This document shows positions 1 through 64,000 of a DNA stretch of 64,000 bases, one piece after another. The notes under the pieces are model-generated. The model was not told the DNA's origin. It searched no databases and worked only from the letters and a program-made list of their open reading frames with translations. The stretch spans positions 124,001-188,000 of the forward strand of contig NZ_CABPTO010000001.1 in the NCBI RefSeq assembly GCF_902460355.1. The letters are read 5' to 3'. A program made the translations under genes and the position numbers. This stretch comes from Streptococcus sp. Marseille-P6264 (GTDB lineage: Bacteria; Bacillota; Bacilli; Lactobacillales; Streptococcaceae). Numbering within the stretch: position 1 is the stretch's first letter; each line of letters opens with the position of its first letter.

Positions 1-1
1 A

Positions 2-772
2 GTTGATAAGGCTCTGGCAAGTGGCGAGGCTGCTTCAGCCAAGGATAAAACGATTCTGGATACCGAAAAGGTGGACGACCACAGTTATAAGACGGCTATC
101 TACGGTTTCTTGAAAGAATTGTACGGAGAATTTGCACCGCAACCTACGGAGGAAATCTCAGAAGAAACTCTCCAAGCTCTCTTCGAAAAAGGTCAAGAAC
201 TTTTGGAAAAAGTAACGGATTCGACTCTGCAAGCAAATTATCAAAAGCAACTCGCAGCACTTGGTACTGATTTGCAAGAAGCCCGCAAAGATAGAGAAAC
301 GATTTTAGCAGAAACGAAAACGTTCTTGGCTCAAATCGTTGAAACCTTAAAAGAACAGCAAGCATCTGCAGCGCTCAGGGATAAAGAGACCTATCTTAAA
401 ATTTACAATTTGCTGATATCCGCCCACAAGATGCTTGAGGAACAGCAGGGGACAGATGAGCAATTTGCCAAGGTAGATGCTCTATTGGATAAATTATCCG
501 ATCCGAGTGTAGACAAAGCAGGCTTGTTAGCCGAAGCAGAAGCCTTCTTTAATCAGCTTCAAGCCAACAAGCAAGATCCGACTGAAACTAAAACTGAGAC
601 GGAGGCTAATTCGGCTGAGGAGACTAAGGAAGAAAAAACAAGCGAGACTCCTAAAGAAACAGTGGAAGAGTCAAGCTCACCTGCCACTCCTAAAGTAGAA
701 GAAGCGAATGCACCAGCTCCTTCAGAAAAAGAGGCTGAAAGTCAAGTGACACCAGAAGAAAATAAGCAGTAA
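2..772 (+). CDS. C-terminal part of a probable Pht-type histidine triad surface protein (5' end outside window)
   Basis: The frame is open from base 2, so the real start lies to the left; an internal ATG at 71 is not needed. The visible 256 residues are helical and highly charged. Two similar helical units, around residues 70-115 and 140-190 of the visible part, have the pattern LLxKVTDSxLxAN followed by an ILAExxxFL-type helix; from memory this resembles the C-terminal helices of pneumococcal PhtD/PhtE. The last 60 residues are a Glu/Thr/Pro/Ser-rich tail with no LPxTG motif. Known Pht proteins are surface-exposed, bind zinc through HxxHxH motifs and are usually under AdcR control, but no triad motif is visible here because only the end is present. 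The family call is by similarity of pattern only. An unrelated coiled-coil surface protein is the alternative. Confidence 0.5.
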   Translation, partial: VDKALASGEAASAKDKTILDTEKVDDHSYKTAIYGFLKELYGEFAPQPTEEISEETLQALFEKGQELLEKVTDSTLQANYQKQLAALGTDLQEARKDRETILAETKTFLAQIVETLKEQQASAALRDKETYLKIYNLLISAHKMLEEQQGTDEQFAKVDALLDKLSDPSVDKAGLLAEAEAFFNQLQANKQDPTETKTETEANSAEETKEEKTSETPKETVEESSSPATPKVEEANAPAPSEKEAESQVTPEENKQ

Positions 773-800
773 AGAAATTTTTCTAAATAAATGGAATATG

Positions 801-836
801 GAGCGGAAGAAGCTAGAAAACGCTTTAAATCCGCTC
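801..836 (+). terminator. possible terminator hairpin after the Pht-type gene
   Basis: A 7-bp inverted repeat (GAGCGGA at 801-807, TCCGCTC at 830-836) lies 30 bases after the stop codon. The loop is long (22 nt) and the T-run is weak, so it could be an imperfect terminator. Confidence 0.3.
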
Positions 837-916
837 TATTTCCACTTTCTTAGGATGAAGCGTTCGATTTTTGTCATAGAATTGTAATAAAATTTCTATT
901 TAAATGATATGGTTTT

Positions 917-933
917 GACTGGTTTAACCAGTC
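917..933. promoter_or_regulatory. perfect 17-nt palindrome upstream of the SEC10/PgrA gene, possible operator
   Basis: GACTGGTT-T-AACCAGTC is a perfect palindrome 69 bases before the start codon at 1002. It sits about where a -35 would be if TATTAT at 946-951 is the -10. Its right half (TTAACCAGTCAT) agrees with the AdcR zinc-repressor box TTAACYRGTTAA at most positions, which fits the neighbouring Pht-type gene, but the match is incomplete and the regulator is not proven. Confidence 0.4.
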
Positions 934-1001
934 ATTTTATGTTAGTATTATAGCATAGGACTGAATGTAAATGATACATGTGCTATTAGAAGGAGATGTC
1001 T

Positions 1002-3455
1002 ATGGACAAGAAAATTGGTAAATCCGTTGTAGCAACTGGCATTGCAGCGACAACGATTATTTCTGGTGCGCTCAGCCATCAGGTAAAAGCGGATGAACTC
1101 GTTGAGTCAACGGCTACGAAACCAAAGGCAACAGCAGTTACCGAGAAACCAATTACGACAGCGGATGTAGCAGAAGCCAAGGAAAAAGCGGATGCTGCCA
1201 AGAAAAATGTAAATCAGCAACAAGAGCAAACTAAGAAAGCTGAAGCAGACCTTGAAGGAGCCAAAACTGCAGTTTCAGAGGCTCAAGAGAAGGTGGCTAC
1301 TGCTACTGAAAATGAAAAGGCAGCAACTGAAGAAAACATTTCTCAAGCAGAGACCAATGTAAAAAAAGCTGATGAAGAAGTAACAGCAAAATCAGAAACT
1401 GTCAAAGAAGCAGAAACTGCAGTCCAGGAAGCAAGTCAGGCAGTTAAAGACCAAGAAAATACAATTGCTGGTCAGCAATCATTGGTGGATGTGGCAGAAT
1501 CTGAACTAAACAAGGCCAAAGAACCAGTTCATGCAGAAACTGCAGCTGTAGAAACTGCTAAAAATCAGGAAAATCAAGCTCAGACAGCTGTGGAGCATGC
1601 TAAAAATGAACTAGCAAAAGCGGAACAAGCAGCAAGTGTTGCACCGCAAAATCAAGCAGAAATCCAAAATAAAATCAATCAAACTCAGGCCAACTTAGAG
1701 CAGACCAAGCAATTGATTGCTGCAACAAACACTGAGTTGGTGCATGAACAGAAAAACGCAAGTACAGCGCCGGTTGATTTACGAAATACGACCTATTCGC
1801 AATTCTTGGAAAATATTCGAGATAATTCGAATAATGAAGCTGTAAGAAATGCTGCAGCCGATGCTTTAGCCCTTTACAAACGTGGTCAAAATGAATTCAA
1901 TATCACAGTCGGATCAAATCCATCTAGCCCAGCGAGCTTGGAGAATAACTTGCAGGCCTTGGAATTGGTTAAGGCCATCAATGCTTACCGCCGTAATGCA
2001 GGACTTCCAGAACTTTTAGTGGATCCATATGCTAATGTTGCCAGCCAAATTCAGACCTTGTACTTTGAGAAGGCTAACTGGCACATGGGCAAGCTGATCG
2101 GCAATGAAAACGTGGCCATAAGCTTCAATCCTCAAGGTGCGGTTAATTTCTGGCATAGTGAAAAAGCCTTGTATCAGAAGATTGCTGCTCAATACGGCTT
2201 GCCAACTGATGAAAGACAACTGGATGCCAATGCCATTTATATGAAGGTGGGGCCTAACATCTTTGCGCAAATCGGTCACTATGTCCAAATGATGGATAAC
2301 AAGGCCAATGCAATCTCTGCTGCCTATGACACTCATCCAAATCAGTTTGGAACTCCATACGGAACTTCAGAAGTTGGATTCCATAATGTTCGGAATTTCA
2401 ATCAAAGAGTTAATAACGGCACATTGCTAACTGTTGAGGCGATGGAGAAACTTCTTCGCAGCGGCGGCAGTCGTGGGGCTGCTTCAAGTGCCAATGTGAC
2501 AGCCTTGAAGAATCGCTTGGCAGAGTTACAAGCGCAAAAAGTTAGTCAAGAGTCTAGCCTGAATCTTTTAAACAATCAGTTGACAGATTCATACAAGGCG
2601 CAGAAAGATCGTGCGGCTGCTGTTGTAAAAGCTAAACAGAATCTTGAAGCTGCTGAGAAAGCCTTAGCTCTGACTCAACAAAACTTGTCAGATAAAAAAG
2701 CTGCTTTGAAGTCAGCAACAGCAAGAATCGCGTCTGCCCTTTTTCCATATCAGGCTAAATTGCAAAAAGCTCAGGCAACCCTAGAAGAGGCTAAAAACCA
2801 GCTTGCAGCATTGAAGAAGGCTGAGGAAAACAAGAATAAGGCACTAGAAGCAGCTAAAGCTGAATTGGTAGCTGCTCAAAATCGTGTAGCAGCGGCTCAG
2901 AAGAAAGTTGCAGATCTCAAAACAGCTCCACAACAATTGGAAAAAGCTAAGCAAGACTTGGCTGCAGCAGAGGCTGACCTGAAGGCCAAACAAGCTGTTG
3001 CTGAGACTGAGAATGCAAAATTAGTTGATTTGCAAACAGTCTACAATGAATTGCTAGCAAATTACAATTATTTGCTAGACCTGCTTCCAAAAGAAGTGCG
3101 CCAAGCCCTAGCATCAGCCACTACAACTACTTATCAGGCAAATGGTGGACTTAATTTTGCTGCAGCAGGTGCAGGTAGTCAAACGGTTCTGACTTCGAAT
3201 GCAAGTTCAGCTTCTCAAGATGAGAAGGATGCATCGGTTGAAACATTGGCTAACGTAGCTACTCAAGCTCAGCCAAAAACTGATAATAATGCTAATGCTA
3301 CATCGACTCCAGCGACTCCTAAAGCTTCGCCTAGCCAGTCAGTTGTCCTTCCTAATACAGGAACGGAAGCGGAACAATTAGCCTTCCTTGGAATGACTCT
3401 CGGTGCAGCTCTTCTCGCAGGTGCTGTGAAACATCGCCGTAGAAAAACTTTATAG
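1002..3455 (+). CDS. SEC10/PgrA-type CAP-domain surface protein, LPNTG cell-wall anchored
   Basis: Cell-wall surface protein of about 817 residues. An upstream ATG at 996 touches the AGGAG (991-995), so the ATG at 1002, six bases further on, is the better start. Order of parts: signal peptide (about 1-31, ending VKA before DEL), a long Ala/Glu/Lys coiled coil (about 50-240), a CAP/SCP-like domain (about 270-480, with KAINAYRRNAGL, NWHMG and ENVA stretches) typical of the SEC10/PgrA surface-exclusion family, a second coiled coil (about 500-710), a disordered linker, then LPNTG at 783-787, a hydrophobic segment and an RRRKTL tail for sortase. Relatives in enterococci reduce conjugative uptake or mediate adhesion; the role here is unknown. 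The sortase A gene at 45.4 kb is the expected anchoring enzyme. Confidence 0.88.
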   Translation: MDKKIGKSVVATGIAATTIISGALSHQVKADELVESTATKPKATAVTEKPITTADVAEAKEKADAAKKNVNQQQEQTKKAEADLEGAKTAVSEAQEKVATATENEKAATEENISQAETNVKKADEEVTAKSETVKEAETAVQEASQAVKDQENTIAGQQSLVDVAESELNKAKEPVHAETAAVETAKNQENQAQTAVEHAKNELAKAEQAASVAPQNQAEIQNKINQTQANLEQTKQLIAATNTELVHEQKNASTAPVDLRNTTYSQFLENIRDNSNNEAVRNAAADALALYKRGQNEFNITVGSNPSSPASLENNLQALELVKAINAYRRNAGLPELLVDPYANVASQIQTLYFEKANWHMGKLIGNENVAISFNPQGAVNFWHSEKALYQKIAAQYGLPTDERQLDANAIYMKVGPNIFAQIGHYVQMMDNKANAISAAYDTHPNQFGTPYGTSEVGFHNVRNFNQRVNNGTLLTVEAMEKLLRSGGSRGAASSANVTALKNRLAELQAQKVSQESSLNLLNNQLTDSYKAQKDRAAAVVKAKQNLEAAEKALALTQQNLSDKKAALKSATARIASALFPYQAKLQKAQATLEEAKNQLAALKKAEENKNKALEAAKAELVAAQNRVAAAQKKVADLKTAPQQLEKAKQDLAAAEADLKAKQAVAETENAKLVDLQTVYNELLANYNYLLDLLPKEVRQALASATTTTYQANGGLNFAAAGAGSQTVLTSNASSASQDEKDASVETLANVATQAQPKTDNNANATSTPATPKASPSQSVVLPNTGTEAEQLAFLGMTLGAALLAGAVKHRRRKTL

Positions 3456-3465
3456 CAGATAACAG

Positions 3466-3497
3466 TGAAGTGAGTGTTACAGCTCACTTCATTTTTT
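3466..3497 (+). terminator. terminator of the SEC10/PgrA gene
   Basis: GAAGTGAG (3467-3474) pairs with CTCACTTC (3483-3490) around an 8-nt loop, followed by ATTTTTTA: a standard intrinsic terminator just after the stop codon. Confidence 0.85.
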
Positions 3498-3608
3498 ATT
3501 GGTGAATTAGTTTGATTGAAAAAATTGTGGAAGAAAGGTTTCTTGATTCAAATAATTCTTAAATTTAGCTAGAAAACATTCCTTTTATCTGCTTTTCAGG
3601 GGATATCA

Positions 3609-3617
3609 TGTTATAAT
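3609..3617 (+). promoter_or_regulatory. extended -10 promoter of the ferrochelatase gene
   Basis: TG-T-TATAAT (TATAAT at 3612-3617) lies 31 bases before the start codon. The -35 is poor, as is usual for extended -10 promoters. Confidence 0.6.
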
Positions 3618-3648
3618 AGCAGAGGATTTTATATAAAAAGAGGAACTT

Positions 3649-4743
3649 ATGACTAAAAAAGCTATTCTAATGATGACCTTTGGATCGCCAGATGGCTATA
3701 CTTTTGAGGATATTGCAGAATTTTTTACGAATATCCGTCGTGGCGTGCGGCCTACTGATCAGGAGATTCAGCATCTTCATGATAATTATCAGCGTATTGG
3801 TGGCAGTCCCCTGCAACGCATCACACGGGCAGAAGTTGGGCTGGTGGAAGAAGCTTTAAAGGGAGAGTATGCTGTCTATTTTGCTAATAAATTTTCTCGC
3901 CCCTTTATTCCAGATGTTATTAAGCAGATGGAGGATGACGGGATTGAGGAATGTATTTGCTTGATTTTAGAACCGCATTATTCCTTTTACTCTGTTATGG
4001 GGTATGAAAAATTTATTACGAGCCAGACAATTAAATTCCATATTATCAAAGAATGGTATCAGGCTGAGCATTTGCTTGGCTTTTGGGAGGAAGAAATCAG
4101 GAAAATCTTGCAAACGCAAGTCAAAGATGAAAGTTTTAAGGTCATCTTTTCAGCTCACAGTGTACCAGTTTTAGCCCTTGATTTTGAAGATCCATATATT
4201 GACCAGATTATTGAAAACTCACAGTTGATTGCACATCGGCTAGGCCTTGCTCCATCTGAGTATACCAATACCTGGCAGAGCGAAAGCGATATTGGCTTGC
4301 CGTGGATCAAGCCAGATGTCCTAGAATATCTCCGAGATCAAACGACCCATCCGCAACATTATATCTTTGTCCCAATTAGTTTCATCAGCGAACATATCGA
4401 GGTGCTGTTTGATAATGACGTGGAGTGTCAGGAATTGTGTCAAGAACTCGGTGTGGCTTATCATCGTCCACCAATGCCTAACACAGACTCCCGTTTGATC
4501 GCTGCATTATTAGCAACTATTCGTCAGCATGAAACAGAAGAGCTTCGATACATGCACCCAGAAGAAACAACCTTTGACGAATTGGCCCCTTCAGAAGAAA
4601 GTAATCAAATCTTAAGCGAAACAGAAGAACTTCAGATGCCTGAATTTGTCAAAAAATTGATAGAGAAAAAGGGCAGAGAAAATGTCAAAATGCCTTATTT
4701 CATAAAGAAAATGTTAGAAAAAAGAGCGAAAGAATCAAAGTAA
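3649..4743 (+). CDS. hemH: ferrochelatase family protein (coproporphyrin ferrochelatase type)
   Basis: A 364-residue member of the ferrochelatase family, which inserts Fe2+ into a porphyrin. Expected catalytic features are visible: the FSAHSVP stretch with its conserved His near residue 168, and the conserved Glu of [10 protein letters not shown] near 245. In Firmicutes this enzyme normally acts on coproporphyrin III in the cytoplasm. No other heme-synthesis gene is in the window, and streptococci generally do not make heme, so it may use an imported porphyrin or have another role. About 35 residues at the C-terminus form two similar basic units ([11 protein letters not shown] and [11 protein letters not shown]), which look like an added tail. 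It is probably monocistronic: it has its own promoter and 95 bases separate it from uvrC. Confidence 0.88.
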
Positions 4744-4838
4744 GTCTAAGATTTACCAACCTAGAAATGAACATTTGTAACAGTGCATGTTCTAGGAAAT
4801 GAAAAATTTCTATTGAAAAGATAGGGTTTTGGGAAAAT

Positions 4839-6674
4839 ATGTCTACAAACAAGCTAATTCAATCCAAGCTGGAACTGTTGCCGACCAGTCCCGGCTGTTA
4901 CATTCACAAGGACAAAAACGGTACTATTATCTATGTCGGCAAAGCCAAGAATCTTCGCAATCGTGTTCGCTCTTATTTTCGTGGCAGCCACGACACCAAG
5001 ACGGAGGCCTTGGTTTCCGAGATTGAGGATTTTGAGTTTATTGTCACCGAGTCTAATATCGAGGCCTTGCTCCTAGAAATCAATCTAATCAAGGAAAATA
5101 AGCCCAAGTACAATATCATGCTCAAGGACGATAAGTCCTATCCTTTTATTAAGATTACCAACGAAGTCTATCCGCGTCTGATTATCACGCGCCAAGTCAA
5201 AAAGGATGGTGGTCTTTATTTTGGGCCTTATCCAGATGTCGGTGCAGCCAATGAAATCAAGCGCCTGCTCGATCGCATTTTTACATTCAAAAAATGTACC
5301 AATCCACCTGCAAAAGTCTGCTTTTATTATCACTTGGGGCAATGCGAAGCCCATACGATTTGCAAGCGGGATAGCCAGTATTTCAAGAATATGGCTCAGG
5401 AAGTGTCGGATTTTCTCAAGGGACAGGATGATAAGATTATCGATGAGCTGCGTGATAAGATGAATAAAACAGCTGCAGCTATGGAATTTGAGCGGGCAGC
5501 CGAATACCGTGATCTGATTCAGGCTATTGGAACCTTGCGTACCAAGCAGCGGGTCATGGCTAAAGATTTGCAGAATCGGGATGTCTTTGGTTACTATGTG
5601 GACAAGGGCTGGATGTGCGTCCAAGTCTTCTTTGTCCGCCAGGGCAAACTAATTGAGCGTGATGTCAATCTTTTCCCTTATTACAATGATCCCGACGAGG
5701 ATTTCCTGACCTATATTGGCCAGTTCTACCAAGAAAAGTCCCACCTCAAGCCCAATGAAATCTTAATTCCAGCAGACATTGATGAAGAAGCTGTTCGGGC
5801 CGTTGTGGATACCAAAGTAGTCAAGCCACAGCGTGGCGAAAAGAAACAGTTGGTTAATCTGGCTATTAAGAATGCTCGGGTCAGCCTCCAGCAGAAATTT
5901 GACCTTTTGGAGAAATCCGTTGAGAAAACGCAGGGCGCTATCGAAAATCTAGGGAAGCTCCTTAACATTCCGACACCGGTTCGGATCGAGTCTTTCGATA
6001 ACTCTAATATCATGGGGACCAGTCCTGTCTCAGCTATGGTGGTCTTTGTCAATGGTAAGCCTAGCAAGAGAGATTATCGCAAATACAAGATCAAGACTGT
6101 GGTAGGGCCGGACGACTACGCCAGTATGCGAGAGGTTATCAAGCGCCGCTATAGTCGGGTCATTCGTGACGGGTTGACGCCACCAGATCTGATTGTCATT
6201 GACGGAGGACAAGGCCAGGTCAATATTGCTAAAGAAGTTATCCAGAATCATTTGGGGCTGGATATTCCCATCGCAGGACTGCAAAAAAATGATAAGCACC
6301 AGACCCATGAATTGCTCTTTGGCGATCCTCTTCAAGTAGTAGAACTGTCCCGTAATTCTCAGGAATTTTTCCTCCTCCAGCGTATCCAAGATGAGGTGCA
6401 CCGCTTTGCCATTACCTTCCACCGCCAGCTCCGGTCTAAGAATTCCTTCTCATCGCAACTCGATGGCATCGAAGGCTTGGGGCCAAAACGCAAGCAAAAT
6501 CTCATGAAGCATTTCAAATCTCTGACTAAGATTAAAGAAGCCAGTGTGGATGAAATCGTCGAAGTGGGCGTGCCGCGAGCAGTGGCGGAGGCTGTGCAGG
6601 CAAAACTCAATCAAACAGAGCCATCCCGTCCCTTGTTAGAAGTGGCGGAGCCCTTAGCAGAATTGGATAGTTAA
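4839..6674 (+). CDS. uvrC: excinuclease ABC subunit C
   Basis: Nucleotide excision repair endonuclease that makes the dual incision with UvrA/UvrB. Domains in order: GIY-YIG nuclease (about 14-95, with TSPGCYIH and [12 protein letters not shown]), central cysteine-containing segment ([17 protein letters not shown]), UVR motif for UvrB contact (about 200-235, [13 protein letters not shown]), RNase H-like C-terminal nuclease (about 360-530, with [12 protein letters not shown] and [12 protein letters not shown]), and a helix-hairpin-helix pair ([19 protein letters not shown]). At 611 residues it is full length for a streptococcal UvrC. The start codon is the first ATG of the frame; the Shine-Dalgarno sequence is weak. 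A terminator follows directly, separating it from the defence cassette. Confidence 0.97.
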
Positions 6675-6684
6675 TATATAAACT

Positions 6685-6706
6685 AAGACCGTGAAAACGG
6701 TCTTTT
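6685..6706 (+). terminator. uvrC terminator
   Basis: AAGACCG (6685-6691) and CGGTCTT (6698-6704) form a stem with a short A-rich loop followed by Ts, 10 bases past the uvrC stop. Confidence 0.8.
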
Positions 6707-6707
6707 G

Positions 6708-6716
6708 TGGTATAAT
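6708..6716 (+). promoter_or_regulatory. extended -10 promoter of the HNH/ATPase cassette
   Basis: TGG-TATAAT (TATAAT at 6711-6716) lies immediately after the uvrC terminator and 33 bases before the HNH gene, so the cassette appears to have its own transcription start. Confidence 0.6.
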
Positions 6717-6749
6717 TGGAAGGAAGTGAGCTAGAATGGAGAGACAATT

Positions 6750-7727
6750 ATGATACCTATAGAAAAATCAAATCCGTCTGAAGTTGAAAAAATTTGCTTG
6801 GAATTATATAGAAAAATGAATTTTCAAGATTATCCTGAATTTAAAAATGAATTAAATAAATGGGTCACAGATAATATACCAGGACTTGAGAGTGAAAAGG
6901 ATGCTTTTCTAAAGATAATGACAGGTGAGTATTCATTTTTAGAAAATATTAAAGAATTGTTGGATAATTTTGCAGATGAAGAACCTAGATTAGCAGAGTT
7001 TTTAAGAAAATCTTATGGAAAGATAGATTCGAGATTAAGGAGGAAAATAATTGATTTAAAGAACGTTTCTGTATGCCCGTATTGTAATCGTAATTATATA
7101 AACTCAACATATAAAGTACTTCATTGTAATAATTGTAGTCAAGAATTATTAGTGATTGATGAGGCTGAAAAAGAATGTCGATATTGCAAACAAGAGATTA
7201 ACGGTCAGACTAAAGTAGTAAATACTGCTCAACTAGATCATTTTTTTCCAAAAGACAGCTATCCACTGTTTTCCGTTTCATTTTACAATTTAATTCCTAG
7301 TTGTTATAGCTGTAATCATGTGAAATCGAATAAGGGTTTAGAATATAGTCCCTATGACACTAGTTTTTCATTTGATGATGTAAAGTTTACATACGTTCCA
7401 AAGTCTGTTGATGAGATTAATATAAAAATCGATTCTCATGATATTTATTTTAAAAATGGAATTCGTATTTTGGGTATAGAGGAGCTATATCAAAGTCACA
7501 TTGATGTAGTAAATGAATTGATTTGGAAAAAAGAAGTATATACAGATAGTTATAGAGATGGTTTGTCAAAAATCTTAAATCAAACAAATCTTGAATTGAG
7601 AAAAGCTGAGTTGAATCGTTTTATAACAGGTTACTACACAGACAAAGAAAATTATGGGAAAAGACCACTTTCAAAAATGGTTACAGATATTAGCAAAGAA
7701 ATTGGACTAGTAGGAGAAGAAGAATGA
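6750..7727 (+). CDS. HNH nuclease of a Septu-like (PtuB-type) two-gene defence cassette
   Basis: A 325-residue predicted HNH endonuclease. After a helical N-terminal region (1-100) come four CxxC pairs: CPYC (109-112), CNNC (126-129), CRYC (143-146) and CYSC (185-188). The ββα-metal core is LDHFFPKDSYP (catalytic His 164), Asn 180 and SCNHVKSN (His 190, Asn 194). The first and last CxxC pairs suit the treble-clef zinc site; the two middle pairs look like an inserted zinc ribbon. The gene overlaps the downstream ATPase by 4 bases (ATGA), implying coupled translation. HNH nuclease plus SMC/ABC-like ATPase is the composition of Septu (PtuA/PtuB), but here the nuclease comes first. AT-rich codon use suggests acquisition. 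Defence function is inferred from family and pairing. Confidence 0.75.
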   Translation: MIPIEKSNPSEVEKICLELYRKMNFQDYPEFKNELNKWVTDNIPGLESEKDAFLKIMTGEYSFLENIKELLDNFADEEPRLAEFLRKSYGKIDSRLRRKIIDLKNVSVCPYCNRNYINSTYKVLHCNNCSQELLVIDEAEKECRYCKQEINGQTKVVNTAQLDHFFPKDSYPLFSVSFYNLIPSCYSCNHVKSNKGLEYSPYDTSFSFDDVKFTYVPKSVDEINIKIDSHDIYFKNGIRILGIEELYQSHIDVVNELIWKKEVYTDSYRDGLSKILNQTNLELRKAELNRFITGYYTDKENYGKRPLSKMVTDISKEIGLVGEEE

Positions 7728-9598
7728 AATTAATTGCTTTGGTAATTAAAAGGTATAATGAGCTTTTTGAAAAACAAATTTTTAATTTTTCAGACGAATA
7801 TAAAGTAAGTTTTGATTTTGAAACGGATGAATTAAAAATTGATAAAAATCCAGATTATATTGAAAATTTTTATGGAAAGTCTATTTATAATATAACTCCG
7901 ATAGTTGGGATAAATGGTAGTGGGAAATCAACTTTATTGGAATTGATAAAATATGTAACACAAAATTCAGATTCTCATTTAAACAATAATAATTCCTATT
8001 TTAAAGTATTTAAGGATGATGAAAAATTCAAAGTCAAACAATATAATATGACTGTACGAGAGAATGAGAACTTTGAAATTAATGGCGATGATGGATTACC
8101 TCAAGAAATAAATGTGAACATTGTAATAAGTTACTTTAATTTGCACAATCAATCTTTTGGAGGTGGATCTGGGTTGGTAGATAATAATACCGTAGGAATG
8201 GAAGCTAATTGGTCTCCGTTAGAAAATTATTATAGAGTCTATTCTGAGTTTTATGGTAAAGAGATTTTTTCTGATTTCAAATTTAAAATCTTATTAACAA
8301 AGTCTTCTTCTTATCCTGAGTCTTCAACTAAAGAACTAAATAATAAGAAAGAATTTATTAAAGATGTTTGTTTAAGATTAATTTCATTTTTTATAGAGAA
8401 AAGACAGGATAGTTTAGGAGATTTGAAAGAAAAGATAGATAAAGCATTGAAAGATATAGCTCATTTTAAATACAGAAATGATGATGACTGTGAGTCAGAT
8501 ATTACATTTTACTTAGGAAAAATGCGTTATTTAGATAATGAGTTAGATTCGCTAATGAATAGTTTGAAAGTAGAAAATAAGAAAGTTAGTTTTTTTGAAG
8601 TCTTTCAAAAGATTTCTGATTTTTTATTTCTTCTTAATAACTATATTATGTCTATAGAAAATGAAAAAATATTAATAAAATTTTCACGAGATTTATCACA
8701 AGACCAAGAGTTTTTAGATATTTGTAAGAAATTTGACTCACTTCGTAGTTTTTTAAATCAGTATTCATATTTAGGATTTAATATTCTAGAATTTGATTCT
8801 ATTTGTATGTCAGCAGGTGAAACTAACTTTATTAGATTATTTTCAAATGCTTTGACTTCACAACAATCTAATGAGGACATCAGAGATTATATATTTTTAA
8901 TTGACGAAATAGAAATGGGAATGCATCTGGAATGGTCACGAAAGTTAATTAATAACTTCGTAGAGTTTTTGAAAAGAGAGAGACGACGGAAAGACGTAAA
9001 TTTACAGCTTATTTTCACAACCCACTCTCCCTATATGTTATCTGATATTAAACCAGGAAATGTGATTATGCTTGAAAGGAATCAAGAAACTGGATACTCA
9101 GAAGGAAAAGTTTTACAAAATACTTTCGCTAAGAATATACAAGAAATTATGAAGGAAAATTTGATTGATAATATTTATGGCGATTTTGCCTTAGCAAAGA
9201 TTAATTCTATGATTGATAGACTAAACGAAGACGAGAAACAGGCAGGAAACGGAGAAGAGAAACAGGCAGGAAACGGAGAAGAGAAACAGGAAGGAAACGG
9301 AGAAGAGAAACAGGAAGGAAACGGAGAAGAGAAACAGGAAGGAAACGAAGAAGAGAAACAGGAAGGAAACGAAGACGAGAAACAGGCAGGAAATGAAGAA
9401 GAACTATTAAAAGAAATTCATTTGATCAGCGAGCCTATTCTTCGTAATAAATTATTAAAGATGTATGATAAGAAATACAGTACCTCAGAATTTAGTATTG
9501 AAAAACAACTACAGAAGTTGAATCTAAATGAGGAACAACGCCAGCAGGTCAGAGCAATGATTGAAGAAAATATGAGTAATGCCGATGCGGATAAATAA
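7724..9598 (+). CDS. SMC/ABC-like AAA ATPase partner of the HNH nuclease (PtuA-like)
   Basis: A 624-residue ATPase of the AAA_15/AAA_21 (RecF/SMC-like) type. Visible motifs: Walker A GINGSGKST (62-70), a long helical insert (about 200-340), a signature-like MSAGE (about 366-370), Walker B FLIDEIE (about 389-395) with catalytic Glu, and an H-loop FTTHSP (about 430-435). Such ATPases sense invasion and activate a paired nuclease. Residues 503-558 are seven 8-residue units (EKQxGN plus acidic residues) encoded by a 24-bp tandem repeat, followed by a 65-residue charged helical tail. It is the second gene of a two-gene operon and overlaps the HNH gene by 4 bases. Alternatives are an OLD-like protein without Toprim, or another ATPase/HNH family not formally called Septu. 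Confidence 0.75.
   Translation: MKLIALVIKRYNELFEKQIFNFSDEYKVSFDFETDELKIDKNPDYIENFYGKSIYNITPIVGINGSGKSTLLELIKYVTQNSDSHLNNNNSYFKVFKDDEKFKVKQYNMTVRENENFEINGDDGLPQEINVNIVISYFNLHNQSFGGGSGLVDNNTVGMEANWSPLENYYRVYSEFYGKEIFSDFKFKILLTKSSSYPESSTKELNNKKEFIKDVCLRLISFFIEKRQDSLGDLKEKIDKALKDIAHFKYRNDDDCESDITFYLGKMRYLDNELDSLMNSLKVENKKVSFFEVFQKISDFLFLLNNYIMSIENEKILIKFSRDLSQDQEFLDICKKFDSLRSFLNQYSYLGFNILEFDSICMSAGETNFIRLFSNALTSQQSNEDIRDYIFLIDEIEMGMHLEWSRKLINNFVEFLKRERRRKDVNLQLIFTTHSPYMLSDIKPGNVIMLERNQETGYSEGKVLQNTFAKNIQEIMKENLIDNIYGDFALAKINSMIDRLNEDEKQAGNGEEKQAGNGEEKQEGNGEEKQEGNGEEKQEGNEEEKQEGNEDEKQAGNEEELLKEIHLISEPILRNKLLKMYDKKYSTSEFSIEKQLQKLNLNEEQRQQVRAMIEENMSNADADK
9230..9397 (+). repeat. 24-bp tandem repeat, 7 copies, inside the ATPase gene
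   Basis: Seven consecutive 24-base units (starts 9230, 9254, 9278, 9302, 9326, 9350, 9374) differ from each other at only a few bases. Each encodes eight residues of the form (E/D)EKQ(A/E)GN(G/E). Because 24 is a multiple of three, copy-number changes would keep the frame. The near-identity points to recent expansion by slippage or recombination. Confidence 0.97.
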
Positions 9599-9664
9599 GT
9601 TTGTAATTAAATAGTTTGAATTATCAATACAATTATTTGAAAATGAACAATAGAAAGTAATAAT

Positions 9665-10519
9665 ATGAAACATAGAATCGCAATTCTCTCTGATATACAT
9701 GGGAATACCACGGCCTTGCAGGCAGTTCTGTCAGATGCTAAAAGACAGGAAGCGACAGAGTATTGGCTTTTGGGGGATATTTTTCTCCCTGGTCCGGGGG
9801 AAAATGATTTGCTAGCCTTGTTAAAAGACCTTCCTATCACAGCGACTGTCCGCGGAAACTGGGATGATTGTGTATTAGAGGCTTTAGATGGGCAATATGG
9901 TTTAGAAGACCCACAAGAAGTCCAGCTCTTGCGTATGACGCAGTATTTGATGGAGCGAATGGATCCTGATCAGATCGCTTGGCTGCGGAGTCTGCCAATG
10001 GTTGCAAAGAAAGAAATTGATGGCCTGCGTTTTTCGCTCTCGCATAACTTGCCTGACAAAAACTATGGGAGTGACTTATTGGTTGACAATGGGACGGACA
10101 AATTTGACCAGCTACTTGCTGAGGAGACAGATGTGGCAGTTTACGGTCATGTCCACAAGCAGTTGCTTCGCTATGGCAGCCAAGGGCAACAAATTATCAA
10201 TCCCGGTTCAATCGGCATGCCCTATTTTGATTGGCCGGCCTTGAAAAATCACCGTGCCCAGTATGCCTTGCTAGAAGTTGAAGACGGGGAACTGGTGAAT
10301 ATCCAATTCCGAAAAGTCGCCTATGATTACGAAGCAGAGTTAGAATTGGCCCAAGAAAAAGCTCTCCCTTTTATCGAAATGTATGAAGAATTACGTCGCG
10401 AAGATAATTATCAAGGCCATAACCGGGAATTATTGGCTTACTTGAATGACAAGTATGGTTACGTAGAGGATGTTAGGCAATTTTTTCAGATAAGTGAAGC
10501 AAAAGAAAATAAAAGTTGA
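9665..10519 (+). CDS. metallophosphoesterase family protein
   Basis: A 284-residue calcineurin-like phosphoesterase. The metal-binding motifs are all seen: SDIHGN near residue 8, GDIFLPGPGEND near 38, GNWDD near 62 and GHVHKQ near 161. Members hydrolyse phosphoester substrates in the cytoplasm; the YfcE/DR1281-like layout gives no clear substrate. GC content and codon use look like housekeeping genes, in contrast to the AT-rich genes on both sides, so it probably marks the old chromosome edge between the defence cassette and the immunity array. It starts at the first ATG, 66 bases after the ATPase stop, with an AAAGTAA stretch upstream as a weak ribosome-binding site. Confidence 0.85.
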   Translation: MKHRIAILSDIHGNTTALQAVLSDAKRQEATEYWLLGDIFLPGPGENDLLALLKDLPITATVRGNWDDCVLEALDGQYGLEDPQEVQLLRMTQYLMERMDPDQIAWLRSLPMVAKKEIDGLRFSLSHNLPDKNYGSDLLVDNGTDKFDQLLAEETDVAVYGHVHKQLLRYGSQGQQIINPGSIGMPYFDWPALKNHRAQYALLEVEDGELVNIQFRKVAYDYEAELELAQEKALPFIEMYEELRREDNYQGHNRELLAYLNDKYGYVEDVRQFFQISEAKENKS

Positions 10520-10555
10520 AGAGAGATGGCATTGAGTTTTAAAGGAGGGGCTTAG

Positions 10556-10987
10556 ATGTTTGAGAAGATTAAATTAGAGCCTTTAAACCAGTTTTATCCA
10601 GTGAATCTAGATGAGATTAGTGATAGTGAATCAAAGCTAGGCATTCAAATCCCTGAACTCCTCAAGGAATTTTATGTAGAAGTCGGATATGGCTTTCTAA
10701 AAAGCAGGGTGGACAATATAAATCGTATAATGGATCCAGAGTCAGTATTAGACTTTAGGTTGAGGCAACATGATTTTGAGTTTTATCCAGATATTGAAAT
10801 CTACAAGCAATTTGAGGATGATAAATTAGTTTTCTTTGAAGCCAATGAAGGAGTACTGCTATCTATCGGATTTGCTGCTGAAAATAAGGGGAAAATCTAC
10901 TATTATGATAAGGAAATTGTTCCCAATTTAGTAGAGTTTCTAGAACGGCTTATGGAAGATGACACCTTCTATTATGACTTGATATAG
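10556..10987 (+). CDS. SMI1/KNR4 (SUKH) family immunity protein
   Basis: A 143-residue SUKH-fold protein: an N-terminal ISDSESKLGIQIPELLKEFYVEVGYG block followed by strands ending in a GFAAENKGKIYYYD stretch. SUKH proteins neutralise the nuclease and other toxins of contact-dependent and LXG (type VII) systems. A strong AAAGGAGGGG lies 6 bases before the ATG. It is the first member of the immunity array; no toxin gene is near, so it may protect against toxins of other strains or be silent. Confidence 0.75.
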   Translation: MFEKIKLEPLNQFYPVNLDEISDSESKLGIQIPELLKEFYVEVGYGFLKSRVDNINRIMDPESVLDFRLRQHDFEFYPDIEIYKQFEDDKLVFFEANEGVLLSIGFAAENKGKIYYYDKEIVPNLVEFLERLMEDDTFYYDLI

Positions 10988-11073
10988 CTGGAGTTTTTTG
11001 GCGAACAGAAAACAATACCGATTTTCATAATCATGTTGAAAAGGTCGAGCGCTTTATCAATAGTATCAACTAA
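10987..11073 (+). pseudogene. C-terminal remnant of an unidentified small protein
   Basis: A 28-codon open stretch (GVFWRTENNTDF, then a VEKVERFINSIN-like end) runs to a stop at 11071 with no start codon or ribosome-binding site of its own. The ending on a helix with charged residues resembles a protein C-terminus. Likely scar of a lost cassette. Confidence 0.35.
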
Positions 11074-11109
11074 CTTCAAAAGCTAAAAGAATTAGATAGG
11101 ATGATGACA

Positions 11110-11538
11110 ATGACACAATTTGAAGATAAATTTATGGAAGTTCAGGCTAGTATGATTTCGTTAGCACTGGAATATGTACAAGATCAGGCAAATAAAATAT
11201 ACATTTATGCAATAGCAGATAGTTTATATAGTTTTAATTTGTTTTATGAAATAAAAGGGAACGTTGTACATAAACACTTGGTAAATAATTTCTTACCAGA
11301 TGATTCTCAAGTTGATATCGATCTACAATCAATCTTACTGAGAGAAGGTATCAAGGATGTAGAAAATATGATTAAAATTTGCCAAGAATACGGTCGCGAG
11401 CACCCAACTGAAAAGTGGTTGATTTATGACGCTCAGAAAAATAGTCTTGACAGTCGCTATAGCTATGAAGGGCGTTATGACAAGGACGAAGAATTGCTTC
11501 CACGACTAGAGTTTGAAAAATGGTTTGAGGAAGTGTAA
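11110..11538 (+). CDS. DUF600-like immunity protein, copy A
   Basis: A 142-residue protein from the ATG at 11110, chosen because the two paralogues at 16371 and 16827 start with the same MTQFEDKFME and because AGGATG (11098-11103) is well spaced from it; ATGs at 11101 and 11104 are too close. The first 25 and the last 40 residues (PTEKWLIYDA, SRYSYEGRYDKDEELLP, EKWFEEV) nearly match the paralogues, while the middle differs. By its end it resembles DUF600 proteins, the YezG/EsaG group of antitoxins for LXG-type nucleases; the assignment is from pattern. No toxin is adjacent. Confidence 0.6.
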   Translation: MTQFEDKFMEVQASMISLALEYVQDQANKIYIYAIADSLYSFNLFYEIKGNVVHKHLVNNFLPDDSQVDIDLQSILLREGIKDVENMIKICQEYGREHPTEKWLIYDAQKNSLDSRYSYEGRYDKDEELLPRLEFEKWFEEV

Positions 11539-11663
11539 GGCCAATAACTGTTTTCGATAATGAAATTGCATTGAATTGATGAAGCAGTGGAAAAAGACTG
11601 CATAGAAGGTAAGAAAGATTTTTGCTGTCACCTAGTTGACAAACTTGGAGAATAAAGAGAACA

Positions 11664-12143
11664 ATGAAATTGGATCATCAAATTTTCGGTAACATAGAAT
11701 TTAATAATGGCTGGACAAGACCTATTTCTATAACGATTTTCGGTAAGCAGCATGTTTTAGGGATAAATATTGATGCAGAGGAAGATGCAGAATTTGAAGT
11801 CAACCAAGAAAAAGCCTATACATTTTTTCAAGAACACTTAGATGAAATTCTAACAGAGGCTAATGCTGCTATTTTATCGTACTATAATCGTGAAATATCA
11901 AATATTGTTTCCAGTTTTACAAATTTAGCTGAAAAACAATCCTTTTTAAATAAAATTGGAGATGAGCAGTAAATTTATTCTCTGTTACAGCCTAAGCAAA
12001 TCATGTTTCCTCTAACCTTTGATGAAAGTGTTGAAGAATTTGGCTTTTTATGTGATTGTGGCTGGGATAAAGAAAATGGCATAGGAATAAAATTTACCAA
12101 TGGCCTTTTGTCTGAAATTGGCTATCAAGATATACTTCTATAA
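11664..12143 (+). pseudogene. DUF6985/DUF2004-like immunity gene broken by an in-frame TAA
   Basis: The frame starting at the ATG at 11664 stops at TAA 11970-11972 after 102 codons, but it continues in the same frame for another 56 codons to TAA 12141-12143. The continuation (FGFLCDCGWDKENGIG, then SEIGYQDILL) is the well-recognised end of DUF6985-type domains, and the first part (FNNGWTRPISITIFGK) is the matching beginning. One substitution therefore explains the break, and the full protein would be about 159 residues. A truncated product may still be made. Confirming the stop is real would need the read data. Confidence 0.65.
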
Positions 12144-12144
12144 G

Positions 12145-12234
12145 TATATAATTCATAAATTTGTCTATCTTTTATCAAATGCTTCTCAGCTTCAACCGTC
12201 CTATGCAAAGATTTTAGAAAAATCCAAAGTTTAA
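12145..12234 (+). pseudogene. C-terminal remnant of a small protein
   Basis: A 29-codon stretch ending SQLQPSYAKILEKSKV then stop, with no start codon. It directly follows the broken DUF6985-like gene in a different frame. Probably the tail of a lost cassette gene. Confidence 0.3.
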
Positions 12235-12292
12235 TAGGAAACAGGAGCCAGAGCAGTTTAGAGAAGTTTGGGAAAGGAAATCAAGTACGAAT

Positions 12293-12703
12293 ATGAAGTG
12301 GTTAAATTATAAGGGAATTTCTAAGGATATCATAAAAAGTGTGGAGCATAGATTGCAGATTACTCTACCAGATGATTATAAGCAAGTCGCTTTGAAATAT
12401 GATGCTGGTTATCCTAATCCCAATCATCTTAAGGTAGAAGGAAAGATAGAAATTTTCAACAATCTAATCAGCCTAGATGAGAATGAAGACAATAATATAT
12501 ATGAGATTCTTGAAGATCTACAAGATCGACTCGGTGACCAACTGATTCCCTTTGCGGAAGATGGTTTTGGAAATTTATTATGTTTTGATTATTCAGCTGA
12601 GAAAAGCATAGTTTTTTGGAATCATGAAAAGAACTATGATAAGTTTAAAGAAGCGACCTTTGTTTGTTCAAGTTTTTCTAGTCTAATTGAGAGTCTTTTT
12701 TAA
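12293..12703 (+). CDS. SMI1/KNR4 (SUKH) family immunity protein
   Basis: A 136-residue SUKH protein: N-terminal ISKDIIKSVEHRLQITLPDDYKQVAL block, then IPFAEDGFGNLLCFDYS, the hallmark strand-turn of SUKH-1, and a VFWNHE stretch. Family members bind and inactivate toxins delivered by neighbours. The upstream GGAAAGGAAATC provides a ribosome-binding site. It is different in sequence from the SUKH gene at 10556, so this is not a duplication. No toxin gene is adjacent. Confidence 0.82.
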   Translation: MKWLNYKGISKDIIKSVEHRLQITLPDDYKQVALKYDAGYPNPNHLKVEGKIEIFNNLISLDENEDNNIYEILEDLQDRLGDQLIPFAEDGFGNLLCFDYSAEKSIVFWNHEKNYDKFKEATFVCSSFSSLIESLF

Positions 12704-12817
12704 GAAATATAGACTTTCTATGTACGATCTTCTTGGTAAATGATATCGACGTGCCAATAGTGAGATTTTAAGTATGATGGGAAAAGGCATAGAACAGATT
12801 ATAGAAAGGTTACTTGA

Positions 12818-13150
12818 ATGGTAGAATATGAAAACAACAAACTAATAGTGAATGGTGAAATTACTAAAATTTTTCAGTTTGCTATACGAGATCTAATAGA
12901 AGTGGATGAGGAGTGTATTGTTTTATTAGAAATACCTTTTGATAGTTTGGAGAAAAATAATATTATCAGACTTGATTGTAGAGGAACTGTAGTTTGGACC
13001 ATTGCTAACAGTGGATACAGTAAGCTTATTTATTCGTTCGAACAGATGATTTTGATAGATGGCTGGCTTTATGCGACGGATTTTTATGCTAGAAGATGCA
13101 AAATTGATATAAGCTCAGGAAAAATAGTGGATGTGTCTATATCCAAATAA
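12818..13150 (+). CDS. hypothetical small protein of the immunity array
   Basis: A 110-residue protein of unknown family. It is predicted β-rich, with repeated short strands and turns (DCRGTVVWTI and DGWLYATDFYARRCKIDISSGKIV), which resembles one or two blades of a propeller-like fold. GAAAGG lies 10 bases before the ATG. Position among immunity genes, size and AT-rich codon use suggest an immunity function; this is inference from context. No signal peptide or membrane segment. Confidence 0.5.
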   Translation: MVEYENNKLIVNGEITKIFQFAIRDLIEVDEECIVLLEIPFDSLEKNNIIRLDCRGTVVWTIANSGYSKLIYSFEQMILIDGWLYATDFYARRCKIDISSGKIVDVSISK

Positions 13151-13191
13151 TCACCTGAAATTATTTATTCCTAGGAAGGTGAATCGCAATA

Positions 13192-13290
13192 ATGAATCAG
13201 AATAATAAAGCATTATTTAAAATCAAAGCATTGAACTTGTTTGCTTCCATTTATGGGTGGCTTGCGATATTAATATTCTTTTTCCTATGA
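13192..13290 (+). CDS. possible 32-residue membrane peptide or gene remnant
   Basis: An ATG preceded by AGGAAGGTG opens a 32-codon frame with a single hydrophobic C-terminal segment (ASIYGWLAILIFFFL). It could be a small membrane peptide or the start of a truncated gene whose remainder was lost; the next 35 codons in another frame look like a separate gene tail. Confidence 0.25.
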   Translation: MNQNNKALFKIKALNLFASIYGWLAILIFFFL

Positions 13291-13292
13291 AT

Positions 13293-13388
13293 AGTAATAT
13301 TAGCAGGAGTAGTGGAGTTTGGTATTCTATGGAGCATGCATGGAAAGCTAAATTAAATGATATTCCTCTTGAAGAATTAATCAGATAA
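13293..13388 (+). pseudogene. C-terminal remnant of an unidentified protein
   Basis: A 31-codon open stretch containing SSGVWYSMEHAWKAKLND and ending LEELIR then stop has no start codon of its own. It looks like the tail of a larger protein, perhaps a toxin or immunity protein, left by recombination just before the EsaG-like gene. Confidence 0.3.
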
Positions 13389-13410
13389 GGAATAAACCAG
13401 GAGGTTAAAA

Positions 13411-13896
13411 ATGTTTGAAAATCAATTAAGCCAATTGTTTAATGATATAGCAAATAATGTAAATCGTATGATTCCGGTAACGTGGAATGATTTCTACTTT
13501 AATGTTGAGTTAAAGGAAGGGGACGGAGAAGTTTTTTTCTATTTTAATACGAAAGAAAGTCCTGAAAAATATATTTTCTCACATGATATACCAGTAATTT
13601 ATGATATTCCATTTTCCGAATATATGGACTCCTTTAATCAATTAATGAGTATTTCTAGAAATATTTTAGAGGTTTTAGAAAATAATAATCAACCTAAATG
13701 GTATGCAATGGTTTTAATAGTAAAATCTCGTAAGCAATTAAAAGTTGAGTTTGATTACACTGATTGGTTTGCAAGTCCCTTTACCTCTAATCAAAGGTTG
13801 TCTTTTTTTAAACATAAATGTTTAGGAGAAGAACCTGAAAATAATGATTTACTTCAACTTTTTAAAGAAATGGAAGAATATAAAAAACAAAGCTAA
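13411..13896 (+). CDS. EsaG/YezG-type (DUF600) antitoxin
   Basis: A 161-residue DUF600 protein. The N-terminal LSQLFNDIANNVNRMIP followed by a GEVFFYF strand, the SHDIPVIYDI turn, and the KVEFDYTDW block with a closing LGEEPEN are the pattern of Staphylococcus aureus EsaG and Bacillus YezG. EsaG binds and inactivates the type VII-secreted nuclease EsaD, and YezG is paired with YeeF. AGGAGG lies 7 bases before the ATG. No EsaD/YeeF-like nuclease gene is in the window, so this copy is orphan. Confidence 0.8.
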   Translation: MFENQLSQLFNDIANNVNRMIPVTWNDFYFNVELKEGDGEVFFYFNTKESPEKYIFSHDIPVIYDIPFSEYMDSFNQLMSISRNILEVLENNNQPKWYAMVLIVKSRKQLKVEFDYTDWFASPFTSNQRLSFFKHKCLGEEPENNDLLQLFKEMEEYKKQS

Positions 13897-13898
13897 AT

Positions 13899-13964
13899 AT
13901 CTACGATGAACGCTTGAGGGAGTTGGAGTATTTTACCTATGATTTGTTGGTGCAGGGAGAATAA
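13899..13964 (+). pseudogene. 22-codon tail of a third PoNi-type gene
   Basis: The stretch reads IYDERLRELEYFTYDLLVQGE then stop, almost the same as the ends of the two PoNi-type genes at 14645 and 15326. The 20 bases after it, up to the next start codon, also match the bases between those two genes. It is therefore the 3' end of a former copy, truncated by recombination right behind the EsaG-like gene. Confidence 0.85.
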
Positions 13965-13985
13965 GCTAAGCAAAGGAGTTAATAC

Positions 13986-14645
13986 GTGATAAGAGATAAA
14001 ATTCAAACAAAGGAATATTTTCAAGAAAATTTTGAATGGTATTCTAAAACATTACAGCGAAAAATAACTGAATTTCCTGATATAAATCCAGAGTATTATG
14101 AGCACCATTTTAGATCTATGGTGATTAATTATGAAGATTTATTAAGAGTTGGCTACTCTCTAGGCAAGGATGTTCAGGAACTCTTTCCTTATTATCAAGG
14201 GATCCTCTCAAATTTAAAAGAAGTCGCCTCCGAGGGAGTTTCCTTTTATCGTGCAGTTGATGTCTTTGCCTTGGGAGTTCTCTATAGTGAGCGCAAGGAA
14301 GAATTTCTGGATGATTTGAAGGCTATTTATGACCAGATGGACCACACAGATGGCTTGATTGAATACTACATGGTCTATCTATTCCATGATAAGATAGTTC
14401 CTTTTCATTCGATTTTAGAGTATCAAAATATGATTGAGGACACTTATGAGAGTGTAGCCAAGGCGCAGGGTTTCTGGTACTATAGCCATTCGGATGCTCC
14501 ATGGTATAACAACTATACCAAAGATACTTATGTAGGCTACTGGAGTTTTGACACCGCCGCAACCTGCAAGATAAAAGGAATCTACGACGAACGCTTGAAA
14601 GATTTGGAGTATTTTCCCTATGATTTGTTGGTGCAGGGAGATTAA
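13986..14645 (+). CDS. PoNi-type (DUF1910/DUF1911) immunity protein, copy 1
   Basis: A 219-residue helical protein ending in the DUF1911 signature (YVGYWSFDTAATCKIKGI, then YFPYDLL). DUF1911 proteins are PoNi immunity partners of PoNe DNase toxins secreted by type VI and type VII systems. The start codon is GTG, with AAGGAG 7 bases before it; copy 2 has ATG in the same context. From residue about 50 onward it is nearly identical to copy 2, while the first 50 residues differ. No PoNe nuclease lies next to it. Confidence 0.85.
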   Translation: MIRDKIQTKEYFQENFEWYSKTLQRKITEFPDINPEYYEHHFRSMVINYEDLLRVGYSLGKDVQELFPYYQGILSNLKEVASEGVSFYRAVDVFALGVLYSERKEEFLDDLKAIYDQMDHTDGLIEYYMVYLFHDKIVPFHSILEYQNMIEDTYESVAKAQGFWYYSHSDAPWYNNYTKDTYVGYWSFDTAATCKIKGIYDERLKDLEYFPYDLLVQGD

Positions 14646-14666
14646 GCTAAGAAAAGGAGTTAATAC

Positions 14667-15326
14667 ATGATAAGAGATAAAATTCAAACAGAGGAATACT
14701 TTCAAGAAGCATTTGAATGGTACTCTCAATGCTTACAGGAAGATATAGATGATTTTGAAAAGGAAAAACCTAAAGATCTCATGAGTCATTTTAGGTTCAT
14801 GGTCATTAATTATGAAGATTTATTAAGAGTTGGCTACTCTCTAGGCAAGGATGTTCAGGAGCTCTTTCCTTATTACCAAGGGATCCTCTCCAACTTAAAA
14901 GAGGCCGCTTCGGAAGGAGTTCCTTTTGACTTGGCGGTTGATATATTTGCCTTGGGAGTTCTCTATAGTGAACGCAAGGAAGAGTTTCTGGATGATTTGA
15001 AGGCTATTTATGAGCAGATGGACCACACAGATGGTTTGATTGAATACTACATGGTTTATCTATTCCATGATAAGATAGTTCCTTTTCATTCGATTTTAGA
15101 GTATCAAAATATGATTGAAGACACTTATGAGAGTGTAGCTAAGGCGCAGGGCTTCTGGTACTATAGCCACTCGGATGCTCCATGGTATAACAACCATACC
15201 AAAGATACTTATGTAGGCTACTGGAGTTTTGACACCGCCGCAACCTGCAAGATAAAAGGAATCTACGACGAGCGCTTGAAAGACCTAGAGTACTTTCCAT
15301 ATGATTTATTGGTGCAGGGAGAATAG
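14667..15326 (+). CDS. PoNi-type (DUF1910/DUF1911) immunity protein, copy 2
   Basis: A 219-residue tandem paralogue of the preceding gene, with ATG start and AAGGAG 7 bases upstream. The segment from MVINYEDLLRVGYSLGKD to the end is nearly identical to copy 1. The first 15 residues are also close to copy 1, but residues about 16-50 are different (CLQEDIDDFEKEKPKDLMSH here). This layout suggests that the variable segment sets which PoNe-type DNase is recognised; that is inference. It belongs to the DUF1911 family by its YVGYWSFDTAATCK motif. Confidence 0.85.
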   Translation: MIRDKIQTEEYFQEAFEWYSQCLQEDIDDFEKEKPKDLMSHFRFMVINYEDLLRVGYSLGKDVQELFPYYQGILSNLKEAASEGVPFDLAVDIFALGVLYSERKEEFLDDLKAIYEQMDHTDGLIEYYMVYLFHDKIVPFHSILEYQNMIEDTYESVAKAQGFWYYSHSDAPWYNNHTKDTYVGYWSFDTAATCKIKGIYDERLKDLEYFPYDLLVQGE

Positions 15327-15380
15327 AAAACGAAGCTTTTGATCTGAAAGAATAGCTTGATTTCTAGAAAGGGGATAAAG

Positions 15381-15851
15381 ATGAAGATCCATTCAGATGT
15401 GATAAATGAATTAATAAATATTGACTTTTTGAAGGAAGAAAGAGAAACAAGTCTACCGATTACTCAGTTAAAGACGGTAAAAGAAGCTGAAAAGAACATT
15501 AATAGTTTAAAATGGTAGAATTTTGTATTAGAGAAAGATGGTGATTTTAGTGTTTATCTTTTTAAAAACCATAGTGACATTTATAAACACTGGAATTCAC
15601 TGGCAAATAATGCAAAAGAGGAAATCATTCCTGAAATTGAAGCACGATTAGACAACCTGATTGCGGAAGGTAAACTGGTAGTATCCATGAAAGATCAGAT
15701 TGAATTTGATTTCATTGGCTTGGCTATCTATTTGACCATCAAAAAAGAGATTCCTCAAGCTGAGTCAACATTTTTCGATGATTTGTATGCTTTATACCAA
15801 GCGGGCTACATTCCTTGTGGTTATACTAAGGGGTACTATAAGGTTTTATAA
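15381..15851 (+). pseudogene. immunity-type gene broken by an in-frame TAG
   Basis: A good ribosome-binding site (GAAAGGGG) and ATG at 15381 open a frame that meets TAG at 15516-15518 (codon 46), then runs on in the same frame for 110 more codons to TAA at 15849-15851. The continuation is protein-like (EEIIPEIEARLDNLIAEGK, FDFIGLAIYLTIKKEIP, AGYIPCGYTKGYY). Intact length would be about 156 residues. I do not recognise the family. Size and place suggest another immunity gene. One base change would explain the break. Confidence 0.6.
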
Positions 15852-15959
15852 GGGTATTTTTTCATAGAAGATGGAATGTTCAAGAATGAAATGAATCTTT
15901 TGAGAGAAAAAGATATAAAAGTGAGGATTTTTAGGAATATGTGGAGTCCTTATAAATGA
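15852..15959 (+). pseudogene. C-terminal remnant following the broken gene
   Basis: A 35-codon frame begins directly after the preceding stop and reads GYFFIEDGMFKNEMNLL ... RIFRNMWSPYK then TGA, overlapping the ATG of the next gene by 3 bases. There is no initiating ribosome-binding site, although an internal ATG exists. It is likely the tail of a lost gene. Confidence 0.3.
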
Positions 15960-16357
15960 GCGAACAATACTTACCAATAAGAGATAGTTTAGGTTATCAG
16001 AATGTCAAGCAAGCTTTAGAGAAAATTTTTTCGATTGATCTTGATACGATTGCGATTAATGAAGGAGAAGATGAAAATTTTAATTTTCCGTTCGTCTATA
16101 ACGGTTATTATATGATAATAGGTATTTCATCAACAGGTAACAATACGCAATTGGAAGCAGGAGAGGGTGGATTATTTAACATTTGGTTTACTAAAACTGA
16201 TGAAGAGAGATTTTCAGTCACCTTTTTATCCAAGCTTATTGATGATAAGAGTATAAGAAGAGTGTATGGCTGTAATAAAGATTCTATTGAACATACTTTG
16301 CGTATACTGAAAGATTTTCTAAACTCAGATAAAGCGGAAGTTTTATTGAAAATATAA
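15956..16357 (+). CDS. hypothetical immunity-array protein
   Basis: A 133-residue acidic α/β protein of unknown family. It starts at an ATG that overlaps the preceding remnant's stop (ATGAG). Stretches such as GYQNVKQALEKIF, FPFVYNGYYMIIG and SIRRVYGCNKDSIEHTLRILKDFL suggest a compact soluble fold. It lies 13 bases before a DUF600-like gene, probably co-transcribed. Immunity function is inferred from its size and neighbours only. Confidence 0.5.
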   Translation: MSEQYLPIRDSLGYQNVKQALEKIFSIDLDTIAINEGEDENFNFPFVYNGYYMIIGISSTGNNTQLEAGEGGLFNIWFTKTDEERFSVTFLSKLIDDKSIRRVYGCNKDSIEHTLRILKDFLNSDKAEVLLKI

Positions 16358-16370
16358 AAGGAATGTAGCA

Positions 16371-16817
16371 ATGACACAATTTGAAGATAAATTTATGGAA
16401 GTTCAGGCTAGCATGATTTCACTAGCACTGGAATATGTCCAAAATCAAGCAGAAAAAGTATATATTTATTGCATTTCTGAAGAAGCATTGCAATCGTATA
16501 AAGTTTTTTATAAGATTAATGGTATTGTAATCGAAATGGATAAAGTTAATGAAGTTGCGACAAAAAAAATAGATGATTCCGATAATATGGCATTCGCTCT
16601 ATTGGGATATGGAGCTGAAGATATACAAAAATTGATTGATGTTTGCCAAGAGTACAATCGCGAACATCCAACTGAAATGTGGCTTGTATATGATGCACAG
16701 AAAAACAGGCTTGAAAGTCGCTATAGCTATGAAGGGCGTTATGACAAGGATGAAGAGTTGCTTCCAAGTCTAGAGTTTGAAAAATGGTTTGAGGAAGTGA
16801 AAGGCGAGCAGCAGTAG
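16371..16817 (+). CDS. DUF600-like immunity protein, copy B
   Basis: A 148-residue paralogue of the genes at 11110 and 16827. Both ends are shared (MTQFEDKFMEVQASMISLALEYVQ at the start; YDAQKNRLESRYSYEGRYDKDEELLP and FEKWFEEVKG at the end), with a distinct central section around residues 38-85. A weak AAAGGAATG precedes the ATG. It is separated from copy C by only 9 bases. Probably an antitoxin-like immunity protein of the YezG/EsaG superfamily; no matching toxin is present. Confidence 0.6.
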   Translation: MTQFEDKFMEVQASMISLALEYVQNQAEKVYIYCISEEALQSYKVFYKINGIVIEMDKVNEVATKKIDDSDNMAFALLGYGAEDIQKLIDVCQEYNREHPTEMWLVYDAQKNRLESRYSYEGRYDKDEELLPSLEFEKWFEEVKGEQQ

Positions 16818-16826
16818 GAGAATAAT

Positions 16827-17276
16827 ATGACACAATTTGAAGATAAATTTATGGAAATCCAGATTGACATGGTTTCATTAGCTATGGAATATGTCCAAAA
16901 TCAAGCAGAGAAAGTATATATTTATTGCATTTCTGAAGAAGCATTACTTTCTTTTGATGTTTTTTACAAAATTAATGGAGTTTTTGTCAAATTACACAGA
17001 GTCAACACTGTTTTGGATACTAAAGTAGATACTTCAAAAAATATGATGGTAGCGGTACAACGCTTTGGTCTTGAAGATATACAGACAATGCTTGATATTT
17101 GCCAAGAATACAATCGTGAACACCCAACTGAAATGTGGTTGATTTATGATGCACAGAAAAACAGCCTTGATAGTCGCTATAGTTATGAAGGGCGTTATGA
17201 CAAGGATGAAGAATTGCTTCCACGTCTAGAGTTTGAAAAATGGTTTGAGGAAGTGAAGAAAAGCACTCAAGCTTAA
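16827..17276 (+). CDS. DUF600-like immunity protein, copy C
   Basis: A 149-residue paralogue immediately behind copy B, with TAGGAG 7 bases before the ATG. The N-terminal and C-terminal blocks are nearly those of copies A and B, and residues 27-45 (QNQAEKVYIYCISEEAL) match copy B, but the region around 45-85 is its own (FDVFYKINGVFVKLHRVN). It is the last member of the immunity array. Confidence 0.6.
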   Translation: MTQFEDKFMEIQIDMVSLAMEYVQNQAEKVYIYCISEEALLSFDVFYKINGVFVKLHRVNTVLDTKVDTSKNMMVAVQRFGLEDIQTMLDICQEYNREHPTEMWLIYDAQKNSLDSRYSYEGRYDKDEELLPRLEFEKWFEEVKKSTQA

Positions 17277-17392
17277 TGCTTAAGACAATCTCTAGTTGAA
17301 TGATAGAAAAGCAGAGGCAAAATGCTTTCCATGCGACCAAGTGTGTGATGGGGCTGTTTTGAAAAGTAAAACAAAAAGAAAGTTGAAGACAG

Positions 17393-19033
17393 ATGGGGCT
17401 GAATTTTGACAAGCATAAAGAACATTTGGAGAAGGATATCCGTGCAGAGCTCCAGAAAAAATTTGGATCTGGTTTTGAAATAGAAGGCATTTCTGATATT
17501 GTCTTGAGTTCATACTGCCCGACTTTTCTATTTAAAATCAATCTAGAAGATTATAAAGAAAAATTGGATATTTTAGTAGACGGCAGCGATTTACACTTGA
17601 AGTGGGGCGAAAAGCCTACTACATACGGGATACAATACAAGTATCGGCCAGAAACATTGGCGGAAGGACTGGGAAGAATAAAAAACTACCTAGATAAGCC
17701 AGAGCAGATTTTTCTTGAACCTCTTACTCCCGAAAATAATTATCTGAAAATACGAGCTATTGAAGCGATGATTGAGAATATTTTTGATGGGAAAACGGAA
17801 ACGGATAAGTGGGAAAAAACTGCTGAAAAGGGCGAAAATTATCGAGTCATTATTACAAGCATCTTACCTCGCTACAAAGCTTCTTTTACTCTGGAACTGC
17901 TAGAACAAGATTTCATTGTGAGAGATATTGTCCCCTTAGATTCTAGTGTAGGAAGTCAAGAATTGCTGCTTGATTGTCCAGTCCAGCTAAATTCCTCTAA
18001 TTTATCCTCTTTTCTAAGCAAGTGTAAGACTTATTTAGAAGAACATTTAGAAAAAGACAAATCTGGCATAAGTTTTTCTACGGATTCTATGTCTGATTTA
18101 GAGCTTATTTTAAAGGCTCCCCTCAGTCTGGATACGGTTGATACAAAGGTTTTAGAAATACAGAAAATTATAGAAGAGCTGTTTTTAGGTAAGATTGAAT
18201 TTGACAAAACGACGAAGGAAATGGAAGGCGACTCCCTTTATAGGGCATATTTCTTTGTAAGATCTAGATTTTATCGGGTTTCTTTCACGATTACGTTGAT
18301 TGGACAGCACTTTTACGTCATGGTATCTCTTCCAGATCATCCAGAACTAAGAGAGAAATGGACGTTACGCGGGTATCCCTACAAACTAACCGAGACAAAT
18401 CTGAAGTTAGTCTTAAAAGAAGTGGTGGGGTATGGTCTAAAACATAAGCCGCAGATTGAAAATGAGGTGGTTCAGGAGATTCAAGCAAGTCAAGAAGTAA
18501 CTGAACCTACACCAAAAATTCAGACTCAAGAGAGAGAAGCTAAAGACAGTGTGAAAGAGCAGGCAGATAAACGGTCCTACTTAGGATTGAGAAAGCTCTG
18601 GAAACTGCAGGTCTTTATTTTCTTTATCTTGATGATTATAGCTTTTGGCTTAGAGATTTATATGGCTAGGTCAGGCTATAAAGCCTTCAAAATGAGGATT
18701 CGGTTTAGTTGGGTATCTATGCATAGTTTTTCGTTTTTCTTTCTTACCATGTATGGTTTTTTGACACTCTACCCCAATGGGATGAAGATAAATGAATTTT
18801 TGCAGCAGTATTCTCGTTGGAAAGGTTTCCCGACCAAAGGAGTGCCTCTTCCAAAAAAAGAGACTTTGTGGACAATATTAGTCTTGTTGCTGGTTCTACT
18901 GCTTGGAGCTATTGATTATTCTGTGCGCAAACCTGAATCAAAAGTTGAAATCCCTAAGTTAAATCAAGAACTATATAGAGGTTTTGACTTAGAAAGAAAC
19001 TCAGGATGTAGTGATTTGAAAAAGAGCTTATGA
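17393..19033 (+). CDS. hypothetical protein with C-terminal membrane segments
   Basis: A 546-residue protein I do not recognise. About 360 N-terminal residues appear soluble and seem to hold repeated α/β units of about 120-140 residues with similar beginnings (LKIRAIEAMIENIFDGKTETDK near 125 and VDTKVLEIQKIIEELFLGKIEFDK near 245). A charged linker (about 365-400) follows, then three membrane segments: about 407-423, 437-457 and 483-502. The ribosome-binding site is weak (GTTGAAGA), so the start is uncertain. After the TGA at 19031 the same frame stays open for 59 codons (Ser-rich, then ILSSGKGRQLYLIENEK) up to the next gene, so the protein may have been longer. It sits between the immunity array and housekeeping genes. 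Confidence 0.6.
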   Translation: MGLNFDKHKEHLEKDIRAELQKKFGSGFEIEGISDIVLSSYCPTFLFKINLEDYKEKLDILVDGSDLHLKWGEKPTTYGIQYKYRPETLAEGLGRIKNYLDKPEQIFLEPLTPENNYLKIRAIEAMIENIFDGKTETDKWEKTAEKGENYRVIITSILPRYKASFTLELLEQDFIVRDIVPLDSSVGSQELLLDCPVQLNSSNLSSFLSKCKTYLEEHLEKDKSGISFSTDSMSDLELILKAPLSLDTVDTKVLEIQKIIEELFLGKIEFDKTTKEMEGDSLYRAYFFVRSRFYRVSFTITLIGQHFYVMVSLPDHPELREKWTLRGYPYKLTETNLKLVLKEVVGYGLKHKPQIENEVVQEIQASQEVTEPTPKIQTQEREAKDSVKEQADKRSYLGLRKLWKLQVFIFFILMIIAFGLEIYMARSGYKAFKMRIRFSWVSMHSFSFFFLTMYGFLTLYPNGMKINEFLQQYSRWKGFPTKGVPLPKKETLWTILVLLLVLLLGAIDYSVRKPESKVEIPKLNQELYRGFDLERNSGCSDLKKSL

Positions 19034-19162
19034 GATTCAAGTAGTCAGAATGGAGAAAGTGAAACTTCTACAAAGGGAATAATCTTATCAAGTGGCAAGG
19101 GCAGACAGCTTTATTTGATAGAGAATGAAAAAATCCTTTGTGAAAAACCTCTGCAAGCTCTT

Positions 19163-19183
19163 TCAATTTGTGGTAAAATAAGA
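19163..19183 (+). promoter_or_regulatory. promoter of the nitroreductase gene
   Basis: An extended -10 (TGTGGTAAAAT, about 19169-19179) lies about 34 bases before the nitroreductase ATG, with a weak upstream CTTTCA-like -35. Confidence 0.4.
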
Positions 19184-19212
19184 GTAACAGAAATTAGAAA
19201 AGGAAATAAATT

Positions 19213-19818
19213 ATGAAATTTCTTGAATTAAACAAAAAGCGTCATGCGACTAAGCATTTCAATGACAAACCGGTAGATCCTAAGGATGTCCGTACTGCTA
19301 TTGAAATTGCGACCTTGGCACCAAGTGCTCACAATAGTCAGCCTTGGAAGTTTGTAGTAGTGCGTGAGCGAAATGAAGCTCTAGCGGGCATTGCTTTTGG
19401 CTCTAACCAAGATCAAATCAAGGAAGCTCCAGTGACAATTGCCCTCTTTACAGATACGGATTTGGCTAAGCGGGCACGAAAAATCGCGCGTGTCGCTGGA
19501 GTAAGAAATTTTTCTGATGAACAGCTTCAATTTTACATGCAGAATTTGCCAGCTGAATTTGCTCGCTATAACAACCAGCAAAAGAGTGATTACTTAGCCC
19601 TTAACGCTGGCTTGGTAGCTATGAACCTTGTTTTAGCCTTGACTGACCAAGGGATTGGCTCCAATATCATCCTAGGATTTGATAAATCAAAAGTCAACGA
19701 AGTTTTGGAGATTGATGAGCGTTTCCGTCCGGAACTCTTGATTACCGTTGGTTATACAGATGACAAGCTAGAACCTAGCTATCGGTTACCAGTTGATGAG
19801 ATTATCGAAAAGCGTTAA
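19213..19818 (+). CDS. nitroreductase family protein
   Basis: A 201-residue FMN-dependent nitroreductase-fold oxidoreductase. The N-terminal KKRHATKHFNDKPV carries the conserved Arg/Lys FMN-phosphate contacts, APSAHNSQPW (near 36-45) is the family signature, and the C-terminal GSNIILGFD segment and TVGYTDD complete the FMN site. It probably reduces quinones, flavins or nitro compounds with NAD(P)H in the cytoplasm; substrate unknown. AAAAGGAAATAA gives the ribosome-binding site. It is followed by pepV 75 bases downstream, possibly co-transcribed. Confidence 0.9.
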   Translation: MKFLELNKKRHATKHFNDKPVDPKDVRTAIEIATLAPSAHNSQPWKFVVVRERNEALAGIAFGSNQDQIKEAPVTIALFTDTDLAKRARKIARVAGVRNFSDEQLQFYMQNLPAEFARYNNQQKSDYLALNAGLVAMNLVLALTDQGIGSNIILGFDKSKVNEVLEIDERFRPELLITVGYTDDKLEPSYRLPVDEIIEKR

Positions 19819-19893
19819 TAAAGTAAAAAACAGAAATCGTAATTTAATTCAAAATATTCATTTTAAATCAAAGTGTTTTATAGAGGTGAGAAA

Positions 19894-21294
19894 ATGACAA
19901 TTGATTTTAAAGCAGAAGTTGAAAAACGTAGAGAAGCTCTGTTGGCGGACTTGTCCAGCCTTTTAGAAATTAATTCAGAGCGGGATGATTCAAAGGCAGA
20001 CAAGGATCATCCTTTTGGACCGGGTCCTGTAAAGGCCTTGCATAAGTTCTTGGAAATTGCTGAACGCGATGGTTACCCGACTCAAAATGTGGACAATTAT
20101 GCTGGTCACTTTACTTTTGGTGAAGGAGAAGAAGAACTGGGAATCTTTGCCCATATGGATGTGGTACCTGCTGGAAGCGGTTGGGATACAGACCCTTATA
20201 CACCGACGATTAAGGATGGCCGTCTTTATGCCCGTGGTTCTAGTGATGACAAGGGACCAACTATGGCATGTTACTACGGCTTGAAAATCATCAAAGACTT
20301 GGGCTTGCCGGTTTCTAAGCGCGTGCGCTTTGTAGTGGGGACAGATGAGGAGTCTGGCTGGAAAGACATGGAGTATTACTTTGCTCATGTAGGCCTGCCT
20401 GAGCCTGATTTTGGCTTCTCGCCAGACGCTGAATTCCCGATTATCAATGGCGAAAAAGGAAATATCACAGAGTACCTGCATTTTGCTGGTGAAAATGCTG
20501 GTGCAGCACGCCTGCATAGCTTTACTGGCGGCTTGCGGGAGAACATGGTACCTGAGTCTGGTACAGCCATCGTATCAGGTCAATTGCCAAATCTAGTTGA
20601 TAAATTGGAGCAGTTTGCTAAGGAAAATGGGCTAGACTTTACTTATGAAGAACTAGCTGGTGGCCAAGTCACTGTGACCATTATCGGTAAGTCTGCGCAC
20701 GGTGCTTCTCCTCAGTCTGGTGTCAATGGTGCAACCTATTTAGCCAAATTCCTAACGCAGTTTGACTTTGCTGGACCAGCTAAGGATTACCTAGATGTGG
20801 CTGGAAATATTCTCCTAAATGACCATGAGGGTAAGAACTTGAAGATTGCTCATGTGGATGAGAAGATGGGGGCTTTATCAATGAATGCTGGCGTTTTCCG
20901 CTTTGACGAAAACAAGGCTGGCAATACAATTGCCCTCAATATTCGCTATCCTAAGGGAACTAGTCCAGAAGCCATTCAAAATGTTTTAGAGCAGTTGCCA
21001 GTTACCAAAGTGACCTTGTCTGAGCATGGGCATACTCCTCACTATGTACCGATGGAAGATCCGTTGGTGCAGACTTTGCTGGCTGTTTATGAAAAACAAA
21101 CAGGGCTGAAAGGTCATGAGCAAGTGATCGGTGGTGGTACCTTTGGACGCCTTTTGAAACGTGGTGTCGCTTACGGCGCTATGTTCCCAGACTATATCGA
21201 TACTATGCATCAAGCCAATGAATTTATCGATGTTGAAGATCTATTCCGTGCAGCTGCTATCTATGCGGAAGCTATCTACGAATTGATCAAATAA
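19894..21294 (+). CDS. pepV: dipeptidase PepV (M20 family)
   Basis: Zinc-dependent cytoplasmic dipeptidase that releases amino acids from dipeptides; 466 residues from the ATG at 19894, chosen because GAGGTGAG lies 5 bases upstream and because the family begins with a [11 protein letters not shown]-like helix. An ATG at 19873 in the same frame lacks such a site. Visible M20 features: [12 protein letters not shown] (zinc His and Asp), RGSSDDKGP (bridging Asp), GTDEESGW (catalytic Glu pair), and GGGTFGR near the C-terminus with the IDTMHQANE zinc His. Full length for the family. Confidence 0.95.
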
Positions 21295-21298
21295 AATA

Positions 21299-21334
21299 AG
21301 AACTCATTTGGCTATGCCAGGTGAGTTTCTTTTC
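21299..21334 (+). terminator. pepV terminator
   Basis: AACTCATTTGG and CCAGGTGAGTT form an imperfect stem around CTATG, followed by TCTTTTC, starting 5 bases past the pepV stop. It overlaps an alternative upstream start of the next gene, which supports the later start there. Confidence 0.7.
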
Positions 21335-21349
21335 AAGGAAGGAGATATT

Positions 21350-21934
21350 ATGCGGACAATAGAAGATATTACCAAGGCCATTATAGCTGACCCACAGAAT
21401 CAAACTTTCACAGAGCAGGGCATTAAGCCACTCTTTGCGGCGCCCAAGAATGCTCGGATTAACATTGTCGGTCAAGCGCCGGGGCTGAAAACCCAGCAGG
21501 CAGGGCTTTACTGGAAGGATAAGAGTGGCGACCGGCTGAGAGAATGGCTGGGAGTTGATGAAGAAACTTTCTATCAGTCTGGTTATTTTGCGGTTTTGCC
21601 CATGGATTTTTATTTCCCCGGGCATGGTAAGTCTGGAGATTTACCGCCTCGTAAAGGCTTTGCTGAAAAATGGCATCAGCCAATTTTAGAGCTCCTACCA
21701 GATATTGAGTTGACTATCTTGATTGGTCAGTATGCGCAGAAATACTATCTGCAGCAAAAAGGAAATGTCAAACTGACCGAGACGGTTCAGCATTATCAAG
21801 ACTACCTGCCAGACTTTTTTCCCTTGGTACACCCATCGCCCCGCAATCAAATCTGGATGGCGAAAAATCCTTGGTTTGAGGCAGAGGTAGTGCCAGAATT
21901 GCAAGCATTGGTACAAAAGGTTATTCATCAATAA
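21350..21934 (+). CDS. uracil-DNA glycosylase family protein
   Basis: A 194-residue member of the uracil-DNA glycosylase superfamily (the UdgX/SMUG-like group often found in streptococci). Start at 21350 because AAGGAAGGAG lies 6 bases before it. Motif A is IVGQAPGLKTQQAGLYWKD (base-excision pocket) and the C-terminal HPSPRNQIWMAKNPW is the DNA-minor-groove loop. It would excise uracil or a related damaged base; activity in this subgroup is not established here. Only 12 bases separate it from the following ProX-like gene, so the two are probably co-transcribed. Confidence 0.85.
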   Translation: MRTIEDITKAIIADPQNQTFTEQGIKPLFAAPKNARINIVGQAPGLKTQQAGLYWKDKSGDRLREWLGVDEETFYQSGYFAVLPMDFYFPGHGKSGDLPPRKGFAEKWHQPILELLPDIELTILIGQYAQKYYLQQKGNVKLTETVQHYQDYLPDFFPLVHPSPRNQIWMAKNPWFEAEVVPELQALVQKVIHQ

Positions 21935-21946
21935 AGGGGGAAAACT

Positions 21947-22435
21947 ATGGATGCTTATCAACAAGTGGCTAATAAGTTGCAAGAGTTGGGGATCACCTTT
22001 GATGTAGTGGAGCACCTACCTGCATTCACCACAGAGCAAGCTGACGCCTTTATCGAAGGAATTGAAGGAGTCCGGACTAAGTCTATGTTTTTGACCAATA
22101 AGAAGAAAACTCAATATTATCTTCTGATTATGGATGACAAGAAAAGTTTGGATATGGACCTATTTAAAGAGCTGGTTTCAGCCAACCGTATTCGCATGGC
22201 TTCAGCGGAATCCCTCTATGAAAAAATGCAGCTACCACCAGGAACAGTATCGCCTTTTGGTTTGTTAAATAATGAAGAAAAAGATATTCAAGTTTATTTT
22301 GATAAGGACATTGTATCAGAGGATATCATGACTTTCCATCCCAATACCAATGAAAAGACGATTTTTGTCGCCACCCAAGATCTTTTTAAGTTCCTGGCTC
22401 ATCTGGGCTATGATTATCAGATTTTGGAACTTTAA
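21947..22435 (+). CDS. ProX/YbaK-type aminoacyl-tRNA editing protein
   Basis: A 162-residue YbaK/aaRS-associated domain protein. These hydrolyse mischarged tRNA, such as Ala-tRNA-Pro, in trans. The pattern VVEHLPAFTTEQADAFIEGIEGVRTKSMFLTNKK with the conserved Lys, the central DLFKELVSANRIRMAS, and the PPGTVSPFGLLNNEE loop are typical of the ProX/PrdX subfamily. AAAGGGGG lies 8 bases before the ATG. It is in an apparent operon with the uracil-DNA glycosylase-like gene. Confidence 0.9.
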   Translation: MDAYQQVANKLQELGITFDVVEHLPAFTTEQADAFIEGIEGVRTKSMFLTNKKKTQYYLLIMDDKKSLDMDLFKELVSANRIRMASAESLYEKMQLPPGTVSPFGLLNNEEKDIQVYFDKDIVSEDIMTFHPNTNEKTIFVATQDLFKFLAHLGYDYQILEL

Positions 22436-22439
22436 TTTT

Positions 22440-22475
22440 TAAAAATGCTGTGGGGCTTCTTGCCTTGCAGTATTT
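22440..22475 (+). terminator. possible terminator after the editing-protein gene
   Basis: An AAAATGCTG...CAGTATTTTT inverted repeat begins 4 bases after the stop codon, with a following T-rich stretch. Confidence 0.5.
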
Positions 22476-22542
22476 TTCTTGACACAAAAACGTTAGGAAA
22501 ATTATCATTCTTCTCAAAGAGCAAGAGAAGAAGAGAAATAGA

Positions 22543-22566
22543 AAAAAGCCTGAGTGATATTCAGGC
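22543..22566 (-). terminator. terminator of the Ser/Thr-rich membrane protein gene
   Basis: GCCTGA (22548-22553) and TCAGGC (22561-22566) form a short stem followed on the minus strand by a run of Ts (A-run at 22542-22547 on the plus strand). Confidence 0.75.
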
Positions 22567-22592
22567 TTTCTTGGATAGATTGAATAGAGTTT

Positions 22593-23012
22593 TTAGTTGG
22601 ATGCTTGAGTGCTGGACTCTGTTGTTGTATGCTGGTCTTGGCTTGTCGAACTGCTGTCAGTGGAAGTAGTTGTATGGCTCGTATTCGTTTCTGCGCTTGA
22701 GGAGCTTGATGATGTTTCGGTCTCAGTAGCAGCAGAGGTTTCTGTTGGAGTCGAGCTAACAGATGTCGATTCCTTTTCTACTTCCTTGATAATGGTAGTA
22801 GTCGTTGTCGAGCTACCTGTATCAGTTTTTGATTTTGAGTCATTGTTGTTCATAAGGTTCATGATGGTAAAGCAAGCAATGACGATTGAAAGAAGACTGG
22901 CAATTGTAGCAATAGTCTTTTGTAGGGCAGAAAAGCCAGTTTTGATATGCTGACTAGCTGGTTTTCGATTTGAAGTGCTGTTATTTTTTTCTTTGCGAGA
23001 ATAGTTTTCCAT
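22593..23012 (-). CDS. single-pass membrane protein with Ser/Thr-rich outer tail (DUF6556-like)
   Basis: A 139-residue protein with a basic N-terminus (about 1-25), one membrane segment (about 33-53, IATIASLLSIVIACFTIMNLM) and an 80-residue tail made largely of Ser, Thr and Glu, presumably outside the cell. It matches my recollection of a streptococcal family labelled DUF6556, of unknown function. The plus-strand frame over the same bases is a low-complexity shadow. GGAGCGAC is close to the ATG. A TATAAT (plus ATTATA, 23043-23048) lies upstream. Confidence 0.7.
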   Translation of the reverse strand: MENYSRKEKNNSTSNRKPASQHIKTGFSALQKTIATIASLLSIVIACFTIMNLMNNNDSKSKTDTGSSTTTTTIIKEVEKESTSVSSTPTETSAATETETSSSSSSAETNTSHTTTSTDSSSTSQDQHTTTESSTQASN

Positions 23013-23093
23013 GTAAAAGTCGCTCCTTTTCGTTCTTAATTTATTATACGTCTTTTATTTAGAAAAGTCTTCCAAAAATTTGAAAATTTCAAA

Positions 23094-23107
23094 TGAAAAC
23101 GTACACA
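23094..23107. promoter_or_regulatory. cre-like site upstream of the Ser/Thr-rich protein gene
   Basis: TGAAAACGTACACA matches the CcpA consensus TGWAANCGNTNWCA at 13 of 14 positions. It lies about 50 bases upstream of the minus-strand -10, in the gap between this gene and the end of ppdK. CcpA action here is inferred. Confidence 0.35.
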
Positions 23108-23121
23108 AAAGATAAATAACA

Positions 23122-23161
23122 ACAGCTCTAAAAGGCGGAGAGATAAGCCTCTTAGAGCTGT
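23122..23161 (-). terminator. ppdK terminator
   Basis: ACAGCTCTAA (23122-23131) and TTAGAGCTGT (23152-23161) form a perfect 10-bp stem. It is 16 bases past the ppdK stop on the minus strand. Confidence 0.65.
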
Positions 23162-23177
23162 CAGTTTTATCAAAATG

Positions 23178-25811
23178 TTAGAGCTGTTTTGGTGTCGTTT
23201 CAGAGTCAAAGGCAGCTTGAGCCACGGCTAGCCGAGCAGCTGGGACTCGATAAGGGGAGCAAGAGACATAAGTGACTCCTATTTCTTGTAAGAAAGGAAT
23301 GGAAGCCGGATCACCGCCAACTTCACCACAAACTCCGATGGATAGGTTTGGCTCTACTTGGCGAGCTTTTTCAATCGCCAATTTCATCAATTGGCCGACA
23401 CATTCTTGGTCAAGGCTTTGGAAGGGATCCTGAGTGAGCAACTTTTTCTCTTTATAATCATTGAGGAATTTTCCGATATCATCCCTTGAAAAGCCAAAAG
23501 TCATCTGGGTCAAGTCATTGGTTCCAAAGCTGAAGAAGTCAGCTTCTTGAGCCAGCTGATCAGCAATGAAGCAGGCTCTCGGAAGTTCGATCATGGTTCC
23601 GATATCATATGGGATTGGATGGCATTGATACTTTTTGAAAATCCATTCGATATGCTTGGTGAGCAACTCTTTTAGATAGATAAGCTCTGATTTCGTAGCA
23701 ATAAACGGGATCATAATTTCAGGACGCACTGGATTTCCTTCTTGCTGCAGTCGAATGGCGCTGCTAAAGATAGCTTCTATTTGCATCTTATAGATATCTG
23801 GCAAGGTGATTCCCAAACGACAGCCGCGATGACCTAGCATAGGATTTGTTTCTTGCAATTGTGTGATTTTTCTTTCTAGTTGACTGGCCTTTTTATTGAG
23901 CTTTTCAGCCAGCAGGGCAATTTCAAGTTGGTCTTTAGGGAGAAATTCGTGCATTGGAGGATCCAATAGACGGACAATCATGGGTTTTTCATCAACAGTC
24001 TGGAACATCTGATAGAAGTCTTCAGCTTGGTAATCGAGGAGATGGGCAAGTGCCTCTAGTCTTTCTATCTCATTTTCGGCCAGAATTAATTTCCTCATTT
24101 GCAGGATTCTTTCCTCACCGAAAAACATATGCTCGGTTCTTGCTAGTCCAATGCCTTGTGCACCAAAGCTAATAGCGGTTTGCAAATCGTGGATTGTTTC
24201 AGCATTGGCGCGGACGGAGAGTTTCGCAACTTCATCAGCCCAAGTCAGCAAGAGCTGCAGGTCCTGATCATTTTCTACTGAAACAGTCGGGATTTGCCCC
24301 AGATAAAGAAAACCAGTCCGACCATCTACGGATAGAATATCTCCTTCATTAAGCAAGATATCTCCGCACTGGATGGTCTTGCTATCCTCTTGGACAAGCA
24401 GATCTCCACATCCTGCGACACAGCAAGTTCCCATCCCTCGGGCGACAACTGCCGCGTGTGAGGTCATTCCACCTTGGCTAGTGACGATTGCTTGGCTGAC
24501 AACCATTCCTTCTATATCTTCGGGAGAGGTTTCTTGTCGAACCAGCACAACTTTTTCGCCAGCTTCATGTAGTTCTTTGGCTCGCTTGGCAGTAAAGACA
24601 ATTTTTCCTGTTGCAGCACCGGGACTGGCTGGCAATCCTTGCGCTAAAATTGTCGCTTGCTGGAGCTTATTCTCATCAAAGACTGGGTGAATCAGCTGAT
24701 TGATATGAGCAGGGCTAATCCGACGGATAGCCTCGCACTTGTCGATCTTGCCTTCTTCTACTAATTGTAGAGCGATTTTCAAAGCAGCCTTGACCGTTCG
24801 CTTACCATTACGGGTTTGCAGGATATAGAGCTTGCCCTTTTCGATTGTAAATTCGATATCCTGCATATCTTTATAGTGATCTTCAAGGATGTGAGCATAT
24901 TCTTGAAAAGCAGCATAGGATTCTGGCATCTTTTCTTGCAGATGTTGAATGGGCTCAGGCGTGCGTATACCAGCCACGACATCCTCTCCTTGGGCATTTA
25001 AAAGGAATTCGCCAAAGAGGCCTTTTTGACCAGTTGCTGGATTTCGAGTGAAGACAACTCCAGTTCCACTTTCTTGATCAAAGTTGCCAAAGACCATGAC
25101 TTGAACATTAACGGCGGTTCCCAAATCTTCTGGAATCTGATTGAGCTTGCGATAGACCTGGGCCCGTGGGTTATTCCAAGAGCGGAAAACGGCTTTGATA
25201 GCAGCGAAGAGTTGTTCCTTAGGATTTTGAGGAAAAGTCTGATAATGCTCGCGATAGAGCTGCTTGTACTGATCAATGAGAGCTTGGTGCTCTTCCAAAC
25301 TAAAGTCGTTGGCAGTCTTACCAGCATTCTTCTCAAAATAGGAGAGCAACCGATCGAAATCCTCTTTGGGAATTTGGAAAACGACATCTGCATACATCTG
25401 GAGCAGCCTGCGGTAGCAATTATAGGCAAAAGCCATATTGGTTTTGGAAGCCAAGGTTTGGGTTCGCAGGTCATTTAGTCCTAAGTTTAAAATCGTATCC
25501 ATCATACCAGGCATAGAAAACTTGGCACCACTACGCACAGAGACTAGCAGTTGCTCCTCTTCGTTTCCTGAGAAGTATTGGCCGGTTTTTTGCTCTAGTT
25601 CGGAAATAGCCTGCAAAACATTCTCTCTTAATTTTTCTTCAAAAAAATAGGGGCTGTTTAAAAAATGAATACAGGCTTCCGTCGTAATGGTAAATCCTGG
25701 CGGAACTGGCAGTCCTAAATTGGTCATTTCAGCCAGATTGGCCCCTTTACCACCCAGAAGAGCATTTTGTTCGGCTCGTCCTTCCTCAAAGGAATAAATC
25801 CATTTCGTCAT
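23178..25811 (-). CDS. ppdK: pyruvate, phosphate dikinase
   Basis: An 877-residue enzyme that converts pyruvate, ATP and Pi to phosphoenolpyruvate, AMP and PPi, allowing gluconeogenesis. Domains: N-terminal ATP-grasp (GGKGANLAEMTNLGLPVPPGF near 20; EFTIEKGKLYILQTR near 320), the central phosphohistidine domain (GGMTSHAAVVARGMG near 450, with the His phosphorylated in catalysis and the Thr two residues before it, which regulatory proteins modify), and the C-terminal PEP-utilising barrel (GLARTEHMFF, FGTNDLTQMTFG, GVCGEVGGDP with the catalytic Cys). GGAGG lies 6 bases before its ATG. It is divergent from the CcpN-like regulator and PPDK-regulator genes, which supports regulation by both. Confidence 0.97.
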   Translation of the reverse strand: MTKWIYSFEEGRAEQNALLGGKGANLAEMTNLGLPVPPGFTITTEACIHFLNSPYFFEEKLRENVLQAISELEQKTGQYFSGNEEEQLLVSVRSGAKFSMPGMMDTILNLGLNDLRTQTLASKTNMAFAYNCYRRLLQMYADVVFQIPKEDFDRLLSYFEKNAGKTANDFSLEEHQALIDQYKQLYREHYQTFPQNPKEQLFAAIKAVFRSWNNPRAQVYRKLNQIPEDLGTAVNVQVMVFGNFDQESGTGVVFTRNPATGQKGLFGEFLLNAQGEDVVAGIRTPEPIQHLQEKMPESYAAFQEYAHILEDHYKDMQDIEFTIEKGKLYILQTRNGKRTVKAALKIALQLVEEGKIDKCEAIRRISPAHINQLIHPVFDENKLQQATILAQGLPASPGAATGKIVFTAKRAKELHEAGEKVVLVRQETSPEDIEGMVVSQAIVTSQGGMTSHAAVVARGMGTCCVAGCGDLLVQEDSKTIQCGDILLNEGDILSVDGRTGFLYLGQIPTVSVENDQDLQLLLTWADEVAKLSVRANAETIHDLQTAISFGAQGIGLARTEHMFFGEERILQMRKLILAENEIERLEALAHLLDYQAEDFYQMFQTVDEKPMIVRLLDPPMHEFLPKDQLEIALLAEKLNKKASQLERKITQLQETNPMLGHRGCRLGITLPDIYKMQIEAIFSSAIRLQQEGNPVRPEIMIPFIATKSELIYLKELLTKHIEWIFKKYQCHPIPYDIGTMIELPRACFIADQLAQEADFFSFGTNDLTQMTFGFSRDDIGKFLNDYKEKKLLTQDPFQSLDQECVGQLMKLAIEKARQVEPNLSIGVCGEVGGDPASIPFLQEIGVTYVSCSPYRVPAARLAVAQAAFDSETTPKQL

Positions 25812-25858
25812 ATCTTACCTCCAAATAGACAAAAATGTGTCATATATATCTTATTTAT

Positions 25859-25888
25859 ATTCTAATATACATCATATATATTTGTCAA
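25859..25888 (-). promoter_or_regulatory. ppdK promoter
   Basis: On the minus strand TTGACA (plus 25883-25888) and TAGAAT (plus 25859-25864) are separated by 18 bases, 48 bases before the ppdK start. The -35 forms one arm of an inverted repeat shared with the divergent promoter. Confidence 0.75.
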
Positions 25889-25938
25889 TGGAAAAAACAT
25901 CCTGTTTTGTTGACAATGTGCAATTTTTTTGTCATAAT
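25882..25938 (+). promoter_or_regulatory. promoter of the CcpN-like gene and shared inverted repeat
   Basis: TTGACA (25910-25915), 17 bases, CATAAT (25933-25938) drive the rightward operon. The divergent -35 elements form an inverted repeat TTGTCAA (25882-25888) and TTGACAA (25910-25916) spaced by 21 bases, suited to one regulator controlling both promoters. Confidence 0.65.
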
Positions 25939-26054
25939 GTGTTACAAAATGATTATTATTTGGATATATTGAAATTTAATATGAGCAATATTTCCTCGAT
26001 TTTAAGCGAAATCAGGCTAATCATCTATATAAAGAACGAAGGAGTCAGACCTAT

Positions 26055-26684
26055 TTGAAATTAAGTGAACGGCAAAAGAAAATTGTAGAAATTGTAAAAG
26101 AACACCAGCCACTCAGTGGTGAGAAAATCTCTGAATTACTAGATATTTCTCGGGCGACTCTGCGCTCGGATCTGTCTTTTCTGACCTTGGTTGGGATTTT
26201 AAAAGCTACGCCTAAAGTTGGTTACACATACTCGGGCTCAGATTTAGAGACGCTTTTCTTTTTCGATACCTTTCGAAAGGAAGTGGCAGAGATCATGACA
26301 TCACCTGTTTTGGTATCTCATGATTCTTTTATTCAAGATGCCATTATCACCTTATTTATGTATGATGCGGATGTTCTCTATGTCATTGATGAGCATAAGC
26401 TGCTCTTGGGGATTTTGTCGCGTAAAGACTTGCTGCGGGCTTCGCTCAATACTAACATTGACAGCACTCCTGTAGCGGTTTGCATGACCCGAATGCCTCA
26501 TATCAAGACTTGCTACAAGGATATGAATATTTTGGAAGCAGCAGCAGTTTTGCAGGATTTTGCGATTGATTCGCTGCCCGTAGTAGATGAGGATAATGAA
26601 CGTAGAATTTTAGGAACTGTGACCAAGTCAGCCTTGCTGGATTATATTATTCAAGAGGCCAGAAGCGCTGAGGTTAAGAGATAA
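26055..26684 (+). CDS. CcpN-like transcriptional regulator (HTH plus CBS pair)
   Basis: A 209-residue regulator: an N-terminal winged helix (about 1-60, LSERQKKIVEIVKEH and ISELLDISRATLRSDLSFL) followed by a CBS-domain pair (about 80-200, MTSPVLVSHDSFIQDAI and SLPVVDED). This is the layout of Bacillus CcpN, which represses gluconeogenic genes according to energy or nucleotide signals. The start is TTG with GAAGGAG about 10 bases before it. It is divergent from ppdK and upstream of the PPDK regulatory protein, so it probably controls ppdK and perhaps fbp; that is inference from context. Confidence 0.88.
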   Translation: MKLSERQKKIVEIVKEHQPLSGEKISELLDISRATLRSDLSFLTLVGILKATPKVGYTYSGSDLETLFFFDTFRKEVAEIMTSPVLVSHDSFIQDAIITLFMYDADVLYVIDEHKLLLGILSRKDLLRASLNTNIDSTPVAVCMTRMPHIKTCYKDMNILEAAAVLQDFAIDSLPVVDEDNERRILGTVTKSALLDYIIQEARSAEVKR

Positions 26685-26695
26685 GAGGAATGAAC

Positions 26696-27508
26696 ATGAA
26701 GAAAGAAATTATTGTTTACAGCATTTCAGATTCTTTGGGGGGGACTTCGCAGAAGCTATTGTCTGCAGTAACAGCCCAGTACCCAGATATTATTTTTAAT
26801 AACAGCTATCGTTTCCCGTTTATCAATAAGGAAGAAGAATTGCTGGATATTCTGCGCGATGCCATAAAGGACGATGCCCTTGTCATCAGCACTCTGGTCG
26901 ATGGCAAGCTAGCAGCTGTAGCTAGGGAGTTCAGTCAGGCAAATGGTCTTGCTTATCTGGATTTGATGCACCCATTTTTTGAAATTATCAGGGAGAAGAC
27001 AGGCACCAGTCCAATAGAGGTGCCGGGTACCTTGCACCGCCTGGACACTGAGTATTTTAATAAAATCTCCGCTATTGAGTTTGCGGTCAAATACGACGAT
27101 GGCAAGGCGCCACAAGGATTTTTAGATTCAGATTTAGTCCTCTTAGGAGTTTCTCGCACCTCCAAAACGCCGCTTAGCATTTACCTCGCGAATAAAGGCT
27201 ACAAGGTTTCCAACTTGCCTTTGATTCCAGAAGTTCCTCTGCCTCAGGTTTTGGACAAGGTTGATCCGGAGCGGATTATCGGCCTTTTATGTGAACCAGA
27301 AACACTGTCTAAGATTCGCAGTAATCGCTTGAATTCTCTAGGTTTGGTTCAGGCGACGAGCTACACAGATTTAGACAAGATCTACCAAGAACTGGGCTAC
27401 TCGAAAGAAGTCTTCAAAAAGTATCGGGCTCATGTCATCAATATCACCGATAAATCAATCGAGGAGACGGCTTTCTTGATTGAAGAACATTTGAAGAAAT
27501 TGAGATAA
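26696..27508 (+). CDS. pyruvate, phosphate dikinase regulatory protein (DUF299)
   Basis: A 270-residue bifunctional kinase/phosphorylase family protein that turns PPDK off and on by ADP-dependent phosphorylation and Pi-dependent dephosphorylation of the Thr next to the catalytic His. Visible: YSISDSLGGTSQKL at the N-terminus, a P-loop-like LVLLGVSRTSKTPLSIYLA (about 148-166) and NSLGLVQATSY near 220. The ATG at 26696 is preferred: AGAGG (26684-26688) is 7 bases away, while the ATG at 26690 is too near. It follows the CcpN-like gene by 11 bases. Confidence 0.92.
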   Translation: MKKEIIVYSISDSLGGTSQKLLSAVTAQYPDIIFNNSYRFPFINKEEELLDILRDAIKDDALVISTLVDGKLAAVAREFSQANGLAYLDLMHPFFEIIREKTGTSPIEVPGTLHRLDTEYFNKISAIEFAVKYDDGKAPQGFLDSDLVLLGVSRTSKTPLSIYLANKGYKVSNLPLIPEVPLPQVLDKVDPERIIGLLCEPETLSKIRSNRLNSLGLVQATSYTDLDKIYQELGYSKEVFKKYRAHVINITDKSIEETAFLIEEHLKKLR

Positions 27509-27552
27509 GAGATAGAAAATTAGAAAAATCGGTTATTGAGTGAGGGCTGAAT

Positions 27553-29463
27553 ATGGAGCAATATAAGCGTATTTTACTGAAAGAATTTGATTCTCGCCAG
27601 AAAGTCATTACAGAGCTGACCAACCTAGAGGCAATTTTGAACCTGCCCAAAGGAACGGAGCTGTATATCAGTGACATTCACGGGGAGTTTGCTGCTTTTG
27701 ACTATATTTTGAGAAGTTGCGCGGGCATCCTTAATGAGAAGATTAAGGACTGTTTTGGAGACAGCTTGTCAGAAGCTCACAAAGACCGCTTGTCAGCGCT
27801 GGTTTCCTATCCTGAGCTTGTGTTGGGGGAAGAAACTAAAGGCCAAGACTGGTATCAAGAAACTATTCCCCAACTCTTGAACTTACTGGCTTTTGCAGGT
27901 TCGAAATACAGTCGGTCCAAGGTCAGAAAGGCCTTGCCGCCACAGTATGCCTATATTATCGAGGAACTCCTCTATAGCGATAGGGCTCTAGCCGATAAAA
28001 AGTCCTATTTTGAGAATATCCTGACTTATGTGATTGAATTGCGGGAAGCGGTGCCTTTTATTCTAGGTTTGGCTCGAAGTATTCGGCAGCTGTTGATCGA
28101 CCATCTGCATGTGGTTGGAGATATTTTTGACCGAGGAGCTGGTAGTGCTCAGGTCATGGATGAACTGCAGCGTTTTCACTCGCTGGATATTCAGTGGGGC
28201 AATCACGATATTATCTGGATGGGGGCTTTTTTTGGCTCTAAGGCCTGCTTGCTCAATGTGCTACGTATTGCGGCTCGCTATGGCTATCTCTGGGATATCG
28301 AGAAAGATTATGGTTTAAATCTGCGCTCCTTGACTCTTTTTGCGGACAAGACTTACCAGTCTAATCCTAAGTTTAGACCCATTCTAGGCGGCAGAGAGCA
28401 GGAGTTTTTAGATGAGGAAATTCTGCAGCTGGAAAAGGTTCACCAAGCGCTGTCGATCATCCAGTTCAAGTTGGAAACTCAGCTGATTAGAAGACGGCCT
28501 GAATTCCAGATGCAGGACCATATTATGCTGGATAAGATTGATTATTGGGAAGAAAGCATTACGATTGACGATACCAAGCATATGCTAGTTAACACCTGCT
28601 TCCAAACCATAAATCCAGAAAATCCGCCAGCCTTAACACCAGAAGAAAATCAAGCTGTAGACAGCATGCTGGCCTCATTCCAAAGTTCTCTTAAGATGGC
28701 GGAGCATATGAGCCTTCTGATGAACAAGGGCTCTATGTATAAGATTTACAACCAGCACTTGCTTTTCCATGGCTGCATTCCTCTGGAGCCGTCAGGAGAA
28801 TTTCAGCCTTTCATTCTCAATCAAGCCCATTATGCGGGCAAGGAATTGCTGGATTTCTTTGAGTATCATATTCGGCAGTCGGCCAAGAACAAGGAAGTGG
28901 GTGATGATTTGTCAACTGACTTGATTTGGTATTGCTGGAAAGGCAAGCTGTCGCCCCTGTTTGGCAAAGAAAAGATGACCACCTTGGAGCGCTATTTCAT
29001 TGAAGATAAGGACACCCACAAGGAAGTGGAAAATTCTTATTTTTCTTATCGTAATTCTGAGAAAGTATGCCAGCTGATTTTGGAAGAATTTGGTCTCTTT
29101 TCTCCAGAGTCTAGGATGGTCAATGGTCATACTCCGGTTAAGATGGGCAAGGGAGAGTCGCCTATCCGTGGTGGCGGTCTGCTCTTTGTCATTGATGGTG
29201 GCCTCTGCAAGGCCTATCAAAAGAAGACTGGAACGGCCGGCTATTCACTGCTCAATAATTCCTATGGTTTCCAGCTGGTGACCCATCAGCCTTTCCAAAA
29301 TGCTCAAAAAGTCGTGGAATCGCCATTTGCTCAGACCTCCTTGAAAAAGGTAATTGAAAATGTAGAGGAACGAACCCTCATCAAATCTACTACCATCGGT
29401 CAGAGCTTGTTAGCTCAACAACAGGAACTCTTTAGCTTGCTGCATGAGTTTTACGACCGGTGA
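27553..29463 (+). CDS. fbp: fructose-1,6-bisphosphatase, class III
   Basis: A 636-residue class III FBPase (Firmicutes type, calcineurin-like fold) that makes fructose 6-phosphate in gluconeogenesis. Visible metal-site motifs: YISDIHGEFAAFDYIL (about 37-52), HVVGDIFDRGAGS (about 185-197), QWGNHDIIWMGA (about 214-225), and VNGHTPVKMGKGESP near 525. Full length for the class. It starts 44 bases after the PPDK-regulator gene and may share its transcript, though the spacing allows a separate promoter. With ppdK it completes the bypasses of the irreversible glycolytic steps, unusual in streptococci. Confidence 0.96.
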   Translation: MEQYKRILLKEFDSRQKVITELTNLEAILNLPKGTELYISDIHGEFAAFDYILRSCAGILNEKIKDCFGDSLSEAHKDRLSALVSYPELVLGEETKGQDWYQETIPQLLNLLAFAGSKYSRSKVRKALPPQYAYIIEELLYSDRALADKKSYFENILTYVIELREAVPFILGLARSIRQLLIDHLHVVGDIFDRGAGSAQVMDELQRFHSLDIQWGNHDIIWMGAFFGSKACLLNVLRIAARYGYLWDIEKDYGLNLRSLTLFADKTYQSNPKFRPILGGREQEFLDEEILQLEKVHQALSIIQFKLETQLIRRRPEFQMQDHIMLDKIDYWEESITIDDTKHMLVNTCFQTINPENPPALTPEENQAVDSMLASFQSSLKMAEHMSLLMNKGSMYKIYNQHLLFHGCIPLEPSGEFQPFILNQAHYAGKELLDFFEYHIRQSAKNKEVGDDLSTDLIWYCWKGKLSPLFGKEKMTTLERYFIEDKDTHKEVENSYFSYRNSEKVCQLILEEFGLFSPESRMVNGHTPVKMGKGESPIRGGGLLFVIDGGLCKAYQKKTGTAGYSLLNNSYGFQLVTHQPFQNAQKVVESPFAQTSLKKVIENVEERTLIKSTTIGQSLLAQQQELFSLLHEFYDR

Positions 29464-29471
29464 AGCTTCGT

Positions 29472-29503
29472 CCTAAGTTCTATAACAGAATTTAGGGCTT
29501 TTT
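29472..29503 (+). terminator. fbp terminator
   Basis: CCTAAGTTCT (29472-29481) and AGAATTTAGG (29487-29496) form a 10-bp stem, followed by GCTTTTTC. Confidence 0.8.
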
Positions 29504-29576
29504 CTTTCTTGTTCCTATCCTCGTTTCGTGTTACAATAGGAGTATTGATTTTTACTGATAAATACAGAGGAAAAAG

Positions 29577-30719
29577 ATGATTTATTTAGATAATTCAGCG
29601 ACGACCAAGCCCTATCCAGAAGCGCTAGCTACTTACACAGAAGTGGCTTCTAAAATCTGGGGCAATCCTTCCAGCCTGCATAGTTTGGGTAGTCAGGCGA
29701 CCCGTCTCTTAGAAGCTTCTCGCAGGCAAATAGCAGAGCTTTTAGGCAAGTCTTCGTCGGAGATTTTTTTTACGTCTGGCGGGACAGAAGGGGACAACTG
29801 GGTGCTTAAGGGAGTAGCTTTTGAAAAGATTCCCTTTGGTAAACACATTATCGTATCCAACATCGAGCATCCTGCGATCAAGGAGTCAGCTATCTGGTTG
29901 CAGAATCAGGGATTTGAAGTCGATTTTGCTCCAGTTGATAAGGTAGGTTTTGTCGATGTAGACAAGCTGGCAGAGTTGATTCGACCAGACACCACTCTGA
30001 TCTCTATCATGGCTGTCAACAACGAAATCGGCAGTATTCAGCCTATCCAGCAAATATCCGAACTGCTAGCAGACAAGCCAACCATTTCCTTTCATGTGGA
30101 TGCTGTGCAGGCTGTAACGAAGATTCCGACAGCTGCTTATCTGACGGATCGCGTGGATTTTGCAACCTTCTCCAGTCACAAATTTCACGGTCTTCGGGGC
30201 GTAGGATTTGTCTATATCAAGTCTGGCAAGAAAATCAGTCCCCTCTTGACCGGTGGCGGTCAGGAGTCTGACAAACGCTCAACGACAGAGAATCTCGCCG
30301 GCATTGCAGCGACAGCCAAGGCTCTGCGTTTATCCATGGAAAAGCAAGAAGTATTTGCCCAGCGGACGGCTCAGATGAAGAAGATTATTCTTGAAGAGCT
30401 GCAGAAGTATCCAGATGTGGTGGTCTTCTCAGGCTTGGAAGATTTTGCTCCCCATATCCTGACCTTTGGTATCAAGGGAGTGCGGGGTGAAGTCGTCGTC
30501 CATGCTTTTGAAGACTACGAGATTTATATCTCGACGACCAGCGCATGCTCTTCTAAGGCTGGTAAGCCAGCAGGTACGCTGATTGCTATGGGGGTCGAAA
30601 AGTCTCTCGCTCAAACTGCTGTCCGTATCAGTTTGGATCTTGATAATGATATGAGCCAGATGGAGCAATTTTTGACAACTTTTAAAATCATTTACGAAAA
30701 AACCAGAAAAGTAAGGTAA
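29577..30719 (+). CDS. cysteine desulfurase (NifS/IscS-like), ThiI partner
   Basis: A 380-residue PLP-dependent enzyme that takes sulfur from cysteine as a persulfide. Visible: YLDNSATTKPYPEA at the N-terminus, FTSGGTEGDN near 66, the PLP lysine in SSHKFHGLRGVGF near 203, and the catalytic Cys loop STTSACSSK near 325. It lies directly upstream of thiI (3 bases between stop and start), so it most likely supplies sulfur for 4-thiouridine in tRNA. A second, different cysteine desulfurase is encoded at 48814. Its own promoter likely includes TACAAT near 29532. Confidence 0.93.
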   Translation: MIYLDNSATTKPYPEALATYTEVASKIWGNPSSLHSLGSQATRLLEASRRQIAELLGKSSSEIFFTSGGTEGDNWVLKGVAFEKIPFGKHIIVSNIEHPAIKESAIWLQNQGFEVDFAPVDKVGFVDVDKLAELIRPDTTLISIMAVNNEIGSIQPIQQISELLADKPTISFHVDAVQAVTKIPTAAYLTDRVDFATFSSHKFHGLRGVGFVYIKSGKKISPLLTGGGQESDKRSTTENLAGIAATAKALRLSMEKQEVFAQRTAQMKKIILEELQKYPDVVVFSGLEDFAPHILTFGIKGVRGEVVVHAFEDYEIYISTTSACSSKAGKPAGTLIAMGVEKSLAQTAVRISLDLDNDMSQMEQFLTTFKIIYEKTRKVR

Positions 30720-30722
30720 ACA

Positions 30723-31937
30723 ATGCAATATTCAGAAATTATGGTGCGCTATGGTGAGCTTTCTACCAAGGGCAAGAACCGCATGCGCTTTATCAACAAA
30801 CTCAAACGCAATATTCAGGCCGTTTTGTCAGTCTACCCACAAGTCCATGTCAAGGCTGACCGTGACCGAACTCATGTCTATCTGCACGGAACAGACTATC
30901 AGCCTGTCGCTGAGTCACTCAAGCAGATTTTTGGGATTCAGAATTTCTCGCCGTCTTACAAAATCGAAAAGTCTGTACCAGCCCTAATCGAAGCTGTCCA
31001 AACCATCATGAAGCAAGTCTATCAGGAAGGCATGACCTTTAAGATTTCCAGCAAGCGCAGTGATCACAGCTTTGAATTGGATAGTCGCGAGCTGAACCAG
31101 ACGCTTGGGGATGCTGTTTTTAAGGTCATTCCAAATGTTCAGGTCAAGATGAAAGCGCCAGATATTGACCTGCGTGTCGAAATTCGTGAAGAAGCGGCTT
31201 ATATCTCCTATGAGACCATTCGTGGTGCTGGAGGTTTGCCAGTCGGTACTTCAGGAAAAGGTATGCTCATGCTCTCAGGAGGAATTGACTCACCAGTGGC
31301 GGGCTATCTGGCTCTCAAGCGCGGTGTGGATATCGAGGCGGTTCACTTTGCTAGTCCGCCTTACACCAGTCCAGGCGCGTTGAAAAAAGCTCAAGATTTG
31401 ACAAGAAAACTGACTAAATTTGGCGGTAACATCCAGTTTATCGAAGTTCCTTTCACGGAGATTCAAGAGGAAATCAAGGCAAAGGCTCCAGAAGCCTACC
31501 TCATGACACTGACTCGTCGCTTTATGATGCGTATTACGGATCGGATTCGAGAGGAGCGGGGTGGTCAAGTCATCATCAACGGAGAAAGTCTTGGTCAGGT
31601 GGCGAGTCAAACCATCGAGAGTATGCAGGCTATTAACGCCGTGACCAATACACCGGTTATCCGTCCTGTCGTGACCATGGACAAGCTGGAAATCATTGAA
31701 ATTGCGGAAAAAATTGATACTTTCCAAATCTCTATCCAGCCATTTGAAGACTGCTGTACTATTTTTGCGCCTGACCGGCCTAAAACCAATCCAAAAATCA
31801 AGAATGCTGAGCAGTACGAAGCTCGTCTAGATGTTGAAGGCTTGGTAGAACGCGCTGTTGCAGGCATCATGATCACTGAAATCACACCGCAAGCAGAGAC
31901 TGATGAAGTTGACGAGCTGATTGAGGACTTGTTATAG
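30723..31937 (+). CDS. thiI: tRNA 4-thiouridine synthase ThiI
   Basis: A 404-residue enzyme that installs 4-thiouridine at tRNA position 8. It has an N-terminal ferredoxin-like and THUMP region (about 60-165) and a PP-loop ATPase domain with [17 protein letters not shown] (about 183-199). The Cys in [10 protein letters not shown] (about 344) may take sulfur. It lacks the C-terminal rhodanese domain found in Escherichia coli ThiI, as usual in Firmicutes. Translation is close-coupled with the upstream cysteine desulfurase, which has been shown in Bacillus (NifZ-ThiI) to feed sulfur directly. Confidence 0.95.
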
Positions 31938-32012
31938 GAGTTTAGAAGTAGCTTTTTACCGAATGAATCTGGAAATTATATCTATTGATGCTGAAGATAA
32001 AAGGGGGTATTT

Positions 32013-32609
32013 ATGAACGAATGGGATTCCTTTTTGAGTGGGCTCATGGGAGCATTGTCTTGGAAAGATGGACAAGATAATGCTTTGCTGTTTGGAATGC
32101 CCAGTTGGACTTATTTATTAGGACTTGGTATTCACTTTTTGGTTATCATAGGATTTTTGGGGTTAATCCTATTTGAATTTTATAAAAATAAAGTTCGAGC
32201 CGGTTCTTGGAAGGGAGCTTTCAGAAACTCTTGGAATTATAATATATCTACGAATGGACGTGTCCAAAGTATTTTAAGTCTTGTGTTTGGCCTACCTATT
32301 ATTTTCATTGCAATTCCCTTCTATGCGGGCTATCGAATGAGCAATGGTATCTGGCGCTATCATTATTTTACTAATCAGACAACCGAGCTAAAAACGGCTT
32401 TAGTGACTGGTGTTGATACTGAGACCGGAGGAAGCAAGTCTACCTATTCTCGTATTACCTTCACTATTACGGTTGATGGGAAAGAGCGAGAGGTCAATAT
32501 TTCAGATAGTAATAAAAGTCTTGCTAGATCAGCTAAACAACATTTGAAGCCTCCGATAGCTATTGATGTTCATGTCAATCAAGAAGGGCAGATTGTATAT
32601 TTGAAATAA
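32013..32609 (+). CDS. hypothetical membrane protein (DUF3592-like tail)
   Basis: A 198-residue protein with two membrane segments (about 32-53, LGLGIHFLVIIGFLGLILFEFY, and about 88-107, LSLVFGLPIIFIAIPFYAGY) and a β-rich C-terminal part (about 125-198) with FTITVDGKEREVNIS and VHVNQEGQIVYL, like the small β-domain of DUF3592 proteins. The ATG has AAAGGGGG 7 bases upstream. Function unknown. It stands alone between thiI and the rplU operon. Confidence 0.6.
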   Translation: MNEWDSFLSGLMGALSWKDGQDNALLFGMPSWTYLLGLGIHFLVIIGFLGLILFEFYKNKVRAGSWKGAFRNSWNYNISTNGRVQSILSLVFGLPIIFIAIPFYAGYRMSNGIWRYHYFTNQTTELKTALVTGVDTETGGSKSTYSRITFTITVDGKEREVNISDSNKSLARSAKQHLKPPIAIDVHVNQEGQIVYLK

Positions 32610-32667
32610 ATGGAAGTAAAGTATGAGGATATTTAATTGAAAATCCGTTTTCATTAAATAAAATCAC

Positions 32668-32696
32668 TTGCCAAAGGTTAGTAGAAGTGCTATACT
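32668..32696 (+). promoter_or_regulatory. rplU operon promoter
   Basis: TTGCCA (32668-32673), 17 bases, TATACT (32691-32696): a strong vegetative promoter about 140 bases before rplU, leaving room for a structured leader. Confidence 0.85.
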
Positions 32697-32702
32697 AAGA
32701 AT

Positions 32703-32836
32703 GTTGACTATGCACGGCCTGTGCAACCGCTCGAACATCGTTGCTCACATAGTGAGTATAAAGTGGTTCGTCCCACGATGCTAGGCGAGTCTTCACAAAA
32801 ATATGGGGAAACCCCAAAAATCATAGGAGGTGCATA
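32703..32836 (+). ncRNA. ribosomal protein L21 leader
   Basis: About 130 bases between the promoter and rplU show conserved paired elements: GCACGGCCTGTGC near 32712, a branched middle (GTTCGTCCCAC ... GGCGAGTC), and a TGGGGAAACCCCA hairpin (32804-32816) just before the ribosome-binding site. It fits the L21 leader that precedes rplU-prp-rpmA in Firmicutes and is thought to allow feedback control. The call rests on position and visible pairing. Confidence 0.75.
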
Positions 32837-33151
32837 ATGAGCACATACGCAATCATTAAAACTGGCGGAAAACAAGTTAAAGTTGAAGTTGGTCAAGCTA
32901 TCTACGTTGAAAAATTGGATGTTGAAGCTGGTCAAGAAGTGACTTTTAACGAAGTTGTTCTTGTTGGTGGTGATAAAACTGTTGTCGGAACTCCACTTGT
33001 TTCTGGAGCTACTGTAGTTGGAACTGTTGAAAAACAAGGAAAACAAAAGAAAGTTGTTACTTTCAAGTACAAACCTAAAAAAGGTAGCCACCGCAAACAA
33101 GGTCACCGTCAACCTTACACTAAAGTTGTCATCAACGCAATCAACGCTTAA
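32837..33151 (+). CDS. rplU: 50S ribosomal protein L21
   Basis: A 104-residue L21: [19 protein letters not shown] at the start, [22 protein letters not shown] at the end, which binds 23S rRNA. Full length. AGGAGG 9 bases upstream. First gene of the L21-Prp-L27 operon. Confidence 0.98.
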
Positions 33152-33511
<360 letters not shown>

Positions 33512-33528
33512 CACGGAGGAAAAACACT

Positions 33529-33822
33529 ATGTTAAAAATGAATCTTGCAAGCTTGCAACTTTTCGCCCACAAAAAAGGTGGAGGTTCAACGTCAAACGGA
33601 CGTGATTCACAAGCAAAACGTCTTGGAGCTAAAGCAGCTGACGGACAAACTGTAACTGGAGGATCTATCCTTTACCGTCAACGCGGTACACACATCTACC
33701 CAGGTGTTAACGTTGGCCGCGGTGGAGACGATACATTATTCGCAAAAGTTGAAGGTGTAGTACGCTTTGAACGTAAAGGTCGCGATAAGAAACAAGTATC
33801 AGTTTACCCAATTGCGAAATAA
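33529..33822 (+). CDS. rpmA: 50S ribosomal protein L27 with Prp-cleaved N-terminal extension
   Basis: A 97-residue L27. The first residues read [13 protein letters not shown] followed by [13 protein letters not shown]; cleavage after the A would create the mature HKKGGG end that reaches the peptidyl-transferase centre. The start at 33529 is well spaced from GGAGG (33515-33519). Known from Staphylococcus: the extension must be removed for function. Terminator follows. Confidence 0.97.
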
Positions 33823-33834
33823 TTCATTATTGAT

Positions 33835-33868
33835 AAAAATCCCTGTCTCAAGATTGGGATTTTTATTT
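33835..33868 (+). terminator. rplU-prp-rpmA operon terminator
   Basis: AAAAATCCC (33835-33843) and GGGATTTTT (33856-33864) form a perfect 9-bp stem followed by ATTTTT. Confidence 0.9.
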
Positions 33869-33919
33869 TTGGAGAAAATGGAATCGTTTCCTTTTGTGAA
33901 ATCATTTTAAAAGAAATTG

Positions 33920-33949
33920 TTGCTACATGCAATGTTTTTTTTGTATAAT
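33920..33949 (+). promoter_or_regulatory. promoter of the NACHT gene
   Basis: TTGCTA (33920-33925), 18 bases, TATAAT (33944-33949) preceded by TTTG; 35 bases before the start codon. Confidence 0.65.
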
Positions 33950-33983
33950 AGAATTGTTATAAGGATATTCTAAGGAGGGCAAT

Positions 33984-35963
33984 ATGGGATTTCTGGGTTT
34001 AGCTATTTCAGCTTTGCTAAATAATACGTTGATCCAATTAAAAGATGAATTGGTGGACTTTGGTGTAGATAATTGGGAAAAATTTGAAACTGGATTTAAT
34101 AAAAGTTTCACCTCCTATTTTGAGGGTTCATTTAAAAGAGTGAAGAATGTTCCATTTGTCTTAAGCGGTACAAATAATATCGATTTGCTTTCTATTTTCC
34201 AGCCCACTTATTTAAAATCAGAAATAAGTCATGTGAGATGTTATACTGCTGATTTAGATAACATTTTAGAAAAATCTAATAATGCTTGGATTTATGGATA
34301 TGGTGGCATTGGTAAATCAACCATGCTGAAGTACTTTTTTCTTAAGGAGATTGAAAAAGCTACGAGTAATAATAATCAAAGAATTCCCATTTATATTGAA
34401 TTGAGGAAATATAATTTTGATTCGAAGAAAAGAAGGGAATTTTTAAATTTTATATATGAAGAAGCTAAAGTATTAGGGTTTGATTTAGAGTTTAAGTATT
34501 TTGAATATATGGCAAAAAAAGGGCGTTTTATTTTTCTTTTGGATGCTTTTGATGAAATAGCTTCAAATAATATGGAACAAGCGGCGACAGAGATAGAAGA
34601 ATTAGCCACTGAATATTCTAATAATCCAATCCTTGTGACTAGCCGAAAATTACCTTTTAACCATATAAATAATGCCTCTTTATTTCATCCCTATCAAACG
34701 AATGGTTTAAGTAAAAACGAAGCAATAGCATTAATAAAGCGCATCAGTAGATTGCCTGAATCAGAGCCAAGAGAAGAGGTGTTTGAACGATTTATCAAGA
34801 GTTTGGAAGAACAGTTATATGATGAATATCAATCATTTGCAGAAAATCCTATATTGCTTTTCTTGATGTTACAAATGTTTCAAAGAAATGCAAATTTTCC
34901 GACTGAGAAAGCTACTTTTATCAAAAATTCTTATCGACTGCTCTATAAAGAACATGATCATTCAAAATTAGTTGCTATGAAAAGACAATTTAAAACCGAC
35001 TTATCTGAGTCTACTATGTTGCGAGTGATTTCTTATCTTTGTTTTCTCACTTACTTTGAAAATAATGGAGAGAAATTAGAGTTTACAGAAAGTGAAATTC
35101 TTTCTTTGCTAGATAGGGTATTAAATCATGAAGATTCATCTTCAACAAGAGCAGAAGATTTGCTTGCTGATTTGATAACTTGTTTATGTATCATACATAA
35201 AGAGGGGCAATCTTACTATTTTGTTCATAATATTTTCCAAGAATTTTACGCTGCCAACTATTTATATGATTTGGATAATGAAGTTCAGGAACAATTTTTT
35301 AAAAATAATTTTCTTGAAATAAATATGAATGTGTGGTTGATTGATACCACTATAGAATATTATGCTGAGTTGGATAAAGAATTTAATAAGAAAAAGTTAA
35401 GCTACAATATCTTCCTGCCAGTTTCAGAAGAATTTAAATCTAGAAATAAAGGAAGAGGCTTTCTTGAATTGGATACGATTTCGTACAGAGTGATACTATT
35501 TCCTAAAGGTGAGGGGGACATTATTTTCTTTGATTTCGGTTCTTATTTTTTATATTATTTAATGGAATTTGCTGAAAAAATTTATTTAGTAGAGCAATAT
35601 AAAAAACTGCCTTTGCCTGTAAAATTTCCCAAAATTAAAGAAAAAGATATTTTTTATATTTTCAAATATCATGATAATTTAACGGATGAAGAGAATTTTC
35701 AACTGCGTGTTAAAATTCATAATGAACTCCAAAACGTAAAACTAACAAGTGAAGCAATGGAACTTATGGAAAAGTATAAGCTAGACTTGATTAATTTCTC
35801 TATTGACTATAGTACGATTCGTAAAGACGCTGCATGGTATGAAGTCTTCAAAAATAGTAGCGCATATGAGCGCTTAAAGGCTATTGACGACTGGGTAAAC
35901 AAGACAAGACTCGAAAAAGAAGCGGACAAAAGGAAAATTCCAATTTTGAATTTTAAAAAATAA
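33984..35963 (+). CDS. NACHT-domain NTPase, probable stand-alone anti-phage protein
   Basis: A 659-residue STAND-class protein. A short N-terminal helical region (1-90) is followed by the NACHT module: P-loop GYGGIGKST (105-113), a Walker B of NACHT type FIFLLDAFDEI (182-192, with the extra acidic residue), a sensor-like PILVTSRK near 214-221, the LSKNEAIALIKRI arm, and a winged-helix-like region ending DLITCLCIIHKEGQSYYFVHNIFQEFYAANYL near 400-430. The C-terminal 220 residues show no LRR, TPR or recognised nuclease. Bacterial NACHT (bNACHT) proteins defend against DNA and RNA phages, often from single-gene loci like this one. Own promoter and a terminator-like hairpin after the stop. AAGGAGGGC precedes the ATG. 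Low GC compared with neighbours suggests acquisition. Confidence 0.8.
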   Translation: MGFLGLAISALLNNTLIQLKDELVDFGVDNWEKFETGFNKSFTSYFEGSFKRVKNVPFVLSGTNNIDLLSIFQPTYLKSEISHVRCYTADLDNILEKSNNAWIYGYGGIGKSTMLKYFFLKEIEKATSNNNQRIPIYIELRKYNFDSKKRREFLNFIYEEAKVLGFDLEFKYFEYMAKKGRFIFLLDAFDEIASNNMEQAATEIEELATEYSNNPILVTSRKLPFNHINNASLFHPYQTNGLSKNEAIALIKRISRLPESEPREEVFERFIKSLEEQLYDEYQSFAENPILLFLMLQMFQRNANFPTEKATFIKNSYRLLYKEHDHSKLVAMKRQFKTDLSESTMLRVISYLCFLTYFENNGEKLEFTESEILSLLDRVLNHEDSSSTRAEDLLADLITCLCIIHKEGQSYYFVHNIFQEFYAANYLYDLDNEVQEQFFKNNFLEINMNVWLIDTTIEYYAELDKEFNKKKLSYNIFLPVSEEFKSRNKGRGFLELDTISYRVILFPKGEGDIIFFDFGSYFLYYLMEFAEKIYLVEQYKKLPLPVKFPKIKEKDIFYIFKYHDNLTDEENFQLRVKIHNELQNVKLTSEAMELMEKYKLDLINFSIDYSTIRKDAAWYEVFKNSSAYERLKAIDDWVNKTRLEKEADKRKIPILNFKK

Positions 35964-35991
35964 ATCGGCAATATCTGCTGATTTATTTAGT
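35962..35991 (+). terminator. terminator of the NACHT gene
   Basis: AAATCGGCA and TGCTGATTT pair around ATATC immediately after the stop codon, followed by ATTTAGTTTT. Confidence 0.6.
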
Positions 35992-36006
35992 TTTGAAATC
36001 GTTTCC

Positions 36007-36035
36007 TTGACATTTTCTCTTCTTAGTGTTTTAAT
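36007..36035 (+). promoter_or_regulatory. promoter of the persulfide module
   Basis: TTGACA (36007-36012), 17 bases, TTTAAT (36030-36035), 32 bases before the first rhodanese gene. Confidence 0.75.
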
Positions 36036-36053
36036 ATACCCTATAGGGGTATA
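36035..36053. promoter_or_regulatory. CstR/CsoR-type operator
   Basis: TATACCCTATAGGGGTATA is a near-perfect palindrome (TATACCC/GGGTATA around the centre, one extra G) directly overlapping the -10 end and transcription start. It has the form of operators bound by CsoR/CstR repressors (TACCC...GGGTA). The likely repressor is encoded at 38533-38787 on the other strand. Confidence 0.8.
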
Positions 36054-36066
36054 AAGGAGAAAAAAT

Positions 36067-36372
36067 ATGTTTCATTTTTTTACAAAAATAGATAGTATTT
36101 CAACGGATGAGTTGGAGAAGCGATTGAAGTCCAATATCCAATTAATTGATGTACGGATGCCATCCGAATTTCGTAGAGGACATATCAAAGAGGCCCAGAA
36201 TGTTCCTTTGAGCCAAATTGGTCAATTTGCTCCATCTAATAAGGAGACAATTTACGTCATCTGCCATTCAGGCATGCGAAGCAAGATGGCAGCGAAAAAG
36301 CTGAAGAAAAAGGGCTATGATGTTGTCAATGTCCGCGGTGGTATGAGCGCTTGGACAGGGAAAACCATTTAA
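36067..36372 (+). CDS. rhodanese-like sulfurtransferase
   Basis: A 101-residue single-domain rhodanese with active-site loop CHSGMRS (Cys near 81) after a DVRMPSEFRRGHI signature. It would move persulfide sulfur in the cytoplasm. No clear signal peptide: the N-terminal FHFF is short. It is the first gene of a three-gene operon with the CoA-disulfide reductase-like fusion and a second rhodanese. GGAG precedes the ATG at 9 bases. Confidence 0.9.
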   Translation: MFHFFTKIDSISTDELEKRLKSNIQLIDVRMPSEFRRGHIKEAQNVPLSQIGQFAPSNKETIYVICHSGMRSKMAAKKLKKKGYDVVNVRGGMSAWTGKTI

Positions 36373-36388
36373 GTAGAAAGGAACAACA

Positions 36389-38041
36389 ATGAAAATTATT
36401 ATCATTGGTGGAGTTGCAGGCGGTATGTCTGCGGCAACACGTTTAAGACGGCTGGTGGAAGATGCTGAAATTGTAATTTTTGAAAAAGGTCCTTTTGTAT
36501 CTTTTGCGAACTGCGGCCTTCCTTATTATATTTCTGGTGAAATTGCTGAGCGAGACTCTCTTTTGGTTCAAAAACCTGAAAGTCTCAAGGCACGCTTCAA
36601 TTTGGATGTACGTCCTTTTCATGAGGTGGTGAAGATTTCGCCTGAGGAGCACACTGTGACGGTGGCTCATGATGGTTCAGAGTTCACAGAGCAGTATGAC
36701 AAGCTGATTCTTTCACCTGGGGCGAAGCCTTTTATTCCTAAGATTGAAGGACTTTCAGAAGCAATTAATGTATTCACTTTGCGCAATGTTCCAGACTTGG
36801 ATCAGATCATGTTAGCCTTGGATGAAGAGCCTCAAGAGGCTGTTGTCATCGGTGCTGGATTTATCGGTCTGGAAACGGCTGAAAATCTGCGCAAGCGTGG
36901 CTTGAATGTGACAATCGTAGAAAAAGCGCCGCATGTTTTGCCACCACTGGATGAGGAAATGGCAGCTTTTGTCCAAGCGGAATTAGTTGATAAGGGAGTG
37001 AAAGTCATCACTTCCCAGTCAGCTACTCGCTTCGAAGAAAATGGTAAAGCGATTGTCTTGGAAAATGGACAAAAATTGGCTTCAGATGTAACCATTCTCT
37101 CTGTCGGGGTCCAGCCTGAAAATAGCTTGGCTAAGGCAGCAGGCATTGAGACGGGTCTTCGTGGGGGCATCTTAGTTGATGAGCATTATGAAACGAGCCA
37201 GAAAGATATTTTTGCAGTCGGGGACGCCATCCTTGTCAAGCAGGAAATTACTGGCGATGATGCCTTGATTGCTCTAGCTTCGCCTGCTAATCGACAAGGA
37301 CGTCAGGTGGCAGATGTGATTGCTGGCTTGGAGCGGAAGAATAAGGGAAGCATTGGCACGGCTATTGTGCGTGTCTTTGACATGACAGCGGCTTTAACAG
37401 GTCTGAACGAGCGTTTCCTTCAGCAAAATCATTTGCCTTACCAAGTGATTCATGTCAGCGGTAAGGATCATGCGGGCTACTATCCAGGTGCGACTGACTT
37501 GACCTTGAAATTGCTCTTTGAGCCAAAAACTGGAAAAATCTATGGTGCTCAAGGTGTTGGTAAAAAAGGCGTTGACAAGCGGATTGATATCTTGGCGACG
37601 GCTATCAAGGGCAATCTAATGATTTTTGATTTGCCAGAGCTGGAGTTTACCTATGCACCACCTTTTGGCTCAGCTAAGGATCCAGTCAATATGCTGGGCT
37701 ATGCAGCTATGAATTTAGTAGAAGGCTTGAGTGAAAATATCCAATGGCACCAGCTGGAAGACGAGTTAGCACGCGGGAAAGTCTTTTTAGATGTCCGGAC
37801 ACTTAATGAGTTTAAGAAAGGATGCCTGAAGGCGGACAAGACAGTCCATATTCCTCTAAATGAACTCAGAGAACGTTTGAATGAGCTGGATAAGGAAGCA
37901 GAATATATCGTAAGCTGTCACAGCGGTCTGCGCAGCTATATTGCCGAGCGAATCTTAAAACAAGCAGGCTTTGCAGTGAAAAATCTAGACGGAGCCTATG
38001 CTTTATACAAAATGGTAAAACCAGAAGGAGTAGAAAAATGA
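36389..38041 (+). CDS. CoA-disulfide/CoA-persulfide reductase fused to rhodanese
   Basis: A 550-residue FAD- and NAD(P)H-dependent reductase with an added rhodanese domain. Visible: FAD-binding GGVAGGMSAATRLRR (about 7-21), the active Cys of the family in SFANCGLPYYISG (Cys near 43), NAD-binding VIGAGFIGLETAENL (about 152-166), FAVGDAI (about 273-279), and the C-terminal rhodanese (about 455-550) with DVRTLNEFKKG and CHSGLRS. Fusions of this type (CoADR-Rhd/Npsr/CoAPR) reduce CoA persulfide and polysulfide. It overlaps the following rhodanese gene by 4 bases (ATGA). Confidence 0.93.
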   Translation: MKIIIIGGVAGGMSAATRLRRLVEDAEIVIFEKGPFVSFANCGLPYYISGEIAERDSLLVQKPESLKARFNLDVRPFHEVVKISPEEHTVTVAHDGSEFTEQYDKLILSPGAKPFIPKIEGLSEAINVFTLRNVPDLDQIMLALDEEPQEAVVIGAGFIGLETAENLRKRGLNVTIVEKAPHVLPPLDEEMAAFVQAELVDKGVKVITSQSATRFEENGKAIVLENGQKLASDVTILSVGVQPENSLAKAAGIETGLRGGILVDEHYETSQKDIFAVGDAILVKQEITGDDALIALASPANRQGRQVADVIAGLERKNKGSIGTAIVRVFDMTAALTGLNERFLQQNHLPYQVIHVSGKDHAGYYPGATDLTLKLLFEPKTGKIYGAQGVGKKGVDKRIDILATAIKGNLMIFDLPELEFTYAPPFGSAKDPVNMLGYAAMNLVEGLSENIQWHQLEDELARGKVFLDVRTLNEFKKGCLKADKTVHIPLNELRERLNELDKEAEYIVSCHSGLRSYIAERILKQAGFAVKNLDGAYALYKMVKPEGVEK

Positions 38042-38331
38042 AAACTATATCAGCAGCTGACTTAGAAAAGCAGTATCAATCTGAAAAATTGGCTATCGTA
38101 GATGTGCGCGAAAGGCATGAATTTCAATCGGGTCATATCCCAAATGCTGGAAATCTTCCGCTCAGTGAGTTGGAAACTGGCTATAAAAAGCTGGATCCTG
38201 ACTACAAATACTATGTCATTTGCCAAGGTGGAGCGCGTTCAGCGACTGCTTGCCAGTTTCTTGCCATGCAGGGCTTTGATGTGACCAACGTATCAGGTGG
38301 CATGAACGCTTGGTCTGGAGAGACGGAATAA
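38038..38331 (+). CDS. rhodanese-like sulfurtransferase
   Basis: A 97-residue rhodanese with active-site loop CQGGARS and the DVRERHEFQSGHI signature. It overlaps the fusion gene by 4 bases, implying translational coupling. The loop differs from the other two rhodanese loops of the operon (CHSGMRS, CHSGLRS), suggesting a different sulfur acceptor or donor. Confidence 0.9.
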   Translation: MKTISAADLEKQYQSEKLAIVDVRERHEFQSGHIPNAGNLPLSELETGYKKLDPDYKYYVICQGGARSATACQFLAMQGFDVTNVSGGMNAWSGETE

Positions 38332-38338
38332 AGGATAA

Positions 38339-38522
38339 AAAGAGAATGGGACAGAAATCGGTAATTCGTTAGAATTCGATTTCGTCGTCCCACCTCCGAA
38401 CAGTTGAGTAGGGCTGTAAAAGCTGATGAAATCAGCCTAGTAGAGTCCATTCAACCACTGCGTCTTGCTCGACAATCCAAAGACAATTGAGAGGCTAGGA
38501 CTTTTGTCCCAGCCTCTTTTTT
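38339..38522. repeat. 184-bp structured intergenic repeat, copy 1 (inverted relative to copy 2)
   Basis: Reverse-complement relative of 54995-55178 with about 94% identity by eye. Ends carry inverted AAAGAG..TGGGACA sequences. Internal elements include a long stem built of GGGAC..CGAAATCG..CGATTTC..GTCCC and a GCTGATGAAATCAGC hairpin. It lies between the convergent persulfide operon and the CstR-like gene and can serve as a terminator for both. MITE-like, no coding capacity. Confidence 0.9.
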
Positions 38523-38532
38523 CCTGTTCTTC

Positions 38533-38787
38533 TTATTTTCGGTTTACCAGAAAATGAATAGCTTTCTCTATTCTTTCCCTTTGTTTTTTCGGATCATCAG
38601 ATGGATTTTCTAGGCAATCCGTTAAATTCTCAGTAATAACCATCTCAATCACACGATCAACGCTGGAGCGGACGGCAAATAACTGTGTGAGAATATCTGA
38701 ACATTCCCTGTCCTCTTCAATCATTTTTTGAATGCCTCTCAACTGACCTTCAGAGCGCTTGAGGCGAGTAATATAATTAGTATTCAC
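38533..38787 (-). CDS. cstR: CstR-like persulfide-sensing repressor (CsoR/RcnR family)
   Basis: An 84-residue DUF156 protein: LKRSEGQLRGIQKMIEEDRECSDILTQL is the helical core. Two Cys (29 and 58) are spaced exactly as in S. aureus CstR (31 and 60), while the copper-ligand His four residues before the second Cys is Asn here, so it should sense persulfides rather than Cu(I). Start codon is GTG with GAGGA 6 bases upstream. It is convergent with the persulfide operon, whose promoter carries the matching operator. Confidence 0.85.
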   Translation of the reverse strand: MNTNYITRLKRSEGQLRGIQKMIEEDRECSDILTQLFAVRSSVDRVIEMVITENLTDCLENPSDDPKKQRERIEKAIHFLVNRK

Positions 38788-38804
38788 GGTGATTTCCTCG
38801 TTTG

Positions 38805-38855
38805 TTTACATTGAGTTTATTATATGCTTAATCTGTATATTTGTCAATTGGATTG
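38805..38855 (-). promoter_or_regulatory. promoter of the CstR-like gene
   Basis: On the minus strand TTGACA, 17 bases, TATAAT are visible between about 38820 and 38850, about 30 bases before the GTG start. No palindrome like that at 36035 is seen here. Confidence 0.75.
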
Positions 38856-38905
38856 GTTGGAGGCAGTTTTCAGAAATTTTCCATAATGACTCTCTGATTC
38901 TTCTA

Positions 38906-38934
38906 TTTACTTTTCATCATAATTTTGGTATAAT
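38906..38934 (+). promoter_or_regulatory. promoter of the peptide-binding lipoprotein gene
   Basis: TTTACT (38906-38911), 17 bases, TATAAT (38929-38934) with TGG before the -10. A 120-base leader follows, with an ATGTTA..TGTAACAT hairpin near 38940-38958. Confidence 0.65.
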
Positions 38935-39056
38935 AGTTTATGTTATAAAATGTAACATAGAAATTGGACTAAGATTAATATTGGATCAAATAAAGGAATG
39001 GCTTTATTTTTACTTCTCTTATTCTTAGGCTTCTCTCGATTTTTGGAGGTGTATTT

Positions 39057-41021
39057 ATGAAAGTATCAAAAATGCTTTTAGCTACTGGAGTGGTACTTAG
39101 TGCAGGCGTGTTCTTGTCGGCTTGTGGCAAATCCTCATCTGGTACATCAACGTATTCTTATGTTTATGCCAGCGATCCTGATAGTTTGAACTATCTGACA
39201 GCCAACCGTGCTACCACGTCAGACGTTATTACAAACCTTGTTGACGGTCTTTTAGAAAATGACGAATATGGAAATTTAGTTCCCTCTCTTGCAGAATCAT
39301 GGACAGTTTCTCAAGATGGCCTAACCTATACATATAAGCTCCGTAAGGACGCTAAGTGGTTCAATGTTGAAGGTGAAGAAATTGCAAATGTTAAAGCTCA
39401 GGACTTTGTGACAGGTCTTAAGTATGCGGCTGATAATAAGTCTGAGGCGCTTTACCTGATTCAAGAATCGATTAGTGGCCTGGATGCCTATGTCAAAGGT
39501 GATGAAAAAGACTTCTCAAAAGTTGGAGTGAAGGCGGTAGATGATTATACTGTTCAATACACGCTGACACGCTCAGAGCCTTATTGGAACTCTAAAACTA
39601 CGAATAATATCTTGTTCCCTGTCAATGAAGAATTTTTGAAGTCTAAAGGAAAAGATTTTGGTTCTGTTGATCCATCAAGTATTCTTTACAACGGTCCTTT
39701 CCTTTTGAAATCTTTGACTTCTAAATCGTCTATGGAATTCGTTAAGAATCCAAATTATTACGATAAAGACAAGGTCAGTCTAGAACATGTCAAATTAACC
39801 TACTATGATGGGTCAGACCAAGAATCTTTAATTCGCAACTTCAGTGATGGTGCTTATAGTGGTGCACGTCTCTATCCGAATACTTCAGGATACGCGGCAG
39901 TTAAAAAGAAATATGCGGACAATATCCTTTATAGCCCACAGGATGCGACCTCATATTACTTTAATTTCAACTTCAACCGTCAATCTTACAATCACACTTC
40001 CAAAACAAGTGATGCTCAAAAGAATGCAACAAAAGAAGCGGTTTTAAATAAAGACTTCCGTCAGGCCGTCAATTTTGCCCTTGACCGTACTTCTTATGGT
40101 GCGCAAAGTAATGGTAAAGATGGAGCTACCAAGCAGTTGAGAAATACGCTTGTCCCTCCAACATTTGTTCAAATTGGCGATCAAACATTTGGCCAAGTCG
40201 TTGCCTCTAAATTAGTGAATTATGGTACAGAATGGGCTAATATCGACCTGACAGATGCTCAAGATGCTTATTATAATCCAGAAAAAGCCAAAGCAAGATT
40301 TGCTAAAGCTAAGGAAGCTTTAGAGTCTAAGGGAGTTCAATTCCCAATTCATTTAGACCTTCCTGTAGACCAGGCTGACAAGGTGAGTATCCAATGGGCA
40401 AGTTCAGTAAAACAATCAATTGAATCAACCTTGGGTGCAGAAAATGTAGTGATTGACCTGCAGAAGATTAGTGTGGATGATTTGAACAACATCACCTATT
40501 TTGCAAATACTGCAGCTCAAAAAGACTATGACTTCTATACAGGAGGCTGGTCAGCTGACTATCAAGACCCATCTACCTACTTAGATACTCTAAATGTAAA
40601 TAATGGCGCTAGCTTGCAAAACTTTGGTTTTGAGCCAGGCCAAGATATGGAGAAGATGAAAGAGCTGGGCTTGGACACTTATACTAAGATGTTGGAAGAG
40701 GCAAATGCTGAAACAACAGATGTTAAAGTTCGCTATGAAAAATATGCGGATGCACAAGCTTGGTTGCTGGATAGTGGGATTATCATGCCGACCATTTCAG
40801 GAGGCGGTAGTCCTTCTGTAAGTAAGTCCAAACCTTTCAGTCGTGCCTATTCACTCGTTGGAATCAAGGGATCTGGCTTCAACTTTAAATATACAAAACT
40901 CAGAAGTGAAATTGTAACGACCAAAGAATATGAAGAAGCTAAGAAGAAATGGCAAGAAAAAACGTTAGAATCTAACAAAAAAGCCCAAGAAGAGCTAGCA
41001 GATCATATTGAAAAGAAATAA
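39057..41021 (+). CDS. oligopeptide ABC transporter substrate-binding lipoprotein (AmiA/HppA type)
   Basis: A 654-residue lipoprotein: signal peptide with lipobox LSAC (Cys 23), then a solute-binding protein family 5 domain (YVYASDPDSLNYL near 35, LVPSLAESWTVSQDGLTYTYKLR near 77, RQAVNFALDRTSYG near 338). It resembles AmiA/AliA/AliB and the Hpp proteins of S. gordonii that deliver peptides, including signalling peptides, to the Ami permease. No permease or ATPase genes adjoin it, as is common for these orphan binding proteins. GGAGG 8 bases before the ATG. Confidence 0.93.
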   Translation: MKVSKMLLATGVVLSAGVFLSACGKSSSGTSTYSYVYASDPDSLNYLTANRATTSDVITNLVDGLLENDEYGNLVPSLAESWTVSQDGLTYTYKLRKDAKWFNVEGEEIANVKAQDFVTGLKYAADNKSEALYLIQESISGLDAYVKGDEKDFSKVGVKAVDDYTVQYTLTRSEPYWNSKTTNNILFPVNEEFLKSKGKDFGSVDPSSILYNGPFLLKSLTSKSSMEFVKNPNYYDKDKVSLEHVKLTYYDGSDQESLIRNFSDGAYSGARLYPNTSGYAAVKKKYADNILYSPQDATSYYFNFNFNRQSYNHTSKTSDAQKNATKEAVLNKDFRQAVNFALDRTSYGAQSNGKDGATKQLRNTLVPPTFVQIGDQTFGQVVASKLVNYGTEWANIDLTDAQDAYYNPEKAKARFAKAKEALESKGVQFPIHLDLPVDQADKVSIQWASSVKQSIESTLGAENVVIDLQKISVDDLNNITYFANTAAQKDYDFYTGGWSADYQDPSTYLDTLNVNNGASLQNFGFEPGQDMEKMKELGLDTYTKMLEEANAETTDVKVRYEKYADAQAWLLDSGIIMPTISGGGSPSVSKSKPFSRAYSLVGIKGSGFNFKYTKLRSEIVTTKEYEEAKKKWQEKTLESNKKAQEELADHIEKK

Positions 41022-41027
41022 GAGATT

Positions 41028-41061
41028 AAAAGATTAACTTTCTTTGAGAGTTAATCTTTTT
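41028..41061 (+). terminator. lipoprotein gene terminator
   Basis: AAAAGATTAACT (41028-41039) pairs perfectly with AGTTAATCTTTT (41049-41060), followed by T. Confidence 0.9.
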
Positions 41062-41128
41062 GATTTGATCTACATTAAGAATTTTATAAAAGGAGCCATT
41101 TAGGCTTGTTTTTTTGTGAAAAATTAGT

Positions 41129-41134
41129 TATAAT
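41129..41134 (+). promoter_or_regulatory. -10 of tRNA-Arg promoter
   Basis: TATAAT lies 10 bases before the tRNA 5' end with TTGTTT about 17 bases upstream. Confidence 0.55.
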
Positions 41135-41144
41135 AAATAAGTTG

Positions 41145-41216
41145 CCACCCTTAGTGTAATGGATATCACGTAAGATTCCGGTTCTTGAGATGGGAGTTCG
41201 ATTCTCTCAGGGTGGA
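41145..41216 (+). tRNA. tRNA-Arg (anticodon CCG)
   Basis: A 72-base cloverleaf: acceptor CCACCCT with AGGGTGG, T8-A9, D arm with GGAT loop, anticodon stem TAAGA/TCTTG around loop TTCCGGT (anticodon CCG), and T arm with GTTCGATTC. CCA is not encoded; the discriminator base is A. Confidence 0.93.
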
Positions 41217-41277
41217 TGACTGAAGCTTGGACTCGTGAGAGTCCTTTTTTGTTGTCTAAGAGAGGAGATAGATTGCC

Positions 41278-41694
41278 ATGGCAGTGAAGTTAATCGCTCA
41301 TACCTTGATTGAGAATAATGGACAGTATTTGCTGATCAAACGCTCAAAAATAAAGCGCGGCCTTCCTAATGTCTATCCATGCTATTGGGATATTCCTGGC
41401 GGAATCGTAGAAGAGAACGAACTACCCAGAGAAGCGGCTATACGCGAGGCTATAGAAGAGGTTAATCAAAAGATTCGAATTGATAAGATTATTCATGAGG
41501 ATAGTCAGTTTGATGCTAGCAAAGATACTGTTTTCACGCGCTTAGTTTATGCAGGTAGTTTTTTGGAAGAGCGTAATATTATATTAGATCCAGAAGAGCA
41601 TACAGACTTTATTTGGCTTTCTTCTTTGGAGAATTTAGAGGGGGAGCTGATCGTTTCTTATTTGCTTGATATTTTTGCTGACAGATCCACATAA
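41278..41694 (+). CDS. NUDIX hydrolase
   Basis: A 138-residue NUDIX protein. The box GGIVEENELPREAAIREAIEEVNQ gives the metal-binding REXXEE; the last conserved Gly of the motif is Asn here. YPCYWDIPGG precedes it. It would hydrolyse a nucleoside diphosphate-linked substrate; which one cannot be told. GAGAGGAG 12 bases before the ATG. Monocistronic between the tRNA and the convergent ldh. Confidence 0.88.
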   Translation: MAVKLIAHTLIENNGQYLLIKRSKIKRGLPNVYPCYWDIPGGIVEENELPREAAIREAIEEVNQKIRIDKIIHEDSQFDASKDTVFTRLVYAGSFLEERNIILDPEEHTDFIWLSSLENLEGELIVSYLLDIFADRST

Positions 41695-41698
41695 AACA

Positions 41699-41733
41699 AA
41701 AAAACATCCCCTTTTATCAGGAGATGTTTTTCT
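41699..41733. terminator. bidirectional terminator between NUDIX gene and ldh
   Basis: AAAAACATC..CC and GG..GATGTTTTT arms pair around TTTTATCA, with A/T runs on both sides suited to both convergent genes. Confidence 0.85.
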
Positions 41734-41735
41734 GA

Positions 41736-42798
<1,063 letters not shown>

Positions 42799-42832
42799 GG
42801 CTCACCGTGGGATTTTGACCCCTAAAAAGCTA

Positions 42833-42846
42833 TGTAAACGTTTTTA
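42833..42846. promoter_or_regulatory. cre-like site upstream of ldh
   Basis: TGTAAACGTTTTTA fits TGWAANCGNTNWCA at 13 of 14 positions. It lies about 75 bases upstream of the expected ldh transcription start, a position where CcpA activates ldh in other lactic acid bacteria. It is also about 45 bases upstream of the gyrA -10. Confidence 0.5.
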
Positions 42847-42881
42847 TATTCGGTTTTAAATACTGAAAGTATAGCTAAAAT

Positions 42882-42891
42882 GTGGTATAAT
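42882..42891 (+). promoter_or_regulatory. extended -10 promoter of gyrA
   Basis: TGTGGTATAAT with TATAAT at 42886-42891, about 37 bases before the gyrA start. Confidence 0.65.
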
Positions 42892-42928
42892 GAGATAGTG
42901 ATTTAATATTGAAATGAGGCATTTTTTA

Positions 42929-45379
42929 ATGCAAGATAGAAACTTAGTAGATGTCAATTTGACCAGCGAAATGAAGACCAGTTTCATCGATTATGCAATG
43001 AGTGTTATCGTGGCTCGGGCTCTTCCAGATGTTCGCGATGGTCTTAAGCCGGTTCATCGCCGGATTCTTTATGGCATGAATGAGCTGGGTGTTACGCCTG
43101 ATAAGCCTCACAAGAAATCAGCTCGTATCACAGGGGATGTCATGGGTAAATACCACCCGCATGGTGACTCCTCTATTTATGAAGCGATGGTGCGGATGGC
43201 TCAATGGTGGAGCTATCGCTACATGCTGGTAGACGGTCATGGCAACTTCGGTTCGATGGACGGAGACGGGGCCGCTGCCCAGCGTTATACAGAAGCACGT
43301 ATGAGCAAGATTGCTCTGGAGATGCTTCGTGATATCAATAAAAACACTGTTGATTATATTGACAACTATGATGCAAGCGAGAGAGAGCCCGTCGTTCTTC
43401 CTGCTCGCTTCCCTAACTTGCTTGTAAATGGAGCGACAGGGATTGCGGTTGGGATGGCGACCAATATCCCACCTCATAATCTTGGTGAGTCTATTGATGC
43501 AGTTAAGCTGGTCATGGATAATCCAGAAGCAACGACTCGTGACATCATGGAAGTCCTGCCTGGTCCAGATTTTCCAACAGGAGCACTGGTGATGGGCAAG
43601 TCTGGCATTCACCGAGCTTATGAAACAGGGAAAGGTTCGATTGTTCTTCGTTCTCGCACTGAAATTGAAGAGATGCAAAATGGCCGTGAGCGAATTGTCG
43701 TAACTGAGTTTCCATACATGGTTAATAAGACTAAAGTCCATGAGCATATTGTTCGTCTGGTGCAGGAAAAACGAATTGATGGTATCACAGCTGTTCGTGA
43801 TGAGTCCAACCGAGAAGGAGTGCGTTTTGTCATTGAGGTTCGTCGTGATGCCTCTGCTCATGTCATTCTAAACAATCTTTTCAAGCTGACCCAGATGCAG
43901 ACCAATTTCAGCTTCAATATGCTGGCTATTCAAAATGGTGTGCCGAAGATTCTGTCTCTACGTGAGATTTTGTTGGCCTACATTGAGCACCAAAAAGAAG
44001 TAGTGACTCGACGGACGGCCTTTGATAAAGAAAAGGCGGAAGCGCGAGCTCACATTTTGGCTGGTTTGCTGATTGCACTGGACCACATTGATGAAGTCAT
44101 TCGCATTATCCGTAATAGTGAGACGGACGCAGAAGCACAAGCTGAATTGATGGCTAAGTTTGAACTGTCTGAGCGCCAGAGTCAGGCTATCCTTGATATG
44201 CGTCTGCGTCGTCTGACTGGTTTGGAACGTGATAAGATTCAGTCAGAGTATGACGATCTGATTGCCTTGATTGCGGACTTGGCTGATATCTTGGCTAAGC
44301 CAGAGCGCGTTATCGCAATTATCAAAGAAGAGTTAGACGAGGTCAAGCGTAAATTTGCGGATGACCGCCGAACTGAGCTGATGGTGGGAGAAGTTCTTTC
44401 TCTTGAAGATGAAGATTTGATTGAAGAAGCGGATGTTTTGATTACCTTGTCTAATAAAGGCTATATCAAACGTCTGAATCAGGCTGAATTTACCGCTCAG
44501 AAACGTGGTGGCCGCGGTGTCCAAGGAACTGGTGTTAAAGACGATGACTTCGTCAAAGAGCTGGTTTCAACGAGCACCCACGACAGATTGCTCTTCTTCA
44601 CTAATAAAGGCCAAGTTTATCGTCTCAAAGGATATGAAATACCTGAGTACGGCCGAACAGCCAAGGGGTTGCCAGTGGTAAATCTCTTGAAGCTGGATGA
44701 AGGAGAGACCATTCAGACCATTATCAACGTTCAGCAGGACAGTAGCGATCATTCCTACCTCTTCTTTACAACCCGTTTGGGTGTGGTTAAACGAACCAGC
44801 GTAACAGAATTTGCTAACATCCGTCAGAACGGTCTTAAGGCCTTGAATTTGAAGGATGAAGACGAGCTTATCAATGTCTTTCTGACGGACGGTGCTGCAG
44901 ATGTTATCATTGGTACTAAGTTTGGTTATTCAGTCCGCTTCAATGAGACAGCTGTTCGGAGCATGAGTCGTAGTGCGACTGGTGTTCGCGGAGTTAATCT
45001 GCGTGACGGCGACCAAGTTGTTGGAGCAGGTGTGATTACTGAGGCTGATGAAGTGCTTGTTATCACTGAAAAAGGCTACGGTAAGCGAACTCTTGCTAGC
45101 GAGTACCCAACCAAGGGCCGTGGTGGTAAAGGGATTAAAACAGCCAATATCACTGATAAGAACGGGCCTCTTGCTGGTCTGATGACCGTTACTGGCGAGG
45201 AAGATTTGATGATTATCACCAACACAGGTGTCATTATCCGAACCAGCGTGGCTAATATTTCCCAGACTGGTCGCTCAACCATGGGAGTGAAGGTCATGCG
45301 TCTGGACCAAAATGCCCAGATTGTCACCTTTACAACGGTTGCGCCTGACGCAAAAGACGATGAGGAAGAAGTAGAATAA
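42929..45379 (+). CDS. gyrA: DNA gyrase subunit A
   Basis: Type II topoisomerase subunit that cuts and rejoins DNA, 816 residues from [23 protein letters not shown]. This start makes the quinolone-region residues fall at Ser81 and Glu85 ([12 protein letters not shown]), the streptococcal numbering, both in the susceptible form. The catalytic Tyr is in [11 protein letters not shown]. The C-terminal β-pinwheel starts with the GyrA-box RGGRGVQG. It is followed 7 bases later by srtA, the usual streptococcal neighbour. Confidence 0.98.
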
Positions 45380-45386
45380 GAGGAGG

Positions 45387-46133
45387 ATGAATGTGAAGAA
45401 ATCTAAGAAGAAGTTCAAGCTCAGAAATTTCATCATTAACTGTGCGGTTTTCCTTTTATTTCTAGTTGCCCTAGCTCTGATTTTCAACTCCTCTATCCGA
45501 AATATGATCATGGTTTGGCATACAAACCAATACCAGGTTAGCAAGATTTCCAAGGAAGAAATCAAGCAAAACAAGACAGTCGAATCGAGTTTTGAGTTTA
45601 GCGAAGTCCAATCTCTTTCGACAGAAGCGGTGATCAATGCTCAGTGGCAGGCTCAAAAATTACCAGTTATTGGTGGTATTTCAATTCCTGAAGTGTCGAT
45701 GAATCTGCCAATTTTCAAGGGATTAGATAATGTTGGACTCTACTATGGTGCTGGAACCATGAAAGAAGATCAACAGATGGGACAAGGAAACTATGCCTTA
45801 GCCAGCCACCACGTCTTTGGAATTACTGGAGCCAGTGACATGCTCTTTTCACCGCTAGATCGTGCCAAAATAGGGATGAAAATCTATATCACAGATAAGG
45901 ATAAGATCTATACCTATACGATTTCTAGTATAGAGAGTGTCGCACCAGAGCGCGTGGATGTCATCAATGACACAGAAGGAGTTGCTGAAATTACTTTAGT
46001 CACATGTGAGGATGCGGCAGCAACCAGTCGAACCATTGTTAAAGGAACGCTTGAAAGTACGATTGACTATGACAAGGCACCAAAAGATATTTTAGATGCT
46101 TTCAGTCGATCTTATAATCAAATGCAGCTATAA
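45387..46133 (+). CDS. srtA: sortase A (class A, housekeeping)
   Basis: A 248-residue membrane-bound transpeptidase that cleaves LPxTG proteins between Thr and Gly and joins them to peptidoglycan. A basic N-terminus and a membrane anchor (about 15-33, LRNFIINCAVFLLFLVALALIF) precede the catalytic domain: His in YALASHHVFG near 139, Cys in LVTCEDAAATSR near 206-212 with the Arg following. The LPNTG protein at 1-3.5 kb is a probable substrate. GAGGAGG 7 bases before the ATG; terminator follows. Confidence 0.96.
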   Translation: MNVKKSKKKFKLRNFIINCAVFLLFLVALALIFNSSIRNMIMVWHTNQYQVSKISKEEIKQNKTVESSFEFSEVQSLSTEAVINAQWQAQKLPVIGGISIPEVSMNLPIFKGLDNVGLYYGAGTMKEDQQMGQGNYALASHHVFGITGASDMLFSPLDRAKIGMKIYITDKDKIYTYTISSIESVAPERVDVINDTEGVAEITLVTCEDAAATSRTIVKGTLESTIDYDKAPKDILDAFSRSYNQMQL

Positions 46134-46148
46134 TGCAAATATTGTCAA

Positions 46149-46178
46149 AACGAAGTAACAAGAGTCACTTCGTTTTTT
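46149..46178 (+). terminator. gyrA-srtA terminator
   Basis: AACGAAGT (46149-46156) and ACTTCGTT (46167-46174) with TTTT. Confidence 0.88.
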
Positions 46179-46286
46179 GATTGATGAAATTTACAAATAT
46201 TTCCTATGATATCTAATGTTTGAAATGCTGTATAAGAATTTAATCTTTTTTTATTTAATCTCGAATTAATAGGTAAGGAGGTTGAT

Positions 46287-46970
46287 ATGTATCGTATTTC
46301 ATTGCAGGATGACATAGGCATGATGCCGCGTGAACGGCTAATAAGAGAAGGAGCGGATAAACTTAGTAATCAGGAATTGCTATCTATATTTTTGCGAACA
46401 GGCAGCAAAAAAGAAACTGTTTTTCAAGTTTCTCAAAGGATTTTATCATCGATTTCTAGTTTGAATGATTTGAAATATCTGACTTTGCAAGAGTTACAGA
46501 CAATTTCAGGAATTGGGCCTGTGAAGGCTGTTGAGTTGCAGGCCATTATTGAGCTTGGCTGTCGTATCAACAAAGCTGAAGTGCTGGAGAGGGAGCAAAT
46601 TCTTGGAAGTCAAAAACTAGCTCGCAAAATGCAGGTCGAATTGGGAGATAAAAAGCAGGAATGTTTGGTTGCTATTTATCTCAACAGTCAAAACCAGATT
46701 ATCCACCAGCAGACAATCTTTGTAGGAACGGTAACTAGAAGTATTGCTGAGCCGCGCGAGATTTTGCATTATGCGCTCAAACACTTGGCGACATCTATTA
46801 TACTTGTACACAATCATCCTTCTGGAGTGATTCTACCAAGTAAGAATGACGACGAGGTCACCAAACACATGAAAGAAGCTTGTGAGCTAATGGGGTTGGT
46901 TCTTTTAGATCATTTAATCGTTTCAAAAAATAATTATTATAGTTATCGTGAAAAAACGGATTTGATCTAA
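46287..46970 (+). CDS. radC: RadC family protein (JAB/MPN domain)
   Basis: A 227-residue RadC: helix-hairpin-helix region (about 55-85, [17 protein letters not shown]) and a C-terminal JAB-type metalloprotein domain (about 105-225) with the zinc motif HNHPSG and a following Asp. The Glu of the JAMM motif is near [14 protein letters not shown]. The historic link to DNA repair is weak; the biochemical role is unknown. AAGGAGG 7 bases before the ATG. It ends 4 bases into the convergent amidotransferase gene. Confidence 0.92.
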
Positions 46971-47659
46971 AGTTTGTGGACCACATAATCAAACAAGGCT
47001 AAATCACCTGTTCTTGTGGGAAATAGAAATTCTGGATGCCACTGCACACCAAGAAATGGACTTCCATCAGTTGAGGTAACAGCCTCAATGACCTTATCTC
47101 GAGGATCGTAAGCTATAACTTCTAGATTTTTCGCTAGATCCTTGATACTTTGATGATGGAATGAGTTGATTTGGCAAGTAGGTCCGTATAATTCATGGAG
47201 GATGGAGCCATTTTTAGTGACCATAGTCTGTGTAGTGTATTGAGCAGTGCTATCTTGCCAGTGATTCTCGATGTCTTGGTGAAGTGTGCCACCCATTGCA
47301 ACATTGTAAAGCTGAGTGCCACGACAGACACCAAAAATAGGCTTGTTTTGTTTCCGAGCCTCTCGGATGAGAGCTAGTTCAAATAGATCCCTTTGAAGCA
47401 GATAATCATCACTTTCGATAGTCTGTTCTTCTCCGTAGAAATGAGGCTGGACATTTTGTCCACCGGTAAGGATCAGTTTATCGATCATAGTGATATAGGT
47501 GTGAGCTAAGGCTTCATCACCAATTGGCAAGATAATTGGGATTCCTCCAACTTTATTGACTCCCTCGATAAAGCCAGTTGAAGTATAGCTGATATGAATA
47601 AATTGATCGTTGGGAATATCCCTTTGGTTTCCTGTTATACCGATAATCGGTTTTTTCAT
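46967..47659 (-). CDS. class I glutamine amidotransferase-like peptidase (PuuD/GGH family)
   Basis: A 230-residue peptidase C26 protein. Nucleophile Cys in [14 protein letters not shown] near 111 and the His in [10 protein letters not shown] near 208 form the catalytic set. Relatives hydrolyse γ-glutamyl bonds, such as γ-Glu-GABA; substrate here is unknown. It is 24 bases downstream of rex on the same strand, possibly co-transcribed. Confidence 0.88.
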
Positions 47660-47683
47660 AAAGTGTCTGTTTCCTTTCTTACC

Positions 47684-48331
47684 TTACTCATCATCTTTTC
47701 TCATGAAGTAGAGTAAGGTTTGGAGTTCGCTGGTTAGGTCTACATATTGTACAACCACATCTTTGGGGACAGATAGGTGCACTGGGGAGAAGCAAAGAAT
47801 TCCCTTGATACCAGCATCAACCAAGACGGATGCAACTTCTTGTGCCTTAACGCTCGGCACTGTCAGAATGGCTGTCTTTACGTTTCCTTCTTGGATCTTT
47901 TCTTTAATTTGAGAAATTCCATAAATAGGAATTCCATCATTTGTGGTGGTCCCGACGTCAGAATAATCATCTGTATCAAAGGCCATTACAATCTTCATTT
48001 TATTCCGTTCATGAAAGCGGTAGTGTAAAAGAGCACGGCCCATATTTCCGACACCAACGATCATGACATTTGTAATCGAGTTGTCGTTGAGAAGATTAGC
48101 AAAGAAATTCATTAGTTTCTTGACATCGTAGCCAAAACCTCTACGACCTAACTCACCGAAGTAAGAAAAGTCACGCCGAACAGTCGCAGAGTCGATTCCA
48201 ATCGCCTCTGCGATTTGTTTTGAATTGGCCTTTTCAATATTTTCCGCGTTAAATCTCTTGAAAATCCGGTAGTAGAGGGAGAGCCGCTTAGCAGTAGCAC
48301 GTGGAATAGAATTGCTTTTTTCAGTTTTCAC
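47684..48331 (-). CDS. rex: redox-sensing transcriptional repressor Rex
   Basis: A 215-residue NAD(H)-sensing repressor: winged helix (about 14-70, [34 protein letters not shown]) then a Rossmann domain with [13 protein letters not shown] (about 92-104). Rex represses fermentation and NADH-oxidation genes when NADH is low. Start codon is GTG with AAAGGTCG upstream. ldh and pta, typical Rex-linked functions, are in the window, but no clear TTGTGA..TCACAA box was seen by them. Confidence 0.95.
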
Positions 48332-48464
48332 AAAATCACGACCTTTCTATCTTCTATTCTATAGAAAGTTTGTGAAAAAATCAACTAATTTGATGAACAA
48401 AATATTATTATACTAATAAAGATAGATAAAATAATAGAAATAAGCAAAATTCTTAGAATTTCGC

Positions 48465-48812
48465 TTATTGAGGTGTTTTTTCAAAAATGTCTCTTTCAAC
48501 TAAACTATCCATCAGGAAATAGAATTTTTGCTGAATAATATGGTGTTTTTCTGATTTGAAGATATTAACCAATCTTAAACCAGACTTGTCCGTAATATTG
48601 ATTTTTACTCCGCTTAGATCTTTATTGACGATAATCTTAAGCAAGAATCCATCGCCACTATTAGGAACAGCTTCGAGTAAGCGAGAAAGCTCGTAATTAC
48701 CAACTTTTGTTTCAGTAAATGTGTTATCCCGTAAGGTAAATTTTTTAACGTTTGGATGGAGCGAGTAGGTGAAGTTGCAGTTTGCTAAGCTAACAGATGT
48801 TTGAAAAGCCAT
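48465..48812 (-). CDS. DUF1831 protein
   Basis: A 115-residue protein of the DUF1831 family (lactic acid bacteria), unknown function. Recognised by its FQTSVSLANCNFTYSLHPNVKKFTLRDNTF beginning and its constant location directly after a cysteine desulfurase gene. It starts 2 bases after that gene's stop, so it is in the same operon. Confidence 0.75.
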   Translation of the reverse strand: MAFQTSVSLANCNFTYSLHPNVKKFTLRDNTFTETKVGNYELSRLLEAVPNSGDGFLLKIIVNKDLSGVKINITDKSGLRLVNIFKSEKHHIIQQKFYFLMDSLVERDIFEKTPQ

Positions 48813-48813
48813 C

Positions 48814-49926
48814 TTATCCTCCTAGTATTTCTTTTAGTTTTTGGCTTAATAGTTTGATTTCTTGGATGCTAGTTTGATCTGACACACTGATGCGAATGGA
48901 TTCTTTTAGGCGCTCAGAGTTAGAGCCATATAAGGCTTGAAGGACATGGCTGGGCTGAACAGCACCAGCTGTACAAGCAGAGCCAGTCGAGATTGAAAAG
49001 CCATTAAGGTCCATTTGAAGCAAGATAAGATCATTCTTTTGGTTTGGAAATCCAATATTGACAACATAAGGCAGGCTAGGCTGACTTTCGTTTAGGTAGT
49101 AGTCTATATCCGTTAGGTTGTCCAGTAAAGTATCTTTTAACTGCTGGGCATGATCAAGATTTTCCTCTAAATGGGCAAAATTTTCAGAAAGTGCAGTTGC
49201 CATCCCGACAATGGAAACGAGGTTTTCTGTACCCGCTCGATGTTTGTTTTCTTGATCGCCGCCATGCATGAAATTATCAAAATCCATCTGGTCGGCATAG
49301 AGAAATCCCACCCCTTTTGGGCCGTGGAATTTATGAGCTGATGCACTCAGGAAATTGATTCCCCATTCTTCAGGATAGATGGGGAGCTTTCCGACAGCTT
49401 GGACTGCATCAACATGAAAAGCAGCAGGATGATCCTTTAGTAATTGACCAATTTCTTGAATCGGTAAAATATAGCCTGTTTCATTGTTGACAGCCATGAC
49501 TGAGACAAGGATAGTATCTGGTCTGAGAGCATTCTTGATATCTTCAGTTCGGATTTGTCCATCCACTGGCTGAATAATAGTCGCTTCAAAGCCAAAGTGT
49601 TCCACCAAGTATTCAACAGGCTCTAAAACAGCATGGTGTTCAATGGCCGTAGTGATAATATGCTTGCCTTGATTCTGATGGCGTAGGGCATATCCCTTGA
49701 TTGCAGTGTTATTACTTTCAGTACCACCTGATGTAAAGAGGATTTTTTTGCTCTGTGTGTGTAGAACTTTAGCAATATCTTCGCGAGCTTGTCGGAGCAG
49801 TTTTTTAGCTTCTCGACCGTGGCTGTGGGTACTGGATGGATTGCCGAAGACTGTCATTGCCTGAGTCATGGACTCAATCGCAGCAGGCGATAAAGCGGTT
49901 GTAGCAGCATTATCTAAATAAATCAC
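48814..49926 (-). CDS. cysteine desulfurase (IscS-like)
   Basis: A 370-residue PLP enzyme. Visible: YLDNAATTALSPAA at the start, FTSGGTESNN near 66, PLP lysine in SASAHKFHGPKGVGF near 199 and the catalytic Cys in STGSACTAG near 320. It differs from the ThiI-linked copy at 29577. It is in an operon prs - cysteine desulfurase - DUF1831. Likely sulfur donor for tRNA thiolation such as by MnmA, by analogy with related operons. Confidence 0.92.
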   Translation of the reverse strand: MIYLDNAATTALSPAAIESMTQAMTVFGNPSSTHSHGREAKKLLRQAREDIAKVLHTQSKKILFTSGGTESNNTAIKGYALRHQNQGKHIITTAIEHHAVLEPVEYLVEHFGFEATIIQPVDGQIRTEDIKNALRPDTILVSVMAVNNETGYILPIQEIGQLLKDHPAAFHVDAVQAVGKLPIYPEEWGINFLSASAHKFHGPKGVGFLYADQMDFDNFMHGGDQENKHRAGTENLVSIVGMATALSENFAHLEENLDHAQQLKDTLLDNLTDIDYYLNESQPSLPYVVNIGFPNQKNDLILLQMDLNGFSISTGSACTAGAVQPSHVLQALYGSNSERLKESIRISVSDQTSIQEIKLLSQKLKEILGG

Positions 49927-49937
49927 AAATTTATCCC

Positions 49938-50894
49938 TTATTTCTTTTGAAAAGCAAAAAGTGGGCTGACTGGTTTTCTTTCTTGAATACGCACAATAGC
50001 ATCACCAATCAACTCGCTGGCTGTGATGTAGTGAACATTCTTCGGAGTTTTTTCTTTCGTATCAACAGAGTCAGTCACCAATATTTCTCGGATAGGGACA
50101 TTGTCTAGCAATTCTGCAGCCTTATCTGCAAATAAGCCATGACTAGATACGGCATAAATTTCGACAGCCCCTTCACGTTCAACGATTTTAGCAGCTTCTG
50201 AGAAAGTACGTCCAGTATTTAAGATATCGTCAATCAAAATTGCTTTTTTGCCTTCAACCTCACCGATGATATATCCTTCGGAGCGTCCTGCTTCATCTTC
50301 ACCATAGTCGATGATAGCGATTGGAGCATCAAGATATTCTGCCAAACTACGAGCACGCTTGACGCCAGAATTTTTCGGACTGACAACGACGACATCCTCA
50401 CCAGTTAAGCCCATGTTGCAATAATGTTCAGCAAACAACGGAATTGTGAAGAGGTTATCGACTGGGATATCAAAGAAGCCTTGTACTTGGACGGCGTGAA
50501 GGTCAAGTGAGATAACTCTGTCTACGCCAGCTCCAACCAGCATATTGGCAACGAGTTTTGCAGTGATTGGCTCGCGAGGAGCAGCCGTCCGATCTTGGCG
50601 GGCATAACCAAAATAGGGCATGACAACGGTCACGGTATTGGCACTTGCTCGTTTACAAGCATCGACCATAATCAATAACTCCATCAAGTGATTATTGACC
50701 GGAAAGCTGGTGGATTGAATGATGTAAATATCGTAGCCACGGACACTCTCCTCAATGTTAATCTGAATCTCGCCATCAGAAAATTGACGGGAAGAGAGCT
50801 TGCCTAACGGTAGACCAGCAGCTTCAGCAATCTTCTCAGCGATTGAGTGATTAGAATTGAGGGAGAAAAGCTTCATATTTTTTTTGTCTGACAT
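49938..50894 (-). CDS. prs: ribose-phosphate pyrophosphokinase, Prs2 type
   Basis: PRPP synthase, 318 residues from the ATG at 50894 ([17 protein letters not shown]), which matches the start I recall for streptococcal Prs2; an ATG at 50906 abuts the AGAGG. Visible: [25 protein letters not shown], and the PRPP loop [14 protein letters not shown]. The metal loop contains [16 protein letters not shown]. In place of the usual PDHGGV the protein has [10 protein letters not shown], a feature of the streptococcal second copy (Prs2). Followed by a cysteine desulfurase 11 bases on. Confidence 0.93.
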
Positions 50895-50972
50895 TAGAAT
50901 GACCATCCTCTTTTTGTCTCTTTAGATTTATAAGTATTATTCTACCAAAAAAATGAGATTATTTCAGCATTT

Positions 50973-51533
50973 TTACAAGTTTTCGGCAAATCTAGCAATC
51001 TTACTTTTACCAGGCTTGTATTGGATTTGCTTTTCATTTAAAAAGTCTTTGAATTTCTGTTCCCCTTCTTCGATATTATTAATTTCTAATTCTAATTCGA
51101 AATCTTTTTTACCAAAGTAACGGCTTTCGTCCAAGGCAAAAAGACCGAGTTCATCTTGTTTTTCGTAACGAATATTTTCAAGGGTTCCGAGGATCGTCAG
51201 TTTGTCAACGGGGATTCCTTTTTCTTGAAGTTTTTCGAGGATTTGTCCCTGAGGAAATTGCAAATTTTCCAGAATTTCCTTGGTTTCATCTTTGGATAAG
51301 ATTTGGTTGTACTCGAAATTTCCAAGTGGTTGAGGAATTTTCAGAGTAAACTCAGCATCCTCAGGAGTAGTTCGGACTCGCAAGGCCATACGAGCTTCAC
51401 GGAGAACAAAGTCCGCCGAATCAATATAATAGTTGACTTGGAAAATTGGCTGGACATGATCAAAGAAGGTCAGAAGTCGTTTATGTTCGTCTTCTGTTAG
51501 CATTGTTTTGTATTCAATTTCTAAATGGTTCAT
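50973..51533 (-). CDS. CYTH domain protein (triphosphatase family)
   Basis: A 186-residue CYTH/triphosphate tunnel metalloenzyme. It begins with LEIEYKTML (the ExExK motif); charged residues in strands such as ALRVRTT, FTLKIPQ and FELELEIN line the tunnel. It probably hydrolyses triphosphate-containing substrates. Divergent from relQ. Confidence 0.88.
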   Translation of the reverse strand: MNHLEIEYKTMLTEDEHKRLLTFFDHVQPIFQVNYYIDSADFVLREARMALRVRTTPEDAEFTLKIPQPLGNFEYNQILSKDETKEILENLQFPQGQILEKLQEKGIPVDKLTILGTLENIRYEKQDELGLFALDESRYFGKKDFELELEINNIEEGEQKFKDFLNEKQIQYKPGKSKIARFAENL

Positions 51534-51628
51534 TTTTAAATCCTTTTCTTTATCTGAAAGCGATTTTATGTTATAATAACAACTGTGTTTATTTTATACA
51601 AAAAACGAATAGATGACAAGGTATGTAT

Positions 51629-52300
51629 ATGACAATAGATTGGGAAGATTTTCTGGATCCATATATTCAGGCGGTTGGTGAGTTGAAAATCAAGCTTCGT
51701 GGCATTCGCAAACAGTATCGCAAACAGCAACGCCATTCACCGATCGAGTTTGTAACCGGTCGCGTAAAACATATTGAAAGCATCAAGGAAAAAATGGAAC
51801 TTCGCGGGATAACTGAGGAAAACTTAGCCCAAGAGATGCAGGATATTGCTGGTTTGCGTGTTATGGTTCAATTTGTAGACGATGTGGATGAAGTTTTAGA
51901 AGTTTTGCGAAATCGGACCGATATGCGTATCGTCCAGGAGCGTGATTACATCAAAAACAAAAAAGCCAGTGGTTATCGTAGCTACCATGCCATCGTTGAA
52001 TATCCAGTAGATACGATTAATGGCAATAAAGTTATCTTAGCAGAAATTCAGATTCGTACCTTGTCCATGAACTTTTGGGCAACGATTGAGCACTCTTTAA
52101 ACTATAAGTATAAAGGAGAATTTCCAGAGGAGATCAAGAAACGCTTGGAGATAACGGCCAATCTGGCCTACCAACTAGACGAAGAGATGGGAGCCATTCG
52201 TGATGCCATCCAAGAAGCACAGGCGCTCTTTGATCCTCTGCACCGTAAGCTAAATGACGGTGTTGGAAATAGTGACGATACAGATGAAGAATACAGGTAA
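51629..52300 (+). CDS. relQ: small alarmone synthetase RelQ
   Basis: GTP pyrophosphokinase of 223 residues without hydrolase domain, making (p)ppGpp. Start at 51629 ([16 protein letters not shown]), since CAAGG (51617-51621) is 7 bases away; ATG at 51623 is too near. Visible synthetase motifs: [61 protein letters not shown]. First gene of relQ-nadK-rluD-type-pta, the same order as reported in S. mutans. The start of nadK lies 17 bases before the relQ stop. Confidence 0.95.
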
Positions 52301-53102
52301 AAAAATTGCGATTATCCGCAATCGCAAAAGGCAGAGTGAGGAAGTATTTCAAACTCTGATGCAAAAATTGCGGAAAGCAGGCTTTATCCTGACACCCAAA
52401 AATCCAGATATCGTGATTTCTGTTGGTGGTGATGGGATGCTGCTATCAGCCTTCCACAAGTATGAAGATCAGCTGGATAAGGTGCGCTTTGTCGGTGTCC
52501 ATACCGGACATTTGGGTTTTTATACAGATTACCGAGACTTTGAAATCGATAAATTAGTGGAAAATCTGAAATTGGACACAGGTGCCAAGGTCTCTTATCC
52601 GATTTTAAATGTCAAGCTAACCTTTGAAAATGGGGAAACTCGGACGATTCGTGCGCTCAATGAAGCAACGATTAAACGCTCCGATAGAACAATGGTAGTT
52701 GATGTGGTCATCAATAATGTTCATTTTGAGCGATTCAGAGGTGATGGGATTTCTGTCTCAACGCCGACTGGTAGCACGGCCTACAATAAATCTTTAGGAG
52801 GAGCAGTCCTACACCCAACGATTGAAGCCTTACAAGTGACAGAGATTGCTAGTCTCAATAACCGTGTGTATCGTACCTTGGGTTCCTCAGTTATTGTTCC
52901 TAAAAAAGATAAGATTGAGCTGCTACCGACACGTAATGATTACTATACCATAGCGGTCGATAATCAAACATTTTCTTATAAAAATATTGTCCGTCTTGAG
53001 TACCAAATCGATAATCATAAGATTAACTTTGTGGCTTCGCCCAGCCATACCAGCTTTTGGAATCGCGTGAGAGACTCCTTTATCGGGGAGTGTCAAGGAT
53101 GA
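52284..53102 (+). CDS. nadK: NAD kinase
   Basis: A 272-residue enzyme that phosphorylates NAD to NADP. Start at 52284 ([16 protein letters not shown]), inside relQ's last codons. Visible: [12 protein letters not shown] (GGDG), [12 protein letters not shown] (NE/D), and [20 protein letters not shown]. Overlaps the next gene by 4 bases (ATGA). Confidence 0.95.
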
Positions 53103-53992
53103 GATTTGAGTTTATTGCAGATGAGCATGTCAAAGTCAAAACATTTTTGAAAAAGCATGAGATTTCGAAAGGGCTTTTGGCCAAGGTCAAGTTTGCAGGC
53201 GGCAATATTCTTGTCAATGATCAGCCTCAAAACGCTATTTATTTACTGGATATTGGCGATAAAGTAACGGTAGATATTCCCTCTGAGAAGGGATTTGAAA
53301 GCCTAGAAGCTGTGGATCGTGATTTGTCGATCGTGTATGAAGATGAACATTTTCTGGTTTTAGGTAAACCCGCTGGGGTGGCCAGTATCCCCAGTGTCAA
53401 TCATTCGAATACGATGGCAAACTTTGTTAAGGCTTACTATATTCGGCAAGATTATGAAAATCAGCAGGTTCACATTGTGACGAGATTGGATCGTGATACC
53501 AGTGGTCTCATGCTCTTTGCAAAACATGGCTATGCTCATGCAAGACTGGATAAGCAACTGCAGAAAAAAATGATTGAGAAGCGCTATTACGCACTCGTTC
53601 AGGGGCGTGGTGAGCTTAAACTGGAGGGAGATATAATTGCGCCAATCGGGCGCGACCCTGATAGCATCATCACCAGATGTGTGACAAAGAATGGCAAATA
53701 TGCTCATACCAGCTACAAGGTTGTAGAGCAGTTTGGCGATATCTATTTGGTAGATATTCGCTTGCACACTGGACGAACCCATCAAATTCGTGTGCACTTT
53801 GCCCATCTTGGCTTTCCGCTCCTTGGAGATGATCTCTATGGCGGGACTTTGGAAGCGGGAATTACACGTCAGGCCTTGCATTGCCACTCCCTATCTTTTT
53901 ATAATCCATTTTTGGAAAAGCAGCTTCAATTGGAATCCCAGTTGCCGATTGATTTCCAAAATACTATTACATCGTTAACAAAAAATAATTAA
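53099..53992 (+). CDS. RluD-family pseudouridine synthase
   Basis: A 297-residue RluA/RluD-type enzyme that isomerises uridine in rRNA. An S4-like N-terminal part (about 15-70) precedes the catalytic domain with [18 protein letters not shown] (catalytic Asp near 133) and [16 protein letters not shown]. In S. mutans the matching gene of this operon is called rluE. Its ATG overlaps nadK's stop. Confidence 0.92.
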
Positions 53993-54011
53993 AATTTTAA
54001 AGGAGAAACTC

Positions 54012-54986
54012 ATGGAAGTTTTTGAAAGTCTAAGAGACACAGTTGTTGGAAAAAATGTTCGTATCGTCTTGCCAGAAGGGCAAGAACCGCGTATTCTTCA
54101 AGCGGTGAAACGCATAGTAAAAGAATCAGAAGTTACACCAGTTCTTTTGGGAAATCCAGATAAAATCCGTATTTACCTGGAAATCGAAAACATTATGGAC
54201 GGATATGAAGTCATAGATCCTAAAAACTATGACAGAATGGAAGAAATGGTAGCTGCTCTTGTGGAACGTCGTAAGGGCAAAATCAGTGAAGAAGAAGCTC
54301 TCGAGCTTTTAAGAACAGACGTTAACTATTTTGGAGTTATGCTGGTCTACCTCGATATCGTAGATGGTATGGTTTCTGGCTCTATCCACTCTACAGCTGC
54401 TACAGTGCGTCCAGCCTTGCAAATCATTAAAACGCGTCCAAATGTAACAAGAACTTCAGGTGCCTTCCTCATGGTGCGTGGTTCAGAACGTTATCTTTTC
54501 AGTGACTGTGCCATTAACATCAATCCTGACTCAGAAGCTTTGGCAGAAATCGCGATTAACTCAGCTGTGACAGCCAAAATGTTTGGTATTGATCCGAAGA
54601 TTGCCATGCTTAGCTATTCAACTAAAGGATCTGGTTTTGGAGAAAGCGTTGATAAAGTGGTTCATGCGACTAAGTTGGTTCATGAATTGCGCCCAGACCT
54701 AGAAGTTGACGGAGAATTGCAATTTGATGCTGCCTTTGTACCAAGCACAGCAGCCTTGAAAGCTCCAGGCAGCAAGGTTGCAGGTAAAGCGACTGTCTTT
54801 GTCTTCCCAAGCATTGAAGCAGGAAATATCGGTTATAAAATGGCAGAGCGTTTAGGTGGATTCTCAGCAGTCGGTCCAGTTCTTCAAGGATTGAATAAGC
54901 CAGTAAACGACCTTTCTCGCGGATGTAATTCAGATGACGTTTATAACTTAACACTGATTACAGCTGCACAATGTGTTGACCAATAA
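54012..54986 (+). CDS. pta: phosphate acetyltransferase
   Basis: A 324-residue Pta converting acetyl-CoA and Pi to acetyl phosphate, which feeds acetate kinase. Visible: RIVLPEGQEPRILQAV at the start, DGMVSGSIHSTAATVRPALQII near 120, PNVTRTSGAFLM, and LSYSTKGSGFGES near 200. It is last of the relQ operon, with its own AAAGGAG 6 bases before the ATG. Confidence 0.96.
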   Translation: MEVFESLRDTVVGKNVRIVLPEGQEPRILQAVKRIVKESEVTPVLLGNPDKIRIYLEIENIMDGYEVIDPKNYDRMEEMVAALVERRKGKISEEEALELLRTDVNYFGVMLVYLDIVDGMVSGSIHSTAATVRPALQIIKTRPNVTRTSGAFLMVRGSERYLFSDCAININPDSEALAEIAINSAVTAKMFGIDPKIAMLSYSTKGSGFGESVDKVVHATKLVHELRPDLEVDGELQFDAAFVPSTAALKAPGSKVAGKATVFVFPSIEAGNIGYKMAERLGGFSAVGPVLQGLNKPVNDLSRGCNSDDVYNLTLITAAQCVDQ

Positions 54987-54994
54987 AATAATTA

Positions 54995-55178
54995 AAAAGA
55001 GTCTGGGACAAAACTCCTAGCCTCTCAATTGTCTTTGGAGTGTCGAGCAAGACGCAGTGGTTGAGTGGGCTCTACTAGGCTGATTTCATCAGCTTTTACA
55101 GCCCTACTCAACTGTGCGGAGGTGGGACGACGAAATCGAATTCTAATGAATTACCGATTTCTGTCCCACTCTCTTTTT
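54995..55178. repeat. 184-bp structured intergenic repeat, copy 2
   Basis: Inverted relative of 38339-38522. The ends AAAAGAGTCTGGGACA and TGTCCCACTCTCTTTT form imperfect terminal inverted repeats. Internally, GTGGGACGACGAAATCG pairs with the CCGATTTCTGTCCCAC part and a second GCTGATTTCATCAGC hairpin lies in the centre. It fills almost the whole gap between pta and mutY. Confidence 0.9.
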
Positions 55179-55200
55179 TGTCTGCTTAAGTATAAGAAAA

Positions 55201-56364
55201 ATGTTAGATTTAAAAAAATTTGGAATTGAAATGTGGGAAGAGGAGAAGATCGCCTCTTTTCGCGAGAAATTATTAACTTGGTATGATGAAAACAAGCGCG
55301 ATTTGCCTTGGCGTAGGTCCAATAATCCTTATCATATCTGGGTTTCTGAGATTATGTTGCAGCAAACACGTGTGGATACGGTGATTCCTTACTATGATCG
55401 CTTTCTTGACTGGTTTCCAACTGTAGCTGACTTAGCGCAGACTCCAGAGGATAGATTGCTCAAAGTTTGGGAAGGATTGGGCTATTATTCAAGGGTGCGA
55501 AATATGCAAAAAGCAGCCCAGCAGATAATGACGGATTTTGATGGAAAATTTCCTGGTAGCTATGAAGAAATTGCTAGCCTCAAAGGGGTTGGACCTTATA
55601 CGGCTGGTGCCATTGCTAGTATTGCTTTTGGCCTTCCTGAACCCGCGGTTGATGGCAATGTTATGCGGGTGCTGAGTCGATTATTCGAAGTTGATTTAGA
55701 TATTGGCCAACCTAGCAATCGTAAGGTTTTTCAGGCTATGATGGAGATTTTGATTGATCCAGACAGACCTGGAGATTTCAATCAGGCGTTGATGGATTTG
55801 GGATCGGATATTGAAGCTCCTATTAATCCTCATCCAGAAGACAGTCCTGTAAAAGAGTTCAGCGCAGCTTATTTGCACGGAACAATGGATAAATATCCAA
55901 TTAAAGCACCTAAAAAGAAGCCAGTTCCGGTCTATTTGCAGGGCTTGATTATCGAAAACGAGCAAGGACAGTTCTTGCTTGAAAAGAATGAAGCTGCTGG
56001 CTTGCTATCAGGTTTTTGGCATTTTCCCTTGATTGAAGTCGAGGAATTTCAATCAGATAATCAGATGTCTCTCTTTGAGGTGGCTGAAAATCAGCCCAAT
56101 CTGGACTTGTCTCCTCAAGAAAGCTTTGAGCAGGATTATGAGTTGATTGTCGATTGGCAGCAACAGTCCTTTCCGAAGGTGCAGCATGTTTTCAGTCATC
56201 GTAAGTGGCATATCCAGCTGGCTTATGGTCGAGTCAAAGATAGCCAGCACGAAGCTGAGGGAGAGGTCTTGTGGCTTGATCCAGAAGAATTTGGCAAGTA
56301 CCCCTTTGCCAAGCCCCAGCAGAAGATGTGGGAGGCTTTTAGGAACGTAAAAGATGGAAACTAA
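55201..56364 (+). CDS. mutY: A/G-specific adenine glycosylase MutY without the iron-sulfur cluster cysteines
   Basis: A 387-residue DNA glycosylase that removes adenine opposite 8-oxoguanine. Catalytic domain: WVSEIMLQQTRVDTVIPYY (catalytic Glu near 48), helix-hairpin-helix LKGVGPYTAGAIASI, and EPAVDGNVMRVLSR with catalytic Asp. The usual C-x6-C-x2-C-x5-C cluster after NQALMDLG is absent: the stretch reads SDIEAPINPHPEDSPVKEF with no cysteine. A NUDIX-like C-terminal domain (about 240-380) recognises 8-oxoG, with FSHRKWH loop. Start at 55201 has a poor ribosome-binding site. Confidence 0.93.
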   Translation: MLDLKKFGIEMWEEEKIASFREKLLTWYDENKRDLPWRRSNNPYHIWVSEIMLQQTRVDTVIPYYDRFLDWFPTVADLAQTPEDRLLKVWEGLGYYSRVRNMQKAAQQIMTDFDGKFPGSYEEIASLKGVGPYTAGAIASIAFGLPEPAVDGNVMRVLSRLFEVDLDIGQPSNRKVFQAMMEILIDPDRPGDFNQALMDLGSDIEAPINPHPEDSPVKEFSAAYLHGTMDKYPIKAPKKKPVPVYLQGLIIENEQGQFLLEKNEAAGLLSGFWHFPLIEVEEFQSDNQMSLFEVAENQPNLDLSPQESFEQDYELIVDWQQQSFPKVQHVFSHRKWHIQLAYGRVKDSQHEAEGEVLWLDPEEFGKYPFAKPQQKMWEAFRNVKDGN

Positions 56365-56420
56365 AGTCAATAGTCTGTTGTACTCGATTAAATTTACGAA
56401 GAATAGGAAATCACTAAAAT

Positions 56421-57047
56421 ATGTCCCCTACCTCTAGTCCTCCAGATAAAACTTTTATTGGACGTCGTAGCAAACTTGCTAGTGTCATTTATTTTATATT
56501 AGGCGCTTTGAATTTCTTACATTGCCTTCTTTATTTTCAGCGGGTATTTTCTCCAACGGTGAAACCTGACTTCGTCATTATTCCAATTTTTATAGGTTTA
56601 AATATTTATTTTTTGACTCGCGAGTTCATCTATAAATTCTTCCATTGGTGTGGCTATCATGCCTTACCTGAGTTAGTCAAGTTCGGGAGCGGACGCTAAT
56701 CCTTTCACTTGCCTGTCTTCGAAAGACACACCGAAAACTATAAAATCTATTACAGTAAAAGATCAAAGAAACATCAATTTCTCTTCTTTGTGAGCTATAT
56801 TTTATATGTAAATTTAATTTTAGGAGTTCTTTTGCTCTTCTCATGTGTATACTGGGGTATTTTCATTGAGAGTTCATCGGAATTTCAAGATTGGCACGCT
56901 TTTCTATTTATTTTTTCACTAATCATCCTGTATATCTCTATTGAAGCTTTATTTAAAAAATATAAGCATTGGTTTAAAAATTATTTTAAACTAGATGATA
57001 AAATAGTAGAACGCGGCTTTCCGATATATACTTTGAAAGAAAAATAA
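56421..57047 (+). pseudogene. two-part membrane protein gene with an in-frame TAA
   Basis: An ATG at 56421 opens a 92-codon frame that ends at TAA (56697-56699), but the same frame continues without break to TAA at 57045. The first part has two hydrophobic segments (VIYFILGALNFLHCLLYF; FVIIPIFIGLNIYFL); the second has two more (about 56790-56850 and 56900-56950). The joining sequence GSGR-stop-SFHLPVFERHTENYK is easily read as one protein with Gln changed to stop. Full length would be 208 residues. Alternatively two separate small membrane proteins are made, but the second part has only a TTG start and no good ribosome-binding site. Family not recognised. Confidence 0.6.
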
Positions 57048-57075
57048 AAGACAAACAATATTGTTTGTCTTTTTC
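57046..57075 (+). terminator. terminator after the membrane protein gene
   Basis: AAAAGACAAACAA and TTGTTTGTCTTTT form a stem immediately after the stop at 57047, with further Ts. Confidence 0.8.
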
Positions 57076-57154
57076 GTTTTTAAAATAACTTATAGTCCTT
57101 CTCACTCTGTAAAGAGAGAGGCAAATAAACTACCCTTTAAATGGGAACTTGTGC

Positions 57155-57502
57155 TTAAATCCCAACAAAAGCTTTAATCTCATCTGCAGTCATAGAAGAA
57201 TCACAACGAACAGCTACTTGGCCGTCTTGAACATGAACAAAACCAGGAACCGTCGGAATGCTGTATTCTGAACGGAAGGCTTGCAGTTTCTCTAATTCGC
57301 TAGCTTCTTCGCTATTGATAAAGAAAATATGCGCCTTGGTATCAGCGACAACACCTGCAAGAGTAACAGCGAATTTACGGCAGTATGGGCAAGATTGGCG
57401 ACCGACGAAGAAAGTTGCAGTTTCTTTGTCAGCAATAGCTTGGCGAGCTCGGTCAACAGTTGTGACTTCCAAGTCTTTAATATTTTGAGCAAATTGTTCC
57501 AT
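57155..57502 (-). CDS. thioredoxin-like protein (bacteriocin transport accessory, Bta-like)
   Basis: A 115-residue thioredoxin-fold protein with redox motif CPYC in VGRQSCPYCRKFAV and the cis-Pro region PTVPGFV. It resembles the Bta-type family found in streptococci, involved in disulfide handling. No signal peptide, so it is presumably cytoplasmic. Single gene. Confidence 0.85.
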   Translation of the reverse strand: MEQFAQNIKDLEVTTVDRARQAIADKETATFFVGRQSCPYCRKFAVTLAGVVADTKAHIFFINSEEASELEKLQAFRSEYSIPTVPGFVHVQDGQVAVRCDSSMTADEIKAFVGI

Positions 57503-57572
57503 AAATAATCCTCATTTCTTTTGATAAAACTAGTATGCCATAAAAAGCAGAAAAATGCTTGATTTGGAAACG

Positions 57573-57605
57573 AAAAACCAGAGAATGTGAATTTCATTCT
57601 CTGGT
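57573..57605 (-). terminator. pgm terminator
   Basis: CCAGAGAATG (57579-57588) and CATTCTCTGG (57596-57605) make a perfect 10-bp stem; Ts follow on the minus strand. Confidence 0.9.
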
Positions 57606-57626
57606 TGATTGGTTGATAGTGTTATT

Positions 57627-59345
57627 TTACTTGATAAAGGCATTAATCTCTGCTTCAATAGCAGCAATTTTTGCTTGAGCATCCTCATTGCTATCACCGA
57701 CAACGGCAATGTAGAATTTGATTTTTGGCTCTGTTCCGGATGGGCGGACAGCAATCCATGAACCATCAGCCAAGGTGTATTTCAGCACATCGCTTGGAGG
57801 AGTTGTCAAGTTTGTAACAGTACCATCTGCAGCAGTAGCAGTTTGAGTCTTAAAGTCTTCTACAACAGTGATAGCTGTTGCGTTCCATTCTTTTGGAGCA
57901 TTATTACGGAACTTAGCCATGATAGCCTTGATTTGCTCTGCTCCATCAACACCGGACAAGGTTACAGAGATAGTCTTTTCAGCAAAGTAACCATACTCTT
58001 TGTAGATTTCTTCAATACCGTCAGCCAGAGTCAAACCACGTGAGCGGTAGTAGGCAGCAAGCTCAGCAACTACAAGAACGGCTTGAATAGCATCTTTATC
58101 ACGTACGAATGGTTTGATCAAGTAACCGAAGCTTTCTTCAAATCCCATCATATAAGTGTGGTTGTGTTTTTCTTCGAATTCTTGAATCTTTTCAGCGATA
58201 AATTTGAAACCAGTCAAGACATTGAACATGGTTGCGCCATAACTTTCGGCAATCTTAGTTACCAAGTCAGTAGAAACGATAGACTTGCAGAGAGCTGCGT
58301 TAGCTGGCAGAGTTCCAGCACTCTTATGAGCTTCCAAGATGTACTTAGCCATGATGGCACCGATTTGGTTACCTGAAAGGTTGAGATAGCTGCCGTCTTT
58401 TTGCAGAACTTCTACACCGACACGGTCAGCATCTGGGTCAGTTGCAACCAAGACATCTGCACCAACCTTGCGACCCAATTCCTCAGCTAAAGCAAAGGCT
58501 GCTTGGCTTTCAGGATTTGGAGATTTAACAGTAGAGAAGTCAGGGTCGGCTACAGCTTGCGCTTCAACGACTTGCACAGAGTCAAATCCTGCTTGAGCAA
58601 GAGCGCGGCGAGCTAGCATTTCACCAGTACCGTGCAACGGAGTATAGACAATCTTCATGTCCTTACCGTATTCATCAATCAGTTTTTGGTTGATATTGAC
58701 ATCTTTAACTTCCTTGAGGTATTCAGCATCAATAGCATCGCCAATCACTTCAATCAAGCCGGAAGCTTTTTCAGCTTCAACATCAGCTACCTCAATCGCA
58801 AAAGGATTTTCAATCGCACGGATGTAATCAGTCAATGCATCTGCATCATGCGGAGGCATTTGTCCGCCGTCTTCACCATATACCTTGTAGCCGTTAAATG
58901 GAGCAGGGTTGTGGCTGGCTGTAATCATGATACCAGCAAAAGTTCCCAAATGGCGCACTGCAAATGAAAGTTCTGGTGTTGGGCGTAGGCTTTCAAATAC
59001 ATAAGACTTGATGCCATGTTTAGCCAAGACTGCAGCAGATTCAAAGGCAAATTCTGGTGAAAAATGACGAGAGTCGTAAGCAATCGCAACACCGCGTTTT
59101 TTGAACTCATCACCTTTTTCTTCAATCAAGCGAGCCAAACCTTCGGTTGCCTGACGGACAACATAAATATTGATACGGTTGGTACCAGCGCCGATCAAGC
59201 CACGCATACCAGCAGTACCAAACTCAAGGTTTGTATAAAAGGCATCTTCCTTAGTTTTTTCGTCCATACCTTCTAACTCTTTCCGAAGATAGTCAGGAAG
59301 TTCAGCGAAGTCAAGCCATTTTTTGAAGTTTTCTTGATAGGTCAT
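57627..59345 (-). CDS. pgm: phosphoglucomutase (α-D-phosphohexomutase family)
   Basis: A 572-residue enzyme interconverting glucose 6- and 1-phosphate for capsule and cell-wall sugars. Visible: phosphoserine loop GIMITASHNPAPFNGYKVYGEDGGQ (about 134-158), metal loop DPDADRVGVE near 305, sugar-binding FEESFGYL near 395, and the C-terminal phosphate site RPSGTEPKIKFYI. GGAG precedes the ATG. Single gene. Confidence 0.96.
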   Translation of the reverse strand: MTYQENFKKWLDFAELPDYLRKELEGMDEKTKEDAFYTNLEFGTAGMRGLIGAGTNRINIYVVRQATEGLARLIEEKGDEFKKRGVAIAYDSRHFSPEFAFESAAVLAKHGIKSYVFESLRPTPELSFAVRHLGTFAGIMITASHNPAPFNGYKVYGEDGGQMPPHDADALTDYIRAIENPFAIEVADVEAEKASGLIEVIGDAIDAEYLKEVKDVNINQKLIDEYGKDMKIVYTPLHGTGEMLARRALAQAGFDSVQVVEAQAVADPDFSTVKSPNPESQAAFALAEELGRKVGADVLVATDPDADRVGVEVLQKDGSYLNLSGNQIGAIMAKYILEAHKSAGTLPANAALCKSIVSTDLVTKIAESYGATMFNVLTGFKFIAEKIQEFEEKHNHTYMMGFEESFGYLIKPFVRDKDAIQAVLVVAELAAYYRSRGLTLADGIEEIYKEYGYFAEKTISVTLSGVDGAEQIKAIMAKFRNNAPKEWNATAITVVEDFKTQTATAADGTVTNLTTPPSDVLKYTLADGSWIAVRPSGTEPKIKFYIAVVGDSNEDAQAKIAAIEAEINAFIK

Positions 59346-59517
59346 AGATGGAGTCTCCTTTATATTTAAGATAGAAAATCACTGTGTGGTTTTAAGAAAG
59401 GGCACAAGATTTTCTTGTTTGTTCAATCGCTTTCATTGTAACATATTTTCATATTTTTTGAAAGTACTGACCTAAAAAATAGTGAAATACTTTGAAAAAA
59501 TGAGCATGCTTGGATCA

Positions 59518-59550
59518 AAAAAAATAATCACGCTAGGTGATTATTTTTTA
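59518..59550 (-). terminator. terminator of the coaB-coaC-ECF operon
   Basis: AAAATAATCAC (59521-59531) and GTGATTATTTTTT (59537-59549) form a stem overlapping the ECF gene stop codon; Ts follow on the minus strand. Confidence 0.8.
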
Positions 59551-60104
59551 AGTTTTTCAAGTGCTGGAACGATTGCAACTGTAAGGATAGCAGAAATAAT
59601 CATTTCTGAGATTGCATTAGCTGAAAAAATCAATGCAAGCATAGCTTTGATGTCTCCATTGTAAACAGATGAAAATAGAATGAAAATTCCTCCGAGAACG
59701 AAGATGGTGTTAGTCATTGAGCCCACAGCACCAGCTAAAACTAAACCTGGCTTAGTTTTCATCCATTTGTAGACAAAATACGGAGTGATTCCGATTAAAA
59801 TACGTGGAACCATAGCGATCATCAATGAATTGATGCTGCCGTTTTCTACAAAAGGACTGAAGAGGTAGCTAGTTGGCAGCAGGACAACGGTGTTGGTCAC
59901 CACACTGATTACCCCCATCAGGGCTCCAAGAACAGCTCCAATTCGCGGTCCGTAGATAATACTAGCGATAATGACTGGAATATGGATAATGGTCGGTTTA
60001 ATCGGAACCGGTAGTAGGTTGAAAATAACAGAGCTCAGCAGATGGAGCACTAACATAATAGCAAAAAAGATAGCAATTTGCGCGATACTAGATTGTTTTC
60101 TCAT
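59541..60104 (-). CDS. ECF transporter S component, probably pantothenate (PanT-like)
   Basis: A 187-residue membrane protein with about six hydrophobic segments, belonging to the ECF substrate-binding family. Motifs include IPVIIASIIYGPRIGAVLGALMGVIS, typical of S components. It overlaps coaC by 17 bases and so belongs to the coenzyme A operon, hence the pantothenate guess. The energising EcfA/EcfT units are not in the window. Confidence 0.8.
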   Translation of the reverse strand: MRKQSSIAQIAIFFAIMLVLHLLSSVIFNLLPVPIKPTIIHIPVIIASIIYGPRIGAVLGALMGVISVVTNTVVLLPTSYLFSPFVENGSINSLMIAMVPRILIGITPYFVYKWMKTKPGLVLAGAVGSMTNTIFVLGGIFILFSSVYNGDIKAMLALIFSANAISEMIISAILTVAIVPALEKLKK

Positions 60105-60639
60105 TTATAATTTCCTTTACTTTTTCTATAATAATATTGACATCAGCTAGAGCGCCAGTCCCATGATCTCCGCAAGCTAGAACAGCTTCACGCGGTTCGA
60201 TAATCTCCCAGCCAAATTTTTTTAATCTTTCCAAATTGTGCTGAGTTAGGGGATTTTCATGCATCTTGGTATTCATGGCTGGTGCGATGGCTTTTTTGAC
60301 ATGAGACGGGAGAGCAAGGGCTGTAGCGGTTACCATATTATCCGCTAGACCATTAGCCAGTTTGGCGATGGTATTAGCCGTTGCGGGAGCGACTAAGAAA
60401 AGATTTGTTTCTTTGCCGATCTCAATATGGTTGACCTTGTCTGGCCTCGGCTCGTCCATAAGGTCAAGGGAAACAGGATTCTTTGATAAAACCTGTAAGG
60501 TCAGCGGGGTGATAAAGTGACTGGCAGCTTCCGTCATGAGAACAGACACACTGTAGCCTAGCTTACCCAGCTGGCTCGTAATATCTGCTGCTTTATAGGC
60601 CGAAATACTGCCCGTGACAGCGAGAGTAATATGGGTCAT
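60088..60639 (-). CDS. coaC: phosphopantothenoylcysteine decarboxylase
   Basis: A 183-residue flavoprotein that decarboxylates phosphopantothenoylcysteine in coenzyme A synthesis. Visible: ITLAVTGSISAYKAADI at the start, NHIEIGKETNLFLVAPATANTIAKLANGLADN with active His and Asn, and PAMNTKMHENP substrate loop. It overlaps coaB by 4 bases. CoaB and CoaC are separate proteins in streptococci. Confidence 0.95.
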   Translation of the reverse strand: MTHITLAVTGSISAYKAADITSQLGKLGYSVSVLMTEAASHFITPLTLQVLSKNPVSLDLMDEPRPDKVNHIEIGKETNLFLVAPATANTIAKLANGLADNMVTATALALPSHVKKAIAPAMNTKMHENPLTQHNLERLKKFGWEIIEPREAVLACGDHGTGALADVNIIIEKVKEIINEKTI

Positions 60640-61328
60640 GAACTGTCTCCTTTCTGGATATGGCTTAACAATTGTTCAGCAATTTCTTCTTTGGAGAAAG
60701 CTTCTGTGACAGTGTTTGCACCAAGGAGGTAGGCGTGGTGTTGCCCACTAGTAATTTCAGTCAAATCGTTGGCTACAATTAATTCAGCTTGATTTTTTTC
60801 AAGGCTAGCTCTAGCAGTAGCCAGTAACTCTTCTTTAGAAACGCCAACTAAGAGCTTAAAGCCAATCAATCGAATATTGGGGTTCCATTCCTTGACCTTG
60901 CTGATGATTTTAGGATTTTTCTTGAGGAACAGTACCTGATAGTCATCAGCAGACGAAATCTTACTTTCAGAATTACTTTTTTCCAAAAATTTTGCCAAAT
61001 CTGAACTGGCAAGAACCTCCTCAAATCCTGCCATATAAACTGGTTTATAGTCAGAAACAGCCATCGAATGAATGAGTACGTCATGAGCAGGCACCAGTCC
61101 TTCCGTGGCTGTCAGGAGCTGCTCCGTATCTTCAATGATCTTAATCGTTAGGTTGTCATGCGGGTCAGGTTTGACAGCTTTAGCCGTTGTCAGCAGAGTC
61201 ACCGAAGCACCCTCGGCCAAGCAATGCTCGGCTATCATTTTCCCAAGTTGACCCGTCGAATGATTAGTGATAGAGCGGACTTGGTCGATTTTTTCACTCG
61301 TTCCGCCAGAGGTAATCAATATATTCAT
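60636..61328 (-). CDS. coaB: phosphopantothenate-cysteine ligase (CoaB)
   Basis: A 230-residue stand-alone CoaB joining phosphopantothenate and cysteine. Visible: ILITSGGTSEKIDQVRSITNHSTGQLGKMIAE, the SMAVSDYKPV block (about 88-97), FLKKNPKI and NDLTEITSGQHHAYLL. First gene of the coaB-coaC-ECF operon. It lies 207 bases from the divergent fhs. Confidence 0.94.
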   Translation of the reverse strand: MNILITSGGTSEKIDQVRSITNHSTGQLGKMIAEHCLAEGASVTLLTTAKAVKPDPHDNLTIKIIEDTEQLLTATEGLVPAHDVLIHSMAVSDYKPVYMAGFEEVLASSDLAKFLEKSNSESKISSADDYQVLFLKKNPKIISKVKEWNPNIRLIGFKLLVGVSKEELLATARASLEKNQAELIVANDLTEITSGQHHAYLLGANTVTEAFSKEEIAEQLLSHIQKGDSS

Positions 61329-61414
61329 AGCTTTATTCTACAAGAAAAAACGAATTTAGTAAAATAAAATAAACTTAATGTTTTATTCAGCTAAACTTAT
61401 TTTTTCTATGAAAA

Positions 61415-61443
61415 ACTCTATATCCTCTAAAAGAATATAGAGT
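61415..61443. other. hairpin in the coaB-fhs divergent gap
   Basis: ACTCTATAT (61415-61423) and ATATAGAGT (61435-61443) form a 9-bp stem in the 207-base gap between coaB and fhs. It is not at a gene end and has no good T-run on the plus strand; role unknown. Confidence 0.4.
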
Positions 61444-61502
61444 AATTACCGAACGTTGTGTTGTTATTGGAGTTTAAATGTGCAGTTTTATATCATATTT
61501 GT

Positions 61503-61508
61503 TATAAT
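61503..61508 (+). promoter_or_regulatory. -10 element of the fhs promoter
   Basis: TATAAT (with TTTGT before it) lies 27 bases before the fhs start codon. Confidence 0.6.
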
Positions 61509-61535
61509 AGTTTTATCAAATTAGAGGAGTTCCTA

Positions 61536-63206
61536 ATGAAAACAGATATCGAAATTGCTCAGAGCGTTGCCCTACAGCCTATTGTGGATGTAGTAAAAAA
61601 GGTTGGTATTGACTACGATGACTTGGAGCTGTACGGAAAGTACAAGGCCAAACTCAGTTTTGACAAGATTCGTGAAGTAGCAGAAAATCCTGTCGGCAAG
61701 CTGATTTTAGTGACGGCAATCAATCCGACTCCAGCTGGAGAAGGTAAGTCTACCATTACCATTGGACTGGCTGACGCGCTTAATAAGATTGGCAAGAAAA
61801 CAATGATTGCTATCCGCGAACCGTCCCTAGGGCCAGTGATGGGAATCAAAGGAGGCGCAGCAGGTGGTGGTCACGCGCAAGTTTTACCGATGGAAGACAT
61901 TAACCTGCATTTCACTGGTGACATGCACGCCATTACGACTGCTAATAATGCTCTGTCTGCTCTCATCGATAATCATTTGCATCAGGGAAATGAGCTGGGT
62001 ATCGACCAACGTCGCATTATCTGGAAGCGGGTGGTTGACCTGAATGACCGAGCACTACGCCATGTGACTGTCGGCTTAGGCAGCCCTCTCAATGGTATTC
62101 CGCGCGAAGATGGTTTTGATATCACGGTTGCTTCTGAAGTCATGGCGATTCTTTGCTTGGCAACGGATATTGAAGATTTGAAAAATCGCTTGGCTAACAT
62201 CGTTATCGGCTATCGCTATGACCGCACGCCAGTCTATGTTCGTGACCTTGAGGTAGAAGGAGCCTTGGCATTAGTCTTGAAAGATGCGATTAAGCCAAAT
62301 CTAGTACAGACTATTTACGGAACACCAGCCTTTGTTCATGGCGGACCGTTTGCCAATATCGCCCATGGCTGTAACTCGGTCTTGGCGACTAGTACAGCGC
62401 TGCGTTTAGCTGATTATACGGTGACAGAAGCCGGATTCGGTGCAGACCTTGGTGCTGAGAAATTCCTCGATATCAAAACTCCGAACTTACCAACTTCTCC
62501 AGATGCAGTGGTAATTGTCGCAACACTTCGTGCTCTTAAGATGAATGGTGGTGTGGCCAAGGATGCACTTACAGAAGAAAATGTTGAGGCGGTACGTGCT
62601 GGCTTTGCCAATCTCAAACGTCACGTTGAAAATATCCGTAAGTTCGGTATTCCAGCGGTAGTAGCTATCAATGAATTTGTCTCTGATACGGAAGCTGAAA
62701 TTGCTGCTCTTAAGGAACTCTGTGCAGAAATCGGAGTACCAGTTGAGTTAGCTAGCGTCTGGGCTGATGGTGCCGAAGGTGGTGTGGCCCTAGCTGAAAC
62801 TGTTGTCAAAACCATTGACGAAAAACCAGCACACTACACTCGTCTTTATGACAATGACTCAACTATCGAAGAGAAGATCGAGAAAATTGTCACTGAAATC
62901 TATCGCGGTTCAAAAGTAAACTTTGAGAAAAAAGCGCAGACTCAGATTCGTGAAATTGTCAAGAATGGCTGGGACAAGCTGCCAATCTGTATGGCTAAAA
63001 CACAGTATAGTTTTTCAGATAATCCTGCTGCTTTGGGCGCGCCAGAAAACTTTGAAATTACCATTCGTGAATTGGTACCAAAACTTGGGGCAGGCTTTAT
63101 TGTGGCTTTGACAGGAGATGTCATGACCATGCCAGGATTGCCAAAACGTCCTGCGGCACTCAATATGGATGTGGCGGCAGACGGCACAGCGATCGGTCTG
63201 TTCTAA
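61536..63206 (+). CDS. fhs: formate-tetrahydrofolate ligase
   Basis: A 556-residue enzyme that makes 10-formyl-THF from formate, THF and ATP for purine and fMet synthesis. The start at 61536 ([16 protein letters not shown]) has GAGGAG 7 bases upstream; a longer frame from 61458 covers the promoter. Visible: P-loop [18 protein letters not shown] (about 65-82), [22 protein letters not shown], and [16 protein letters not shown] near the C-terminus. Monocistronic with a terminator. Confidence 0.97.
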
Positions 63207-63223
63207 TTGAATTTAAGATATAA

Positions 63224-63262
63224 GAAGAGGTTGGGCTAAATAGCGCTGGGCCTCTCTTTTTT
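63224..63262 (+). terminator. fhs terminator
   Basis: AGAGG...TTGGGC and GCTGGGCCTCT form an imperfect stem followed by CTTTTTT, starting 18 bases after the stop. Confidence 0.7.
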
Positions 63263-63339
63263 AGACTTAAATTCCAGATATTTTGATATAATAAAGCCAT
63301 ATTCCCATCACCTAGTTTTTGCTCATAGGAGGATGAACA

Positions 63340-63882
63340 TTGAAAAAAAGAAGTCTCAAACAGGAATTAATTTATTTGGCCTCAGGGGAATCGATAAGTG
63401 TCGTGTTGTTCTGTATCGTGTATGTTCTGCATACGAAACCAGAGACCCGATTTGCCACATCCAGTGCCGTCCTTTATTTCCCACTGTTAATTCTTAATCT
63501 GATATTGGTTCAAGGTTCCCTCTATTGGCTTAACTGTTTAAGACGAATCCAAAAGAAGAAGGCCCTGAAAGCTCAACTACTTGTACCTCTTTATAAAGGA
63601 TTAAAAGTGCTAGATTTAATGATGCTGCTTGCATATATACCGATTTGGATCTGGTCTTTTAGAGTGAGTAGTAGCAGTAATATCATTATTGGAGTTTTAC
63701 TTTGGTTGTTTGCCATCATTGAATTTGTAAATTATTTTTACTATCGCCTGTCTTACTATGCAATGGGTGGCCTAGGACTGCAAGTGATGAGGCCTCTCAA
63801 GTTATTATTGACGGGAAAAGCAGCCAAATCCCAAATTGCAAAAGAAATTTCCTTATACGAAAAAAATATGGAGCATAAATAA
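63340..63882 (+). CDS. hypothetical membrane protein
   Basis: A 180-residue protein with four likely membrane segments (about 15-33, 46-68, 92-110 and 117-138) and basic loops. The start codon is TTG with TAGGAGG (63326-63332) 7 bases before it; the ATG at 63334 in another frame meets a stop at once. Family not recognised. Its stop overlaps by one base the start of a lipoprotein gene (TAATG), so the two are coupled. Confidence 0.6.
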   Translation: MKKRSLKQELIYLASGESISVVLFCIVYVLHTKPETRFATSSAVLYFPLLILNLILVQGSLYWLNCLRRIQKKKALKAQLLVPLYKGLKVLDLMMLLAYIPIWIWSFRVSSSSNIIIGVLLWLFAIIEFVNYFYYRLSYYAMGGLGLQVMRPLKLLLTGKAAKSQIAKEISLYEKNMEHK

Positions 63883-64000
63883 TGAAAAAGAAATACCTAT
63901 TAATAGCTCTTTTGAGTATTGGTCTTTTGACCTTGACCGGTTGTCAGTCTGTTGAAAAGTGGTTCAAAAATGCCAAGGAGGAATGGCTTGGTTTAGAGAT
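63882..64000 (+). CDS. lipoprotein, N-terminal part (continues outside window)
   Basis: The first 39 residues: KKKYLLIALLSIGLLTLTGC is a lipoprotein signal peptide with lipobox LTGC, followed by QSVEKWFKNAKEEWLG. The rest lies beyond the window edge. It overlaps the preceding membrane-protein gene by one base. Function cannot be told. Confidence 0.7.
   Translation, partial: MKKKYLLIALLSIGLLTLTGCQSVEKWFKNAKEEWLGLE

Follow-up and report, generated by a model that had tools for sequence, protein, structure and literature searches.

A solitary NACHT gene with a polymorphic C-terminal end at a variably occupied chromosomal site in Streptococcus: a probable anti-phage STAND switch

Introduction

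A single gene for a NACHT-domain protein, located between a ribosomal operon and a persulfide (rhodanese) operon of the oral streptococcus Streptococcus sp. Marseille-P6264, raises the question of what such a solitary gene does at this site and how it came to be there. Members of bNACHT clade 14, which have a SNaCT C-terminus and no discernible effector, include phage-protective proteins, according to a PLoS Biology article (PMC12169576). Many bNACHT proteins have no known trigger. The gene was analysed within its window, i.e. the whole stretch of 64,000 nucleotides of one contig, and compared with genomes of the genus, family and order, plasmid records and virus-labelled contigs. The coordinates of all features are collected in Table 1. 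To the original prediction of a stand-alone bacterial NACHT protein, the analysis adds what is most informative about the locus: its empty sites, a direct repeat on both flanks and a hypervariable putative sensor.

Genomic context and expression signals

The NACHT gene is a complete and intact open reading frame with an ATG start, preceded by the ribosome binding site AAGGAGGG at positions 33972-33979. Its low GC content, noted in the original prediction, amounts to 29.8%, compared to 38-45% in the adjacent genes. The predicted placement was also borne out: upstream lie rplU, prp (Pfam Peptidase_Prp) and rpmA, where the names rplU and rpmA are our assumption and not the outcome of a family search, and downstream follow a rhodanese gene, a gene ending in a rhodanese domain, which we take to be CoA-disulfide-reductase-like (Pfam Pyr_redox and rhodanese domains), and a second rhodanese gene. 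Candidates were also found for the promoter and the terminator that had been proposed for the gene itself. All five alleles described below retain the promoter-like site, G021 with a single difference in the −35 element and G026 with one additional base in the spacer; the consensus scan gave 12 promoter-like matches in the region versus 12.7 ± 4.1 in shuffles, which is chance level. The hairpin at the 3′-end comprises 13 pairs and was equalled in stability by none of 200 shuffles; its U tract is short, and it is not among the sites listed by the consensus scan.

Among the neighbouring genes scanned with Pfam from 32013 to 41694, no known defence family was detected. A 198-aa protein encoded at 32013-32609 had no Pfam match and is 66-70% identical over nearly its full length in five near relatives, compared to 92-100% for the other flanking genes. 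Elsewhere in the window, immunity-type genes form an array at positions 10556-15326 (two SUKH/SMI1_KNR4, one YezG-like and two PoNi), suggesting that a polymorphic-toxin locus has its immunity tail here, and positions 6750-9598 carry a second low-GC (28.7%) pair, a gene for a 325-aa protein without Pfam match followed by an AAA_21 ATPase gene (AbiEii-like label), possibly a further defence pair. Upstream of the rhodanese operon the palindrome ATACCCTATAGGGGTAT at 36036-36052, which we assume to resemble a CstR/CsoR-type operator, is altered in G022; in the same genome the full CoA-disulfide-reductase-like gene was not found between the two rhodanese genes.

Table 1. Features of the NACHT locus and of a repeat-bounded NACHT gene in a second streptococcus. 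Positions are those of the window, except for the last line (positions in L198).
Feature	Position	Strand	Basis
Left 15-bp direct repeat copy (TGGAATCGTTTCCTT)	33879..33893	+	also fits cre consensus
Sigma-70-like promoter TTGCTA-18-TATAAT	33920..33949	+	10/12 consensus matches; kept in five alleles
NACHT-domain STAND protein gene, 659 aa	33984..35963	+	ORF, Pfam, genus search, structure matches
N-terminal region of ~97 residues with a linker and two predicted helices (2-26, 31-53); no effector recognised	33984..34274	+	Pfam E 10, model
P-loop (Walker A) GYGGIGKS, residues 105-112	34296..34319	+	motif, alignment
Acidic Walker B FIFLLDAFDEI, residues 182-192	34527..34559	+	motif, alignment
Sensor-1-like PILVTSRK, residues 215-222	34626..34649	+	S220/R221 invariant in 15 sequences
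EHDHSK motif, residues 323-328	34950..34967	+	H324, D325, K328 invariant in 15 sequences
Winged-helix end motif (HxxFQE) FVHNIFQEFYAA, residues 413-424	35220..35255	+	H415/Q419/E420 invariant in 15 sequences
C-terminal putative sensor, residues 441-659 (~219 residues)	35304..35960	+	no Pfam match; allele divergence
Most variable stretch, about residues 491-630; block replaced in allele G019	35454..35873	+	block identities
Conserved C-terminal tail, residues 636-659	35889..35960	+	21-24/24 residues identical, all ten allele pairs
3′ hairpin, probable intrinsic terminator	35958..35988	+	−13.5 kcal/mol, z −5.6
Right direct repeat copy (TGAAATCGTTTCCTT), rhodanese operon promoter region	35994..36008	+	single copy in five empty sites
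G216 repeat copies (L198)	7362-7484, 9465-9587		123 bp each

NACHT module and predicted structure

The Pfam NACHT family matched residues 102-252 of the window protein (E 9.7e-9; 35.7 bits, cutoff 26.7). Of the two NACHT matches in the 2.04-Mb genome assembly, this is the only one over the cutoff. In a 15-member alignment that takes in Streptococcus, Lactococcus, E. coli plasmid and Vibrio phage members, the residues G110/K111/S112, D187/D190/E191, R221, H415 and Q419 are invariant. With the family match above its cutoff and the catalytic residues invariant, the complete NACHT module with P-loop and acidic Walker B that had been read from the sequence stands. The protein has two of the parts expected of a bNACHT protein, a NACHT NTPase with Walker A and acidic Walker B motifs and an NLR-like helical and winged-helix part, the latter judged by the HxxFQE motif and by a model that aligns to NLRC4 over residues 34-530.

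The AlphaFold model of the full-length protein (29 sequences) reached a pLDDT of 80 and a pTM of 0.66. Its best PDB matches are NLRC4, NOD2 and NLRP3 (Foldseek E 9.5e-12), and the comparison with NLRC4 gave a VIA Z of 20.5 over 397 aligned residues with an rmsd of 7.9 and 15% identity. Since residues past 536 are barely covered, the structural match backs the module only. Among viral models, the best match was a phage protein named NLR-family-like.

The part beyond the module had been described as a C-terminal sensor of about 220 residues without recognisable repeats, and this description agrees with the ~219 residues found there, for which no Pfam family was detected at E 10. When modelled alone, this domain showed an order of helices and strands much as in the full model, at a pLDDT of 60 and with no PDB match under E 1, and no fold is claimed for it. 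The N-terminal region likewise matched no Pfam family at E 10. A membrane-active N-terminal helix was considered and rejected: it was suggestive at first measure, and a fairer block control left only a mild excess (median 15%). The amphipathicity of the N-terminus of the window protein (P0001) was matched by 10% of its other blocks, and 16 of 51 proteins had theirs in their own top 10%, the 51 being what was left of 62 rows after dropping 11 duplicates or uncertain starts.

Relatives and phylogenetic position

A search of the genus yielded matches at E ≤ 1e-10 in 17 of 284 genomes, comprising five full-length copies and 12 distant relatives (27-32% identity), the latter with neither rpmA nor rhodanese genes within ~1.5 kb on either side. 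The searches at family level (19 of 335 at 1e-20) and order level (9 of 395 at 1e-30) gave counts that overlap with the genus genomes. Plasmid records matched in 190 cases at E ≤ 1e-5, of which 129 were typed conjugative. With the pattern of the 15-member alignment, 285 matches were obtained among virus-labelled contigs, of which 107 encode relatives at tblastn E ≤ 1e-3 and 80 were kept; many of the 107 are NACHT proteins that differ in architecture, and host DNA can be present on contigs of this kind. Many of the relatives on these contigs have 100-350 additional residues ahead of the NACHT domain; of the ten proteins scanned, eight have such an extension, and no Pfam family was detected in it at E 0.001. 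The scan of virus-labelled contigs with a single protein as query returned eight pattern matches and no relatives. A 14.8-kb Vinavirales Vibrio phage carries a NACHT gene (L069, 2725-4512) that was labelled NLR_like_bNACHT01 by its depositors and takes up a large share of this genome.

In a tree of the NACHT module (51 rows; 54 chosen, three left out because the motif pattern failed; midpoint root for drawing only), the window protein, three alleles, the Lactococcus protein and one protein from the order Lactobacillales form a clade with 100/100 support. The window protein falls among SNaCT-type proteins and apart from three NCH2-bearing cyanobacterial proteins, but the separating branch is tiny, and the NCH2 side also includes four proteins from virus-labelled contigs. 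As in clade 14, a short C-terminal domain (~219 residues past residue 440) follows right after the module and no effector is discernible. Among the relatives, Pfam SNaCT families gave seven matches for A1 (15 members) and 19 for A3 (29 members), counted as family-member matches so that a member matching two families would count twice; in two relatives SNaCT7 begins at residues 452 and 446. None of these families was detected in the C-terminal domain of the window protein at E 10, and likewise none in WP_015632533.1 at E 0.001. The assignment of the C-terminal domain to SNaCT7 by profile comparison was rejected (57% probability over 51 tail columns against the Streptococcus relatives, 12% when only the five alleles were used, and <1% for four further sets). 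The relatives of the window protein are SNaCT-type solitary bNACHT proteins. Its sequence, the alignment, the predicted structure and the tree all support the assignment of the window protein to the bNACHT family.

Insertion site and empty sites

The first rhodanese gene was found at E ≤ 1e-20 in 66 of the 284 genus genomes, and the ten of these with at least 90% identity were taken as near relatives (S. cristatus-type). In five of the ten (G000, G019, G021, G022 and G026) the NACHT gene lies between rpmA and the rhodanese operon, while in the other five (G020, G023, G024, G025 and G199) the site is empty and rpmA and the rhodanese gene are separated by a gap of about 130 bp. Given this occupancy and the low number of matches in the genus, the gene is not core; a core gene was the case in which the original prediction was to be given up.

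The insert measures 2115 bp from repeat start to repeat start and is flanked by the 15-bp direct repeat, which is single in the empty sites. In the window the two repeat copies differ by one base, whereas the left copy in G022 equals the right one; the right copy of G019 has a change of its own, and the left copy of G026 diverges past TTTC. Of the six occurrences of the 11-bp repeat core in the genome, two are at the NACHT locus. In a tree of the flanking genes built on about 2 kb, the empty state appears in two places (four genomes together with support 0.96, and G023 beside G019 with 0.94), which indicates more than one gain or loss, or a recombination that moved the gene.

Solitary insertions at other loci

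A distant solitary NACHT gene in G216 follows the gene of oligopeptidase F (pepF) and is bounded by a direct repeat of the 3′-end of pepF with 98% identity between its copies. Three of 137 genomes searched (G281, G146 and G147) contain the repeat and the sequence following it as a single unbroken match of 92-94%, which identifies the right repeat copy of G216 as the native junction. Homology-assisted integration of transforming DNA could give such flanking repeats. A 14-bp AT-rich repeat surrounds the NACHT gene at the Lactococcus locus and could instead represent two promoter elements. Among the 14 relatives tested, these two loci are the only ones whose repeat exceeds all 100 shuffled pairs (single-base shuffles); for the other 12, the longest exact repeat is within reach of at least one of 100 shuffled pairs (by 1 for L020 and by 4 for L018). 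The 14 tests are not independent because six of them (L016-L021) belong to one locus. Those neighbours that were scanned at the distant loci proved ordinary (oligopeptidase F, uvrA, polC, DEAD helicase, TPP enzyme, copper-type ATPase and a surface protein), apart from two neighbours of the NACHT gene in G629 that had no match.

Allele diversification

The five alleles (G000, G019, G021, G022 and G026) have intact reading frames of 659-662 aa, and as each comes from a different species-level genome the comparison is one between species and not within. Their identity amounts to 90-96% over residues 1-444 and to 42-92% over residues 445-659. In blocks of ten residues, G019 compared to the other four alleles drops from 0.88 at residues 481-490 to 0.10-0.47 over 491-630 and returns to 0.97 at 641-650, whereas the other four are 0.52-1.00 identical among themselves across 491-630. 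This stretch of ~140 residues in G019 is ~25-29% identical to the other alleles, with conserved arms on both sides, and the nucleotide identity along the G019 comparisons runs from 0.84-0.97 to 0.38-0.63 and back to 0.87-0.92. A donor of the divergent stretch was searched for among the 284 genus genomes, where only the five alleles matched (E 0.001), and the C-terminal domain as query gave no match in phage records at E 0.01.

The nearest partner of an allele changes between the halves of the gene: G022 and G000 share 95.5% in the N-terminal and 82% in the C-terminal half, G022 and G026 share 90% and 92%, and G021 and G026 share 96% and 78%. This change points to recombination within the NACHT gene. 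Taken as descriptive values, the dN/dS ratios of the 10 allele pairs lie at 0-0.39 over residues 1-440. Between residue 441 and about residue 630 they amount to 0.39-1.18, with a single undefined value (441-490). The comparisons with G019 in the variable stretch carry little weight because dS exceeds 1.5.

Proposed function and alternative explanations

The window protein resembles the anti-phage bNACHT proteins of clade 14 described in PMC12169576 and is therefore read, with good though not full confidence, as a solitary bNACHT anti-phage STAND switch (NTPase) with a polymorphic C-terminal sensor, its gene being mobile on its own. The observations behind this reading are the intact module, the NLR-like predicted fold, the patchy single-gene insertion, the low dN/dS of the module and the C-terminal diversification with block replacement. 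At rest, the NACHT module would be ADP-bound and silent. Either a molecule made by the phage or a host factor altered by it would engage the C-terminal domain of ~220 residues, which would act as the sensor, and nucleotide exchange would then lead to oligomerisation of the module. The N-terminus would be the effector, whose clustered helices would bring about growth stop or death of the infected cell, and phages would be the selecting agent.

NLRs in fungi are self/non-self recognition receptors. It is conceivable, if unlikely, that the streptococcal protein has a similar role in conflict with kin or competitors and that its polymorphic end reads cellular and not phage molecules; polymorphism with exchange of the recognition end would fit, and the immunity-type array (SUKH, YezG-like, PoNi) lies in the same window. 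However, relatives are present on virus-labelled contigs, and the bNACHT proteins described in PMC12169576 are, in the part consulted, anti-phage.

We regard it as quite improbable that the protein, instead of serving in defence, regulates the adjacent persulfide operon or acts as its stress switch. All five full-length copies are located directly upstream of the rhodanese operon, and both repeat copies fit the cre consensus (33878-33892 and 35993-36007; the consensus WTGNAANCGNWNNCW is the one we assume), so that a shared catabolite control of the two promoters is conceivable and catabolite control of the NACHT gene and the rhodanese operon is possible on the basis of these motifs. However, the cre-like pattern occurs three times in the window with 1.1 expected, and 12 of 100 shuffles reach three. 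Moreover, the five near relatives with an empty site have the same operon start without the NACHT gene, the distant relatives examined adjoin other genes (oligopeptidase F, uvrA, polC, DEAD helicase and TPP enzyme), and the NACHT gene has its own promoter-like site and an intervening hairpin. That the gene is a passenger of transformation or of a mobile element, without maintained function and drifting to loss, would suit its low GC content, patchy presence and neat single-copy empty site but is equally improbable in view of five intact frames and the low dN/dS of the module.

A more specific picture is put forward tentatively, at somewhat short of an even chance: a naturally polymorphic bacterial NLR at one fixed chromosomal site would combine a constant switch with a recognition end that is swapped like a cassette, with conserved arms on either side. 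The whole receptor would move between streptococcal genomes as a single gene with repeat-bounded insertion and without a recombinase of its own, perhaps by natural transformation. The insertion of a single gene between repeats, which recurs at the pepF locus of a second streptococcus, bears on how lone defence genes spread without a surrounding element. As their switch is almost constant and their C-terminal ends differ, the five alleles represent natural domain swaps that could serve to map phage specificity to the sensor directly, and the empty sites provide matched comparisons without the NACHT gene.

Comparison with known systems

The similarity to EruA (NCBIfam NF058535) is weak and local (residues 183-359), and the protein differs from it in score (20.7 bits, equivalog cutoff 1000) and length (659 aa, model of 1318 positions). 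AVAST (Avs) systems share the STAND NTPase logic with the window protein; in contrast to these, no PADLOC family matched it at E 1, no enzymatic N-terminal family was detected, and its C-terminal part is presumably shorter. Animal NLRs (NLRC4, NOD2, NLRP3) have the same NACHT and winged-helix architecture as the predicted model, whereas the window protein is the product of a bacterial single gene and has no CARD, PYD or leucine-rich repeat family according to Pfam.

The layout is shared with bNACHT clade 14 (bNACHT02, bNACHT12), i.e. a single gene for about 600-660 aa with a short non-enzymatic N-terminus, a NACHT module and a short C-terminal domain straight after the HxxFQE motif. WP_015632533.1, which we take to be bNACHT01 and to be placed with clade 14, is 24% identical over residues 39-485. 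The window protein differs from clade 14 in a C-terminal domain that fits no Pfam SNaCT family, in its position in a clade of its own with 100/100 support and in a C-terminal end that is polymorphic among near relatives. Going by titles and the beginnings of abstracts, no literature on a NACHT protein of S. cristatus was found, although similar diversification may already have been published. New here is the strong C-terminal divergence between alleles as opposed to a near-constant switch module.
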